Shown here one piece after another: positions 1 to 64,000 of a DNA stretch of 64,000 nucleotides; positions within the stretch are counted from its first letter, which is position 1; the number at the start of each line of letters is the position of its first letter. Made by a program: the position numbers and the translations under genes. Source of the stretch: Prostheceraeus crozeri (lineage: Eukaryota > Platyhelminthes > Polycladida > Euryleptidae); contig CAJQUW010007812.1 of assembly GCA_907163375.1 (NCBI GenBank), positions 80,642 through 144,641 of the forward strand. Reading direction: 5' to 3'. Below the pieces are notes generated by a model. It was not told the DNA's origin and did no database searches. It saw nothing but the letters and a program-made list of their open reading frames with translations.

Positions 1-71
1 AACCTTTATCATTTATTGAGTTAGTAAAACGATGGAATGAAACTGTGGGTAAGAAGTATGGAGAAAAAATT

Positions 72-860
72 ATGGCGGACAAAAATAAGTTGGTTATTCA
101 GAAATATAATGACAAACTTACAGTTTATTTCTCTCCAACCTTGCGCCATTTTGTAAGACATTATACACCTATTATTGGAAGCGGTGTGGTGTATGCTTCT
201 CATGAATATCACACTAAAGCTGATTCAGTTAATGATGAATGGTGGGTGGACATCTATGGTGATCACATCAAGAAAATTTACCAGTCTTATGAAGAATCTA
301 AAGTTGCTATCAATATAATGCCGCGTCTATATTATACAGTTGAAAGCTTCATTCATGTAGTAAATCCTTACATACAACAGAAGTTGAAGCATGTGATGAA
401 AAGTAAATATGATGCAAAGACACACCACATTTCGTTTTCAATTGAAAATCAACGCGTTGTTCTGAAACTGGGCGATGACATTCAATGTCAATTGAGTAAA
501 AATTTGAAAAAACTCTTTGGTTTTTCAATGCTACAAACTGTGTTTACTGCTGCGCATACGATTGGTATAGAAACACCAATGACACTTGATAAACATGAAC
601 AGCACCTTTACATTCAAAGTGATTTGATTCTACCTATTTCTGTTGGTGAGAAAAAAGAATACATTTTACGCGATTTCATTCATGATAAAGACGCTTCATA
701 TGGAATAGTTGAGAAGATGTTTGAATCTATTTTCTATCATCCCGTCGTCAAACAAACTATACCCTCTATTGCTATCAAAATTACCAATGGTTTACAAGAG
801 TGCATCCATGTGAAAGATACTAAATCCCTCGTAACTTTAGTGTTTCGGAAAACAAAGTGA
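72..860 (+). CDS. Penton-like minor capsid candidate (type A Polinton)
   Basis: A 262-residue protein from ATG 72; the frame is open upstream to 45 but only with GTG. I recognise no named domain. It shares a layout with the protein at 14335-15138: a stretch around a YxVES motif leading to an amphipathic helix, then an FSxxxxxxxVxLxLxxD strand pattern, then L.KLFGF (LGF in the other protein), then a late hydrophobic strand block. Conserved Polinton proteins of this size beside the capsid module are usually minor capsid/penton candidates, so this role is inference. It converges with polymerase B, and an AATAAA signal lies just after its stop near 884. Confidence 0.5.
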   Translation: MADKNKLVIQKYNDKLTVYFSPTLRHFVRHYTPIIGSGVVYASHEYHTKADSVNDEWWVDIYGDHIKKIYQSYEESKVAINIMPRLYYTVESFIHVVNPYIQQKLKHVMKSKYDAKTHHISFSIENQRVVLKLGDDIQCQLSKNLKKLFGFSMLQTVFTAAHTIGIETPMTLDKHEQHLYIQSDLILPISVGEKKEYILRDFIHDKDASYGIVEKMFESIFYHPVVKQTIPSIAIKITNGLQECIHVKDTKSLVTLVFRKTK

Positions 861-1041
861 AGTCATTGTGATATGTTTATTGAAATAAAAATATAAATAT
901 ATGAAAAAGTCTTTTCACAGATATAGGGGGAATGAGCTGACTGCAGGCATATATTCACAAGGAAGAAACGATCTCATGCGATACATAAAACAACCATGTA
1001 TATCTACAAAAAGCAACATCAAAATACTGAGTTAAAGTTGA

Positions 1042-4000
1042 TTATGTCAATACATCTCCTGAATGTGGTAGCGTGATTTTTATTCTTTTGGGTGGAGGTA
1101 TGTTTGTGTCAGGATGTCCATGTGGAAGAGATGTGTTATGTCCTATCCAACACCTCTTATCCTCCCATGCTGAAAGTGCTCGTTTCTTGAACGTGTACGT
1201 TTTCACAGTATGAACTTGAGATTTTAAGATTGTCATATTGACAAACGTTATAGTTTTATTTTTATAGGCCTTCTTATAGGACCGATGTTTCATTTTATGA
1301 ACAATGGATTTTGATATACCTTTAGCACGCTTAATACTATCTGCACATTCTTTTAATTTCATGGAATACATTTTAGGACGGAGGAGAATCATTTCATCTA
1401 TTTCCTTTCCTGCTGTTTCATCCTTAAAACAACCAAGTTTGGCTTTATTCTGTATGGAATAGAGTGGATGAGTGGGATTGTAGTTAGATGTGTCGAAATA
1501 TTTTTCTAATGACTTGCCTACGTCATTAAAATTTAAATCTTTTTGAGTGGTAATTCCTAAAAAGAAACTATCTGTATCACCACCCAGCAAGCGAACCTCT
1601 TTTACGAGAGGGCATGGTTTTAATATTTTGTAGAAGAGTTGATACATTTCAAGCTTGGAATAATCTAAAACGGCTTGCCCAATATAGATGGGTTTGCACA
1701 ACTCAACTTCTGATTTTATCATTTTAACACCTACAAGATCCTCATCGATGATGTCTCTATCAATGAAAAGAGGTGATGAGGTCAATTTGTGATATTTTTG
1801 TTCATCAACGACTAGTTTGTAGTTCATACGTTTTCTAACATCCTCCATGGTCTTTCCGAAAAGACTGTTATTCTTATATTTATAAAAATCCTTTTCAAAA
1901 TTATTTTGGGCGAGTGCACGTTTTTGACTGTTACTATCTATGTAGGGTTTGAGGAAGGCTTTCTGTCTAAATTTGATAATGCGGTGAACTGACTTTAGAA
2001 GCATGCCCATTTCTAAATAGAATTTTAATATGCAGAAGTGTACGAGATAATTTTTCTTATCATATTGGGTGAGTAAAAGTTTGCGGCATGGTTTGTACCT
2101 TGGCTGTCCACACTCTGTTAAGTTATTATGAAATTGTGACATGAATGGTGAAAACATATCTTCAGTCACTTCACCAGATTCAGGTGCGAGTGGGAAATCA
2201 GCAGTTTTATTTTTAATGCTATTTGGATAAATCAAATCCACTTCAAAATAATATCCCCAATCACCTGCATCTGGAATCTTCAGTATGTTTGAAGGGTTGG
2301 AGTAATACTCAAGCTCATCTTGATTTAACCAACTAAACTCGGAATGAGGTAGTGGTTTAGACAGTGAACTGCCATATAAATTATTTTGGTCATAGTACTT
2401 TAGGTGGATATGATCATCACCTACTGTTTCAGATTTTATATGATGTTTATTTACAAATGTGAGACCACCGCGTATTCCGCGCTCAAATATATTATACATC
2501 TCCGGGTCTTGTAAGAGATGAATGGTCTCACCAGTCATTTTAAAGGCTGATTTAAAGGACATGGCTGGTAGACTGACAAAGTGGACAGGATCTAATTTGT
2601 CTTCTTCTAATGCCACTCGTCGAAATTCCTGAAAGACATCAGCCGGCAAAATGACATCTAATTCTAAGTAAGCGATCATATAATCGCCAAACGTTTTACA
2701 ATCAAATTTTAACCATGCCTCTTGAGCATGTTCATAATCTTCTACTGGACAATCTTCACCCATCAAATCGTTTTGGAATTTGTCAATGGAAGGAAGGGTT
2801 GTTTCATTTAGTTTAGACATTGAGCTAAAATACGCATAAGGAAAGACTCTTTTGCGAGTGATTATTTCATCCGTTAAGTTTGGATAGTGTTTCTTCAAAG
2901 TTTGACTATGGGGAAGAAACTTGAGATTACGAACGAGAGAAGCTAGTGACGCTGACATGAATTGGAATGAATCTAAAAATTTTATTTCGAAGAAGACTGT
3001 CTTATTTTCTTTAGTTTTATCTACTAGTACTTTCGCTGTCATTGCCATGAATTTTTCCCTCGTTTGCGCTATTACATTAAACTACCACGATTTCATCTGG
3101 CTCAACCCTCCTTTTATGAGCATATGACTGTCATAGCCCTTAAAGTTATGAAAAATGACGGGTAGTACACGACGTCTCAACCTAAGTGAAAAGTTACATT
3201 TGGAGCAGAGTGCGTTTCTAAATTTACCAGTGATGTGATCATGATCACGCACTTTCTTAATTTTATCGTCATCAAACGTTTTATGACATTTAGGACAGGA
3301 TGTGCAACTTTCAAATTTTTGTTTGTCTTCATCTGACATATGTAGTGACTTACGCTGCAATTGGGAATCATATGATTGTTGAAATTTAGCAGCTTTATCG
3401 AGAAATTCTAGACATTTTGAAATGCAATCTTCACCTTGCCAAGTATGCATTTTGTTTTGTCTATTCCTAAAGTGGTCATGCCATACTTCATAGCAGGATA
3501 TGGCTGCTAGCTTGTGGATGATGTCATCAATGTAGCATTCTATGTCTGCGTAAATGACACGCAGGGGACTTAATTCGTCACCATTATCCCTATGTGAAAA
3601 AATTTTATCTTTGGGCATGCGTTCCATTTGTAATTTACCTCGCTTGCACCATTCATAGTGAGTTTCAAATTTATCTTTACTCCAAGAGGAGCGGATGCAG
3701 CGGTCGCATACAAAATGTTCACCTCTTTTAGAGTGCCCCAAGTGAGTGTACAAGCGAGAGATTTTGGGAATACCACAGTAGTGCCATTCCTCGCTATCAT
3801 CTTGTTTTACTAATAAGAGGTTGACTACACGTTCATAACAAGTTGAACGTGAATCATAGCGGGCACCCTTCAACCCCTTCTCCCACACGTGAACGACAAT
3901 TTTAATCTGATTATGTTTTTCGAACGTTTCTACATCTTTGATTTTCACGTTGTTACTATCACAACCTTCAAAGCCTAGTTCATCCTCCGACTGTCTATAG

Positions 4001-4839
4001 CTATAGGTGCGATCTCGATGCGCGTTGACATCATTATAGTGAAGGATGGATAGGACTGCATATATGAAACACTGTGATTTACAATCAACATTGATGACAG
4101 CTTTCTTATTATACAACGTTTTTGGTAGTTTAAATGTGCCTCGAGCTGCATGACTTTCTAATAGGGAAATTTTGAATATGGCTGAGTCCACACCATCAAA
4201 AATGAGAGCGCTATCGCGTTCATTGAATTTATCTACATTTGATTTTAAACATTGAATGTGAAAATTTAGCCAAGACTCGCAGTCTACAACTTCGGTTGCG
4301 GAAGAGGAAGGAACATGAAACTGTATTCTCTCCGTCACTTGACCCGTTTGAAAATCTATCTTAATATATTTTAGTTTAAGGTAGATGAGCGCCTTCATTC
4401 TAAAATTGTCTAAATTGTTGAAGAGCGCTTCGATGTTAGAATTTTGAAGGAGCCACTCAGGAAAATCTACTATTTGAGTATTGGACTCCATGCAGTAGTC
4501 GCGTACTAAATTATTATGTGAAACATTAATGAGGGAGATGGTAGAGGTACCGTTGGTGTAGTGATCATTTGCATGCGTGTGTTGAAGTCTGTGCGAAGAT
4601 CGCTGAAAGTGACTATCAAAAGAAAGAGGGCACAAATCGCAAGGAAAGGAGATGTCATCGTCATAATCAACTTCACCTCCGGAGATTGATGCCGCTTTGC
4701 GTTGACACACACGTTGTTTGATGTGTCGAAGGAGACTGTGCTTCCTTGTAAACATATGTCCGCAGTCGGCACATTCCCACTCGTTGCCTTGTCGCGAGAG
4801 TCCTGAGCTGGAACTCACATCACCTGAAAGAGAAATCAT
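1042..4839 (-). pseudogene. POLB: Protein-primed DNA polymerase B with N-terminal zinc fingers, interrupted by one in-frame TAG
   Basis: This polymerase would replicate the element from terminal-protein primers. In order on the minus strand: two C2H2 fingers near the N-terminus (CADCGHMF, FPCDLCPLSF), a further Cys-rich segment (FVCDRC), exonuclease motif I (YADIEC), a CPKC/HDHITGKF/CSKC zinc-binding block, exonuclease II (HNFKGYDSH), exonuclease III (YLELDVILPADVF), polymerase motif A (YYDQNNLYG, about 2375-2400), motif B (KNSLFGKT, about 1850) and motif C (DTDSF, about 1575). All catalytic motifs are present. The only break is a TAG at 3082-3084, and the same frame continues after it. The first ATG is 4839. 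A splice-acceptor-like tract (TTTCTCTTTCAG/G) follows it, so the true start may be on an upstream exon. Confidence 0.9.
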
Positions 4840-4857
4840 TCTATCATCTCTGTTCAA

Positions 4858-5227
4858 GTCTCAGTGTATTGTTACAACCTACTTTGACTCAACAACTCTA
4901 AACTTTCCTCGAGAAGGGAGGGCGTTGGTGATGAAGTTGATGCCTGAAATTGAGGAAGATGCTATTAGCCACACGTTTGAGGGAGATGAGTGAAAAAATT
5001 TTCAACTTACCATTTCAACGAAATCAAGTTTAAGGTTGATACTTCAACAAGATAGAGACTTCACTCAAATAATACGTCTCAAATTTGGAATTCACGAGAG
5101 AGCATTTCACTTGTACGCCTCAAATATAGAATTCGCTAGAGAACACTTCACTTATACGTCTCAAAGACAGAGTGAAATGACACGAATGTCACTTTGCATA
5201 TATATGATATATATGATAGATATATTT
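4858..5227. other. Leader region upstream of polymerase B, short imperfect repeats
   Basis: No gene seen. Between about 5035 and 5180 a unit of roughly 50 bp recurs three times with a shared 'acttgtacgcctcaaat' core. It contains GAATTC and 'catttcact' and is imperfectly conserved. Read on the minus strand, another acceptor-like tract (CTCAATTTCAG/G) lies near 4950-4965, upstream of the polymerase reading frame. This fits a 5' leader or intron of the polymerase gene; that is inference. Confidence 0.4.
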
Positions 5228-6366
5228 ATACCATGAGAAGACTGGCTCAGACATGAAAACCTGTAGAGTTGGTAAGAGGTTGACAGACTTTGAGCAGCTT
5301 GATAGCAAGCCGTAGAGAGCTTGATTCACCAGCGTTTTGCAATGGAGATGTTTAGAGGCCACCCATGACAAGATAGCTAAGACTCAACCGATTGGCGTTG
5401 AAAGTGCTACGTTGAGAACTGTGTCAAATGCCCAACATGAGACATGAGATGTTCCAGCGTTTACGGTCTAAACTATGACACACTCCCTTGCCACACTTAT
5501 CACTACGGCATCGTCCGCCGTCCCGAAGGAACACCCTGTCAGTGGAATATTACAGCAAAACTCTCCATGTCTTGCTCGCTTTCAGTGAAAAGCCGCTTAT
5601 ACCATGAGAAGACTGGCTCAGACATGAAAACCTGTAGAGTTGGTAAGAGGTTGACAGACTTTGAGCAGCTTGATAGCAAGCCGTAGAGAGCTTGATTCAC
5701 CAGCGTTTTGCAATGGAGATGTTTAGAGGCCACCCATGACAAGATAGCTAAGACTCAACCGATTGGCGTTGAAAGTGCTACGTTGAGAACTGTGTCAAAT
5801 TCCCAACATGAGACATGAGATGTCCCAGCGTTTACGGTCTAAACTATGACACACTCCCTTGCCACACTTATCACTACGGCATCGTCCGCCGTCCCGAAGG
5901 AACACCCTGTCAGTGGAATATTACAGCAAAACTCTCCATGTCTTGCTCGCTTTCAGTGAAAAGCCGCTTATACCATGAGAAGACTGGCTCAGACATGAAA
6001 ACCTGTAGAGTTGGTAAGAGGTTGACAGACTTTGAGCAGCTTGATAGCAAGCCGTAGAGAGCTTGATTCACCAGCGTTTTGCAATGGAGATGTTTAGAGG
6101 CCACCCATGACAAGATAGCTAAGACTCAACCGATTGGCGTTGAAAGTGCTACGTTGAGAACTGTGTCAAATTCCCAACATGAGACATGAGATGTCCCAGC
6201 GTTTACGGTCTAAACTATGACACACTCCCTTGCCACACTTATCACTACGGCATCGTCCGCCGTCCCGAAGGAACACCCTGTCAGTGGAATATTACAGCAA
6301 AACTCTCCATGTCTTGCTCGCTTTCAGTGAAAAGCCGCTTATACCATGAGAAGACTGGCTCAGACA
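5228..6366. repeat. 371-bp tandem repeat array, 3 copies plus a stub
   Basis: Units begin at 5228, 5599, 5970 and 6341 ('ataccatgagaagactgg'), exactly 371 bp apart, and are near identical. For example 'atgttccagcg' in the first unit is 'atgtcccagcg' in the next two. Short open frames recur in each unit but they are only the periodic shadow of the repeat. The array sits between the TIR and polymerase B, so it would lie in the polymerase leader or a 5' intron. Its near identity implies recent amplification or gene conversion. Confidence 0.95.
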
Positions 6367-6889
6367 TCATTAAAAATGCTTTCATTGACTTCAGCAGGGT
6401 CGAAAACCCCAGAAAACCTCCAAAAATAGTGAATTTAAAATTTTCAACTTTTTAGCACTAATTATGAAATTTTATAAGTAGTCTATCACTTAGGGCAGGT
6501 CAATAGCGACCGAACCCTTTTTGAATCAAGTCAAACGGACTTGTAGAAGCAAAGTTACAAGCCTTTAAAGTTTTGGAGTCTTTTATGGCCTGGAGACGAA
6601 GGCCATCTCCTGGCGAACCTCTAAGTCTGACGCCTTAGCTGATATCAGCAATGAAATTTTCTAAGTCGGTTTCTTACAGAAACCCGGAATTTGGAATGTC
6701 CGAAGCTATCATCGGAGCTCAGAGAGACGACCTACCTCTGACAATCGCTCTTGTCTTAATGACAAGTCTCTCTCGGTTCCCAGCTTATATAGTGTGTGGC
6801 GATCAGCTGATGACGTAATACCTATCTTTCAAATACTAAAAATCCCGTCTATCTCCGCTTCTAGTGCTCCGATTGAGCTGGAAATATAC
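6367..6889. other. Inner flank of the TIR with a minus-strand leader
   Basis: No coding region is supported. The stretch separates the tandem array from the recognisable TIR. It holds the predicted minus-strand promoter at 6784-6791. Read on the minus strand, a GAG/GTAGGT donor-like site is near 6740. If used, an intron would run across the 371-bp array to one of the acceptors just upstream of polymerase B. Confidence 0.3.
6784..6791 (-). promoter_or_regulatory. TATA box, probable promoter of polymerase B
   Basis: TATATAAG on the minus strand, facing polymerase B. A CRE-like TGACGTAA lies about 25 bp upstream. It mirrors TATAAATAG at 55085, which sits just inside the TIR at the other end of the related element. 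Placing one inward promoter next to each TIR fits Polinton organisation. Confidence 0.5.
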
Positions 6890-7680
6890 CATTTCCATGT
6901 AGAATTTGATGCTGAATCCGAATCTGGCCTCCGTCTTCTCATCCAATGCTTCGTTTTGGCTCTACAGTAGGCAGCCATCGCAAAAATTCTAACTCGTTTT
7001 TTCGAAAAATGTTGAAAATTTTTTCTCGCCGATTGCCTTGAAACTCACCATACAGATAGAGAATTTCACGCTGATTCCAAATCTGAAATCCGTTTTCCAA
7101 TCCGATGCTTCGTTTTGAAGCTACAGCCTAAAACGTCCAAAATTCTAACTCTGTCGTTTTTCGCCAATCTCCCAAAATCTTAAATGGCGTCTCACATCTA
7201 AACAAAGACAGATATGAACAAGCCGATTCTTTCAGTGAATTTGTCTCACTCTTAGCTTTCCAACGAGCTATTGCACGACTAAATCCGTCCACTGGAAGCC
7301 AAAATCGAACCTAGCTCTCCCGAGGGGGGGGACGACAGCGAAATTTGATGAAAAATGTTTTGGTGAAGGTCCCAGGTCGAAATTCCACACTTTGGAAAAT
7401 TTTCAAAATTTTACCCATACAAAGCCACTCTGACACTTAGGATTTTTTCAGGTGAGCTACGACAGTCCACCCTCCCAACCTGGCCGGCACACCACGCCAA
7501 CCTCGACAGCACATCACCGCGCGCTACGACGGCCGGCCAGAGGGGGGGACGTCAGCGAACCTTTCGGACGCACTTGGCCGACACACCACGACACTCTGTC
7601 GTTCCAGGGGGGGACGTCAGCGAAAATTCTTCGATGGCGGCCATCTTGCGCGGTCCAGAAGTGGAGTTTTACTTACTACT
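6890..7680. repeat. Terminal inverted repeat of the left type A Polinton
   Basis: On the minus strand from 7680 the sequence runs AGTAGTAAG, then GCGCAAGATGGCCGCC, poly-C tracts after GCTGACGT, a CACCTGAAAAAATCCTAAG block and the 'cattggatgagaagacggaggccag' family. All of these recur from 53524 rightward in the inverted sense, but the sub-blocks are in different order and number. The TIR is therefore a mosaic of shuffled modules rather than a clean copy. The inner boundary is approximate. Confidence 0.85.
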
Positions 7681-8169
7681 AAAATGAGTGAAGTGCTCCC
7701 ATTAAATAAAAAAGCTTAAATTTAATCATCATCCAAATTTATCTAATAAAGTTTTGACAGTTATTTGTGGAAGATCAGGATGTGGAAAAACATATCTATT
7801 ATTTAAAATTCTAACTACTCCAAATTTTTTGGATTATAACAATCTTATAATTTATACAACAACAGCAGAACAACACGTCTATCAATTTATAAAATATGGA
7901 TTTGAAAATAATCTTAAAAAACAGCAATTGCTTCATTATTCAAAGAATATGAAAAATCTGAATATGAAGAAGAAATAAGTTCGTGGTGTGAAGAAGCAGC
8001 AAAAACTAATCAGTTAGTAGAATATAATAAAAATAAACACATAAAGATACAATTAATAGATGATAGTGGTAATATGCAAGATCCTAGTAAACTAGATAAA
8101 ACAATGAAACGTTGTGTAATTTTTGATGATTGTGTTAATGATAGAAATCAGTCAGTTCAGAGAAATTAT
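7681..8169 (+). pseudogene. Fragment of a type B Polinton packaging ATPase
   Basis: Closely matches 15227-15718 of the type B element, including the P-loop (GRSGCGKT) and the Walker B region (VIFDDCVND). A stop now falls within the first dozen codons. It carries the same -1 frameshift before 'aatatgaaaaatctgaa' as the 15230 copy. Similarity stops abruptly at 'agaaattat' (8169). It begins at the insertion point of the left type A Polinton. It is a relic of a second type B copy. Confidence 0.9.
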
Positions 8170-8385
8170 ACTGAAAAGATGACAGCCGTCAAGCAAGGTA
8201 GGGCAACACCTGATATAAAAATTGAAAGTACTGACAGAGAAAGAAATAAGAAATACACAAGACATTTTAATGCATCAAAGTTTAAACACATGAGTGGCTG
8301 CAAGAAACGCAAGAAACTGTTCCTCTTTTTTCTCGAGAAAATGTGGTCTGGACAGAGAGGGGATATAGTAATCTCAGCTCCTTGA
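8170..8385 (+). pseudogene. Possible hAT-type TTF zinc-finger fragment fused to the ATPase relic
   Basis: Downstream of 8169 the reading frame stays open and encodes about 72 residues. They include a segment (HFNASKF...GCKKRKKLFLFF) resembling the TTF zinc-finger domain at the N-terminus of many hAT transposases. Expected Cys residues are missing, so it is weak. It probably marks another insertion or recombination point that truncated the ATPase relic. Confidence 0.25.
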
Positions 8386-9352
8386 GTAAGGCGTTTCGGC
8401 GACATGAGCAATTAACTTCTCATGTGCACATTCACTTGGCATTAAAAATGTTCGGGAAATTGTTATTGAAAATTCATCTTTTATGAAAATTAATGCCATA
8501 ACATAAAAAAGTCTGGTATAGAAATAGTATTCCAATGCCGAGCGAAGGCCTATGGTCTGGGAGCACGCGACGCCACTGACTGCGACCATCACTCAAAATG
8601 GCTCCCCAGACGAGGAATTTCCTACAATCGTCCTGACTCCTCGATGTAAAAAAACGATCAGGAACGACTTGCCTAGCAATTTGACCTGCGAGAGGTCAGC
8701 CTTGGTCGGCCAGAAGACCTTCCATCAGGCCGCTGACAACCTCTTCGCAACCAAAAGTAAATAGTAGTTTTGGGGACCGTTAATTGTTGCGACACAGTGG
8801 CAACTGGCCGGCCATTTCGGATCAAAGCCTCCGCTTGACCCCTACGATAGCCTTTCTGGTAAGCTTCCATGATAGCAGTTCGCATGAAACTGAAAGACAC
8901 AAAACAAATACAGTCAATGAATTCGATGTTTTTCGATTACACAGTATTGTGTGTGGAGAGAGAGTGATGAGTCACACTTTCTGGTTAGTGATGAAAATGA
9001 GAGATGAATTCCAAGCAAATTGCAAAAGATTGAAACATTATTTAGTCTACTGACTGCTATATTTAAAGTATGGTCACGAAATTTTCACACGAGCAATTTC
9101 AGAACATGAGCTTTCTAAATACATAAAGTTTGTTGAATTAGGAAGCGACTTTCTATACATAATTTACGTTTACGCATTTCAATTCTTTATGAAACAATCT
9201 GTAAATGGTAAAGATAGAAACAAGCTACCATGTAAAATTCCAATTTACGTTTACTTTCATATCATTCACGAGGCACGCGTTTGATGAAACCCTATAACGG
9301 AAGCTTAATGAATTTAGACAATTGCTCATCATTTGGGCATGTCATTCTTTTG
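8386..9352. other. Degraded region with a possible Tc1-like helix-turn-helix fragment
   Basis: The minus strand at 8673-8900 can encode about 75 residues with a helix-turn-helix pattern (GRPVATVSQQLTVPKTTIYFWLRRG) followed by GRPRLTS, a linker seen after the DNA-binding domain of Tc1-type transposases. No catalytic domain follows. The rest of the stretch shows nothing I can assign. Confidence 0.3.
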
Positions 9353-9880
9353 CACGGTGTCCCCGAACAAGGTTGAACCCTCAAAAAATTGTACACAACT
9401 TTTGTCAACGGTTTTAGGGACAGTTTTGCATCCTGTTTAAAGTTATGTAATTTTTAAAATATTCTATTGAGGGCTTTTCGAGAAAAATCGATTTTTCGAA
9501 ATTCAACTTCCATATATGGAAGGTAGAGGTGAAATAAACGCTAATTTACACATCTGTCATTGTATAAATCAAATTCCATCTTTTCTAAGGTTATTGGAAC
9601 CATTTTATAAAAATTTTGCAAAAAAGTAAGCTATCATTGAGGTTTCTAGTTTGAAATTCAAATTCAACTTCCATATATGGAAAGTAAACATGAAATAAAC
9701 ATTATTTCGTGTACCTGACATTGTATCAGCATATTTCCATACTTTGTAAGTTAAATGAAACCGGTTGTTCTTGACCATATATGCATGAAAAATAAAATCA
9801 ATCACAGAGGCATAAAATATGAAACTTATATCCAACTTCCATATACGGAAAGTACAATTATCAATTGATTATCAGCTGTT
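9353..9880. repeat. Left TIR of the split DNA transposon
   Basis: Inverted match to 29460-29986. It contains three copies of a 14-bp palindrome TTCCATATATGGAA, one with a C change, at 9508-9521, 9669-9682 and 9837-9850. They are spaced about 161-168 bp apart. These are good candidates for transposase-binding sites. Confidence 0.9.
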
Positions 9881-10012
9881 ATTTCTCAAATCTTCATCGT
9901 GGTTAATGAATCAAATTTTCACCGCAGATATAATTGCATATAGGCTCAATGAGTAACGATCTAAAAAGACTACTTTTTAGAAAACATGAACAAGTTGTAT
10001 TGATAGGCATTT

Positions 10013-10632
10013 TTAAAAAGAATGACAATACAGATTCTGACTATTGTATGCCACAATTGCTTTTAAAAGATTGTCCCCGAAATTTGGATGACATTTTTCT
10101 ACCTTGTAATTTTGCCATTTTTCAGAAAAGTCATGGTGCACGCTTTCAGATGCTTGTTCGATGACTGGACCCAAAGAGCAATTCATTTGAAGGCAATACT
10201 CCTTCACATGATACATGACTGCATGTATTTTTGGGTAAATGGTGACATCTGACGACAGAATACTTCTCTTGAAAACATCAATCTTAGTCTCAAAAGTTTG
10301 ATCAAGCTTTTCACCGAAGCATGATTGGATGACTGCTCGAAATGATTCAAAACATTCACAAATTGGCAAACAATTCAACGGGCAAATCGATCGTAATATG
10401 TCGATATTTCGAAGAAGTTGCCTACATGAGTTCCCATGGAACGTACCCCCATGCATAGCAGGACGTTGAACATTACATCGTTTGAGCCAGAAGTCAGCGT
10501 CAGGCCATCGACGTTGGAGTTCATTGAAGAGAGTGTTGGTGACACCGATGAAAAGATGCAATTCGGGGGAAGGATCACTTTCAAAATCGGCACTGTGTCT
10601 GGAACATTTGAGAAAACAGGCAGATGTACGAC
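10013..10632 (-). pseudogene. C-terminal part of the split transposon's transposase
   Basis: Minus-strand continuation of the gene at 27784-29234 after the Polinton insertion. Readable segments include FIGVTNTLFNELQRRWPD, a HGGTFHGNSCRQLLRNID block, and KIHAVMYHVKEYC followed by EQASESVHHDFSEKW, all typical of the C-terminal half of this transposase type. Next to the insertion the first about 70 bases read in another frame, and a one-base loss in a C-run near 10570 explains the shift. The gene is therefore broken twice, by insertion and by a frameshift. The frame at the insertion point is continuous with the other half if one TACGAC is removed. Confidence 0.75.
10627..10632. repeat. Target-site duplication TACGAC, left copy
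   Basis: TACGAC directly precedes the terminal AGTAATGGGC of the type B Polinton. It is identical to 27784-27789. Six-base duplications are the signature of Polinton integration. Confidence 0.95.
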
Positions 10633-11150
10633 AGTAATGGGCAAAAGACCGTTCCAGGACACCACAAAATTCAAAAAAATAGTATCTTTAAAAACGACAT
10701 AAATTCATGAATTTAGACCCTTTTTCAGATTTTTAAGACCTAAATACATGAATTTAGACCGTTCCAGGACACCATAAAATACAAAAAAATAGTATCTTTA
10801 AAAACGACATAAATTCATGAATTTAGACCCTTTTTCAGGTCTTTAAGACCTAAATACATGAATTTAGTCCATTCAAAAAGTACCATTTTTTCAAAAAATG
10901 GTATTTTTAAAAACGACATAAATTCATGAATTTGAACCCTTTTTCAGGTTATGAAGACCTAAATTCATAAATTTGGGCGTTTTTAAAAATACCCAATTTT
11001 CAAATTTTTCAAAATCTCAAATTTGAGAATTATAATTTTTACCTTGAAAATCATGACCGTTCCAGGACACCGAAAAAATCAGAAAAGTTAAGAAACCCAA
11101 ATTTGAGAATTACAATTTTCTCGCTTAAATCATGACCGTTCCTGGCGTTC
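10633..11150. repeat. Left TIR of the type B Polinton
   Basis: Inverted match to 27310-27783. It is itself built of sub-repeats of roughly 100 bp, each containing 'gaccgttccaggacacc' and the 16-bp palindrome TAAATTCATGAATTTA (10700-10715, 10810-10825, with one-mismatch copies at 10741, 10851 and about 10919). The palindromes are candidate protein-binding or replication-origin sites. The inner end is approximate. Confidence 0.9.
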
Positions 11151-12598
11151 TTACAATTTATCTACTGCTTTGCACTCAGATGAACACTCAATTGTAGAGA
11201 ACATCTGCTTCACGCATTTATGAATAAAAGGCATTTCAGTGTAAAGAGCTGTGACTTCCCACTCAAACATTTGAAAGGAAACAATGTATGAAAGAACAAA
11301 CAGCTGCTACACCCACTTAGACATTTGTAAGACGTGGAATATATAACCAGCAAATCCTACTCCGGCTGCAATGCCGTGTAACAATACACAACAACAATAA
11401 TCGATATGGCTATTTCAAACAATTGTGCTGAAGACTTATTTAATTTAACAGTGTTTCTTGTCAGTGAAGGTTGTGTCAAAACGCTCTCGTCATATATTTC
11501 TCAAAATGAGACAAGATCAATTTGAAGATAGAAGAAAACAATCGTTGCCAGGGAGGATGAAAAAATTACGGGAGGAATTGGAGAGGCATGAATTTACAGA
11601 TTCTTGGAGTGATTTCATAGAGCCAAATGGTGGAGAGAATAATACAATTGTAAACTAACACAAATTCTTGTTACATGAAAAAAGAAACAATTCACTCAGT
11701 GTTATGTGTAAAATTTTTATCGGTAAGCACATCAACTATCTGCTCTCTGTTTGTGATGATGACAAGTCTTATTTTTATAGTCTCTTGAAGCAAAATCATA
11801 TCAATTATTCACGCACCGAAGTTTCATTTGCAATGAGATTAGGTAAATTAGCAGACAATTTTCCTATGCTTTGTAGGGTGTCTAATTCTATCGTACTTTT
11901 AAAGTCACGACCTAACGTTATCGGAAGATTGACTTCATTGTGTAAAGCAATTATGTGACATTCCAAATGATTCCATTCTTCTCCCAAACAATGGTGCGTC
12001 ATTTAGCGACAATACCGCGCTGACATATTCAATGGAATTTGGATGTTAAACTCCGCTATTGTTATTGCGATACGGCCGCACGACACTTTATTTTCAATGT
12101 TAGACCTATGCCATTTCATTATATTCTCTTGAATAATGGTGCGCCATTCAGCTAAAATACTGCGCCATTTAACTAATCAAATCAACGCGTTAACATTAGA
12201 CGCGCTGTGAAGAAAATTTATCATTCTTGAAACCCCTCTGTTTTATATGCAATGTAAATACAATAGAGTCTTTCAACCAATTAAAACGTGTCCACCCGTG
12301 GACAGAAATCCCATTGTTTAGAAAACTTGTATCTGTCTGTTTTATATGCAATGCTATTTCCTGTTTTATATGCAATGTTATTTCCTGATGTAACCAAATT
12401 GAATGTATGCAAAGTGGTTGTAACCAAATTGAAATAACCATGTGTTGTTTTTAATTACACATTTACGGGAATATAAAAGAAACATTTTGTCTTCTATAAA
12501 AATGAGAATGAAAATGAAAATGATATCTACGAAATTCTATTTAAATCGAAATTCAGAAGATTGTATTCAAAATATTTATTCAAAATATTTCTTTAAAA
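11151..12598 (+). other. Left subterminal region of the type B Polinton; weak open frames and short repeats
   Basis: Two adjacent plus-strand frames, 11458-11658 (66 codons) and 11668-11958 (96 codons), have no recognisable domain; the second has a plausible helical, hydrophobic C-terminal half. They could be a decayed early gene. From 12235 to 12440 the phrase 'ctgttttatatgcaatg' recurs three times and 'gtaaccaaattgaa' twice, and 'gtgcgccatt'-like phrases recur from 11990 to 12170. Composition is less AT-rich than the gene block to the right. Nothing firmer can be said. Confidence 0.3.
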
Positions 12599-13306
12599 AT
12601 GGAAGAAACAAAAATGGAAGAAACCGCAAGAATATATCCTTCGTTATCATATGAACGTAGTTCTACTTTAATGGACATTGAAAAAATGAACAAAGAAAAA
12701 CACAAAGATAGAGTTAGGTATATGAAAGATAAGGAATCTCAATTATTATTAAGATTAGAGCATTATAAAAAATTAAGAAAGAGATGGACGATAGCTAAGA
12801 ATGTAACACAAGGCGTTGGAGCATCTTTAACAATAAGTTTAGGCGCTCTCACTATTGTTATATCTTCTGGTGTTTTAGTAATTCCAGTAGTTGCTACAGC
12901 TTTAACAGGTACGGGTGTTTTTGCAACTTCACTTGTTACAATGTTAGATAAATCTTTAATAACTAAGAAACGAAAATCATTAAAAACTAAGCATTTACAC
13001 ATTAAAGAAGTCTATGATAAACTACATTACTACTTTCAAAGAGTATGTGATGATAATGTTATTACGTTAGATGAGATTGAAAAATTTGATCAAATAGCTA
13101 ATGAAGTAAATCAAACCTTTCAATTACAGTCCGAAAAAGTTGATGATAAGAATAAACAGGATGGCAAAATTTCTAGTGATGGTAAAATTTCTAATGAAGA
13201 AAATGACAAATTTTTTTTAGAAGAGCTAAAAACTTTAAGCGAAAATTTAAGCAAAACTTTATTAAACAAAACTTTATTAAACAAAACTTTATTAAACAAA
13301 ACTTAA
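12599..13306 (+). CDS. Small membrane protein with a hydrophobic hairpin
   Basis: A 235-residue protein from ATG 12599, which is preceded by a T-rich tract and 'ttaaaa'. The N-terminal about 70 residues are charged and helical. A long hydrophobic stretch (about 72-115, containing GASLTISLGALTIVISSG and a Gly/Thr-rich second half) looks like two membrane spans or one hairpin. A charged helical domain follows. The C-terminus is a tandem repeat (NKTLL three times) encoded by repeated 'aacaaaactttatta', probably a recent expansion. No family is recognised. It could insert in the virion or host membrane. Confidence 0.6.
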   Translation: MEETKMEETARIYPSLSYERSSTLMDIEKMNKEKHKDRVRYMKDKESQLLLRLEHYKKLRKRWTIAKNVTQGVGASLTISLGALTIVISSGVLVIPVVATALTGTGVFATSLVTMLDKSLITKKRKSLKTKHLHIKEVYDKLHYYFQRVCDDNVITLDEIEKFDQIANEVNQTFQLQSEKVDDKNKQDGKISSDGKISNEENDKFFLEELKTLSENLSKTLLNKTLLNKTLLNKT

Positions 13307-13427
13307 AACGAGAAAACTTTAAACGAAAAGATGTCAGACAACAAAGCAATAAAAAAATAATTTGTACAGTAAAATGTTTTTGCTGTATTCCAATGTTACC
13401 ACAAAATTCAAATATTATATTTTAAAA

Positions 13428-14273
13428 ATGGATAAAATTAGAGCTGATAATTTTAAAAGAATAAAACAATTAGAAGAGTTAATAAAACAAAGAAATATTA
13501 TGAAAGAAAATCATCTTCAACATAGAATGATAAAAGCTGGTATTCAATCTGATATGTTTGAAAAAATGCAGCAAACCGAGCAAGTAAAAACTGATTTTGA
13601 GAAAACTATGAAACCATTTAAAACTCTTGAAAAAGAAAGTACAAATAATGATAAACAAATTGATATAACAGATCCAGAGCACAAAACTATATTAGATGAC
13701 TATGAATTACTAGAATCAAACATTAATAAGAAATTACCAAAATCTATGCAATTTGAACATTCTATTTCATTTATAGATGGAAAAATAATACCTAGATTTT
13801 ATCTCGGACAAAAAGAAATATTTCCACAACCTTTTCGAGGTTTAATTTTTTCACCAGATAAATCTCCTTTTAATTTAGATAGAAATTTTGTTAATCTTTT
13901 AAGAGGAGCAGCTTTAAATAATTATGCTGTAGAAGATCTTATAAAATATAAAGCTATGTTAGATAGAGTTGGTGCAGTAAAATCTCTAAGACGTTATAAA
14001 CAATTAGAAAATTTATTATCAACGGGAGTTAAAGTAGGAAAAGGTTTATCTGAAAAACAGAAAACAGAAACAACCATATTTTTACCAGATGATCCACAAG
14101 AATTACTAAATAGATTAAATATTCTAATATCTGCAATAAAAGAAGGACATAATTCTAGTTTCAATAAAATTCATGCTATATTGAAAAGACTGTTAGAAAA
14201 AAAGATTCTAAATGAAGAGGATTATAAAAGTATAACGGGACATCGGAGATGTCTTCCAGGGCTTCGCCCGTAG
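13428..14273 (+). CDS. Conserved Polinton protein of unknown function, hairpin-encoded C-terminus
   Basis: A 281-residue protein from ATG 13428, chosen because the 'attttaaaa' motif precedes it; the frame is open from 13362. An N-terminal coiled coil (about 1-60) leads to a globular domain with FIDGKIIPRFYLGQ and a proline-rich FPQPFRG motif, then a helical C-terminal half. The last about 12 residues (HRRCLPGLRP end) are encoded by a GC-rich double hairpin at 14239-14269, and the stop is just after it. The native protein may have ended differently. Function unknown; the position beside penton-like and ATPase genes suggests a virion or packaging role. Confidence 0.55.
   Translation: MDKIRADNFKRIKQLEELIKQRNIMKENHLQHRMIKAGIQSDMFEKMQQTEQVKTDFEKTMKPFKTLEKESTNNDKQIDITDPEHKTILDDYELLESNINKKLPKSMQFEHSISFIDGKIIPRFYLGQKEIFPQPFRGLIFSPDKSPFNLDRNFVNLLRGAALNNYAVEDLIKYKAMLDRVGAVKSLRRYKQLENLLSTGVKVGKGLSEKQKTETTIFLPDDPQELLNRLNILISAIKEGHNSSFNKIHAILKRLLEKKILNEEDYKSITGHRRCLPGLRP
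14239..14269. repeat. GC-rich double hairpin inside the C-terminal codons
   Basis: GACATC-GGA-GATGTC followed 5 bases later by GGGC-TTC-GCCC. Both arms are perfect with 3-base loops, in a strongly AT-rich gene. Confidence 0.9.
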
Positions 14274-14334
14274 CTGAAATATGTTGTTTCTAATTTTTTT
14301 ATAAAAAATATTTATTTAAAATTTTAACTAAAAA

Positions 14335-15138
14335 ATGTCTTCGAGAGAATTATCATCAGCAGATTTAGACAAAATTAATAATCATTTAGAAAATTTGACA
14401 GAGATTTTGGGTTCATCAAAATTTAGTACGACGTTAAAAATTATAACAACTACTTCATCACACACTTGTAATTTAGAACCCATTCTACATTTAGAACAAA
14501 ATAAAAATTATCAAATTGCATTGACTAGTTTCTCCACATTTAACACTATTCAAAATGTTATAAAAGTTGTAAATGATCAATTTAGATATTCTACTGATAA
14601 AGGCAAAACGTGGAAAGTACTAACTTTTCTTCCTGGTTCTTACGAAGTTGAATCAATATCAAATGAAATTAAAAGACATTTAGGTATACCATTTAAAGAT
14701 AAGAAACAATTACATTTTGCAGTTGAACCGGCAGTTAATAAATTTTCTCTTACTTTAGACGAAAATCATCAAGTTGATTTTAATCATGATAGATCATTGT
14801 CAAAGCTATTAGGATTTAATAAACAAACCTATAGTCAAGGTTATCATTTAGGTGAGAAGATTCCAAAAGTAACTGAAATAAATTCAATTGTTGTACATTG
14901 TGACATTATTGAAGGAGGATATATAAATGGTAAATTATCAAATTTAATATTCAGTTTTCCAGCTCTTACTGTACCCATTGGTTATAGATTAAATGTAATT
15001 CCACAAACATTAATATATTTCCCTATTACAAGAAAAACTATTAACAACATTAACATTAGAATCACTGATGAAAAAGGACAAGAAATAAATTTTGGAGGTG
15101 AAGAGATTATCATAGATCTTTTGGTTCGGGAGGTATAA
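14335..15138 (+). CDS. Penton-like minor capsid candidate (type B Polinton)
   Basis: A 267-residue intact protein from ATG 14335, with 'aactaaaaa' just before the start. A beta-rich pattern is visible: LKIITTTSSHTCN and FSTFNTI strands, then LTFLPGSYEVESISNEIKR, then LSKLLGF, then SIVVHCDIIEGGYINGK and a late strand-rich region. The LPGxYxVxSI...LGF layout is shared with the plus-strand protein at 72-860. The family is recurrent in Polintons and related animal elements beside capsid genes, so a penton role is the best inference; there is no direct proof. The C-terminal codons run into another GC-rich palindrome (15129-15143). Confidence 0.55.
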   Translation: MSSRELSSADLDKINNHLENLTEILGSSKFSTTLKIITTTSSHTCNLEPILHLEQNKNYQIALTSFSTFNTIQNVIKVVNDQFRYSTDKGKTWKVLTFLPGSYEVESISNEIKRHLGIPFKDKKQLHFAVEPAVNKFSLTLDENHQVDFNHDRSLSKLLGFNKQTYSQGYHLGEKIPKVTEINSIVVHCDIIEGGYINGKLSNLIFSFPALTVPIGYRLNVIPQTLIYFPITRKTINNINIRITDEKGQEINFGGEEIIIDLLVREV

Positions 15139-15229
15139 ACTCCTACGCGAAGCTAGAGAACTTTAATTTTCTTCTTCTTCTTTAGAAACAAAAAATAAAA
15201 AAATAAAAATAAATTTATTTTATTAAAAA

Positions 15230-16002
15230 ATGAGTGAATTACCTCCATTTAATAAAAAAAAACTTAAATTTAATCATCATCCAAATTTATCTAATAAAGT
15301 TTTGTCAGTTATTTGTGGAAGATCAGGTTGTGGAAAAACGTATCTATTGTTTAAAATTTTAACGACTCCAAATTTTTTGGATTATAACAATCTTATAATT
15401 TATACAACAACAGCAGAACAACACGTCTATCAATTTATGAAATATGGATTTGAAAATAATCTTATAAAACAGCAATTGCTTCATTATTCAAAGAATATGA
15501 AAAATCTGAAGATGAAGAAGAAATAAGTTCGTGGTGTGAAGAAGCAGCAAAAAATAATCAGTTAGTAGAATCTAATAAAAATAAGCATATAAAGATACAA
15601 TTAATAGATGATAGTGGTAATATGCAAGATCCTAGTAAACTAGATAAAACAATGAAACATTGTGTAATTTTTGATGATTGTGTTAATGATAGAAATCAGT
15701 CAGTTCAGAGAAATTATTTCACAAGAGGTAGACATAATAACTGTAGTGTTTTTTATTTAACACAAAGTATGTATTCATTAGACGGAAGTGTTATTAGAAA
15801 GAATGCAAATATATTTATACTATTTGAAATAAATGCAAGAAACTTAAGTGATTTGTTTAGAGATTTATGCGTAAGAAATAAAGATGAATTTAAACACTCG
15901 TGTAACAATGCTTGGTCAAAAGATTATGGATTCATTACAATTAATATTGATAAAAAAATTCATGAGAGTTATAGAAAATATTTTCGCGGAGTGACCGAAT
16001 AA
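15230..16002 (+). pseudogene. ATP: FtsK/HerA-type genome-packaging ATPase, frameshifted
   Basis: The enzyme would pump element DNA into capsids. The first frame (15230-15526) holds the P-loop GRSGCGKT (about 15319-15342); the second (to 16002) holds Walker B VIFDDCVND and FYLTQSMYS, a sensor-like motif typical of A32-like packaging ATPases. The switch is a -1 shift near the A-run at 15463-15485. The related fragment at 7681-8169 has the same shift. Either the mutation is older than both copies or the shift is tolerated by frameshifting; I see no clear slippery heptamer in the zero frame. The 'ttattaaaaaa' motif sits on the start codon. Confidence 0.85.
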
Positions 16003-16044
16003 TTTTTTCTTATAAATTTTTTGTTAATAAAAATTAAAAAAAAT

Positions 16045-16374
16045 ATGTTGAATGATTATAAGATAGAGCATGTACCAGTTTTAAAAGATTATCGTCATCC
16101 TACAAATCCTGTAAATTCGAAGAAAGAAGTTAGATTTTATTATCATCATAAATACGTAGCGCTCGTTACGGATTATAAAGCAAAACATGGTATTAAACCG
16201 TGTGTTAAAACAAAAGACTTTCCACTTTGTTTAAGAAGTTTCCGAGTATTTTTGGCGTATAATAATTTATGGTGGTTGGTTAAGAAAGAACATTTAACAG
16301 CACATGAATTAGAAACATTACATCAATTACATATTCCTGTGTATATGCAAAAACGGAACCGAGGTTCTATGTAA
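16045..16374 (+). CDS. Small protein of unknown function
   Basis: About 109 residues from ATG 16045 (the frame is open to 16021), 40 bp after the ATPase. Basic, aromatic-rich (RFYYHHKYVALV, YNNLWWLVKKEH) with an apparent alpha/beta pattern and no recognised motif. The last codons overlap a small hairpin, GAACC-GA-GGTTC at 16356-16367. It sits between packaging ATPase and polymerase, so it may be a packaging or replication accessory. Confidence 0.5.
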   Translation: MLNDYKIEHVPVLKDYRHPTNPVNSKKEVRFYYHHKYVALVTDYKAKHGIKPCVKTKDFPLCLRSFRVFLAYNNLWWLVKKEHLTAHELETLHQLHIPVYMQKRNRGSM

Positions 16375-17743
16375 AAATTAATTTTTTCTTTTAAAAAACA
16401 TGAATCGTGAAATGTCTCTCGGACAAACGTCTAGGTTTGATGAATTAATCAAGAAACAAACTGCTGAGTTTGATGCGCAAATTAAACATAGTAAACGTAG
16501 TAAACGTATTAAAAAACAGAAACGTACTAGGCGTAGTATTAGACGTAATACTAAAAAAACAGAAAAGTGGAACAAAAGAAATATTAGAAACTCCTATTAC
16601 TGATATCTTTTTTGATGATAGAATTAAGGATGAACTTGGTGATGATTTATGTAATTTATTTAACCCAAATGAAATTAAATATGAAAATGTATCTTTTATT
16701 AATGTAGTAAATGATATGCGGAAACTTTTAGCAAATGGTAAAATTATTAATTTACTTGGAAAAGTTATTAAAGATCAGGAAAATATAATTCAAAAATTTT
16801 ACGTAACCTTCTATAATAAAAAATCATTTGAAACATGGTTTTCGAATCTGGATGAGAAATCCGATGCTAACGAATGGATTTTTACAGGTAATATTAAATA
16901 TGAAGATTTTGGAATGAAGTTAGTACAAAGATCGCATAGAGGGGCAGGGATTAATATGAAATATAGAATCAAAGAATATTTCGGTGAATATTGTTATATT
17001 CCTTCTGAAGATTTTTGTTTTATTAAATGTTATAATGTTTTACGAGGTTTTAATGAAGAACAAGGAGAAATGATGAAAGAAATGTTTAATAATTTTTTAT
17101 ATAAAGAGAAAGCCACATCTAGAACAGGAGTAATGTCAAACTGCAAATTTTCTCAATTCAATAAATATTTTGGAGAATGCGTTCAATATTATAGTCCTGC
17201 CAATCGTCATTTAAATCCTAGAGGAATTGAAACGTTTCATAATTATGTTTATTACAATTATTTTCACGCAGGTTCAACAATTGGTCACTATTGTTTAATT
17301 AATAAATCTCATATATTAAAAGCTATTAGAGAAATTGAAAATAATTTCAAACCCATATACAAAACAGTTACTGATGAAAATCTAACAACGCGTCCATATA
17401 AAATCATAACAAAGAAAAAAATTGACTATGGTTCAACATATATTTGGGATCTCGAAACTTTTCCCGATCCTAACTTTTCAACAGCTCATCCTATTCCTTA
17501 TGCTGTAGGAGCTATTAATTTTAATAAATTTATATGTTGTTTACCGAAACAAAGATTGAAGGAATTAGAAACACGTTTGTTAAGTGATATGATTAAAATT
17601 AAACGATCAAAAGATGAAGATGAAATTAAAAAACTTAAAAAACAGATTAATGAGTATAATAATTTAACTGAATTAGAATTTAATAAACCTCAAAATTGTG
17701 TGAAAATATTTACGAGAACTGAGGATGATGAATGTTCAATCAG

Positions 17744-17767
17744 GGGAAACCCAGAGGACGTATGTCC
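17744..17767. repeat. GC-rich hairpin pair in polymerase B
   Basis: GGG-AAA-CCC then GGAC-GTAT-GTCC, in frame between exonuclease motifs I and II. The encoded residues (RGNPEDVCP) interrupt an otherwise AT-biased, Asn/Lys-rich stretch. Confidence 0.65.
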
Positions 17768-18484
17768 GATCCATCAATTTTTTAAAACTCTTGGAAAATT
17801 TAATTATTCGAGAGTAACTTTAATAGCTCACAATTCATCAGGTTTTGATTCCTATTTTCCGATAAAAGCTAATTTTAAATTATCTAAACCGCCTCTTAAA
17901 ACTTCAAGAGGAATATTGTCTGCTTCATTACAAAATCCTTATACAACTGAATGTGTTAGTAGATACATTCAAAAATCTTTTAGATTTAAAAACAATATGA
18001 AAAAAGATTCACCTTCAGGTAAATTAGCACTTCAAACTATTATAATGAAATGTAGTTATCAACATGTAAAAACAAGTCTTTCTAAATGGTGTGAGAATTT
18101 TAAAATTCCTACGAATGTGTGTAAATTAAATTATGAAATTGGAGACATAACACATGAAAATTATGAAGAAAAAGAAAATGAATGGAGACCATATTTAGTT
18201 AACGATATTCTTTCCTTAGCTTTTTGTATCTACAAATATAATAATGTTATGCGAGATTTAGTTGGTGAAGATATAACTACTAATTTAACATCCTCTGCTT
18301 TAACATTTAACGGTCGGATGAAAAGCGTACAAAATGACAATATAAATATTCATTCTCATATAGATTTATGGGCTAGAAATTATATTAGAAAATCTGTTAA
18401 AGGTGGAAGAGTTTCAGCAAATATAAGAAAATACATATCGCCATTTTGTAGCATCTTGTTACCAATATTAAAACAGTGTTTACC

Positions 18485-18549
18485 TGGTCGCTGCGCTGGG
18501 GGGACTTTGTCCCTTGGTCGCTACGCTGGTGGGGCTTTGTCCCCTGGAA
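18485..18549. repeat. Duplicated GC-rich hairpin insertion in polymerase B
   Basis: Two tandem versions of 'ggtcgct-cgctgg' plus a hairpin (GGGAC-TTT-GTCCC at 18501-18513, then GGGGC-TTT-GTCCCC). It encodes a Gly/Arg-rich insertion just upstream of polymerase motif A and keeps the frame open. Confidence 0.9.
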
Positions 18550-19949
18550 GTAATTTAATAGATTTAATGAAACAGTATCGAGATTTAGGAGATAAAACTG
18601 AAATTTGTAAGAAAATTTCAAATCAACTACTTGAACAAAAAAATGAATTTCTAATGGCTTTTGATGCAACATCTTTATATCCATCAGCTATGTATGATGA
18701 AAATTCAGAATACCCTAAAGCTGAATCAGCTAGAAAATTTCGTCAAGAAGAAGAGCGGGAAATAGTATATAAATTTAATACTCAAACATTTAGACCTAAA
18801 ACTGGAATATTCTCTGTTGTGTTTCAATATCCGAATGATATGTTTTTCCAACCAGTTCCTATAAAAGATAAAGTTAAAAATCAAAATAATAATTCTCATG
18901 TAAAAGTAATCAGGTTTAGAAATGGTATATGTTATGATGTATTAACTTCTGTAGACATACAAGAAATTGTTAGATGTGGGGGAAAAATCTTACATATTAC
19001 TGATGGTATAATTTATGAAAAAAATTATCAAGTTTCACCATTTCGAAATTATATTGAAAAACTTTTTAATTTGAGAAAAAGATATAAAACAGAAGGAAAT
19101 ACTGTAGGTGATGAGTTAATTAAATTATTGATGAATTCCGCTATATGGCAAAATTGTGCAAAAAGATATAACCACTAAATATCATTTATGGAATGAGAAT
19201 ACATTGAGAAAAAATTTCACTCAAGAAGTAAAAGATTATGAAAAATTAAATGATGAACAATATTTAGCGAAAGTAGAAATGGAAGATGATGAATTTCTCA
19301 AAACTAATATTTTTAAAAGATGGGAAGACGTCATTCATGCCATCACACTTAGGTTCTTTCATTCTTTCTCACTCTAGAAGAATCATGAATAACTTTATTT
19401 TAGAAATTAATGGTTTCAAAGAAAAATACATTCATTATACAGATACTGATTCAATATATATTTCCAATGAGCTCTTTAATAAATTAGACGCTGCTGGATA
19501 TGTTGGAGGAGAATTGTGTCAAGGGAAAAAATGATTATGGAAATGGTGGAATTATTTTTGCAATGTTTATTGCACCTAAAGTAAAATACTGTATTACTGT
19601 GGATGAGCAAGGGAGACTTAGTGAAAAGAAAACATTCAAAGGATATTCACAAGATAAAGTAAAAGTAGAAGATTTTCTAAAATTATATTCGGGGAAAACA
19701 TTATCGACTACAGTTAATAAACCATGGAAAAGATCTTTAGAAACTGGAATTAGTATTCCTGATAAAAATAATAATACTGAAGAAAAAAAATTTTCTGGTC
19801 AAATAAATATTCTTAAACGTCAAGCACCTGATGAAAATGAAATTATGTTACCTTATAACGGAGAAGATATTCAAGCTGAAATATTTCAAACAATCATGTG
19901 TGAGAGTAATTTAAGTGATGATGATGACACGTGGGAATAATAATTTTTT

Positions 19950-20080
19950 TATTACATCTAAAAATTTTATAACATCTAAAAAATTTATAACATCTAAAAA
20001 ATTTATAACATCTAAAAAATTTATTACATCTAAAAACTTATTACATCTAAAAATTTTATTACATATGAAAATATATTTAT
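19950..20080. repeat. AT-rich tandem repeat between convergent genes
   Basis: About seven copies of an 18-19 bp unit 'acatctaaaaaatttata' with small variations. It lies between the ends of polymerase B and the minus-strand gene at 20117-20764. It could act as a shared 3' region. Not CRISPR: there are no unique spacers. Confidence 0.85.
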
Positions 20081-20116
20081 CGAATATTTTGGTATTTTCT
20101 ATTAAGTTTTATCATA

Positions 20117-20764
20117 TTAAGTTTCATCATATAATGTTTTATCAAAAGATAATTTAAATTTATTTTCACTAACTATTGATTCTTCATCATCATCATCAAT
20201 TGATTCTTCATCATCATCATAAATTGTTTCTTCAACATCATAAATTACACTTTTTGGTATAGGATGCCCACCCATGATAGGATACCATTCTCTTATTGGA
20301 ATATCTAATTCTAAATTACATCTTTTATCTGATAATAATATAATAGAGAAAAATATTGGTCTTTGATCTCTTTTGGAAAATTTAATAACACCACCATAAT
20401 CTGAATCACTTTTAGTTTTTATTAAAGATGATAAAATTTTAAATTGATTAGATGTAAATCCTAATTTAAATTTTGTAGACCTGACACATAGTTGTCTAAC
20501 AGTATCTTCAACTATACCATCATTATTATTTTCAATTGTAAGAAAATGAAATTTAGATAAATTTTTATAATTACTAATATTTTTATAATCTTTTTTACCA
20601 TTTACACCATTTTCAGATGTTTCTGAATCATCATCTATATTATCATCATCTATATTATTATCATTATTATCATAAGATTCTTTAAGATCGGGCAAAGCCC
20701 TAGAACCTTCGGTTCGTTTATTATGATTATGGTCATTGTTAATAGTATAAGGTGTTGTCCACAT
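20117..20764 (-). CDS. Acidic protein of unknown function
   Basis: A 215-residue minus-strand protein. An N-terminal low-complexity Asn/Asp-rich region (about 28-55) is followed by a compact domain of about 110 residues (from KFHFLTIENN to the PIREWYPIMGG motif), then a Glu/Asp-rich repeat tail (DDDEESI twice) encoded by 'tcatcatcat' repeats. Near the N-terminus a double hairpin (20690-20715) encodes TEGSRALPD. No family recognised. It is transcribed opposite to the capsid block, like the neighbour upstream. Confidence 0.5.
   Translation of the reverse strand: MWTTPYTINNDHNHNKRTEGSRALPDLKESYDNNDNNIDDDNIDDDSETSENGVNGKKDYKNISNYKNLSKFHFLTIENNNDGIVEDTVRQLCVRSTKFKLGFTSNQFKILSSLIKTKSDSDYGGVIKFSKRDQRPIFFSIILLSDKRCNLELDIPIREWYPIMGGHPIPKSVIYDVEETIYDDDEESIDDDDEESIVSENKFKLSFDKTLYDET
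20690..20715. repeat. GC-rich double hairpin in the N-terminal codons of the acidic protein
   Basis: GGGC-AAA-GCCC, two bases, then GAACC-TTC-GGTTC; perfect arms and 3-base loops. Confidence 0.95.
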
Positions 20765-20838
20765 ATAAATTTTCTCTTGTTGAGCTAAACCATTTATATA
20801 AGATTTAAATAAATTAATATTTAAGTTGGAATATAATC

Positions 20839-21435
20839 CTATATACGTATCATCATCATATCTTGGGGCATTTCTAATGTTTCTTGTTTATAAATTGTGT
20901 CTCTATAATAAACTAGACATAATAATTCTTCATTATGTTTTTTACTCTCTATGTGAATGTTATATTGATTTTGTTCATCAACAAATAATCTAATTTTTTC
21001 TTTGGAAAAAGATTTTAATTTTTTAACTAATTCTCTAACATTAATATAATTAATAATTTTATTTTCTATCCATTCAGTATTACTAATTGGTAACACTGCT
21101 CTAATAAAACCATAAACATTATTATGACCTATTATAACCATATTTTCTTTATTTAATTCAACATAAGCTACATCATTATATTTACTTACAATCTCCATAA
21201 ATTTTATAAATGGATCACCTGGAAAAATACAATAATTAGTTTCTATAGAAGGTAAACCTTTTGTTTGTTCTCTAAATATTTCGGCTTGTAATTCGAATAA
21301 AAGATTTACATCTATACATGGATTATTATTATTATTATTATCAAAACATTTATTTTCAAATCCCGTTGATCTCGTCGAATAAGAAGAACAGGATGATGCG
21401 GACGAATATAATTTTTTTAAATTTGGTTTTTCCAT
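20839..21435 (-). CDS. Protein of unknown function with N-terminal Asn tract
   Basis: A 198-residue minus-strand protein with ATG at 21435 preceded, on its strand, by a long A/T tract ending in 'taaaaaatgg'. After a Ser-rich start and an Asn run (length-variable 'attattatt'), a domain of about 140 residues alternates strands and helices (FIKFMEIVSKYNDVAYVELNK, NMVIIGHNNVYGFIRAVLP). No family recognised. It diverges from the fibre-like gene at 21549; the 110 bp between them is extremely AT-rich and may hold both promoters. Confidence 0.5.
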   Translation of the reverse strand: MEKPNLKKLYSSASSCSSYSTRSTGFENKCFDNNNNNNPCIDVNLLFELQAEIFREQTKGLPSIETNYCIFPGDPFIKFMEIVSKYNDVAYVELNKENMVIIGHNNVYGFIRAVLPISNTEWIENKIINYINVRELVKKLKSFSKEKIRLFVDEQNQYNIHIESKKHNEELLCLVYYRDTIYKQETLEMPQDMMMIRI

Positions 21436-21548
21436 TTTTTATTTTTATTAGAAAAAATTTTATTTTTTTATTTTTTATTATTTTTATTAGAAAAGAAATA
21501 TATTTTTTTCTCATTATATAAAAAAATTACTTTTTTATTGTCTTAAAA

Positions 21549-22436
21549 ATGATGTTACCAAATGTTGGTGGAGGTGCATATATCCCGAATAATCGTGAAT
21601 TAGAAATAGAAATAGAAAATTATATTATGAAAACTGGAGACGTTTTATCTGGTCCATTGCATCTTTCTATTCTTCCGCAACAAAATACAGAGTTAACAAA
21701 TAAACAATATGTTGATACACAAATCAATGACTTAAAAGAAAAATATATAAACGATGTTTTGGTTCCACTGATGAATGAATTGAAGTTGCTTAAACTTAAT
21801 GACAAATCATTAAACGAAAAATTATTAAAACTTGATAAAAAGGATAGAGAGCTAGAAGCAGATATAGCAAAACTTTTTAAAAAGATTTCTGAACAATCAA
21901 AAATTTTAATATTACTTTCTATAAAGTTAAAATCTGCAGTCATTAAAAATAAACATCAGATACAACTATTGAAAGAACAATTAGAAGATGAAATAGAAAA
22001 ACTACCTGAAAGAATTAAAAAAAATTTAAAGCAGTTACAAACTACATTCCAAAAAAGTGTTGATGAATTAAGTTCTAAAATTACTCAACAAATGAAAAAG
22101 ATGAATAGAATAATAAATGAAGTAAACTCGCTTAATCAAAAAGTTGATAAAATGAAAACTCTTAAAATCAATTTAGAAAATGAATTAAAGAAAAATTTAC
22201 AAGAAAACTCTAAAGAAAATAAAGAACAGTTAGATGCTGTTAAAAGACAATTAGATGTTCTTAAAATTAAGTAAAATGCACTTAAAACGGCATTGAAGAT
22301 TAATCAGCAGAAAATGCAAGTTAACAGAAAAGAAATTAAAGTACATCACACGCTGCTTGACGCAATAGATAAAGTGCAACAGTCAATTAATAAAGTTATC
22401 TCGAAGTTGTTGTCCATTCACAAACGTAAATCTTAA
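21549..22436 (+). pseudogene. Fibre-like protein: phage tail-fibre motif plus long coiled coil, frameshifted near 3' end
   Basis: From ATG 21549 (a second ATG directly follows), residues about 27-62 read KTGDVLSGPLHLS...TELTNKQYVDTQI, close to the GDxMTGxLxL...ATKQYVD motif of phage tail-fibre and collar proteins. The next about 180 residues form an almost uninterrupted coiled coil. The main frame stops at 22272-22274, but a second frame continues the same Lys/Gln-rich heptad pattern to a stop at 22434-22436, so one frameshift lies near 22270. A trimeric attachment fibre, functionally like an adenovirus fibre, is the inferred role. It precedes the capsid genes directly. Confidence 0.65.
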
Positions 22437-22478
22437 CACGTAGATATTTTTCCTAAAAGTCAAATTTAATCTTAAAAA

Positions 22479-23045
22479 ATGCCTATAATTTATAAACACA
22501 ATCTTAAACATTTTGCTTCAAATCAAAAAATTTCTCATGAACCATCTATGAAATCTGTTTACCATTATGACAGTGTAGAAACAATCGGAACACAAAAGTT
22601 CCTAGGCACCGCAGCTGCCGTCAAAAAAGAAGGGGATGGTATATTTTCTGGTATTGGAAGTATCGTTAACTTAATTAAAAATAATAAAGATTTGATTACA
22701 TCTGCTGCAAAAGGAGCAGCTGCTATAGGTAGTACAGCTAGTGCAATATCAAATGCTGTTAAGTCTCAAAACGAATTAAAACAACTAGAAGCTATTCGTA
22801 AACTTAGGAATGATTCTGAAAAACTAAAAAATTTAAAAAAACTTTCAGAGGAAACAAAAAACAAAATTTCTAACATAGCTGTAGGGGAAACCTTGAGGAG
22901 CGGAGCTCCGTCTGATAGTAAACATAAGAAGAAATCAGGCGTAGCCATAAAACGTTCAATTGAAGAAATAAGAGGCAATGGTATTAATAGCAACCTTCGG
23001 TCTAACCAGCAAAGCTGTAGCGGAGCTGGTCTAGCAAAATTCTAA
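22479..23045 (+). CDS. Minor capsid/core-like protein
   Basis: A 188-residue protein 43 bp after the fibre gene, with 'atcttaaaaa' on the start codon. The middle (about 50-95) is a Gly/Ala-rich hydrophobic segment (GIFSGIGSIVNLI and a SAAKGAAAIGSTASAIS run) followed by a charged helix of about 50 residues and a basic tail. That layout resembles adenovirus-type minor virion proteins with membrane-active segments. The C-terminal about 30 codons contain GC-rich palindromes (22897-22910 and 22992-23033), so the tail may be repeat-derived. Confidence 0.5.
   Translation: MPIIYKHNLKHFASNQKISHEPSMKSVYHYDSVETIGTQKFLGTAAAVKKEGDGIFSGIGSIVNLIKNNKDLITSAAKGAAAIGSTASAISNAVKSQNELKQLEAIRKLRNDSEKLKNLKKLSEETKNKISNIAVGETLRSGAPSDSKHKKKSGVAIKRSIEEIRGNGINSNLRSNQQSCSGAGLAKF
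22897..23033. repeat. GC-rich palindromes in the minor capsid tail
   Basis: GGAG...CGGAGCTCCG at 22897-22910, and at 22992-23033 a set with CAGC-AAA-GCTG (23007-23017) enclosed by CCAGC...GCTGG. Both are in frame and encode Gly/Ser/Ala-rich tail residues. Confidence 0.75.
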
Positions 23046-23134
23046 AATATATTTTTAGTAAATTTATTTTAGTAAAATTTTTTTAGTAAATTTTTTTAGA
23101 CTAATAAAAAAAAGACAAATTATTTTTTATAAAA

Positions 23135-24502
23135 ATGTCTTCGCTTATCGAAAAAAAATTTAGATTAGACGATCCTCCGTTCGTCAGTTATAATCAAAAA
23201 AAGAATGACTATATAAGAATTGCTATGAATCCCGGATCTTCCAGTAGAGTGAATACTGGTGGTGATTTAATTTTTGAAGTTGATAATCAACAAAGTTATT
23301 TATATCTACCTGATTCATTTTTACACTGTGAATATTCTTTATATAGTGATGCCAATTTTACAACACCATTACCAGATACCGATAATATTGCACTAGAGAA
23401 TAATTTTTTTCCAAAATTATTTACACAAATGCGTTTAGATGTTGCAACTCAAAATATAGAAACAATAAGTGATTCTCCAGGTGTAATTGATACAATGCTT
23501 AGATTTGTAACAATTGGTGAAAATAATAAAAAGTATGAAATCGAAGGTTGGTTTCCTGATACTAATGATGGTATAATTGTTGATGATTTAACTTACGCTG
23601 GAACAGATGCAGCAGGAATTGCGAAAGATGTAGAAAATATTGCAAAACATTTAAATAAAACAAATAATGATGCATATAAAGAAAGACGTGAATTTAACAA
23701 GAAAAGTAAACAGACAGTTAATTGGTCATTGTCTCCATTATTCGGATATTTAGATTATGATAAAATATCATATCAATTAAAATTTAAATTAATAATTCAT
23801 CGTACAGCAAATAATGAATTAATCTTTTTTGGTAAGACTGGAAAAAAAGCATATTTAAAAATTGATAGACTTGAATGGTGGATTAAGCATATTACTCCTA
23901 GTTTAGAGATTGAAACAGCTATTGCAAAAAGATTAAATACTAACAAACCAATTCCAGTTAATTTTCTAAAGCGTACTGCTAGTTCAGTAACTTTTTCCGA
24001 ACAAAGATTTAACTGGCATTTTACTAGAACTGCGAATACTCCAAGATATTTATTACTAACTTTTCAAAGAAATAATTCTCCAAGTTTTGATAAAAACAAC
24101 AATCTTTTTCATATTAATACAATTCGAAGTTTACAAGTTTCATTAAATCAAACCCGATATCCAATTGATCCATTAAGATTCGATGATACCAATAATCAAT
24201 TTATGGAAGGATATGATTCTTATCGAAATCTTTGTATAGAATTTGGAGTTGAACCACAATTAACTCCTGGAGATTGGAGACATTTATATCCTGTTTTCTG
24301 TTTCGATTTAAGTGCACAATCTGAAGATATTATCAAGACTGGTTGTGATGTAACAATTAATATTGAAAAGAAAGATTCCACAACTTCATTAATGGCTTAT
24401 GGTTTATTGCTAGAATATTTATTGCTAAATATTCTATTGAAATTCTTAATGGAAAGATGGCTAGGATCGGCTAAAGCCTCTGAACAAAGTTCTATAGGTT
24501 AG
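23135..24502 (+). CDS. Major capsid protein candidate (double jelly-roll)
   Basis: A 455-residue protein from ATG 23135, the largest beta-rich protein of the capsid block and of suitable size for a Polinton major capsid protein. Features are an N-terminal strand region (DLIFEVDNQQSYLYLPDSFL), repeated aromatic strands (EGWFPDT, NWSLSPLFGYLDYD), and a central WWIKHITPSLE segment typical of this family's linker. The last about 30 codons look disturbed: 'tttattgcta' is duplicated, and an alternative frame runs to a TAA inside the first GC hairpin. The present C-terminus (GSAKASEQSSIG) is hairpin-encoded. The family call rests on size, fold pattern and context. Confidence 0.65.
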   Translation: MSSLIEKKFRLDDPPFVSYNQKKNDYIRIAMNPGSSSRVNTGGDLIFEVDNQQSYLYLPDSFLHCEYSLYSDANFTTPLPDTDNIALENNFFPKLFTQMRLDVATQNIETISDSPGVIDTMLRFVTIGENNKKYEIEGWFPDTNDGIIVDDLTYAGTDAAGIAKDVENIAKHLNKTNNDAYKERREFNKKSKQTVNWSLSPLFGYLDYDKISYQLKFKLIIHRTANNELIFFGKTGKKAYLKIDRLEWWIKHITPSLEIETAIAKRLNTNKPIPVNFLKRTASSVTFSEQRFNWHFTRTANTPRYLLLTFQRNNSPSFDKNNNLFHINTIRSLQVSLNQTRYPIDPLRFDDTNNQFMEGYDSYRNLCIEFGVEPQLTPGDWRHLYPVFCFDLSAQSEDIIKTGCDVTINIEKKDSTTSLMAYGLLLEYLLLNILLKFLMERWLGSAKASEQSSIG

Positions 24503-24554
24503 TAACCTTAGGACCTTTGGTCCGATCGGCTAAAGCCTCGAGGAGCTTCGCTCC
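24466..24554. repeat. Cluster of six GC-rich hairpins at the capsid gene 3' end
   Basis: In order: GGCT-AA-AGCC (24469-24478), GAAC-AAA-GTTC (24482-24492), GGTTAGTAACC (24497-24507), GGACC-TTT-GGTCC (24511-24523), GGCT-AA-AGCC again (24528-24537), GGAGC-TTC-GCTCC (24542-24554). The capsid stop codon lies within the third. A nearly identical block occurs at 25223-25266. Confidence 0.95.
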
Positions 24555-24559
24555 GATAA

Positions 24560-24728
24560 GTTAATTAAAATTTTTGTTAACTTAAAATTTTGACAACTAT
24601 AATAGATTTAAAATTTTTGTTAACTTAAAATTTTTCATAACTACAATAGATTAAAATTTTTTGGTAACTTAAAATTTTTTCATAACTAGAATAGATTAAA
24701 AATTTTGATAACTTAAAATTTTTTTATT
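24560..24728. repeat. AT-rich tandem repeat upstream of the second minor capsid gene
   Basis: About three and a half imperfect copies of a roughly 55-bp unit 'taacttaaaatttttcataactacaatagat'-type, ending in the 'ttattaaaa' motif on the next start codon. Probably leader or promoter DNA. Confidence 0.8.
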
Positions 24729-24732
24729 AAAA

Positions 24733-25215
24733 ATGTCGCAAGCGAAAAGTAATAATAATAAAACTGTTGAATTAAAATTACGTAATATTGTTGACAAAAA
24801 TACCCCTAAAACTATTACGATTAACAAAAAAAAGTATTACATAAGTAAACCAATGATAGAGAATATTCAATTACAAGAAGAAAAGAATGGTGGAATTCTC
24901 CCATTAATTCCACTAATAATAGGTGGCATAGCTGCAGCAGGAAGTGTTGCAGGTGCGACAGCTGCTATTGTCCAAGCAGTAAATAAAAATAAATCAGAGA
25001 AGGCAGCATTAGAAGAACAAAAACGTCATAATAGAGAGTTAGAGAAAGTTGCTAGGGGTGAAGGAGTAGTAGATAATTTTATTAGTAAATTAAATTTAGT
25101 TGATGAAGGAAAACGAGTTCTTAAAAATATTCTCCACAATGTTGATGATTTAATTGAAATTAAAGAAACTAAAGATGGTTCTGGAATATATCTAAGTCCT
25201 AGTATGATTCGGTAA
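24733..25215 (+). CDS. Minor capsid-like protein with a Gly/Ala-rich hydrophobic segment
   Basis: A 160-residue protein from ATG 24733. Residues about 52-85 form a Gly/Ala/Ile-rich hydrophobic stretch (GGILPLIPLIIGGIAAAGS) followed by a charged coiled coil and an acidic C-terminus. GG-led hydrophobic segments of this kind recur in small Polinton and adenovirus virion proteins with membrane-active function, so it is a second minor-capsid candidate. The start carries 'tttttattaaaa'. Its stop is followed within 10 bp by a GC hairpin block. Confidence 0.5.
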   Translation: MSQAKSNNNKTVELKLRNIVDKNTPKTITINKKKYYISKPMIENIQLQEEKNGGILPLIPLIIGGIAAAGSVAGATAAIVQAVNKNKSEKAALEEQKRHNRELEKVARGEGVVDNFISKLNLVDEGKRVLKNILHNVDDLIEIKETKDGSGIYLSPSMIR

Positions 25216-25222
25216 TAACCTC

Positions 25223-25266
25223 AGGACCTTTGGTCCGATCGGCTAAAGCCTCTGAACAAAGTTCTA
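25223..25266. repeat. GC-rich hairpin block, second copy
   Basis: GGACC-TTT-GGTCC, GGCT-AA-AGCC, GAAC-AAA-GTTC; the run from 25238 repeats the run from 24466 almost base for base over about 34 bp. It lies between a stop and the next start codon. Confidence 0.95.
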
Positions 25267-25314
25267 TTAGGTAAAACATTTATTTTATCTTTTAAATTTT
25301 TTTTATCTTTTAAA

Positions 25315-26604
25315 ATGAATTCTACAAATTCCGAAAATTTAATTAAATTAAAAATTGCTAATTTAGATTTATTAAATTATCTATTAAACAAAAATAAAAA
25401 CTCAAATTGTCAGCATATTGGAGGTGACATACAAAAAACATTAGAAAACTTTCCTGGATTTATTTGGAGTAAATATTCGAAAGAAAAACATCTTCCTGGT
25501 CATTCATATACCGGTCCAGGAACTCGATTAGATATAAGACTAGATGAGAATAATAATCCGAAACCAGGTGAAGAACCGATAAATAGAGTAGATGCCGCCG
25601 CTTACAGGCATGATTTAGCTTATCGAAATCATGATCTAAGTTCTCGACATGCAGCTGATAAGAAGATGATACAAGAATTAGATAGTATTCAAAATCCTAC
25701 ATTTAGAGAAAAAATTGAAAGAATGTTTGTTAAGAAAGCTTTACAAGCTAAAATATTATTCGGTCAGGGTTTAAATGAACTGACAGCAAAGCTGTCTGAG
25801 AGCAACGCTCGAACCTACGCGTCTGAAATTCATAAAGAATACAGAAGGCCTAAATATTTATTGAAAGTAAAAGTATTTAATAAAGATGATATTTGGAGTG
25901 CTGATCTTATTCATATGCCGAATGAAAAAGATTATAAATACGCATTGACCGTTATAGATTTATATACACGATACGCTTGGGTAAAGCCTTTAAAAAATAA
26001 AAGTGGTCTTTCAGTTAAATATGCGTTTGAAGAAATCTTTAAAGAAAGTAATAGAAAGCCAAGGAAATTGTTTGTTGATAAAGGATCGGAATTTTATAAC
26101 AGAAACGTTCAGCCACTATTTGAAACTGTTTATTCAACTGAAAACGCTGGAAAAGCTGTAGTGATAGAAAGATTCAATCGGACGTTAAAAAATAAATTAT
26201 TCAAGAAATTTACTGAGCAAAGAAATCAGAAATGGTTGAAGATATTACCAGGAATTGTAGAAGAGTACAATAATAAAGTTCATTCTGGTATTGAAGAAAC
26301 TCCAAAGAATGCTTCTGACGACCATGATTTAATACGAAAGAAAATATTCGAGACTAATTATTCGAATGAGAGTAATCCGAATTTGCAGAAACTTAAGCCG
26401 AAATTTAAGATTGGAGATAGAGTTAGAATATTTAAGTATAAGAATAAATTTGAAAAAGGCTTTGTTGGTTATTGGACTAAAGAGATATTTGAAGTTTGTA
26501 AAATAAACCAAACTTATCCGATTACTTACGAAATCAAAGATTTAGATGATGAAAATATCAGAGGCCGATTTTATCAAAATGAATTACAACGAACTGATTT
26601 TTAA
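25315..26604 (+). CDS. INT: Phospholipase A2-integrase fusion protein
   Basis: A single intact 429-residue frame. Residues about 50-150 match a parvovirus-VP1-type phospholipase A2 domain: calcium loop YTGPGT (65-70), catalytic RHDLAYR with His99-Asp100, and a later Asp/Lys helix. Residues about 190-330 are a retroviral-type DDE integrase: Asp197 (SADLIH), Asp255 (FVDKGSEF), Glu285 (IERFNRT). A C-terminal SH3-like segment (GDRVRIFKYK to RGRFYQNEL) follows; there is no chromodomain. The linker contains a GC-rich double hairpin. In life the lipase would act on endosomal membranes during entry and the integrase on element DNA, so fusing them is odd. Both catalytic sets look intact. Confidence 0.9.
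   Translation: MNSTNSENLIKLKIANLDLLNYLLNKNKNSNCQHIGGDIQKTLENFPGFIWSKYSKEKHLPGHSYTGPGTRLDIRLDENNNPKPGEEPINRVDAAAYRHDLAYRNHDLSSRHAADKKMIQELDSIQNPTFREKIERMFVKKALQAKILFGQGLNELTAKLSESNARTYASEIHKEYRRPKYLLKVKVFNKDDIWSADLIHMPNEKDYKYALTVIDLYTRYAWVKPLKNKSGLSVKYAFEEIFKESNRKPRKLFVDKGSEFYNRNVQPLFETVYSTENAGKAVVIERFNRTLKNKLFKKFTEQRNQKWLKILPGIVEEYNNKVHSGIEETPKNASDDHDLIRKKIFETNYSNESNPNLQKLKPKFKIGDRVRIFKYKNKFEKGFVGYWTKEIFEVCKINQTYPITYEIKDLDDENIRGRFYQNELQRTDF
25782..25810. repeat. GC-rich double hairpin in the phospholipase-integrase linker
   Basis: GACAGC-AAA-GCTGTC (25782-25796) and GAGC-AAC-GCTC (25800-25810), encoding residues about 156-166, between the two domains. Confidence 0.95.
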
Positions 26605-26641
26605 TTATCATTATTATCATTATTATTGGAACTAACGTTTC

Positions 26642-26687
26642 GGGAATGAAATTCCCTTGTTAGGCGTAGCCATAGAACCTACGGTTC
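26642..26687. repeat. GC-rich hairpins between integrase and protease genes
   Basis: GGGAAT-GAA-ATTCCC (26642-26656) and GAACC-TAC-GGTTC (26675-26687). The second overlaps the protease stop region on the minus strand. Confidence 0.9.
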
Positions 26688-27134
26688 GTTCAATTCTAAC
26701 ACAATATCAAGAAATGGTACTCCTTTTTGTAATTTAAATAAAACATAAAGACATAATTGACCACAGTAAGTAGTTCCCGGTTTTTGAATTTGAAATGTAT
26801 CATAAGTTCCATTTTCAAGTAATTTTTTAACTTCGTTTGTAGGTGGAAGACCGTATGAGTCAAAATAGTAATTATCTCCATTTTTATTAGTCATACCTGC
26901 AGACCAATGTACACCTTTTTCATCTGACGTATGAAGATTTGTTATGAAATTTACAGTTTGAACTTTGTTCCGGGAACTGAAGGTTCCTGTTGGCTTATTT
27001 TTTACGAATTGTAATTCGTCTCTCATTAGAACATGAAAATTCTTTATTCCTAATTGATTTGCAATTTTCTTTAGATCAAAATTTGTAGTTGTTTGCGTTC
27101 CATATAATTTTAAAAACTCATTTATGTTGTTCAT
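26679..27134 (-). CDS. PRO: Adenain-like cysteine protease
   Basis: A 151-residue minus-strand protein; ATG 27134 is preceded on its strand by 'ttattataaa'. It would mature virion proteins. Catalytic elements of the adenovirus/Ulp1 protease group are in order: His in VHWSAG (about 26915), Asp in YFDSYG (about 26862), and the nucleophile in YCGQLCLYVL (about 26757). The length fits compact Polinton proteases. It is the only core gene at this end on the minus strand. A hairpin at 26973-26987 lies in frame near residue 50 (GTFSSRN), before the catalytic His. Confidence 0.85.
   Translation of the reverse strand: MNNINEFLKLYGTQTTTNFDLKKIANQLGIKNFHVLMRDELQFVKNKPTGTFSSRNKVQTVNFITNLHTSDEKGVHWSAGMTNKNGDNYYFDSYGLPPTNEVKKLLENGTYDTFQIQKPGTTYCGQLCLYVLFKLQKGVPFLDIVLELNEP
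26973..26987. repeat. GC-rich hairpin inside the protease gene
   Basis: GGAAC-TGAAG-GTTCC, in frame, placed in a loop before the catalytic His. Confidence 0.7.
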
Positions 27135-27309
27135 TTTATAATAAAAAAATTTCTTAAGGGACCCCTAGAAGTCTGAAGGGACCCCTAGAAGTTAGAAGGG
27201 AGGAGGTAGTAGAACTACGTTCACATGATATTGAAGGATATATTCTTGCGGTTTCTTCCACTTTTGTTTCTTCCACTTTTAAAGAAATATTATTAGACAC
27301 ATGATATAT

Positions 27310-27783
27310 TTTAAAAACCTGAAAGAAGGATAAAATTCATGAATTTGAAATTCTCAACTTTTATGATTTTCGGTGTCCTGGAACGGTCATGATTTTAAGG
27401 GGGGTAAAAATTGTAATTCTCAAATTTGAGATTCTTAACTTTTATGATTTTCGGTGTCCTGGAACGGTCATGATTTTGGGAGTAAAAATTGTAATTCTCA
27501 AATTTTGAGATTTTGAAAAATTTGAAAAATTGGGTATTTTTAAAAACGCCCAAATTTATGAATTTAGGTCTTCATAACCTGAAAAAGGGTTCAAATTCAT
27601 GAATTTATGTCGTTTTTAAAAATACCATTTTTTGTATTTTATGGTGTCCTGGAACGGTCTAAATTCATGTATTTAGGTCTTAAAAACCTGAAAAAGGGTC
27701 TAAATTCATGAATTTATGTCGTTTTTAAAGATACTATTTTTTTGAATTTTGTGGTGTCCTGGAACGGTCTTTTGCCCATTACT
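27310..27783. repeat. Right TIR of the type B Polinton
   Basis: Inverted match to 10633-11150, including repeated 'ggtgtcctggaacggtc' and the TAAATTCATGAATTTA palindromes. Just inside, at 27155-27205, 'agggacccctagaag' occurs twice, about 24 bp apart. Confidence 0.9.
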
Positions 27784-27789
27784 TACGAC
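27784..27789. repeat. Target-site duplication TACGAC, right copy
   Basis: Identical to 10627-10632 and immediately outside the inverted terminus GCCCATTACT. Confidence 0.95.
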
Positions 27790-29234
27790 ATTCCCAAAAC
27801 TCCTTGCTTTCAAATGCCGCTCAAGAGTTTCTGGATAGTGATCATACAGATCCCAAAATTGCTTTTTCAAAGAGCCGGCTGTTCGCAATTCAGATTCATT
27901 TTTCAAATCATTCTCATGAATGCTACACCACGAACAAGGATGAAGACATGCGTGTGTCATTAATCCCAACAGAATGTTGCTCATTTTCAAATCACATGCG
28001 ACAGTGAAATTGCTCAAACGATTCAATTTCAAGATATACCAAAGCTTCTTTAAATTTACATAATTTTCGGGTAAGTTGGGCGCAATAGCCAAAATCAATA
28101 TCTTCTTAACACCTCGGTCATTGAACTTCTTCCCAAGTTTGTTTGAGATACTGCGCTCGTATGGATCACAACCAAATATATTTACGCATACTTTAAGGAA
28201 TTCTCCTCCCGCATCTATTCGAAGTTTGATGTTTATTTCCTCTTCTGGAAGTCCTCTTATATTACAAATTGTCTTAATCAAATTTTGGACATCAGTGCAG
28301 AAAACAACCGGGATTTTATTGTCTCTACCAATTTCCTTCTTTGAAAAATCAACATATTCCATGGTGAAATAATGCCTCAAACGATGATTGTTCGCGGAAA
28401 ATTCATCCATAAGACCACTATCGATAATCAATCGATTTCCAGATGAAAAACGAATATGCTTTGCTAAAATGTTAGTTTTTCTGTCACTGAGAGACAGATC
28501 CTTTTGTATATCAATCATATTTGCCTTGCTGATACACTCATTTTCTTCAGTAAATTTGATGGGATTCAATGACACTGTCATGGGTTTCCCACCCCTGTGT
28601 GACGTCAAAAGAAATTCAGTCCCGGATGTTTGCTTTTTCACATGTAAAAGGTTTGATGCTTGTTTATCAAGAACATTGTCACATCCAGTGTTTTCTGTCA
28701 AATGTAGCGCATTGTCACAAATGTTGGCATATGATCAAATGTGAGACTTTCCTTTAGAAATTCCTGACAAGCACCTAGAGCATATTTTGATAACTGCAGG
28801 TTTTTTGCACTATTAGAATCCCCAGAAGCCGGTCTACCTGCACGTTTCGCTGTTAATTGTGATTTTAGTCCATTTGTTCTAGCTGTCTCACATACGTAGC
28901 AGTCACAGATTCCACCTTGGGATCGCGTTTGTGTACGCAGAGATTTCAAAGTAGAATATTCGAATAGTTCAATCTTTCTTACAAAAATTCCTCTTTTGTA
29001 TTCGTTAAGCGTCAACAAACATGTACCACAAATGACTCGAGGTAAACGATGGTCAAAATAAAAATCAAGTCCATCTATGAAATGCTCCTGAATAGCTTGA
29101 TGGTGTTCCTCCGTAAGTTTCCTAACAGTCGATGACTTTTTGAAGCACAAAATACAGACAACGTCTCGAGCTTCATCATGCGATCTTGCATGATGCGGCA
29201 TTGCAACAAAATGAGACGCACCTACAATGGTCAT
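27784..29234 (-). pseudogene. N-terminal and central part of the split transposon's transposase
   Basis: Two overlapping minus-strand frames. The first (29234-28698) has Cys-rich zinc-binding pairs (CILCFKK, ICGTCL, ICDCYVC) expected of a DNA-binding domain. The second (28701 onward) contains VVFCTDVQNLI, KLRIDAGGEFLKV, and TVACDLKMSNILLGL followed by HPCSWC; the conserved Asp residues are candidates for the catalytic triad. The frames switch near 28735, by indel or intron. The coding part ends at the Polinton terminus; beyond it the apparent frame is Polinton TIR. It continues at 10632-10013. Confidence 0.75.
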
Positions 29235-29459
29235 ATTTTCAAATCATGCATACGTCACAAAAGAGAACGAGTATTCAAAAATTCCATAGATATTGAAAGA
29301 GTGTTAACAGGATACAGACGAGAAACCGTTGAAAGAAAATGCTGAATCGAACACAATTTGTTTGAGAAAATCTTTTACGCATACTATTTATTAACCACGA
29401 TGAAGATTTGAGAAAGGACATTTGACAACAACTAATAATGGTGCGATGCTGACTGAATG

Positions 29460-29986
29460 ACAGTTGATAATCAATTGATAATTGTACTTTCCGTATATGG
29501 AAGTTGGATATAAGTTTCAAATTTTATGCCTCTGTGATTGATTTTATTTTTCATGCATATATGGTCAAGAACAACCGGTTTCATTTAACTTACAAAGTAT
29601 GGAAATATGCTGATACAATGTCAGGTACACGAAATAATGTTTATTTCATGTTTACTTTCCATATATGGAAGTTGAATTTGAATTTCAAACTAGAAACCTC
29701 AATGATAGCTTACTTTTTTGCAAAATTTTTATAAAATGGTTCCAATAACCTTAGAAAAGATGGAATTTGATTTATACAATGACAGATGTGTAAATTAGCG
29801 TTTATTTCACCTCTACCTTCCATATATGGAAGTTGAATTTCGAAAAATCGATTTTTCTCGAAAAGCCCTCAATAGAATATTTTAAAAATTACATAACTTT
29901 AAACAGGATGCAAAACTGTCCCTAAAACCGTTGACAAAAGTTGTGTACAATTTTTTGAGGGTTCAACCTTGTTCGGGGACACCGTG
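29460..29986. repeat. Right TIR of the split DNA transposon
   Basis: Inverted match to 9353-9880, with palindromes TTCCATATATGGAA at 29657-29670 and 29818-29831 and TTCCGTATATGGAA at 29489-29502, mirroring the left end. Confidence 0.9.
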
Positions 29987-30417
29987 TTTGATAATGTTTT
30001 CAACTGAAGTTATGTCACAAGGAAGTCCACCATCAACATTGCATCAATGTCCGTGTTTTGTTACAGCTGCACATGTTTCATTGACGTCCAAAAGATATAA
30101 TTGAGTTTTTAGATGCAAGCATTGCAACAATCATATTTCCTAAAGCTAGCCAAAAATGAAAAAGCCACTGTATTTGCTCAATAATTTCATACACATTGTA
30201 CAATGACTTGATAACCATACCTAAATTTTTTCAAGTTTCATGATGCAACCCGTTTCTGACAGCAGCATGCAAATTGTTGTGCAATGGGAGGGTGGTTTGG
30301 TAATAAACTTTTTCTATTGATTTTGGGTTGAAGCTGTGTGATTTCTTTTATTCAGTAAACATTGTGCTTCGAGTGTTACCGAGTTTAGCAATGAAACCGA
30401 CCTCAAAATCCCCGATT
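29987..30417. other. Unassigned flank
   Basis: Non-coding on both strands as far as I can read, with no repeats matched elsewhere in the window. It starts with TTTG, the right duplication of the split transposon. Confidence 0.3.
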
Positions 30418-30605
30418 CGCCTATGTCGTTATGTTTGCTTCTAATATGCTCGTACGAGGCACTAATGTACTTATCGATTTATCATTTATCGCCCTTTTGT
30501 GTTCATTGTGCTTAGGAATAAAATTGGGAGCAGTTTTGCCGATATAGAATTCGTTACAGCGTTGGCATGTGTACTTGTAAACTGCGAAATTATCATACAC
30601 GAGTA

Positions 30606-31937
30606 CCGGGTGTTTCAAAAGTTTTAGTACAAGAACTTTACTAATATTTTATGAGTTTTATCGGTGTTGAATCAACTTTATAGTACAAATTCAAACATAC
30701 TAGCACATTGCTCGAAAACATTTCCTCGTGATTCACGACACAGATGCACTCTCTTCTCAAAATCTCTCATGGTGTCTCGATACATTAGCAAAGGAATTCC
30801 GTGAATTTTGTCTTCAATTGCAGATCTTAGGGACTGAAGATTTTCGTAGCGTCTATTGTTGGCAAACACTAAAGTCAACTTGGTGTCAAGAATTTCTCTC
30901 ACTTTCACTGCGTAATGTGAAGAAGCGCCATCTTGCTGATAATGTGAACTTATGTTTCGGGAGAAGTAAGGGACAACATGTTCAGTCAAAATCACACAGT
31001 ATCTATCCCCAGTCATTGTTTGTTCCGAAATAGCCAAACCAATTAGCCCATTCCATCCTATTGCTGCCCATACAGTAAGGTACTGAGTAGCATGGGTCTT
31101 ACTCTACAATTTCCAATGAGGATTTTCAGCTGCTCAATAATGAATATTGTGTTTGTTGATGCTTCTCGACGACAGATAAAAATTGCACTCATCAGAGAAG
31201 ACAATTTTTCTTGACCATGAAGGATCTCCGTGAAATCGGTCAATCATTATTTCGCAGAATTGTAGGCGCCTGTCCTCATCCCCATCAAAGAGCAATTGGC
31301 AACAGCTGGCCTAATAGGGCTTCATTACAGATTTATTTAGGCAACAAAACACACTAGATGGAGAGATGTCATTGTCACGAGCAATTTGGCGTATCGATGA
31401 TTGTGGATTTTCATTCACTTCTTCTTGAGCGAGTTCAAGTGAATCATCACTGGATGCCGTTACAGGACGCCCTGATCTTGGTCTGTCTTTCGATAACGAA
31501 CCGGTTTCCAACAGTTTCAATTTCCAATAACTAATCTGTGATCTTGATGGAGGATTTCGTCCGTACTTCTCTTCAAACTTTCGCTGACTTTCGCCTGAAT
31601 TTTCGTAGGCGAGAGCCCAGGCACAGCACATGACTTGCTCTTCAAGCGAATACATTGTGAATGATTTCACGATGATAATTGCATCGTCAACTTTCATTAA
31701 CAAAATTCAAAATCATCGTTGATTCGGCTGCTGTGTTGTAGTATTGAATCGATCATAGACATCTTATTCAACAATTCAAGAATTTCAAACTATATGAATA
31801 GCTATCGAACATCTCATCCTCCACAGTCATGTAGATTGACTGAATAGTTTAGGCTACCTTTTTTACTTGATTCAACACCGATTAAACTCATACAATATTA
31901 GTAAAAATTCTTGTACTAAAACTTTTGAAACACCCGG
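30606..31937. mobile_element. Mariner-type element with TA duplication, inserted in the Penelope relic
   Basis: Ends CCGGGTGTTTCAAAAG (30606) and its reverse complement (ending 31937) are flanked by TA on both sides. The TIRs stay similar for about 70 bp, to 'cggtgttgaatcaa' near 30675. The 1332-bp length and TA target fit the IS630-Tc1-mariner group. Confidence 0.9.
30678..31703 (-). pseudogene. Mariner-type transposase with DUF4817-like N-terminal domain, broken
   Basis: The minus strand reads an N-terminal helix-turn-helix segment (31703-31311: MYSLEEQVMCCAWAL, SGRPVTASSD and an IRQIARDNDISPSSVF helix), then catalytic-domain pieces near 31243-31058 and 31037-30678. Those contain WNGLIGLAISEQTMTGDRY and a QQDGASSHYAV motif with the second catalytic Asp. 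The frame shifts at least twice. The same transposase type, from a different lineage, is at 39896. Confidence 0.8.
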
Positions 31938-33470
31938 TATTTAACTAATTGAGAGCAAATGTTAGTCACAATTATTACTATATTTCTTACTATTAAGATA
32001 CTTGGCTGACCGTTTGCCATAATCGTTGGCAATTTTAATAGCTTTATTCAATAATTTATTGCATTTATCGCTTATAGTAGTCTTTGTAACCATTTTCTTT
32101 GAGCATCACAGAGAAAGTTGTTAAACTGTCTCGAGGTGTGGATTCATCGTTGCAGCGTTTTTCTACACTTGCCATCCTATTTGTAATAAAGTTAGTCTTT
32201 ACATGCGTCGAAACGAAGGAATCTTTTCTTAGAGTGATATTAGAATGACCAGTTTTATGGTGCCAAGAATATTTGATTTGTTTGTCTATAATTTTTATTT
32301 TTAGATCTAGGAACGGTAGCCATTCCTCAGCCAGATGTACTTCTATAGTAAATTCTATGTTTTAATTAATCGAATTGAAAATCTCTAACACATATTCAAA
32401 TAAAGATTCGCTAGATTCTATAGGACCAAATATGACATCATCTATCTATCGGTTGTATATTAATTAGGAAAAGCCGAGTTTATTTAAAGAATTAGTTTCT
32501 ATACGACTCATAAAAATAACTCCGAACACTGGTGCAAAGTGATCACCCATGGAAACTCTACTGCTCATAGACTTTATCATCGTATTTAATTTCATAGTTG
32601 TAACAGACAAATTTCAACATTTTTTCTATACTATCAATTGTGATACCAAAACAGTCAATATTACTCCAACATTCTTTAAAACTCTCCATAGTACTGTATT
32701 CCTAAATCGAGAGGAATGCTGGGATAAATTTTGACGACATCCAATGATAGAAAAGCGAGATTGTTTTTGTCAAGGACTTCTACATCATTAATCTCATTTA
32801 TTAAAGATTCTATATTTGTTAAATGATATTTAATGTGAGGAAGAAGACTGGTTAAAACGCTAAAAACTATCCATATAACTTTTTCGTTTGGAATGTTCCG
32901 GACAGAGGCAATCGGGCGAACCAGATATCATTATCATTATCATTTCTTATCATCTTTAATAAAGGAAAAGAAATTAGCTGGACTTCCACCAATAGCTATT
33001 AATTGCTTAGTTTGAGATTCTAGACGAGAATTACGCGTACAAGTTTTAATCAAGGCATTTGCCCTTTTTTCGATTGCATCACTGCAACTTTTATTTGGTG
33101 GCAATTACGTGTTTATGTTCTTCAACACTTGTTCTTTCTTTTGGTTATGATTATCAGCATTACAGACTACGAACCTATTAGTTTTATCTGAACTAAGGCA
33201 CTTAAGTTCTTTATCGTCAACAAGCTCTATTGTAAGTTTACATGGATTGTTGGTTTTGCGATAGTTTTGGGATTTCTTTAACTTTCTGGTTTCACTCTCC
33301 AGTATAGTTTTTACTTCGCTACCGATGCGGCTAATTCTGCTTTCTAGATCTTCGCTCATTTTTAGGATGGAGATAAGAATTATTTTCATCAAAAGGCACC
33401 TTAATTATATTGTCACTAGCACTGGCACTTTCGCTAGAAAATGTATGCTTCCACCGCATGGTACAAACTA

Positions 33471-34324
33471 AGTTATCGAAATTTGAAAGAAACTTTATTC
33501 CAATAGTTCCTGTTAATAGTGTGTGACCACTGGTACTTAGGACCTTCGTCTAATAAATCACAGACCACTTCAGGGACCCTCAAGTAGGTTTCATCAGCTA
33601 ACTTCTATACATTAGGTGTATACGTATTCGTGTGGAGGTGTTATGTTCCATCCATCCGAACATTCTAACATGAACAGTGCAGTCGCCGCTTTTCATTTTA
33701 AGGAAGTTCAAGCATTATGTGGTTCCAAACTTGAGATGATATATTCTCAGCCATGCAAACTCTTCTCCGGTGCTCATCTCCAGAATCCGTTCACCTGCCA
33801 TAACATCTTGAGAAAACACCGTATTGGTGAAGAAGTGTTCAAATTTTCAAATGATCAACATAATGTGTTGAAACACAAAGGCCTAATCCTAAAAAACGAT
33901 GGAAGACAATCAGTATTAGACAATTCCAAAAAATCACCGCAGCCAGAGAGAGCATGCTTTGATTTGAAAACTTTTGTACAGTTATATACTCTAATCTGAT
34001 CATAATTTTTTTATTTTAAGCTGTTTTCATTTTATCTGTACTACAATGTTGGTGTGTCACATAATCCTCTGTCTGCATGATTCTCGCTTTGGCTTAAAAT
34101 CCATATTTTTCTGCTATCACCACTATCTTTATATGAACGGAATAATAAAAATTTATGACGTTTTATCCTCACGCACGATTTCCAACTTATGAAACTTCTT
34201 TAATTTATTCAATGCAGGTACCAGAAGATATTTTGCTCCAATCTTCCGTTTAAGTTTCTGCGTTGGATTATAAGTTTTCTTCAATGCCGAACACAACAGG
34301 TGATAGTTGAATGAGCTATCAGCA
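33471..34324. other. Unassigned region between Penelope and LINE relics
   Basis: A plus-strand open frame of 127 codons (33616-33999) has no recognisable motif and no coding-like pattern I trust. The stretch may hold decayed ends of either neighbouring retroelement. Confidence 0.3.
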
Positions 34325-35100
34325 ATTTAATGCCAATATGCTCTGGTGTTCCACAAAGTTCTAAACTTGCTCCTTACATCTTTTTTATTTAAACGGGTTC
34401 CCTTGAATACTACTTGGAATCATCTCGCATATTTATATACGCGGACGATGTGGGCATTATCCTTCAAGTTTCGAAGACTGAAGACAAAAACGAGGAAATA
34501 GTAGCAGAATTTGAGAATGTAGAAAATTGGTGTTTTCTGAATGGACTAAAAATAAATAATAAAAAAACAAGGCTGATTTTTTTCAAAAAGTCCAAATCCC
34601 TACAAGTACGAACTTGATTCTGGATGTCAGAGCTTGGTTGTAACTGAACATGAGATCTTGGGAGTTTTTTTCAAGGCATTTTTTTGCAAGGCATCATCTA
34701 GAAACATTTGCATTCTCAAACAATTCAAACATTGTGGCGTAGGCGAAGAAAATTAGAAAAGACTATATTGCTCCATTATTCGCAGCATTATGGAATACAT
34801 CACTCCAATTTTTGTTGGTGCTTCGAAGACAAATGCAAGGAAACTTGATCGTGTGCAAAGTAGATGTCGTCGGATCATATGCAATTTCGAATTTAAATGT
34901 AGCAAGTATGTTGCTCTCCTTATCCGAACGTCGTGAAAGCGCTTCTCTGAAGTTACTGAAATTCTTGCAACCGAATTATTTGCTTCATTGACTGATGCCG
35001 AAGTACTTACCTTACAATAGACGACTCTTGGTGCCTTTATCCAAATCAGAACGCCGAGCAAGGGCATTTATTCCGTGCTGTTCGAGATTGTTTAACGCGT
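34325..35100 (+). pseudogene. CR1/Jockey-type LINE reverse transcriptase fragment
   Basis: Plus-strand pieces in shifting frames: a CSGVPQSSKLAPYIFF-like block near 34335, the catalytic IYADDVGI at about 34435, LNGLKINNKKT near 34540, a thumb-like EHEILGVFF segment near 34650, and a final NRRLLVPLSKSERRARAF near 35030. The order matches the 3' half of a CR1/Jockey-group ORF2. Many frameshifts. The segment at 50240-50773 is of the same kind. Confidence 0.75.
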
Positions 35101-35576
35101 TATAACCGTCTTCAACTGACAGACGTAATGTACATGTTTACCTTAATCGTTGACTTTAATTTGAATTTTCATTTGAAGATTTGTACCTAACGATTATTAT
35201 TCAATACATATATAGTATTTGTCCAGCAAGTTAAGCATGCTTACATGCATCTATTTTGTTTTGCCTGCCATCTCATTGAGTGTTATCTGAAATGATAACA
35301 ATTAGGGTGTACAATCCCGGATTCTTCAAATATTTCCGAGATTCAAATTCGGGGATTGACTTCGTCTTCTATCATCTTCAACGAATTGTTCGCTAAATGA
35401 GCCCTCCTCCATGGAATCCGTCGTGCGGAAGGAATTTGATCGTTTCCTTTGAGGTAAGTTCTTGTCATTTGTGGCTGGATGGCTTCATTCTGTGCCACCA
35501 ACTAGTGTGGAGTGCCTTCAACGTCCCTGGAACCCTTGCTTCCATAAGAAATCGCATCAGCGATCGCACCTTGAAT
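35101..35576. other. Unassigned; contains a CGGGAT-rich patch
   Basis: No gene. Around 35310-35355 'atcccggattc ... attcggggatt' forms an imperfect inverted pair. Similar CGGGAT-rich patches occur at 39215-39265, 48080-48165 and 49190-49262, suggesting ends of an old TIR element family. Confidence 0.3.
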
Positions 35577-36303
35577 CAGGGATGCGGAGTCGGAGTCGGA
35601 GTCCTATCATTCTTGCTGGAGTCGGAGTCCTATCAAGTGATGGGACTCCGGACTCCGGCCTAAAACTAGGCCCAAAGTATAAAACAAGCAAATTATTCAT
35701 CCTCGTGCATATAGCTGTCACTGTTTTGATGTGAACTTTCTCCGTCAAACAAAAGTACAGAGCCAGTGCTGCATGTAAAGCTTGTAATAGTTGAGGGAAT
35801 GAACCGTGATACTGAAATAAGGATTGTCTTTTCACTCGGCGATTTAACAGGGAAGACAAACCTTCCTAGCCTCGATCACACCTACGCACCAAAGGTCACA
35901 TCAGAGACAAAAATAAAATACTACTTTGTTTGAGAACATTATCTATTAACCAAACGTTAATCTTGTGTGATGGCTCCTGCAAGGCCCATATTAAAATAGT
36001 AAGTGTACTAATATTTTTTGGAGAAGGATGGGGATTTTCCTGCCTGGTGGAGAAAAATCATGCGAAGCACACATCAGGGAGGACCCGAGTCGCATGCATT
36101 CAACTTGTAGCGACATTTGATAAACTTTCATCGAAAATGATTGATAATTGATGTAGCAATGATCACTAAAGATAGGTTCAGGTAAGTCTATAATGATGTA
36201 TGATGTAGGTTACCAGTTTTTTTAAAAAAAAATAGGCTATGTATACTTGTCACTCATAGTCGGAGTTGGAGGCCTATCAAAATGATAGGACTCCGCATCC
36301 CTG
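35577..36303. mobile_element. Non-autonomous hAT-type element, 727 bp
   Basis: Ends CAGGGATGCGGAGTC and its inverse (GACTCCGCATCCCTG) with a perfect 8-bp duplication CCTTGAAT (35569-35576 and 36304-36311). A CAGGG terminus and 8-bp target site are hAT hallmarks. Subterminal 'ggagtcggagtcctatca' repeats are likely transposase sites. No coding region. Confidence 0.9.
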
Positions 36304-36664
36304 CCTTGAATGACAGGTGCATTTTGAAATGATATTTCTCATGCAAGTATAACTTCGTAGAGTTTCGGTTGATTAACCTACTAGTTTGTTATTCTTCAAA
36401 TCACCTCACTTGATCATGTAATCAGTGCTTAAATTAAATGAACAAGAAAATTTTGTGCGAGTAAAGTTTAACTTTTCAAGAAATGTCTCATCTCGCAAAA
36501 CGTGTCCGCACCTTACATGAGGTGCTTCATTACAAATAATGATTTAATTTCTTGATTTCAGTCACATTCGTAATCACAAATAAGGATTTGCAATTGCAGT
36601 TGATTATTAGTTTTTTTATTGCCATTTGGAGTCGGTAAACCTATTTAATTATTATGAACGTACA
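36304..36664. other. Unassigned spacer
   Basis: AT-rich and non-coding; nothing recognised. Confidence 0.3.
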
Positions 36665-37498
36665 CACTGTAAACCGTAGACCGACAATTATCCTACAAAA
36701 TCACTGACAAAATCAACCGACGATTGTCACCTCCAATATCCTGCGATATCCGACGAATTTGTAGGTTCTCCATCGACGGAATTCTGCAGGTTTTTGTCAG
36801 TTATCATTTTATTTATGTTATTTATATTGTCATTTGCTTAATAGTTTGTGAAGATTGATGTCCGATATTCTATAGGATGCCTTTGCTCAATTTTATGCAA
36901 TATTGGAATTATCATGTAAGAATATTGAAAATTCGTTTTTTTTGCGAAATATACTGCTCCAATTGATAGGAGATCATGTAAAAATACAAATTTACTGCAG
37001 GCATACAAAACAATTGATGATAACAATAATCTCAAAATGAATGGAATTGATTTGAAAATCAAAAATAAGGTTGCCAACTTGGTTTTAAACAATCATAGTG
37101 TTTAATACATACAATACAATCATGGCTTTAAACAATCAATCAATGTTGGACTCGGATGATAAATTAATTCCCGAGAAGCTAGAGACATTTTCAATCACAG
37201 TTCTGTAAGGTTATCACATAATTTGTAATTCAACAAAACTGTTAGATTAGTGATTGCTTGACTTTTGGGTAATCTGTATTATTGTGTGGCAAAACCATAA
37301 TTATTTTGACATAATTTAATTAATTACCTACATTTTTGATATAATTTTAGCCATATTTCATTGCTATTCATTTTGTCGCTTTTTGTCAGTTCTTGTAGGA
37401 TGATTCAGTGGCGATCATCCTACAACAACTAACAATGACCGACAAGATAGATTTTGTAGGATGAATGTCTGTCAATTGTCAGTCAACGGTTTACAGTG
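36665..37498. mobile_element. Non-autonomous TIR element, 834 bp
   Basis: Ends CACTGTAAACCGT and the inverse ACGGTTTACAGTG, flanked by TACA on both sides (36661-36664 and 37499-37502). Inside each end 'gacaattatcctacaaaat'-like subterminal motifs recur in inverted order. CACTG ends suggest a CACTA-like or related superfamily, but the duplication length (3 or 4) leaves this open. No transposase. Confidence 0.75.
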
Positions 37499-39895
37499 TA
37501 CAAAGACAAAATCGTAGAAAGAAACCGCAATCTGTATGAATCTATGAACCTGATAGTGTCTTCTCAATCCCCGCATTGTACACCCCAATAATAATGGCAA
37601 CTGCTTCCAGATGAAGCGGCCTGGAAGCAGCTGCCATTGTTCTAAAAACAAACAATTGGAAGTTTACGTCATAAGGCGTGCAGAGTACAGTGTACATGCT
37701 CCTGACAGTCCTGATAACTGTGCGCTTCACTTATCCTGGTGATATTCACGCCGTGTTAGCAGTTTGAGGACTGGGTTCGAATCCCAGTTGGCAAGCCGTT
37801 TTTCATGGCTGCGCCAGGAGCAAGGCGCAAAGAAGTATTGTTTCGACCTCGTGAAAGCCAGAGGCATTGAGTTGTGTAATTTGAAGTGATAATGCCATTT
37901 CTTAGGACCCACCCATCGTCATGACCAATTCCACTATTGTCTATCACGCCATTATCATAACATTGCAGAAGGGACGCGTCATAGACCCTGACGCCATAGA
38001 GTAAATATACAGGCAGAGGGTCGACTCAAAAAATGTCAGCATAGTGAAAAGAAAGTTCGTGTATCAAATGATTCAATTTTTTTGTGCAGATCATGTTCCT
38101 GCGGTCTAAAAGATATTTGATCAATTTCAAAGAGCTAAGCATTTGCAAATTATTCCTGTGTTTATATACCAGCGATTTGGTGCTTCTATATAAGCGGTAT
38201 GAAGCTCATTGGATATCGAAGGAATGAAAATTTACCAGTGAGAATCTTAATTAAACGGAAATTAAGCTGATTATCAAGCAAATTTCCTGAACTACATTAT
38301 AATGCAAGTCTTCGTAGAAAGGTTGAGATTTTATCGTGCTTCTTGGCTGAGATTTCATGTTTTAATTCAATTTTTACCGGCATTATTTGATGTTTCACCA
38401 AATTTATGATTCATTTTTTATTGATTGCTTCATGATTTGTACTTAAATTTTATTACGTAATATCTCCCATTAGTGATTTGACAGAAATGTCAGATTGCAG
38501 TCATGCCCCATCTAGATGCGACTAGATGTGGCCCACATGTAGTTAAAATTATAAGCACCTGACTAAAGTTAGGGCGCTTCCTGGCGATTATGCCCCTTTT
38601 TCAACATAGTAACTGCATCTAGACAAAGTAGGCTATGTCATATTGCCTTTTGGTATGCAATAGATATTTTTCGACAATAGTCGAATAGATGATAGGTATA
38701 TTGTCATTATTTTGAGCACAGAGATATAGAGAGTCGTCTGCATTTAAGCTTATCAAGCTGATTACAGCGTGTAGGCAAAGCTGATAAGTGTTTCCTTTGC
38801 CTTTTAATCAATAATGCTATCGGTATGACATATTTATGGAATACATGTGATATATTAATGCTCTTTCATTCCCAGTCAATTTGAACTACTGAAATATGAA
38901 TTAATTTTCACCAGTATGTGAAAAGATATGGATAGGCCTCTTTTAAAGCTAAAGCAACATATAGCAAGTCGTGGAAAACTAGAATTAATGAAGCATCAAG
39001 CCAACAGTTTTCGAAACAAAAACTGTAAATTGTCAATATTATGCTGCAAACTGTCATGGATTGATTTGTTGACCACTAATCGAGACGAATTGTATAGCAA
39101 TCCGAATACAATCCCATTATTTTTACATCTCTGTTATTTGTAAGTTTAATCCTATAAAATTTTCATCTACATTAATTTTGATACCTGTAAATCCATTAAA
39201 AAGTGATCCACACAGGGAGATTTGACGGGATTCGGGATCCCAATAAATTTTGACCGGGACAGAGATCTCTAGCAATCATTGATGCAAGGGGATTTCATAT
39301 TTGCAAACATTTGTCTTAAATATGATTTCTTCTAATTTTACTTTATGTGTTACGTACCTTATTCCCTAACTTAATGCTTCTGTTTGATTTGTCATGCGAC
39401 ATGTATACTGTAGATACTTGGTTCAGTCAATAGATAATGTCATATTCAAGTTTGCTATGTCAGATCTGTATTCCCACACTCTGTCAGACTATGAGACTAC
39501 AATTATCATTCGTGTGCACAAAACTCTAAAGAACAGGCGAAGCGCCGTAAAACTGTGATTTTCAAGGGTGGCGCACGTAAACCGCCGGATTTTAAACTTT
39601 TATTACTCCTCAAATATTCATCCGATCGTCATGAAATTTCGACTCATACTAGTTTGGATTATAAGATTTATGATGATTATACCTGTTTTACTGAGAATTG
39701 TCAGAAAATTCTGATTCTGTTGACCGAATGACATGTACTCATTTTGTTGACATTGAAAATCTAGATCAAGTTAATTAACTTAATATGAATCGTATTCTGC
39801 ACAACGAATTGTGAATATTGTTCAGTTACTTCCATGTCATATAAAATACCATTCGACGATTAAATCACTATCTGAAAAGAATCGAACATAGAAGA
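37499..39895. other. Unassigned region; possible tRNA-derived SINE near its start
   Basis: Near 37735-37800 a tRNA B-box-like GGTTCGAATCCCAG follows a plausible A-box region, so a SINE head may lie here, but I find no matching tail or second copy. A CGGGAT-rich patch is at 39215-39265. Otherwise AT-rich non-coding DNA with no supported gene. Confidence 0.3.
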
Positions 39896-40705
39896 ATGTA
39901 TGATTATTCGCTTGCAGAACGAGCAAAATGCGCGGCTTGGTACGAATGGCTCAAGAGTCCAGTGGAGGTACAAAGGCTTTATCATTCAGAGTATGGCAAG
40001 AACGCGAGAGCACCGGATGCCTGTACCATAAAGCGGTGGCACACAAACCTGTTGACCAGTGGTAGTGTGGTGACTGTCAAGCGGGACCGTTCATCTTCTG
40101 AACGAACGGAGCATAATGTGGAACGAGTTGTGCAGCACTTCGAGGGGGACCCAAACACATCTACCCGTCGTGCATCTAATGCTCATCAAGTGAGTCGCCG
40201 CACTATCCAGCGCATCCTCCATGACTATGGATGGCATCCGTACAAGGTCCAGGTGGTGCAGCGATTACACGAAGAAGATCTGGAAAACCGAATTGAGTTC
40301 GCAGAACAGGAGCTACAGCGCATCCAAGCCAACCCGAGCCATTTAGTGGAACTAACTTGGTCCGATGAGGCTCACCTCCATCTGGATGGTGGTGTGAATC
40401 GCCACAATTGTCGTTATTGGGCCAAACAGAACCCTCACTGGATCAAGCAAGAGTCTATGCATTCGCCACGCACCACCGTCTGGGCGGCAATCAGCCAATC
40501 AGGTATCTACGGACCGTTCTTCTTCGACAACTCCGTCAACGAGGATCGGTATCTCAAGATGCTACAGGAGGAATTTTGGCCAGCGCAGCAGTCGGACAGA
40601 AGATGCAGGAGCATCATATTCATGCAGGATGATGCACCTCCACACTGGGGACTTCCTGTACGTGAGTGGTTGAACAAGAAGATGTCTAACAGATGGATTT
40701 TACAT
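39896..40705 (+). pseudogene. DUF4817/mariner-type transposase, 3'-truncated
   Basis: A clean frame of about 270 residues from ATG 39898: an N-terminal helix-turn-helix domain (AERAKCAAWYEWLKS, ARAPDACTIKRWH), a second (HQVSRRTIQRILHDYGWHPYK), then the DDE core with first Asp in WSDEAHLHLDG and second in MQDDAPPHW. The third acidic residue and the C-terminus are missing: homology stops near 40700 and the frame runs into an unrelated hairpin. It is intact up to the break, so the truncation is fairly recent. Codon use is noticeably more GC-rich than its surroundings. Confidence 0.85.
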
Positions 40706-40740
40706 GTTGAGATACATTGTTGGTATGTCAATTTTACCGA

Positions 40741-40851
40741 AGATAAACGCTGCTTGAAAATCTACGAGTATCATAAGCTATCTATTCTCCTGGCCTCCGG
40801 CTCGGAGAATAGATAGCTTATGATACTCGTAGATTCTCAGTGTTTATCTAC
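40741..40851. repeat. Long perfect hairpin
   Basis: Arms 40761-40790 and 40804-40833 are perfect 30-bp inverted copies around a 13-base loop. Imperfect pairing extends outward ('agataaacgctg' against 'cagtgtttatct') to about 50 bp per arm. It lies just beyond the broken end of the transposase. It could be a foldback element or a replication-slippage scar. Confidence 0.95.
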
Positions 40852-43800
40852 TGAAATCAGTGCGATATACTATACATATATTTCAAGCGACAAATCTTTC
40901 CCTGTCTCTGGTGTTTGTCTTCTTTTCCTTCTCCACATCTTCATAATTTGTTCATACTTTCAATTTTCATTTTCTAAAGTGGTTTTCGAGTCATCCTAAA
41001 ACTCCATCGTAATATTTGTTCAGACAGTCAGGTAGAATTTCTGGTAGCTGGCAAGCAGCTATGTGTTCCTGAATGTCCAAGCTAAATAAATGAAGCAAAT
41101 TGCAGGAAAGCAAAATTTTCATGAAATTGAGCATTTGTTTAAGAGTATGATTTCGTTCAATATTTGCCTTCATAATTGTTGCTAGTCACCATAATACGTC
41201 TGGTCAACTTAATCCAATTTTGACACATCGCTGCAAGCGTATCTCCTGGGACATATCTGCATTTCAAATCTACCAGCGGATAGGCCATAAACTGCCGGGT
41301 CGTCTCTCAAGGGATATTTATCAACGGGTGGAGGATTGAAGGATTGACCTATCCATTAATACGAAATTGTCGAGAACTAGCTATAAACATGACAATCTGC
41401 TTGAGAAAGTAAACCATAACACGCAGAGTTTATTAGATTTTGATTGCTAAATGTCATATACACAGGAGAATGAGGAATGAAGAAGTTCGAATACTTAAAT
41501 CTCTCTACTTCATCTATGGTGACTGAACTGATTTTCTCAAATCTACTTCACACGCTGAGAGGCATTATATCGATCCATTCGAAATATTAAGGGCGAACGA
41601 GCAAGTGCGTGTAGGTGCAAGAAGCAGAAATTCTTCTACCTTCAAAATTTGAAATTATTTTTTCTTCAATTATTCATTTTCTAATCATTTTTTGGTTGGA
41701 ATTTCCCAATTGTGCTGCTTTTCATAGGAATTTTTAATGTTTTCAGTTGCCTTGCGCACACAAATTTCACCTTAGTTTAAGCATTTCCGTGTGCAGTGAA
41801 TAATAAGAACTAATATTCTTTCCGTTTTCTAAATTATGACAAAAATAGAAAAGTACATTATATTACTGCATGTTTTCTTGGCAAAAAATTACCGCAGTCT
41901 ATTTACTATCAAAAATATTGTCAAAACTAATCTAAGCGTACTTCACTCAGTTTGCCGTGACAATATCAGACACTCTAATCATCTAACATATAACCGCTCG
42001 ATAAGCCTGGCATGCTTTAGTAGGCTTGTGACTTAGTTGGATACAGGGGCCACATAAGGTCGCAGTACAAAATCTAAAAAATCAAAACCTGTAGCTGTTC
42101 TTCAATTTTAAACTCCTTCAGGAGTAGATGCTTGGACGACACCTGAATTTTATTGGGTTATTCATGTACGCAGAGTTAATTAAAAGTTTTCAGATTAGGA
42201 CTTGAGATGCATCCAAGAATGGACTGAAGAGTTTGAATGCTAAACATGACAAGCGCCAACTTGAAAAATCGGCGATAGTCCTCATAAATGGTCCGTAGGG
42301 ATGGATCGATGTTTTGGGATAAATCTCATGTAATGAACCATCATTTATCATGATACAACATTGAACTGTGATTGTATATGTGTAGATTTTCAACATCTTG
42401 CACAGTCACGTTCATTGTAAGGTCAAATTATTTATTCCTCATTTCGAAAAGGCTGTTGCAGATAGCTATGATATATTCTATTTGCTATTTATCCTTTATA
42501 GACTAAACTGAATACGTTTTCTTATGACACTTTCCTTTCGCGGCTAACATGCATACCTTGCTCCTCATAAGCTTATTGCAAATAGGCCTATCATAATGAT
42601 ATAATTATTTTCAGAAAAAGCCTCCTGAATGGTCATCGATGAGAACACCGTGAGTGAAATATTTTCTTATGAGAGTCTCATGAGACTCATAATAATCTCA
42701 TGAGACTCTCATCAAAATCATTTCATGAGTTCTCATGAAAAATTTTCGGGTGGGATTCCTTGACCATATATTATTGTTGCATTCTGCGAGATGCATCACA
42801 GTTCCGTTGTTGTGACTCGTGCGCTCAAAACTCACATTGGTTGATATGCTGGAATTCCGTCGCGTCGCTTGCCCTCCCCCATCCTAATTGATAAGAAGTC
42901 TACCAAAAATGAACCACGAACAGACAAGCCCGAGGGAAACGCGGGACGTGTTCGTTGTGGATGCAACTTCCAGCACTGTAAAATACTAAAATTTTATGCA
43001 GCAAACCAAAACTTCATTGTCATTATTCAAATTTTCCTTCAATTTACTATGATCATACAATTATCATGGAAAAGTCGTCTGATACAATCAAAGGTGTCCT
43101 AATAACGATAAAAGCTTTGTTCGCTTTCTCTGTTCTCTTTGTTCTGCTAAATTCATGATTATGTTGGATAAAGTTAATTTCATGTTCCGTATGAAAAGAC
43201 AGATCATGCTCAATGATGTAGAAATAAATGATTTCAAGTTTTATTGCGTAAGAAACTAAAGGAGTTGATCTAACCAAAATCTTGCAAATGAAACTCTGAC
43301 AACTTGCTTTGAAGTATTCGAGATCTCGATTAGATGCTCTTTCAAGCAGAAACAGTCTTCTTTTGTCAGTTTGCATATCGGCTTTCCAGAAAGTTCAACT
43401 GGAAATGACAATTTCAAAATCAAAGGTTTTCTAACTTTCAGAAATATCGAAAACTTAGAGTTATCGCTTATTTCAGCCTAATGGCGAAAATGAAACAAAA
43501 TTTATATACCGGCTCATGTTTGCTATCTGTCTTAATCTACTGTAAAATTACCAAGTCACTTGCAACTGTTCGTCTTTCCGTAGAGACAATTTTAACTTCA
43601 TTGCAAAATTAAAGGGTGGGTGGAATATAAAGAGGTTCTTAAACTTGGTAACATAATTTTGAAAGAAATGAGTTGTATTGTCTTCTGCTTATTGCTTATT
43701 TGTGGTTGTGATTCTGCCTTCTGTCGCATTTTTTGCTGTGGTGCTTTAAAATAAATCCTTTTAACGCGCTTTCGTTACTTTTTGCTTTGACGTATTTTCA

Positions 43801-46800
43801 AACTTTTCCTCAAACATTACCGACTTCAGGAAGGTCACATTGTGCAACCAATTTTGAAAGGTACTGTTTTCGAAGGTTTGAATTTTGAGCTTTCTGTGAA
43901 CACTTTGTAAACACATTTGTCTAGATGATAACTTTCATCCAATTCGTCGATTTTCAACATAAGTACAGCATTTTGCTAACATAAATCTAAAATTCATGTC
44001 ATGATTATCAAGTATGTATACCACATAATATATATCGGCATTGTATGCATTTTTGATAATTCAAATACTGTTAGCCTAATATTAACCTACTACTTATTAA
44101 AGATTTTGGTAGTTATGACACATTGCGTTATTTGCATCTTTTCCTAGTCATTTGAAAACTTATGATATCTTCAAATCCTCGATCTTCTTTACAATTATAA
44201 TTAAAAGAATTTAGATTTGAAGAATGCAATTTCACAAACATTGAAGCAGTCATTGCACTACAGTCAACATAACTTATTACATTCTGCTTTAGACTCTTGC
44301 GCAAGACACCTTGCAAATAAGCTGCACAATTCTTGCAGGTTTGCGGGAGATCTTCTTCGTAAGATTTGTCACCAGATGTGTAAAAATAGCAAGCCATCTA
44401 AGCGAGGAATCTTTAACTCGAACTTCGCACTTGAATTATTGATAATGAGGTCAAATCTGAGTGTTTTGCCCGAACCTTTGCACTTCAACCGCATGATATG
44501 TGAAGAAGTCAACGCAAACTGCCATTACTTCATGAACAGAGAGGATTGAACTTTTATAATTTCTTTTTTAAAATAATAAATTAATTAAAAAATATTAAAA
44601 AAGAATTGATTAAAATTACGAACTGCTCATCAGAAAATGAAATTGACTACAATTGTTTATTACAGAAATTGCAGTTGCAATTAATTACAGCACTAGTCTG
44701 GCGGAGATAAGTCGCTTGAGTACATTAGTGTTTTATGATTGGTTCTCCGTCGCTATGTTTGACCTTGATTTCGCAGATACACACAGTGAAGAGGGTCTGT
44801 TAATCACTGACATATATCAAGTGATCTGATGCATTAGAATCTACGTAGCAAATCTTAATAACAACAGTTTTGATACTAGAGGGCCTCTGCCTAGACCAAC
44901 AAACTTGAATAAAAATGAAACTAAAGATGAAACCAGAAAAGGAAAGGATACTCATTTCATTCACGCTTATAGCATGTGGGTAAGGGCATGTGGATCAGAT
45001 GGCTCGTAGGTCAACGGCCGTGTGGATCACATGGACAGTGGCTTAGAGCATGTATTAGGTAGAGTCGCAACTCAGCATTAGTCAAATCCCCAATGTGTAT
45101 GCAGCTTCGATTTTGTTAAATGAACTCGAGTTGAGACCCAGTCAGTACCAAATGTGAGATAAGCAAATTTCTGCAGTTTTGAAAAAATTACCATGGAATT
45201 GACTGATCATGACAGCAACACAGACGGAATAATATCATAAATAGCAAATCCTCCGTGTCATGACATCCTTGGAGAGGTTAAGCTTGTTCAATTAGCAATT
45301 CGATGGGTTACTGTTAAATTAATTCATTAATTAAATTAATTCGTTGTTACTGTTATGCTCAATCTCATTAATAAGAGTATTTTCTTATGTGTGATCATGT
45401 CACAAACTACCTGCCACTGAAGGAGTAAAATATCATGATCAAAGACAATGATCACAATTAGCGGTTCCGCAATATTATTCAGATTCAAGAAATGAAGCTT
45501 GAATTTAATGAATCATGAAAGCGTGCGGATGAAAATTGATTTAATTTAAAAACGTGAAATTTCAGCCTACATGTATCTACCATTTCCATGAAGATGATTT
45601 CCATCACAATGATGTTCATGAAATTGTCTTAATAATCAGCTGTATTTCACCACTGTTGATTTCCGTTTGATTAGGATGGCAAATTTTCATTCCATTTATA
45701 TCCAATAAGTTTCATACTACTTATACAGAGGTATCAAATCGCTAGTAGGCTGTAAATATATACAGGAATAATTTGCAAAAATTAATCTCCGTAAAAATTG
45801 ATCAGACATTTTTTGGACTGCAGTACCGTGATCTCCGCAAAAAAACTGAATCTTTTGATACAAAACTTTTGCTGCTTGCTGACATTGTTTGAGTGGACAC
45901 TTAAAATACACCTACACTATGGACGAGCGCGCTGAACCAAATGTGTCCCTCAGCAGAAAATCAACAGCAAGGAGGCAGAAAATCGAAGGAGGAAAAGAAG
46001 AACTGTCTGACTGTCATCGTCGACCATCACCGGCAAGTGAATACATAGAATACTGAGTAATAAAGCTCTGAATACTTTTACTATGACCATCCCATGTGAT
46101 AATGAATCTCAGCACGCTGCTGTGCAATTCATGAGGGTTCCTCTTCCCGCAAACAAGCCTGTCAACATTATACATGCGTTTGATTCATTTTTTATGTTTC
46201 ACTTTGAAAATCGCAGCACTCAAATTTAGAATCAACTGCATACTTAACAATACTTAAATCGTAAATCAGAAAAATTTGTTTCCAATTCTTACTTAACAGT
46301 TTACAGACTACTAAAGAGTCACCAAATCGATGACGAGTGATGCGAGAAAGTGTGTGTGATGGAATAAATTTGTAAAAATATTCAAAATTGCCTAAACCAT
46401 TTTCTAAAAATCAGAAAGGATATCTCCTCATCAGATTGAATCGTGAGTCAAAAACGAAGTTATATAACTTTTTCTATACTCTATATCCTCTACAATTCTC
46501 CTCTGTAAACATGCGATGAAGAATTTTTGAATGAAACATTTATAGCAATGCCAGGAGCCGGATGTGACATTTAGGAAATATTGCGTCATTTACATTAAGC
46601 CACAAATGGATAAAAAATGATGAAAGCTGCTCGTAAATTATTGAATCTGACACAAGAAGAGTGACATGCTGAAAATAATTTAGAGATTAAAGAGTAAGAG
46701 AATAATCCGCAATATATACCGAAGGGAATTTTAACCATTTTCCATTGTATCAAATCAGATCAAAGGTTGCATGGACATTGGTTTAACATGAAAATAATAG

Positions 46801-49800
46801 CACTACCCATGAGCTCTTGACTCAAGGTCACTGTGAAATTTTCAAGGTCTACTGCTCTGCTTTAGTCGACTAGTTGTCATTCGTGTCTGATGATCTGATT
46901 GGAATGAGATGACACTGTAAGAATTTCAGTAATTTTTAGTTCCAGTCCAATAAAATTGTAATAATTCGCCAGAATTCGCAAAATCTGTTGTTTTGCCACC
47001 TATTGAAAGTGGTGTTATATTAATGTAAAAAATAATTTTCTTTTTCCAAATTAGTTGCGATTTGACGCAAAGAAAAGGGCCAGTGAAAGCGCACTTAGCG
47101 GAAAGTTTCTTCCATGGTCTATTGATCATAGCATATATACATAATGTAGTTTACATTTCACAGTGTTTGTGGCCGTCAGCAATGGAAAATTTCCCCCTCT
47201 TTGAGAGTGCTCACAGCAGATCTATTGTTGACACTTTTAGCAAATATGACGTCATATTAGACAACACAGACACTCAATGCGACCACTTCAATGTAAATTT
47301 TAGATTTTGAAGCAAGTCAATGTAGCATTGGTATGTGAACTAACCGTCTCAGTAATTGACAGTATCGAATAGATCTTATGACAATGATCAGGAAATTAAC
47401 TGTAACAGTCGAAATGGATTCAGCAATAACCACCACCACTACTGTAAAAATGAATGAATATGAAGCACTACTGCCGATGTAAAGTATATAAGTAAGTAAA
47501 GTATGAAAGTAATTTTCATAATAGGTCAAACAATTGCATTATGGTTCAGCAAGACATCGCATATTCAAGACACTATGCTTGAAATAGAGCATCAAAGACC
47601 TGATTTACTGTAGGCTATTAAGAATAGCAGAAATAAACCAAACAAAGATGTGAAGAACCTTAGGTTTCTGTATGTATACTGCACTGTTCTGTTTATGCAT
47701 TCATCTATGCATTCATCAAATATTTTAAAGATATGTGTTCATTTTATTATGTGTATTATATGTTATTATATATTATTATATGTATTATGTGCGGGCTTTC
47801 CGGCAGTGGCGGATTTAGCGATCAGCATGAAGAGAAGAGATTCTCTAAATTAAGTCGACCTCCTCAATCACAAGAATCTTAGTGCTTTGTATCAACAAAC
47901 CAAACTTTGTTGTAGCATTTTTCACGCTTTCATTTGGCATGCCTCATTCGTCATTGACCAATACATCTCAAACTGATACAATAGTGAAGGCTGCTTATGA
48001 CGAATTCCATACTCCATCCATTGATGTAAAGGGGATCCCTTTCTACATCAATGACGGCATCTCACACCATGGACTAAGGTTTCCAATTCCGGGATCCCGG
48101 GATCGATGAGGATTTACGGGATTCTGAACCCCGGGATTAGGTAACCGGGATTCCGGGATTCGCCGCCATCTCATAATCAGTAGGATGCCTATAAGAATTT
48201 TAAGCTTTGCTCAGCTGTATCAGTCTCATCTTAAGCCAAGACGATTGATATTGTTCTTTAGCTAGGCAGGCTTGTCGTCTCCCAAGGGTGATACTAACTG
48301 GCTCACGCGAGAGAGCGTGTGTGTCCTTCCTGGAGTTCATCATATCAATGTGTAGGCGTCCAATCACACAAATATTATAACGCACTCGCAAAAAATGTTT
48401 ACGCCGAACGATGTGCGCGTGTGTATGGATGAATGTGTATGCTTAAATCTTACAGCCTACCTACACGCTGTTCATTGTGTCCATTACAATACATTGTTGT
48501 ATTAAACATTTCATTATCACTAATCACTTTTTCATTTATCATGTATTTCTACATGTATACCTACATGTTTTCCTACATGTATTTCTATTACCGTACTTTT
48601 GTAAATTTTTATCGTATTCCTATTGAGCTTGGAGTTATTTTTGTGTGGATATGTGAATGCCAAATGCATTAATTTCTCATTTTCATTGATATTGATTTTT
48701 TAACTATACGAGTATAGGTAATCTACAATATATGGTATTCAGTCAACTGGTCTGGAGATTAAGAAAGTGGTCAAGCCATATATGAATAAGCGTGGTTTAC
48801 TATAACATGTACCGGTATTATACAACATCATGCTTTTACAAGACGTAACAAAAGTCATTTGGACGGATGGACATGAAAATGAGAAAACCACATATCAGCT
48901 TCATCAATGTTATGATTGTTATCATTAATCAGATCATTCCGCATGATCCAATAGGCCTACAAGTACATACTTTAGTATACCCCGCATATAAAAACTGAAA
49001 CATAAACTCATTGCCAAGTCGTAGAAGTTCAGGCACGTGTCTATCTCAAAATAAAGTTCTAAGCTGATTAAACAGTTCAAACATTTCAGAACTCCTCTGA
49101 GAGCCCCCATGACTCAGCCTGCACAAGCCTATTACACCCGGTATATGACCCTATGCTTTACAACAAATCCATTAAGCTTGTCAATCCAGGGATCGCAAAA
49201 GAAATCGGGATCAATTCCGGGATCAGGAAAAGTCGGGATTTTGAAAACCCTACCATGGACGAAAATCACAAGTTACAGGCAGAGCTCACTCTGGAGTAAT
49301 TTCCACCAAGTAATGGTAGCTGATTGGACAGGAAGCCACTGATTGTCGACGAAGTAAGATGCATTCGTGAGATGACTCGAGTGTCAGGAAGTTTAGTGAC
49401 ATCAGCTGTATGCACTACATGAGACAGAGTAAATGCAAACAGGAAATGAAATTGAAATCTTGTTCGTCAAATCGGTAGCAGTTCATGAAGTTACATAGTA
49501 ATATACACTCATTGATGATGTACGTGCATGCATGGTTCAAAAGCGTTATAATACTTTATTAAAACTTGGAATTTCCGTTGATGCCAAATAAATTTGATGC
49601 GCATGACCAAATACATGTAGAAAAGCATGCAGCCGACAATGGTTTCCGATAAGTGAGTTTTCTACTAAGTTGGCTACCGCTATGTAGGTTTCCGGTAAGC
49701 GGATTTCCCGCTGAGTGAAACCAGAGTAACTATGCTACCTTGCACCCGGTGATGTCATAGTGGTGCAACGCAGGTAAACGGTGCAACACTGCTCTGAGTT

Positions 49801-49930
49801 CCATTTAGCGTTGTTACACTGATAGTTTCTCATTTTACATTCGGAGATTATCATGTCGCAATCATCAAATTATCAAAGAAAGTGAAATGAGTCATTTAAG
49901 ATAATAAGTCACTTTGGAATCTGTTATAAT
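40852..49930. other. Long AT-rich non-coding region
   Basis: No open frame here has recognisable domains. Small features: inverted 'tcatgagactc' repeats at 42665-42735, CGGGAT-rich patches at 48080-48165 and 49190-49262 ('gggatcccgggatc'), 'tattatatgt' slippage near 47750, and an alternating 'acatgtatac' patch near 48550. Phrases such as 'ataggcctat' recur, common in several invertebrate genomes but not diagnostic. It may include host intergenic sequence or introns. Confidence 0.4.
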
Positions 49931-50113
49931 CGGGGTTGGAAAAATTACACAATTTTTTTCAATTACAGTTGCAATTACAGTTGAATAACTTTGAAATCAA
50001 AATCTTTAATTATAATTATATTTACAATAACATCACAGAAAAATTCAATAATAATTGTAATTACTTCAAAATCAAAATCTTCAATTACAATTACTGTAAT
50101 TGTTCCAACCCTG
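49931..50113. mobile_element. Short hAT-like MITE, 183 bp
   Basis: Inverted ends CGGGGTTGGAA and TTCCAACCCTG, flanked by gttataat (49923-49930) and gttgtaat (50114-50121), an 8-bp duplication with one mismatch. The interior is mostly 'caattacaatta'-type simple sequence. Confidence 0.75.
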
Positions 50114-50239
50114 GTTGTAATTGTTTTAGATTTCTTTGAATACAGAATATCAATTTAAAAAAACTGCTGTAACTTGTGAACCTTGTCAAAGTGAAAGTCA
50201 AAGTGCATCGTTATACGCAAATCAGCCCTTTGTAACCCA

Positions 50240-50773
50240 GTCTGTGTTCCAGGAATTGATTTTGTAACAGAACATAAGATCCTCGGGATTGTGTGGAGTG
50301 ATGATCTAAAATGGCATAAACATTTTAGGTATGTTGAGAAATTGTTCGTGCAGCGTCTCCATAGTCTTAGAGTGCTGAAGTGTTTCATAAGTAAAGCAGA
50401 TCTTATTTGTGTTTATAACTCTCTGCTGCGCTCTCTTCTTGAATATTGTTCTCCACTTCTTGTTTCAATGCCTGTGCATTTGTGGAAGAAGTTAGAGAAA
50501 TTACAACGCCGAGCTCATCAAATACTCGTAATTTGTGGATTTGACTTTAAATGTGACTGCTTACCATCCTTGTCTTCAAGACGAATTGAAAATTCAATTA
50601 AATTTTTCAGAAAGTGTGGTTCTCCAGATCATATCTTGCATGGTATAACATTGCTAACCAGCAAACGATCAGGTCGAACAATTTTTGATTCATACAAAAA
50701 CAAACGCCGATGTGATGCTTTCTTTGTGTTTATGTCATTGTATTTAAGTGGGTACATTGATCTGTCAAGCTGA
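50240..50773 (+). pseudogene. LINE reverse transcriptase 3' fragment
   Basis: From about 50260 the plus strand reads EHKILGIVWSDDLKWHKH, then RRAHQILVICGFDF and a final RRCDAFFVFMSLYL, the thumb and C-terminal part of a CR1/Jockey-type ORF2. The frame is open for 160 codons and ends in TGA at 50771. It is 5'-truncated, as expected for a retrotransposed LINE copy, and overlaps the downstream flank of the MITE at 49931-50113. Confidence 0.75.
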
Positions 50774-53523
50774 TTTCTAATTATGCATAATAAATATCAA
50801 ACTTTTTTAATTGACTTGAATACTGATTGTTTATTTAATATACACGTTGTAGACCTACATGCTTACATACATTGCACATGTGTATCCACTTTCTTGTTCT
50901 TGGAAATTCAATTACAATAAGTATAATGCCATGTCTACATTCTATATATATGTTATTAAAATGTGCGTATATAAATGATAATGTAAACAGGTCTACCTCA
51001 AAAATCCACACCTTGAAACAACTTTTAACACAACTTTATCAAATTTGAAAATAATGACATGCGAAAGCCACTAAAAACACCTACAAAACATTGATATCTA
51101 GCGTTATCTCACTGGAAAATTTGCCATGATACCACCTCTTACACCCCGCCTCACCGTGTGCTGAATCATTGACAATGGGAAAAATGAGATATGCGTTGCC
51201 GGACTCAGACTCGTTAAGATTTAGTCACCGAGTCCGAGTCTAACTGTGCAAGCCTGGCTCGAACTCATTTGGTCCACTGTGTATCTTCAGGACGTAGACC
51301 ACAAACTTTCATTTGTGATTCGACCGAATAGGATTTTTCAGTAGGCCATCTAGGTTGCGTAAGCGACATGCCATCTGCTTTCTTGCTAGATTTTTCTCCT
51401 AAGCCATGATGTTGAGAAAAACAATTTTCATAGCGGAATCTACGATTTCTTTTCCTATCCTATGGTTTATAATTCATGTTATAGTACTATGAAGTGATAA
51501 CTGGGCCTAATTCTAAGTACGGCTTGAGATTGTCTATATCATTAATATTACAACGAGACTTTGCATTCATTTTCTATTAAGAATTAAAATTCTTTCGTAT
51601 TTGATTAAACAATCAAATCGTTACGACGAACTGATAGAAATATCGGATTGACTTTCATCATTGAATATAGGAATTTTGAAAAAAACAAAAATATGTCCTA
51701 ACGACGCTTATTATTCTGCGTTGCTGTTTGAAGTTTTTGTTTAAGTATATTCAGATGCTACGCCTCATATCAAACACATCTTTATGGCCATTCAAATGAT
51801 GAGCCAACATGATAATGTAACTATGCCAATTTGCATCGACCTCACCATCTGCAACCCAATAGACACTCATATGTTCTCTCATTTATCTGACAGGATGATA
51901 CTACCAGAATGTTAGACGAGAAATTACTGACCATTCAGAACTTCCTGTCGCTGAAATTCAATGGATTTGAATTATAGAAGTGCAAAGCCGAGTAGCAGGC
52001 TCGACGCGACTCAGGATAGAAGAATATTGGATCCGCTAACGATTTCAGAGTCGTTTTTGCCACTGTTGCTTGTATGAGTATAGTGTCAAAGAATTCAGCC
52101 AGCATCAGAAAATGCTCCCATCTCTACACAACTCACAGTTGTCTCACGATGTCTGACTGTATGCGCAGTGCAGACTTCACCACATGGTGGCTATGTTTAC
52201 CTATTATGTAAACTGTACATACCCATCGTTTATAGAGTGTGATGTTATGTAAGAGCTGTATGTGAGCAAGAAGCCGATCGACTCTTTGCAATCGAGTCTC
52301 AATAGATTACCAATAAAATGAAATAAATGGCGGGCAGGATTCGAACCTGCGACCGCAGATTAACTAGACATGTGCTTTACCAACCGAGCCATGAACCACT
52401 TATGCGACTGCGCCAATTGGCAGGATCAAACCATCACTACCACGCATCAGTTGTCACAGCAATTATGATCAATGAATAGATATCTCGTCACAATTGCGAC
52501 TGCTGACATTAAGGCAAGTAGCTGGGGTTCGATTGTCCACCAAAGCATCTTAAACCATGCCGTGAATGCAATTAACAACAATGAAATTAAATAAACGATA
52601 GATCAAATTGCCTGATGTAAGAAGAAAATGAGATGTTAGGATGTCAATAAAAAAATTATTAAATTTCACATGGGATGCTTTCATAATCAGATGAAAAAAT
52701 TAGGACTAAAATAGTATATAATGTAGGTAAGGTCCATCATGTTTCCAACGTACATTCATGAATGGAAATCTAAAGCTGATCAATGAATGTATGTACAACT
52801 GGTTATCAATAGGAAAATGAAGTATTTCTAGATTCGATGCAAAGATTTTCAGATGTTCAGTGGGCAAAAGTTTGTAAACACGTTCATATGCAGTACATGA
52901 ATGCAATCATAAGTCCCCCCTTAAATCGCATAGAGTGGTTTGTAGTCGTATATTATGTACCTTAATAATCAATTAATTTCTATGCCAAATCAAATCTATC
53001 ATTTTAACCATAGAAATGGATCTCCATCTCATGTTTTTGTCTTCCAGATGTCTACGGATAACTATGTAATTTTAACATCAGATGGCGGTTGGCGTTAAGC
53101 AGCACACAATACTGAGACAGTCTCAATTAAGCATTACCGGCTGATTCAAAAGGAAATAGAAAGTAGCATGTGTAAATGTTTTGTTAATATTTGTTGTTCC
53201 ATTCATAAGTTGTTTAATTGAAGGCATTTTCTTTTCTTCCCACTAAAAAGTGAAATGATTGTTTAAGCCATAATTTATAACTCAAATAAAATAAGAGGCA
53301 GTAGCTCTACTCTCCAAAAGCCATACCAAGGAGATCAAGAAGTGGGTTTTAATCATCATGGAAGAAACGCAGGAATTTCCATTCAACTTTTTCATTGATA
53401 TAATTACTCGGAAAGTTTGGGCTATGCGTATGTACGCAAGGTGCAGCCATTTCAATGTTCCGTACATTTAAATCAATTAGACCCTTTTTGAAAATGTGTC
53501 CAGTATATCTTCAAATGCAATGA
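50774..53523. other. Unassigned region left of the right-hand Polinton
   Basis: Apart from the tRNA-like sequence at 52327-52399 I see no gene. A short inverted 'gactcagactcg ... cgagtccgagtc' pair is at 51205-51243. The last six bases (53518-53523, caatga) are the expected left target duplication of the type A Polinton. Confidence 0.35.
52327..52399 (-). tRNA. tRNA-Thr(AGT)-like sequence, probably a pseudogene or SINE head
   Basis: The minus strand has a D-arm (GCTCGGTTGGTAAAGC), an anticodon loop CTAGTTA with AGT in the anticodon position, and a strong T-arm (GCAGGTTCGAATCCTGC). The acceptor stem and anticodon stem pair imperfectly and no CCA is encoded, as normal for eukaryotes. The weak stems argue against a functional tRNA. 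No intron. Confidence 0.55.
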
Positions 53524-54060
53524 AGTAGTAAGAAAACGGCGAACACCAGATAGCGCAAGATGGCCGCCGTCGTGGCTGAGTCCCCCCCCCTCTGGTCCGC
53601 CAGTGTCGTGATGTGCCGGCGAGGTTCCGCTGACGTCCCCCCCCCTCTGGACCGACAGTGTGTGAGCCTCGGGTGTCTGTGTCCGACCGCCTGGTGGACT
53701 TGGGCGACCGTCTAGGTTGACCTGGGCGACCGTCTAGGTTGTCTTGGTTAAACTGTGGGATGTTTTGGTGTGTAGTGTCCAAACGAAGCCTCGGATGTGA
53801 AAACGGAGGCCAGATTCGGATTCAGCGTGAAATTCTGCATCTGTATGGTGAATTTGAAAGCAATCGGAGATAAAAATTTTTCGCTGACTTCCCCCCCCCT
53901 CTGGACAGCTTGCTTCGATCTTGGCTTCTAGTGGACGGATTTTGTCGAGTGAGGTGTCATTTGAAAGCTAAGAGTGAGACAAATTCACTGAAACAAACGG
54001 CTTGTTCCTATCTGTCTTCGTTTACATGTGAGACGCCATTTAAGATTTTAGGTCGGAGCT
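53524..54060. repeat. Outer TIR of the right type A Polinton
   Basis: Homologous, in inverted orientation, to blocks of 6890-7680, including poly-C tracts after GCTGA, 'cggaggccagattcggattcagc' sequences and 'gagacgccatttaagatttt'. Block order differs between the two TIRs. Confidence 0.9.
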
Positions 54061-54990
54061 CACCTGAAAAAATCCTAAGTGTCAGAGTGATTTTGTATGG
54101 GAAAAATTAAAAATTTTCCAAAGTGTGGAATTTCGACCTGGGACCTTTACCAAAGTTTGTTTCATCAAATTTCGCTGACCCCCCCCCCTTTGTTCTAACT
54201 TTGGTTCTAGTGGACGGATTTTGTTCGTTCGAGTTGCATTGGAAAGAGGATGAAACACTGCTCGACCGCATTTTTCGTTGCGAGTCAATCGGAGCAGCCG
54301 TTCAAAAGTTAGAGCGGTTACAAGATTTTAGGTCGGAGCTCACCTGAAAAAATCCTAAGTGTCAGAGTGACTTTGTATGGGAAAAATTAAAAATTTTCCA
54401 AAGTGTGGAATTTCGACCTGGGACCTTTACCAAAGTTTGTTTCATCAAATTTCGCTGACCCCCCCCCTTTGTTCTAACTTTGGTTCTAGTGGACGGATTT
54501 TGTTCGTTCGAGTTGCATTGGAAAGAGGATGAAACACTGCTCGACCGCATTTTTCGTTGCGAGTCAATCGGAGCAGCCGTTCAAAAGTTAGAGCGGTTAC
54601 AAGATTTTAGGTCGGAGCTCACCTGAAAAAATCCTAAGTGTCAGAGTGACTTTGTATGGGAAAAATTAAAAATTTTCCAAAGTGTGGAATTTCGACCTGG
54701 GACCTTTACCAAAGTTTTTTTCATCAAATTTCGCTGACCCCCCCCTTTGTTCTAACTTTGGTTCTAGTGGACGGATTTTGTTCGTTCGAGTTGCATTGGA
54801 AAGAGGATGAAACACTGCTCGACCGCATTTTTCGTTGCGAGTCAATCGGAGCAGCCGTTCAAAAGTTAGAGCGGTTACAAGATTTTAGGTCGGAGCTCAC
54901 CTGAAAAAATCCTAAGTGTCAGAGTGACTTTGTATGGGAAAAATTAAAAATTTTCCAAAGTGTGGAATTTCGACCTGGGACCTTTACCAA
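54061..54990. repeat. 279-bp tandem repeats within the TIR region
   Basis: 'cacctgaaaa' starts units at 54061, 54341, 54620 and 54899, giving periods of 280, 279 and 279. The copies are near identical and differ mainly in the length of a poly-C tract after 'cgctga'. The left type A TIR has a single equivalent unit near 7320-7460. Confidence 0.95.
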
Positions 54991-55084
54991 AGTTTGTTTC
55001 ATCAAATTTCGCTGACGGCTTTGGAATCAGCTTGATGTTATTGTCCAATGAGGATCATCATCCAATGAGAATCAAGCATTTCTT

Positions 55085-55093
55085 TATAAATAG
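55085..55093 (+). promoter_or_regulatory. TATA box of the first gene
   Basis: TATAAATAG 100 bp upstream of the predicted start codon, just inside the tandem repeats. A TCATTCC initiator-like sequence lies about 30 bp downstream. Confidence 0.6.
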
Positions 55094-55184
55094 CGAGCCT
55101 TCCACAGTGAGAATCATTCCATCGTTGAATCACACGAGTGACGGACGCACATTTTCTCTCTCTCTATTCTATTATCCAACTAAA

Positions 55185-55960
55185 ATGGTAAGTCGCTACT
55201 TCCCTCCCTCTCCTCCCTTGAACGTAAACTTAATACAATCTTTTTTCATTTTCAGGCATCTACTCCATCTGCTGCACTAGTAGGACAAAATGACGGTCAA
55301 ACGTTACAAGGTTCGCTCCGATCAGATCATCTACAACTGAGGCCAGTGGAAGAAACAACCAAGGTACATAATCCTACACCGCTACAGCGTAAATTTAAAC
55401 AAGTCTTGCGTTATGACGATCATAGCGTAGTACTCCAAACGGGAATGCTCCCTTCCACGGATGTCAAGATAATGCGCAATCAGTATGGGGACTACATACT
55501 GATCCCCGTGAGTACGTACATTCGCCGCCAACTCGATATTATTGAGGAGTACGTGACATTAAATATGGACATTCCTACTCCTCTTGCTCAAGAGTGGAAA
55601 GCGAGAGATTACAAGGATACTCCCTATAGAAAGATTTGGGATGGTAATCAAATTTGCCTACCGGTATCACATTGGTGTACTTACTATAAGAAGGAGGGAG
55701 ATCATTCAACAATCATCACATGCGACGAGCTCGGAGAAGGTACTTGGGATATCCTTTTCAAAGTGAATGGACTATATTATGGTCAGCACAAAGATAATAA
55801 AATAGCCTCTCTCTCCATGCATATGGAATCCATCCTATATATTCCAAAACCAGCCAGCGTAGATGACATAATTGATCAAATCCTCAACAGCAGTGGTACG
55901 AAGCGCAAGTCGGAGAAGAATGCTACATCAAAACGCAAATCAAAGAAGGAGAATTACTAG
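55185..55960 (+). CDS. Spliced gene of unknown function; start codon alone in exon 1
   Basis: ATG at 55185-55187 is followed directly by GTAAGT; a pyrimidine tract and CAG end the intron at 55255, so intron 55188-55255 is 68 bp. Exon 2 begins with GCA in phase and stays open to 55960. The predicted protein is about 235 residues: a Ser/Gln-rich start, a globular middle (MRNQYGDYILIPVSTYIRR, CDELGEGTWDILFKVNGLYYG) and a basic tail (KRKSEKNATSKRKSKK) like a nuclear-localisation signal. No family recognised. The TATA box and this layout make it the first transcribed gene at this end. Confidence 0.65.
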
Positions 55961-55994
55961 TCCTTTCCTAACTCTACCCTATGACAATTCGCTT

Positions 55995-56120
55995 ATGTGC
56001 TTTGAGTGTCGTAGACGTGGTCTTATTAGATACATTTTACTTCTTCGTTGCCATCATATCATTTGTGTATTTTGTCGTGAAAAGCATCGATGTAATTCTT
56101 CATTTTGTAATATGTTATAG
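55995..56120 (+). CDS. Mini RING-finger protein
   Basis: 41 residues from ATG 55995: CFECRRRGLIRYILLLRCHHIICVFC then CNSSFC. That is a Cys-x2-Cys, Cys-His-His-x2-Cys-x2-Cys, Cys-x4-Cys order as in RING/C3HC4 fingers. The frame is open upstream to 55872, overlapping the end of the preceding gene in another frame, so it might instead be an alternative 3' exon. RING proteins usually act as ubiquitin ligases; in DNA viruses they often counter host defence. Very short, so tentative. Confidence 0.45.
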   Translation: MCFECRRRGLIRYILLLRCHHIICVFCREKHRCNSSFCNML

Positions 56121-56172
56121 AACGCTTCCTTAGATGTGTAAATTTCCGTTTTAGGCTTCTATCATCATTTTT

Positions 56173-56703
56173 ATGGATTGTGAGGGTGAACCTGTACAGG
56201 AGCTCAGTGCTATTGCTATGAACAATTGGACATATCAGATTGTTAGTGTCTATCATCAACATGCCAACTGCGATCCCAATGTTGATCAATGGGCGAGAAA
56301 ACACATTCATGGACTTAATCTGAAATATTTGCAAGACTATGGCTTTTCTTGTGAGAGTGCTCTTCTTATTGACTTTAAACGATGGTTAGCTGCTTTCAAT
56401 GTTATACGCATCTTTTGTAATAATCCTGGTAAGGAGAGGAAAGTATTTCCCAATCTAATCATTGATGATATTTTGCTCCCGCCTTGGGATAGTAGAGTGA
56501 ATCAACATTATCATGAAGTCACGAAACGTTTTAAGGATTTGTGTGTTCCTATTTTGTCTGTTCGTTGTAGTAGCTACGTTCATAACCAATGCTTCTTTCC
56601 TCCTTACCTCAACACTGCCAAAGTCCTGTATGGTTATCATTGCTCGCTGTATGATAGTTATCAGCTGTATCTATTTTATCTCTTTCAAACCATTGATTTA
56701 TAA
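56173..56703 (+). CDS. DnaQ/DEDDh exonuclease-like protein
   Basis: A 176-residue protein from ATG 56173. It opens with MDCEGEPVQELSAIAMNN, matching exonuclease motif I (DxE with following strand). It continues VYHQHANCDP...WARKHIHGLN, the 'vHGI' helix typical of DnaQ-fold nucleases, and a later FCNNPGKE where motif II (hNxxFD) would lie. The second and third acidic residues are not clear, so activity is doubtful. A 'ccgttttag/g' acceptor-like site precedes it. Possibly an RNA- or DNA-processing factor of the element. The fold assignment is by eye. Confidence 0.5.
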   Translation: MDCEGEPVQELSAIAMNNWTYQIVSVYHQHANCDPNVDQWARKHIHGLNLKYLQDYGFSCESALLIDFKRWLAAFNVIRIFCNNPGKERKVFPNLIIDDILLPPWDSRVNQHYHEVTKRFKDLCVPILSVRCSSYVHNQCFFPPYLNTAKVLYGYHCSLYDSYQLYLFYLFQTIDL

Positions 56704-56790
56704 TGCATGCTTGTTACCGTTATTCAATAAATGTTACTATGAGAAGAGTTGTTGTTTTCATGCAATGGATGGGTTAGATAAAGGGCGATC

Positions 56791-57201
56791 ATGTCTTTCT
56801 CAAACGACTGCGGAACATTACGTTTTCATAGGCAAAGTTTAAAAGGAGCTGTTCAAGATTATGTGATAAAATTTCATAAAGATGAGACCGACATCGAAGC
56901 AGTGCTCGATGATGCTAGCACTCTATTTCTAGAGTTAATGAATACATTCTCTGATAGCATTATCATGGCGCGATTAGTTGCGAAAATTAAGTTTAGTCAT
57001 TTTGGAAAGGAAGAGGTGGAAAGTCGCTCTTTCCATTTTGCTTCTTATTCAATGGAAGTGGTAGATCACCCCCAAGAATTTTTTAAAAGACATATGATAA
57101 AAATTGCTGAACGTCTTAACGCATTTAACCATCATGGTAGCAGTCTAGTGATTGAAGCGATTTCAGATATTCACATTCAACTTTCCATAAAGAAAAATTG
57201 A
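56791..57201 (+). CDS. Conserved Polinton protein with a GS-L motif
   Basis: A 136-residue protein from ATG 56791. The C-terminal third (HMIKIAERLNAFNHHGSSL then ISDIHIQLS) resembles the segment 'Rx(D/N)xFxxxGSxWxLxxIxxxxIxI' found at the N-terminus of, or just before, animal Polinton-type polymerases. Function unknown. Its stop (57199-57201) lies 2 bp before the ATG of the next gene, so the two may share a message. Confidence 0.5.
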   Translation: MSFSNDCGTLRFHRQSLKGAVQDYVIKFHKDETDIEAVLDDASTLFLELMNTFSDSIIMARLVAKIKFSHFGKEEVESRSFHFASYSMEVVDHPQEFFKRHMIKIAERLNAFNHHGSSLVIEAISDIHIQLSIKKN

Positions 57202-57203
57202 AA

Positions 57204-57527
57204 ATGCAGTGGTACTTGATTGTAGCACAACTGGTTTTCGAGCTATGTCTGCTCACTCTCGAAGTATATTCCTTCTGTACATGCGTCTATTATTTAGAAA
57301 AGGCTAGCAAATTCATATCTTCAAAAAGACTTGCTATAGACATCAGTAACGGTGAAACTATGTGTTGCGATGTATGTAAGCGAAAGGATGGAAATGAAAA
57401 GCGCATCTTCAAGAGATGTAAGCATGCTTTTTGTCAACGCTGTTTCATACGTAATTGCATTCAACTTTGCCAATGTAACCACTGTGATATTGCTCATTTC
57501 GAGTGTCACTTATGTCGCAATAGTTAG
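57204..57527 (+). CDS. Membrane-anchored RING-finger protein
   Basis: 107 residues from ATG 57204. Residues about 3-35 are hydrophobic (YLIVAQLVFELCLLTLEVYS), a signal anchor. A RING-type finger follows: CCDVCKRKDG, RCKHAFCQRC, then CNHC and CHLC, with spacing close to C3HC4. With the mini RING at 55995 it gives this element two finger proteins on one side of the ATPase. Likely a membrane-bound E3 ubiquitin ligase; by analogy with viral RING proteins it might down-regulate host factors, which is inference. Confidence 0.7.
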   Translation: MQWYLIVAQLVFELCLLTLEVYSFCTCVYYLEKASKFISSKRLAIDISNGETMCCDVCKRKDGNEKRIFKRCKHAFCQRCFIRNCIQLCQCNHCDIAHFECHLCRNS

Positions 57528-57578
57528 TACCTATGCAAATGTGGTAAAGATAGGTTTTAGCAAAGACTAACACGGAAA

Positions 57579-57935
57579 ATGGCGAAACGTAAAATGACGA
57601 AACGTAAAAGTCAAAAGTTTTCTTCAGCCATTCAAGCTCTCCGACGAATGAAAGCAAATCAGCGATACAATGCTATACGACATGCTAACGATAAATTCAT
57701 TTGTGAAATTATTTCTCATGTGAGGAAGTTGAGGACGAAGAAATTAGCGCCAAAACAACGAAAGTTACTTAAGCGATATGCTACAAAATTGCTTTTCATC
57801 TCCAATCCTAAAGTCGCCCTTCAAAGAAAGAGGAAAACTCTAACACAAAAGGGCGGTTTCCTTTCAGCAATACTTCCAATGATAGCTCCTGCCGTGGGCA
57901 ACCTATTGGGAAATATCTTTGGCTCTAAGCGTTAA
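57579..57935 (+). CDS. Basic virion-core-like protein with a C-terminal hydrophobic motif
   Basis: 118 residues from ATG 57579. Very Lys/Arg-rich N-terminal 95 residues (MAKRKMTKRKSQK, KLAPKQRKLLKRYATKLL) followed by QKGGFLSAILPMIAPAVGNLLG. The basic region plus a Gly-Gly and hydrophobic tail is typical of small Polinton/adenovirus-like core or minor capsid proteins; the GG is a plausible cleavage site for the element protease. Its end overlaps the open frame of the ATPase (57919), whose ATG is 57968. Confidence 0.6.
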   Translation: MAKRKMTKRKSQKFSSAIQALRRMKANQRYNAIRHANDKFICEIISHVRKLRTKKLAPKQRKLLKRYATKLLFISNPKVALQRKRKTLTQKGGFLSAILPMIAPAVGNLLGNIFGSKR

Positions 57936-57967
57936 TTATGCAAATGTTGAGTCTCAAAGTAATAAAA

Positions 57968-58584
57968 TGGATTTCAGACTTCAATGTGATAAAGTTCTGA
58001 CTGTATCAGGTCCATCTCATGCAGGTAAAACTGTTTTCACGCTGAATTTATTGGATAAAAGAAGGGAGTTGTTTAAGGAACCTATCAATCGAGTGATTTG
58101 GTGTTATGGTATTTATCAACCGTCGCTGTTTCAGGAATTGCAAAGTCGCAACTTTATTCGACATGAAGGAATTATTCCAGTGGATAAACTTCAGTCTAAT
58201 GATGTTGTTGTATTGGATGATTTATTAAAAGAAAGTAAGAATTCAAAAGATGTTACAGATATGTTCACTCGCGCAGCACACCATAAAAGGTGTTTTATCA
58301 TCTATATTACACAAAATTTGTTTCCTGATGGAAAAGAAGCTCGTACACGAAACCTGAATACACACTATTATGCTATTTTCAAGAATCCGCGAGATAAAAG
58401 TCAATTTGAAATTTTAGCGCGACAAGTTGCACCCAGAGGATCAAAAGCCTTAATTGAAATTTTTCAAGCAGCTACTGAAAAACCATACGGTTACTTATTC
58501 ATTGACTTTACGCAAGAGTGTCCGGAAGAATTTAGATTTCGAAGTGATATTTTGAAAACTCCCATGATTATCTACAAACTATGA
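57968..58584 (+). CDS. ATP: Genome-packaging ATPase
   Basis: Intact 205-residue A32-like ATPase from ATG 57968. Walker A GPSHAGKT (about 58009-58032), Walker B VVVLDDLL (about 58204-58227), then RCFIIYITQNLFPDGKEAR as the Gln/Asn-containing sensor motif. It matches the type B ATPase in motif order but is a distinct lineage. Its stop shares bases with the next start (ATGA at 58581-58584). Confidence 0.9.
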
Positions 58585-58784
58585 GTTCTTATTCTCGCAT
58601 GATTGTTATTCCTCAGGATGAATATGTACAATTGACTGCCATGCAGCAAGTAAAGCAACCTCTTGCAAATCAAATGTATAGGAAAGAAATAGATTATCAG
58701 CAAAATGTTCACATCAAAGATCCACATGGTGCTGTATTATTACAATCGGAAACTTTTGAGCAATTGAAAAAACTTGAAGAATAA
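58581..58784 (+). CDS. Small protein, possibly the first half of a conserved two-part gene
   Basis: 67 residues, starting inside the ATPase stop codon. Charged, helical (IVIPQDEYVQLTAMQQV), no known domain. The next frame starts one base after its stop. In other animal Polintons a single protein combines this kind of head with the domain at 58786, so the two frames may be one gene split by a shift. Confidence 0.5.
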   Translation: MSSYSRMIVIPQDEYVQLTAMQQVKQPLANQMYRKEIDYQQNVHIKDPHGAVLLQSETFEQLKKLEE

Positions 58785-58785
58785 G

Positions 58786-59274
58786 ATGCGTGACTCTGTA
58801 TCGACTGCTACACCTTTAGCATCTCGCGCACATGCCATATCTCTTTTCAACAGTATTGAACCCCATCTCAATGTAAATGATAGAGGAGAAATCATTACAG
58901 ATGAAAATAAAGTGATTGATGCTTCACGTTATGAAGACTTGATTCAGTATGCGACACGTAGAAAGCGCCGTCAGGGCTATGTTCCACCTGGTTGGTCATA
59001 CTTTCTTAAACTATTGAAAAAGCATAATGTGCCAAAATTTGCTTTGAATAATGAGACATTGAAAGAACTTGATTCAACAGTGGCTACTACTCCAATGCTT
59101 CAGACGATGAAAATGCCAACAAATTGGTTTAAGGCGTCACCTTCAACATCTCCTTCCACACTCACTAAGCAAACAAGAGGAAGAACTCGACGTAGATCTA
59201 CATCGCCACTAAAACTGGTAAAAGGAAAACGTAAAACAGCTCCTCCCAGGAAATACATGTTCTCAGACTATTAA
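58786..59274 (+). CDS. Conserved Polinton protein with a basic tail
   Basis: 162 residues from ATG 58786. A middle domain with SLFNSIEPHLNVNDRGEII, DASRYEDLIQYATRRKRR and PPGWSYFLKLLKKHNVPKF; the P-x-GW-x-x-F-x-x-L-x-x-x-NVP pattern is recurrent in metazoan Polintons. A Ser/Thr-rich linker and an Arg/Lys-rich tail (TRGRTRRRSTSPLKLVKGK) follow. It lies between ATPase and integrase. Function unknown; DNA or capsid binding is likely from the charge. Confidence 0.55.
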   Translation: MRDSVSTATPLASRAHAISLFNSIEPHLNVNDRGEIITDENKVIDASRYEDLIQYATRRKRRQGYVPPGWSYFLKLLKKHNVPKFALNNETLKELDSTVATTPMLQTMKMPTNWFKASPSTSPSTLTKQTRGRTRRRSTSPLKLVKGKRKTAPPRKYMFSDY

Positions 59275-59275
59275 T

Positions 59276-59491
59276 ATGAAGCAGATGTGTTGCTTGCCAT
59301 GTAATGAGCCGCCAGAGGTGAATGTCGTTGTCACTTGCACTTGCTGCGCCAGCTCTCATAATGAAACCCCTAAGCAATGTGAACACGATCGCAAAACCGC
59401 TAAAGCTAAATGCTGCAGTTGTTGTAAATGTAGAAAGGCAAGAAAACAAAAAGATGAGAAGGAGGAAAAAGAGTCAGCCGTCATCGACTGA
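59276..59491 (+). CDS. Small cysteine-rich protein (tentative)
   Basis: 71 residues starting 1 bp after the preceding stop. Cys clusters (MCCLPCN, CTCCASSHN, CCSCCKC) followed by a Lys/Glu-rich tail. It overlaps the integrase start region in another frame, so it could be a frame shadow, but the density of Cys pairs and the tight spacing argue for a small metal-binding protein. Confidence 0.4.
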   Translation: MKQMCCLPCNEPPEVNVVVTCTCCASSHNETPKQCEHDRKTAKAKCCSCCKCRKARKQKDEKEEKESAVID

Positions 59492-60543
59492 ACGTTTGAA
59501 GTCAATCTATTATGATGTAAAACATCCGGCAGGATTTGCATCTATCAAGAAATTATCAAAAGCGAGTGGTCTTCCACAATCACAAGTGACACGATGGTTA
59601 AAGGGTCAGGCTACCTATACACTCCACAAACAAGCGAAAAAGAAGTACCGCACCCGCCATTATATTGTTCATGACATCGATGAACAGTGGCAAGCAGATT
59701 TGTGCGATGTTGCCTCCATTTCAAAACATAACTCGGGTAATAATTTTATTTTAACCGTCATTGATATTTTCTCGCGTTATGCGTGGGCTCAACCTTTAAA
59801 AACTAAAGAAAGGGAAAGTAGTAGCAAAAGCATTCCAAACAATTTTTCGAGAAGGTCGCATTCCAAAAAGAATTCAGAGTGATCAAGGAAAAGAGTTTGA
59901 AAATCAGCATGTGACAAGATTATTTGAGAGGCATGACATTGAGTTGTTTAGTGTAAAGAGCGCTTATCAAGCTGCACTCGTTGAACGTTTTAATCGCACA
60001 TTAAAAAATCGTTTGTGGAGACATTTTACTGCCAACTTGACACAAATTTGGACAAAGGTTCTACAAGATACACTCCATGCCTACAATCACTCTATCCATC
60101 GTTCTATTGGACTCAGACCAGTAGATGTAAATGCTGACAATGTAGATAAAGTGCGCGAATCATTCCAACGTAAACGCACTCATGTGAAAAGTGATGTGAA
60201 AATTGGCGATAAAGTTCGTATCTCAAAAGTGAAAAGTGTTTTTGCTAAAGGGTACCTCCCGAATTGGACAGAGGAGGTATTTACAGTATCAAGGATTAAT
60301 CAAAAAGACTCTCCGACCACCTACAAGTTGAAAGATTACGATAATGAAGAAATTGAGGGTAGCTTTTACCGCGATGAGATTGAGGTAGTCACTGAAAGTG
60401 AAACATATTTGGTAGAGAAAATCATTCGATGTAAAAAACGGCAAGGTGAAGAATGGTATCTTGTTAAATGGAGTGGTTATCCTTCAAGTATGAACTCTTG
60501 GATGCGTCGTGCCGACATCTTTCATCTAAGTGATCGACAGTGA
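59454..60543 (+). pseudogene. INT: Chromodomain integrase, one frameshift
   Basis: It would insert the element with a 6-bp duplication. From ATG 59454: a helix-turn-helix-like segment (IKKLSKASGLPQSQVTRWLKG), then the DDE core with Asp in QADLCDV (about 59700), Asp in SDQGKEF (about 59880) and Glu in VERFNRTLKNR (about 59985), an SH3-like segment (GDKVRISKVKS to GSFYRDEI) and a C-terminal chromodomain (YLVEKIIRCKK...WYLVKWSGYP). One frameshift between about 59800 and 59880 separates the first Asp from the rest. The chromodomain may direct insertion to heterochromatin; the type B integrase lacks it and carries a phospholipase instead. Confidence 0.9.
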
Positions 60544-60584
60544 TTCATGCAAAGTTGTAACTAACAATGTTTAGGGTTTGAGCT

Positions 60585-61040
60585 ATGAATCCAACTGCCT
60601 CATTTTATTCACGACCCTCCTATGTAAGTGGTGGAGGACAAATTTCCATCGGTGCTCGCCGCCAACGTGGAGGTAGCATACTTGGTGCACTGAAATCTGT
60701 TGTAGCACCTCTCATATCCAATGTCGGTAGATCTTTAAAACGAAATGTTTTAAGTAATGCCGTTGGCTTTGCTGGTGATGTTGCTAGTGATCTTTCCAGA
60801 GGTAGAAGTTTTAAGAGCAGTTTGTTGAATCGTGGGAAGGAACGCGGTTTAAAAACATTGAAGCAGACCATAGCTGGTGTTACTCAAGGAAAGAAATCAC
60901 CTAAACGAATGAGAAAAGGAAGGAGGAAACATCGCGGAGCTGGTAAGGTGCGATCTTCAGTCAAAAGGCATTCACGCAAACGTCGCAGAGGCTCTAATCA
61001 TTCATCAGGCGCTAAACGACGACGCTGCTATAACTTCTAA
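60585..61040 (+). CDS. Basic minor capsid/core protein
   Basis: 151 residues from ATG 60585, two bases before the capsid gene. It starts with an aromatic/Gly-rich stretch and a GGGQISIGARRQRGG segment with two GG sites, then an amphipathic helix region (ILGALKSVVAPLISNVGR), and ends in a long Arg/Lys tail (KRHSRKRRRGSNHSS). This matches the adenovirus pVI/pX-like proteins that precede the capsid gene in animal Polintons. GG sites are potential targets of the element protease. Intact. Confidence 0.65.
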   Translation: MNPTASFYSRPSYVSGGGQISIGARRQRGGSILGALKSVVAPLISNVGRSLKRNVLSNAVGFAGDVASDLSRGRSFKSSLLNRGKERGLKTLKQTIAGVTQGKKSPKRMRKGRRKHRGAGKVRSSVKRHSRKRRRGSNHSSGAKRRRCYNF

Positions 61041-61042
61041 TC

Positions 61043-62327
61043 ATGGAGTGTAAAACTTCCGGTTTTTGTTTGTTCGATCAACAAGCCATACAGACAGATA
61101 TTCTTAGTTCAAGTATTGTAGATTATCATCCTCGAACAGCTGAGAATGCTGGCCCCATTGAATTTGTTATTCCTGGTGGTAGTGATGACTACATAGATTT
61201 GAGTTATGCGATGCTTGATTTGAGGTTTAGAATTCAGCAAGCAGATGGAACTGCTATTGACGATACACATAAAGTTGGACTGAACAATTTACCATTGACT
61301 ACATTACTTCGTGATGTTTCTCTAACGATTGGAGAGCAGCAGGTGGAAGGTGGTCAAAGCGATTATCCCTATAAATCATATTTCAATCATGTATCACAGT
61401 TTCATCCAGCAGCACAAAAAAGTCATATGGAAGCCATGGGATGGTACAGAGATGAAGCAGGAAAATTTTGATGTTGAAATAAACAGTGGCTTTGTAAAGC
61501 GATCTGCTATGATTAAAGATAGTAGAGTATGTCAGCTATATAGTCCGCTGAATTTAGACTTCTTTAGACAGTCAAAGTTTTTACTCTGTAAATACCAGCA
61601 TGCGACTCAAGCTGACATTGAATAAGCCTGAATTTGCGCTAAATGCATTTGCTAAAGTTGACAATTTTAGAATTCATGTGGAAGATATTGCACTTTACAT
61701 TCGTCGAGTAGTACCGAATCCAAGTGTCATTAGAGGGCATGCTGAAGGCCTTAACCGCCAAAATGCCATTTACCCCGTTCAGCATACAAAGCTTCTCACC
61801 TTTACAATTCCGAAAGATCAAAAGAGTTTCATGAAAGATGGCCTCTTTCCATCGGAAGCACCGAAGCTCCTCATGGTGGCAATGGTTGAAAATGATGCAT
61901 TTAATGGTAATATAAAGAAGAATCCTTTCAATTTTAAACACAATCAGTTAAGTGAAATTGCTTTACGTGTAAATGGTGTGAGTCATCCTGGTCCACCCTA
62001 CAAACCAGATTTTGCTTCGGATCAATTTATGCGCAGTTATGTTGATTTTATGGATGTTTTTGGCTTTTACAATACGGATGACACCAACGGACTGACTATG
62101 AAAGAGTTTTACAAGAGTCTGGATATACTATTTATGCATTTGATTTGACTGCTGACAGCGATATTAGTGCACCCTATCGTCAAGCGAACGTGCCTCATAA
62201 TATTCGTTTGGATTTGACGTTCAAAAGAACACTACCTGAGACGATCAATGTATTAATTTATGCAGTCTTCGATTCAAATATTGAAATTACAAAGTATCGT
62301 GACGTGATTCTTCAGTATAATCGTTAA
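61043..62327 (+). pseudogene. Major capsid protein, C. elegans F54H12.2-like, with three frameshifts
   Basis: Four successive frames read one protein of about 425 residues: 61043 to about 61470, to about 61620, to about 62145, and to 62327. Recognisable segments: DLSYAMLDLRFRIQ and DVSLTIGEQQVEGG in the first part, and SVIRGHAEGLNRQNAIYPVQ plus PFNFKHNQLSEIALRVNG in the third. These are typical of the F54H12.2-like capsid protein of animal Mavericks, a double jelly-roll. The breaks show that this copy cannot make capsids, although the protease downstream is open. Its last stop overlaps the protease start. Confidence 0.85.
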
Positions 62328-62788
62328 TGAGTTGGTTGACTGCTGACGATATTAAGACTAAAGTGCAGCGTAATGCAGACGAAGCGACGTTGAAAGCTTT
62401 CGATAATGTCTATTCACTCGATACCTTACCACCTGCAGTAAATCACTATCCCATCTTTATTGTGCTAAACACTCATTCACAGAATTTAGGCGGTGAGCAT
62501 TGGAAAGCGATCTTTATTGGAGAAGACCGACGTGGTGAACTATTTGACTCTCTTGCTCAAACTCCAAATATACCAACACAGCAGTGGTTGAGAAAACATA
62601 CGCGTCAATATCAGCGAAATGAACGCATACTACAACATCCACTTTCATCAACGTGTGGTGCTTTTGTACTGTACTTCATCTTAAGACGTTTACATGTATC
62701 TCGATTTGCATCTGTTATTCAAAACTTTTCATGTAATCCATCCTCTAATGAAAAAATGATTTGTAAGTTCTATCATGATTTGAAATAA
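62327..62788 (+). CDS. PRO: Adenain-like cysteine protease
   Basis: Intact 153 residues. ATG 62327 overlaps the capsid stop (TAATG). Catalytic His in EHWKAIF (about 62497), Asp in LFDSLAQTP (about 62545) and nucleophile Cys in STCGAFVLYF (about 62655), the order of adenovirus protease. It would cleave virion precursors such as the GG-containing basic proteins. In contrast to the type B element, it is on the same strand as the capsid gene. Confidence 0.9.
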   Translation: MSWLTADDIKTKVQRNADEATLKAFDNVYSLDTLPPAVNHYPIFIVLNTHSQNLGGEHWKAIFIGEDRRGELFDSLAQTPNIPTQQWLRKHTRQYQRNERILQHPLSSTCGAFVLYFILRRLHVSRFASVIQNFSCNPSSNEKMICKFYHDLK

Positions 62789-62814
62789 AAACATCATGTT
62801 GGAAAAATTGTTTT

Positions 62815-63081
62815 TTATTTTACAATCCGCTGGGTACGTACATACTCAATGAGATAGTCTAGGATCATATTTGCTTGTACATGAGATTTTAGTCCAGTAA
62901 TGATCACTTTACTATTATGAAAGATTGCCACATGCACAGGTAACCAACAACTAATGAGAGCTGCAGGAAAAAGTTCGGGTTCATAACACAAACTGTAACT
63001 GCTGGTACGAATCTTCAAAAATGATAGACTGTCACTCAATTGAGTAGAGATCACCATATTGTCCACAGTCAGATTCGACAT
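62815..63081 (-). CDS. Single-repeat TATA-binding-protein-like factor
   Basis: 88 residues on the minus strand from ATG 63081. The sequence follows one TBP repeat: LTVDNMVIST strand, YEPELFP (identical to the TBP motif), ALIS...LPVHVAIFHNSKVIITGLKS, matching TBP's 'P-x-V-x-x-x-IF-x-x-GK-V-V-x-TG-x-K', then a helix (ILDYLIEYV). TBP has two such repeats in one chain; here one is visible, so a homodimer or hybrid with host TBP is possible. Given TATA-like boxes at both type A ends, a dedicated transcription factor is plausible. The N-terminus overlaps the upstream gene by about 50 bp in another frame. Confidence 0.75.
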   Translation of the reverse strand: MSNLTVDNMVISTQLSDSLSFLKIRTSSYSLCYEPELFPAALISCWLPVHVAIFHNSKVIITGLKSHVQANMILDYLIEYVRTQRIVK

Positions 63082-63613
63082 CACACACCTCTCCCTCTTC
63101 CATATCCGACGTAGTAGTCTTTGTAGCTCTTAGCGCATTGACTGCGCCGATGAATGAGAAAGGGCGCCGAGAATCTGTACAGTCCCATTTGGGAAGAGTT
63201 GAAGATTCCGTGAATTGTTCATCTTCACCACTAACATTTGAGGACGGCCCGGGTAATACTTGCTGTTTGGAAGCTGTTGGTGTAATGTTGTGAGATCGAT
63301 TTTGGTGTAGAGTCTGAAGCGACGGAGAATGTTGACGATGGTTAACTATTTGTAGCGATGGCGCTTCATGATGAAAGAATGAGTAAATTGAGCGATGTAC
63401 CTTCCTTTTATACTTTTCCCAACTACCTTGATGAAATGTGAAGTTAGTATGAAGTTGGGAATGATAGAGTTGAATTCGCGATTGTTGACGCGCAACCAGA
63501 TGCGATTTCCAATACGTGAATGTCTTTTCATATAGAAGTATTTCAAGTCCTTCATGATAACTGATGTAGAGAGATTGAAAATGGCGATAAGATAAAGCAA
63601 ACTCTCTTCTCAC
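63032..63613 (-). CDS. Protein of unknown function, one of two tandem paralogues
   Basis: About 190 codons on the minus strand; no ATG lies in frame before the acidic tail, so the start is probably on an upstream exon. The N-terminal half holds a block HEGLEILLYEKTF...SRIQLYHSQ...GSWEKYKRKVHRSIYSF; the C-terminal half is disordered and ends acidic (DMEEGEVCDVESD). A similar block appears just upstream at 63745-63987. Function unknown. It is followed by, and overlaps, the TBP-like gene, so the two may be co-transcribed. Confidence 0.5.
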   Translation of the reverse strand: MRREFALSYRHFQSLYISYHEGLEILLYEKTFTYWKSHLVARQQSRIQLYHSQLHTNFTFHQGSWEKYKRKVHRSIYSFFHHEAPSLQIVNHRQHSPSLQTLHQNRSHNITPTASKQQVLPGPSSNVSGEDEQFTESSTLPKWDCTDSRRPFSFIGAVNALRATKTTTSDMEEGEVCDVESDCGQYGDLYSIE

Positions 63614-63744
63614 ATTTCCAGTTGAATCTTACTTGAAATAGACGTTTCGATCATGATCGTTTTCAATTACGTTGTAGGGAATCTAATTTCCAAACTGCAT
63701 GGTGCGTGATAGTCATATGTCTGATTAAGATTTGCATAGTAGGG

Positions 63745-63987
63745 CGATGAACTCACGACTGAATAAATGTCATGATGGAGCGATGTATGTATCTTCTATA
63801 CTTCTCCCAATTGTTAGTTTGCGAAATGAGAAACAGTTTTGCGGAATGAGAATGGGTAGATTTGAATTTCATTTCTGTAAGATGTTGAAGGCCAAACTTG
63901 ATCTCCCAGGGAGATGAATCTTAATGTTTCATAAATATTCCAATATCCCTCATGGATATCATTGAGGTTGACAAATTGATCGCCCAT
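63745..63987 (-). pseudogene. Partial paralogue of the preceding gene, frameshifted
   Basis: On the minus strand from ATG 63987: MGDQFVNLNDIHEGYWNIYE, then EIQIYPFSFR, a stop near 63815, and in another frame WEKYRRYIHRSIMTF. These line up with HEGLEILLYE, RIQLYHSQ and WEKYKRKVHRSIYSF at 63032-63613. Tandem duplication followed by decay of this copy, or an alternative exon. Confidence 0.55.
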
Positions 63988-64000
63988 GTTAATGTAATTC

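Follow-up and report, generated by a model that had tools for sequence, protein, structure and literature searches.

The question raised by this locus is whether the short GC-rich palindromes scattered through one AT-rich Polinton are ordinary sequence of that element or very small mobile elements living inside it. In the window (the whole stretch of 64,000 nucleotides analysed here), the Polinton in question is designated type B, and its features are collected in the table. Our results make it likely, with a probability of roughly 0.8, that the palindromes form a family of 27-38-nt mobile double-hairpin modules that enter Polinton copies, are kept where they are tolerated and grow into arrays.

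The host element and its hairpins

The host element has the defining parts of a Polinton, namely, PolB, an rve integrase, a double-jelly-roll capsid protein and terminal inverted repeats (domains DNA_pol_B_2, rve, Phospholip_A2_4 and DJR-like capsid). The inverted repeat is 84 nt long with 94% identity, and the ends of the element were set by alignment. The predicted PolB structure was poor (pLDDT 43) and was left unused. A 27-nt double-hairpin string is present in exactly 2275 copies in the 2.05-Gb genome holding the window, compared to 664 exact copies of one capsid-gene 27-mer, a single gene word of arbitrary conservation. All 28 fetched loci with this hairpin string were Polinton-B copies, a sample in which hairpin-poor copies are underrepresented because the loci were chosen by searching for the string. 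The genome probably contains well over a thousand Polinton copies, since one 25-nt junction string alone is present 2096 times exactly. Where the 27-mer occurs as an inverted pair spaced by about 2.7 kb, which had suggested a separate element, the pair represents sites 22436 and 25224 within a single Polinton copy.

Features of the AT-rich Polinton and its hairpin sites (positions in the window)
Feature	Position	Strand	Remark
AT-rich Polinton (type B), hairpin carrier	12577..27298	+	short terminal inverted repeats at both ends
Double hairpin, C-terminus of second gene (g2), 38-nt insert, TA both sides	14233..14272	+	
Weak hairpin block across stop codon of third gene (g3)	15121..15155	+	
Weak hairpin, 3' end of small gene (g5_C)	16354..16370	+	unchanged in 4/4 alleles
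In-frame double hairpin in PolB (pol1)	17737..17773	+	filled in 5/5 alleles of this genome
Tandem pair of in-frame 30-nt double-hairpin units, PolB (18485 site)	18486..18545	+	
Double hairpin within minus-strand gene	20684..20716	+	filled in 11/14 alleles
Empty insertion site, gene 3' end	22434..22440	+	window empty; filled in 15/22 alleles
Three hairpin modules, C-terminus of gene 22479-23045	22883..23033	+	13, 11, 15 of 22 alleles respectively
Double-hairpin module array at capsid gene stop codon	24465..24556	+	absent from 10/24 alleles
Array behind stop codon of gene 24733-25215	25213..25269	+	23 alleles
In-frame double hairpin, linker between PLA2-like and integrase domains	25778..25812	+	low model confidence there
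Two successive modules behind integrase gene (int_3p)	26627..26692	+	
33-nt in-frame insert (11 codons), minus-strand gene 26679-27134, GTT both sides (g13)	26956..26991	-	filled in 9/20 alleles

The hairpins are real, far above chance and, within the window, confined to the AT-rich Polinton. The interval 12600-27300 contains 15 perfect triloop hairpins with arms of four or more and three or more G/C in each arm, whereas 50 dinucleotide shuffles gave 1.46 ± 1.33 and never more than 7; if four G/C are required in each arm, the numbers are 8 and 0.12, with no shuffle above 2. Counted in this way, the remaining window is near chance (6 versus 4.84 at 1-12000 and 17 versus 14.48 at 28000-64000), and the 49.3 kb of window outside the element contains none of our catalogue words, in line with the first-pass annotation, which had seen hairpins only in the type B element. 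In 61.2 kb of fetched flanks there were two such words, both in L052. Every hairpin listed in that annotation is present in the sequence, but some details of loops and arms had to be corrected: the loop is 5 nt long at 26973-26987 and 4 nt long in the second hairpin at 17744, and the first hairpin in each unit at 18485 is imperfect. The block that it described as repeated nearly base for base is identical at 31/31 positions (24465 and 25237) and 36/37 positions (24503 and 25216). A feature that the annotation did not mention is the loop closure: the loop is closed by 5'-C..G-3' in 15 of 18 GC-rich triloops (arms of at least 3; 0.57 expected from 30 shuffles) and is GNA, TNC, AAA or TTT in 15/16 of a hand-chosen hairpin list. 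When a whole locus is folded as RNA, other pairings are favoured at 18485, 24466, 25223 and 26642. Covariation in 16 hairpins was not counted as evidence because the hairpins had been selected for pairing, making the test circular.

Identical modules are found at nonorthologous sites and on both strands. The module AGGGGAAACC is common to 17742 and 22883, AGCC.TAGAACCT.CGGTTCGTT to 20696 and 26668, AGGCGTAGCCATA to 22937 and 26662, and CAGCAAAGCTGT to 23007 and 25784, while GAACAAAGTTC is found at 24482 and 25254 and reversed at 26960. Halves combine freely, with GGCTAAAGCC or GGTTAGTAACC standing before GGACCTTTGGTCC, GGAGCTTCGCTCC, GAACAAAGTTC or GACTTCGTC. The hairpin GGACC-TTT-GGTCC is present at the capsid 3' end in 9/24 alleles and at the next gene in 20/23, and its reverse complement is present at the 22436 site in 13/22; one identical 30-nt module is found at 22938 in 2/22 alleles and at 26662 in 5/21. 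For the module words counted, orientation is fixed within each site. Inverted module ends (ATCGG..CCGAT and ACGGG..CCCGT) are short and present on some modules only. Rfam at the gathering threshold gave no hits, and no tRNA was found.

Outside this genome, seven of the eight scans of viral contigs (five by protein or alignment, two by hairpin pattern) gave nothing, and a tblastn search of the 22479-23045 protein against phages found no match. Among genome contigs, the capsid alignment had no match and the integrase alignment identified 28 loci. The nearest of these (L001; 56% over residues 36-429, 27% GC) has 1 hairpin versus 1.1 expected, so the AT-richness of a Polinton does not as such bring hairpins; the other 27 were mostly near the expected number, with a few above, chiefly L019 (25 hairpins versus 13.1 ± 4.1), which lies on a bacterial contig and is only distantly similar (29%). 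Peptide words common to different protein families amounted to 16 cross-family 6-mers, none of them convincing.

Filled and empty sites in one genome

The first-pass annotation had likened the hairpins to Rickettsia palindromic elements (RPEs) or mitochondrial double-hairpin elements (DHEs), and comparison of orthologous sites supports this likeness. The opposite of the same hairpins at the same codons everywhere was found: copies in one genome differ between filled and empty at 11/13 anchored sites (g3 included). A strict triloop counter gives no hairpin at g3, g5, atp and pol1, where the loops are not three bases long or the stems are short, or at pol_3p, where there is none, so we assigned the state of each allele from sequence words, a rule of our own. 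This rule counts as empty the unusual 50-nt allele that L050 has at g13, as well as the two of the nine module-free alleles (of 21) at the integrase 3' end that have other sequence bearing a short AGC-TTC-GCT stem. At the capsid 3' end, the strict counter finds hairpins in 11/24 alleles and the word rule finds them in 14.

In five cases an empty and a filled site could be paired to the base (empty given first): 33 nt with a GTT repeat (L041 versus the window), 38 nt with TA (L047 and L060 versus the window), 31 nt with GAT as a single insert at the capsid 3' end (L055 versus L029), 32 nt without a repeat (L055 versus L046) and 34 nt with TT (L046 versus the window). The direct repeats of 0 to 3 nt at these inserts are too short to prove target duplication, and those of 0 to 11 nt in the 25782 linker are as expected from tandem duplication; set beside the terminal inverted repeats, constant target-site duplication and mobilising transposase of a MITE or DNA transposon, the modules show these repeats and, on some of them, short inverted ends.

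The number of units at a site also varies. The g2 site is empty in L047, L058 and L060, holds one unit in the window and L059 and two in L057, and has an exact empty junction found 2096 times genome-wide. At the 18485 site, six alleles hold 0, 1, 2, 2, 3 and 4 of the 30-nt units, the window's two units are matched by a single one in the 97%-identical PolB P0041, and exact units occur 2015 times genome-wide, with arrays in 30-nt steps evident among the matches listed. The blocks at 15129 and 16356 are weak, as had been described, yet among five alleles of the former (g3) one is empty (L060) and one is expanded (L059). The second pol1 hairpin has diverged in L050, and the insert at 17744 is absent from 3/3 more distant PolB proteins (P0042-P0044). 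Where the 22436 site is filled, it contains module arrays in reverse orientation. Behind gene 24733-25215 the array is empty in L049 and longer in L031, L042, L047, L053, L054 and L055, and behind the integrase gene the first module stands alone in L043, the second stands alone in L046 and L029, and neither is found in L039-L041.

One phase is shared by 66/70 allele lengths at five coding sites; the PLA2-integrase linker, 39 to 123 nt long over 25 alleles, is a multiple of three in 24 of them. Phases are mixed in three 3' spacers (g8, 8/7/7; capsid, 12/7/5; g11, 10/7/6) and are 13/6/2 in a fourth, int_3p, part of which also belongs to the coding sequence of the opposite gene. Each of the nine traits scored on a 19-row tree of the capsid gene requires two to six state changes, with only 3/16 inner branches starred and with recombination able to produce such changes.

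Competing explanations and known mobile palindromes

That the hairpins are ordinary conserved coding sequence or chance is hardly credible: it would suit the two anchored sites filled in every allele (g5_C at 16356, 4/4; pol1 at 17744, 5/5), but the excess over shuffles is about 10-fold and the empty alleles refute it. A role in marking the 3' ends of Polinton mRNAs, as in the hairpin rule described for transcripts of Mimivirus and Marseilleviridae, with internal copies as by-products, seems to us quite improbable despite several points in its favour. Palindromes at viral 3' ends are described as a known signal (PMC5413956), a stop codon lies within 50 nt of 7/12 hairpin clusters versus 1.64 at random (P = 0.0004), and the capsid stop codon sits inside a hairpin loop. 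However, many alleles have no such module at these 3' ends (capsid, 10/24; integrase, 9/21; the 22436 site, 7/22), the PolB 3' end has no hairpin in 4/4 alleles, the nearest stop is over 100 nt away for 5/12 clusters, and the inserts themselves help to determine where the genes end.

An explanation without mobility is that these are old hairpin minisatellites at fixed sites, changed by slippage, lost by deletion and shuffled between copies by recombination. Tandem units at 18485 (0 to 4), the g2 C-terminus (0 to 2), the linker and the 3' arrays fit this well, as do the longer direct repeats in the linker and the constant orientation per site, which would also be expected if each site had been entered once, long ago, and the copies had recombined since. 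We nevertheless find it unlikely, as it leaves unexplained the identical modules at nonhomologous sites and on both strands and the exact small empty sites, one of them with its 2096 empty junctions. The 86%-identical L041 and L050, which are without all three modules at 22883-23033, also speak against it, though other hairpin-like sequence (GGGA..TCCC) is found there instead.

The best reading is that the modules are RPE- or DHE-like in behaviour, reside in a nuclear Polinton and come and go between copies, even within genes. Like RPEs, described as palindromes inserted into unbroken reading frames in exposed parts of proteins (PMC3767692), they keep the frame, but RPEs are 100 to 150 bp long and bacterial, while the modules are 27 to 38 nt (exact inserts, 31 to 38 nt) and lie in a eukaryotic nuclear element. 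They share two GC-rich hairpins per unit with the DHEs of Allomyces and Schizosaccharomyces, which are thought to be mobile; those are mitochondrial and, in the available account, lie in intergenic DNA or within rRNA genes and not inside protein-coding frames (PMC10085805), whereas 28/28 fetched loci here are in Polinton copies. The small inverted repeats of placozoan mitochondria (5'-GGVBCC-N3-GGVBCC-3') resemble them in short GC-rich stems, a C..G-closed three-base loop, large families, indels in protein genes and raised GC, and differ in being mitochondrial and classed by 6-nt stems, with no two-hairpin module in the excerpted description (PMC7813641); the stems here are mostly 4 to 6 bp and of many sequences, and loop length and C..G closure agree. 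Yeast GC clusters such as GC42 differ in being mitochondrial and mostly intergenic (PMC4478555), and the Volvox palindromic repeats, also short and with some nuclear copies, differ in that those copies are held by the authors to be inert organelle transfers (PMC2670323). No family of this kind was found among the literature matches listed.

A possible route of movement and its meaning

Under the mobile-module reading, each unit, built of two GC-rich hairpins and a short linker, lives inside one multicopy AT-rich Polinton. A module would enter a new place in a Polinton copy; if it lands at the 3' end of a gene or in a linker under little constraint, and the frame is kept, the copy would stay viable and spread it. 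Resident modules may then multiply into arrays by tandem duplication and swap halves, which would give different arrays at one site in different copies. We infer that new sites are reached by insertion, beyond recombination between copies alone. Movement would be at the DNA level, during the protein-primed strand-displacement replication of the Polinton, which leaves extended single-stranded DNA; there the stable C-(GNA)-G and C-(AAA/TTT)-G hairpins may fold and be copied across. We know of no enzyme for module movement, and the modules presumably do nothing for the Polinton. We lean neither way on the full picture of a replicator within a replicator, in which noncoding palindromes of 27 to 38 nt spread by insertion through this single-stranded stage and add in-frame peptides to the polymerase and the PLA2-integrase protein.

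Both bacteria and organelles are known to have mobile palindromes, whose mode of movement is still unsettled, in part because few systems have many empty and filled sites side by side. If that full picture is correct, no mobile palindrome of the RPE or DHE type would have been seen before to be active in a eukaryotic nuclear virus or transposon, and few known mobile elements would be smaller. A single genome here offers filled and empty sites defined to the base, arrays that differ widely in length, and both coding and noncoding sites to compare, so that the choice of target, the direct repeats, the balance of gain and loss and the influence of the reading frame can be counted directly. It would also provide a way for very small palindromes to extend viral proteins by peptide segments.

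Polinton-B and the architecture of its hairpin modules

The AT-rich Polinton-B (23-31% GC against 33-44% in the rest of the window, in 2-kb windows) contains 15 perfect GC-rich triloop hairpins compared to 1.46 +/- 1.33 expected from 50 shuffles, with near-chance numbers in both flanks by the same measure, which corroborates the hairpin family described in the first-pass annotation. The hairpins with arms of at least 3 are mostly closed by 5'-C..G-3' (15 of 18; 0.57 expected), and in 16 modules picked by hand the loops were GNA or TNC (8), AAA or TTT (7) or other (1). GNA loops with C-G closure are those of a class of DNA mini-hairpins of extraordinary stability. The mini-hairpin d(GCGAAGC) is an example (PMC10527192). 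Array units open with GAT or TAT; their first hairpin is GGCTAAAGCC, GGTTAGTAACC or a variant, and it is combined with GGACCTTTGGTCC, GGAGCTTCGCTCC, GAACAAAGTTC or GACTTCGTC as the second. Whole modules are common to several window loci, a 31-nt block without mismatch and a 37-nt block with one, in agreement with the near-identical block noted earlier.

The window's Polinton-B is a decayed copy, with interrupted ATPase (15229-16002), PolB (16470-19940) and capsid (23135-24480) frames; longer homologues of the PolB and capsid proteins are present in the searched database. A single open reading frame (25315-26604) joins the PLA2-like domain and the integrase, and both Pfam domains were noted for most of the best 120 of 1349 relatives. 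A larger inverted repeat surrounds the Polinton (531-nt arms at 9353-9883 and 29456-29986, 99% complementary), with a second set at about 10633-11119 and 27367-27783, and the Polinton looks as if it were embedded in a 20.6-kb element (9353-29986) or transported by it. AT-rich tandem repeats with units of 43-44 nt and 18 nt occupy 3' spacers at 24567-24727 and 19948-20066, respectively, and these spacers differ in length from copy to copy. Elsewhere in the window, a mariner-like transposase frame (39896-40816) matches DUF4817 and, more weakly, HTH_Tnp_Tc3_2 and DDE_3. This transposase and a weak zf-AD match might, speculatively, point to an arthropod host.

Alleles with and without modules

The string GGACCTTTGGTCCGATCGGCTAAAGCC has 1115 + 1160 exact copies in the window's genome (2,048,925,868 bases), where its reversed control has none. 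The count of exact copies is 664 for a 27-mer from the capsid gene and 2015 for the PolB hairpin unit, the latter with 30-nt spacing frequent among the places listed; the empty junction at 14239 has 2096, a count of the empty form alone. We compared the sequence lying between fixed anchors in 28 loci with GGACCTTTGGTCCGATCGGCTAAAGCC (27 copies, since L031 and L032 belong to one copy) and four left-half pieces, a sample skewed towards copies bearing GGACCTTTGGTCCGATCGGCTAAAGCC. All 28 loci are Polinton-B copies, at 86-96% identity.

Polinton-B and its module sites (allele counts include the window allele)
Feature	Window position	Strand	Alleles	Remarks
Polinton-B	12577-27298	+		PolB, rve integrase, PLA2-like and double-jelly-roll capsid domains; short terminal inverted repeats at both ends
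g2 C-terminus	14239		3/6 empty	one unit in two alleles, two units in one
Site 15129	15129		1/5 empty	one allele expanded
PolB	18485		six alleles	0, 1, 2, 2, 3 and 4 units
Site 20690	20690		11/14 filled	
Site 22436	22436		15/22 filled	window itself empty; arrays reach about 135 nt
Three modules	22883-23033		13/22, 11/22 and 15/22 filled, respectively	
Capsid 3' end	~24465		14/24 filled	
g11 3' end	~25215		23 alleles	L049 alone empty
Linker	25782		25 alleles	39-123 nt long
Integrase 3' end			12/21 filled	two modules, found singly or together
Site 26973, within reading frame	26973		9/20 filled	insert 33 nt

The comparison of orthologous sites called for in the first-pass annotation thus found both states, for example at 26973 and 22436, and instead of the same hairpins at the same codons in all homologues there were alleles lacking them at most sites. 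No empty allele was found at 16356 (4/4 filled) or 17744 (5/5 filled, the second hairpin diverged in L050).

The PolB P0041, 97% identical across 96% of the query, has the 17744 insert and a single 30-nt unit at 18485 where the window has two. The insert is absent from all three more distant PolBs (P0042-P0044), and no 18485 unit was recognisable in P0042 or P0043; P0044 stops short of this position. Both domains were noted in 26/26 aligned PLA2-integrase relatives, the hairpin sitting in a linker whose length varies, the closest relative, P0045, having a shorter one. The structure prediction has low confidence over this linker (pLDDT 48-63 in blocks over residues 151-190, partly modelled as helix). 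The capsid relatives P0001-P0013 end shortly past GRMVR or a variant, and the equivalent stop codon in the window falls within a hairpin loop. Two related PLA2-integrases carry extra peptides such as MKSATPFYGG and MMKSSATPKGGG at two places in P0061 and SATPKGGG in P0066, which may represent a further family of in-frame inserts in other Polintons.

Specificity, dispersal and reading phase

Eight module words formed our catalogue. DNA that matches Polinton-B (185.9 kb) contains 146 occurrences of them, at least 56 by construction because all 28 loci were chosen by a string containing two of the words, and the remaining DNA from the same loci (61.2 kb) contains two, both in L052. Within the window they number 9 in Polinton-B and 0 across the 49.3 kb outside, as expected from the earlier claim that the surrounding DNA lacks the hairpins. 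Generic C-closed GC-rich triloops were less one-sided (raw densities of 1.11/kb inside and 0.49/kb outside). In L001, the closest of the related Polinton-type loci from MAGs, hairpin number is at chance. In the distant contig L019, 25 GC-rich triloop hairpins were counted where 13.1 +/- 4.1 are expected; 12 of them have four G/C per arm, and they may form a hairpin repeat family of their own. Six Polinton-B copies (L038, L046, L049, L051, L052 and L053) match the window only to an end at 20095-20101, and tblastn found no PolB in their fetched stretches; they are possible shortened or chimeric derivatives with a different left half. A complete module, ATCGGAGCGAAGCTCC..GGCTTTAGCCGAT, lies at L052 817-845 in DNA unmatched to the window's Polinton, and the family therefore also occurs in the other left half or another gene.

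Within Polinton-B, hairpins in forward orientation at the 3' ends of the capsid gene and g11 recur in reverse at 22436, one 30-nt module is identical at two sites (22938 in 2/22 alleles, 26662 in 5/21), and orientation is constant within each site for the words counted. A single phase is common to 66 of 70 alleles at five coding sites, whereas phases are mixed in three 3' spacers (8/7/7, 12/7/5 and 10/7/6), so that gene-breaking inserts were mostly not transmitted and the modules resided in working elements. The integrase has a fourth such 3' spacer, overlapped by the terminal part of the opposite gene, with phases of 13/6/2. Seven of 12 hairpin clusters lie within 50 nt of a stop codon (1.64 at random), a count in which the inserts themselves partly determine gene ends; this vicinity is where inserts are least harmful. 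When mapped on a phylogeny built from 19 capsid genes, each of nine scored traits required 2 to 6 changes. The sister copies L045 and L055, whose aligned segments are 90-99% identical, differ in state at 22436 and the integrase 3' end and have 4 and 3 PolB units, respectively. Recombination between copies may explain part of these changes and differences.

Relation to known palindromes

Among the titles and abstracts listed by searches of the open-licence literature, none reports such a hairpin family for Polintons or nuclear viruses. The first-pass annotation had proposed a likeness to mobile palindromes, and the modules do resemble Rickettsia palindromic elements in being palindromes located in reading frames, mitochondrial double-hairpin elements and GC clusters in merger and shuffling and, above all, placozoan mitochondrial small inverted repeats, with their three-base loops. 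By membership tests, they belong to none of these. In conclusion, the hairpin modules behave as mobile palindromes. Beyond presence/absence, dispersal and tandem growth, we infer a mechanism in which hairpins stable as DNA would act together with Polinton replication by strand displacement, a mode expected because the element encodes PolB.
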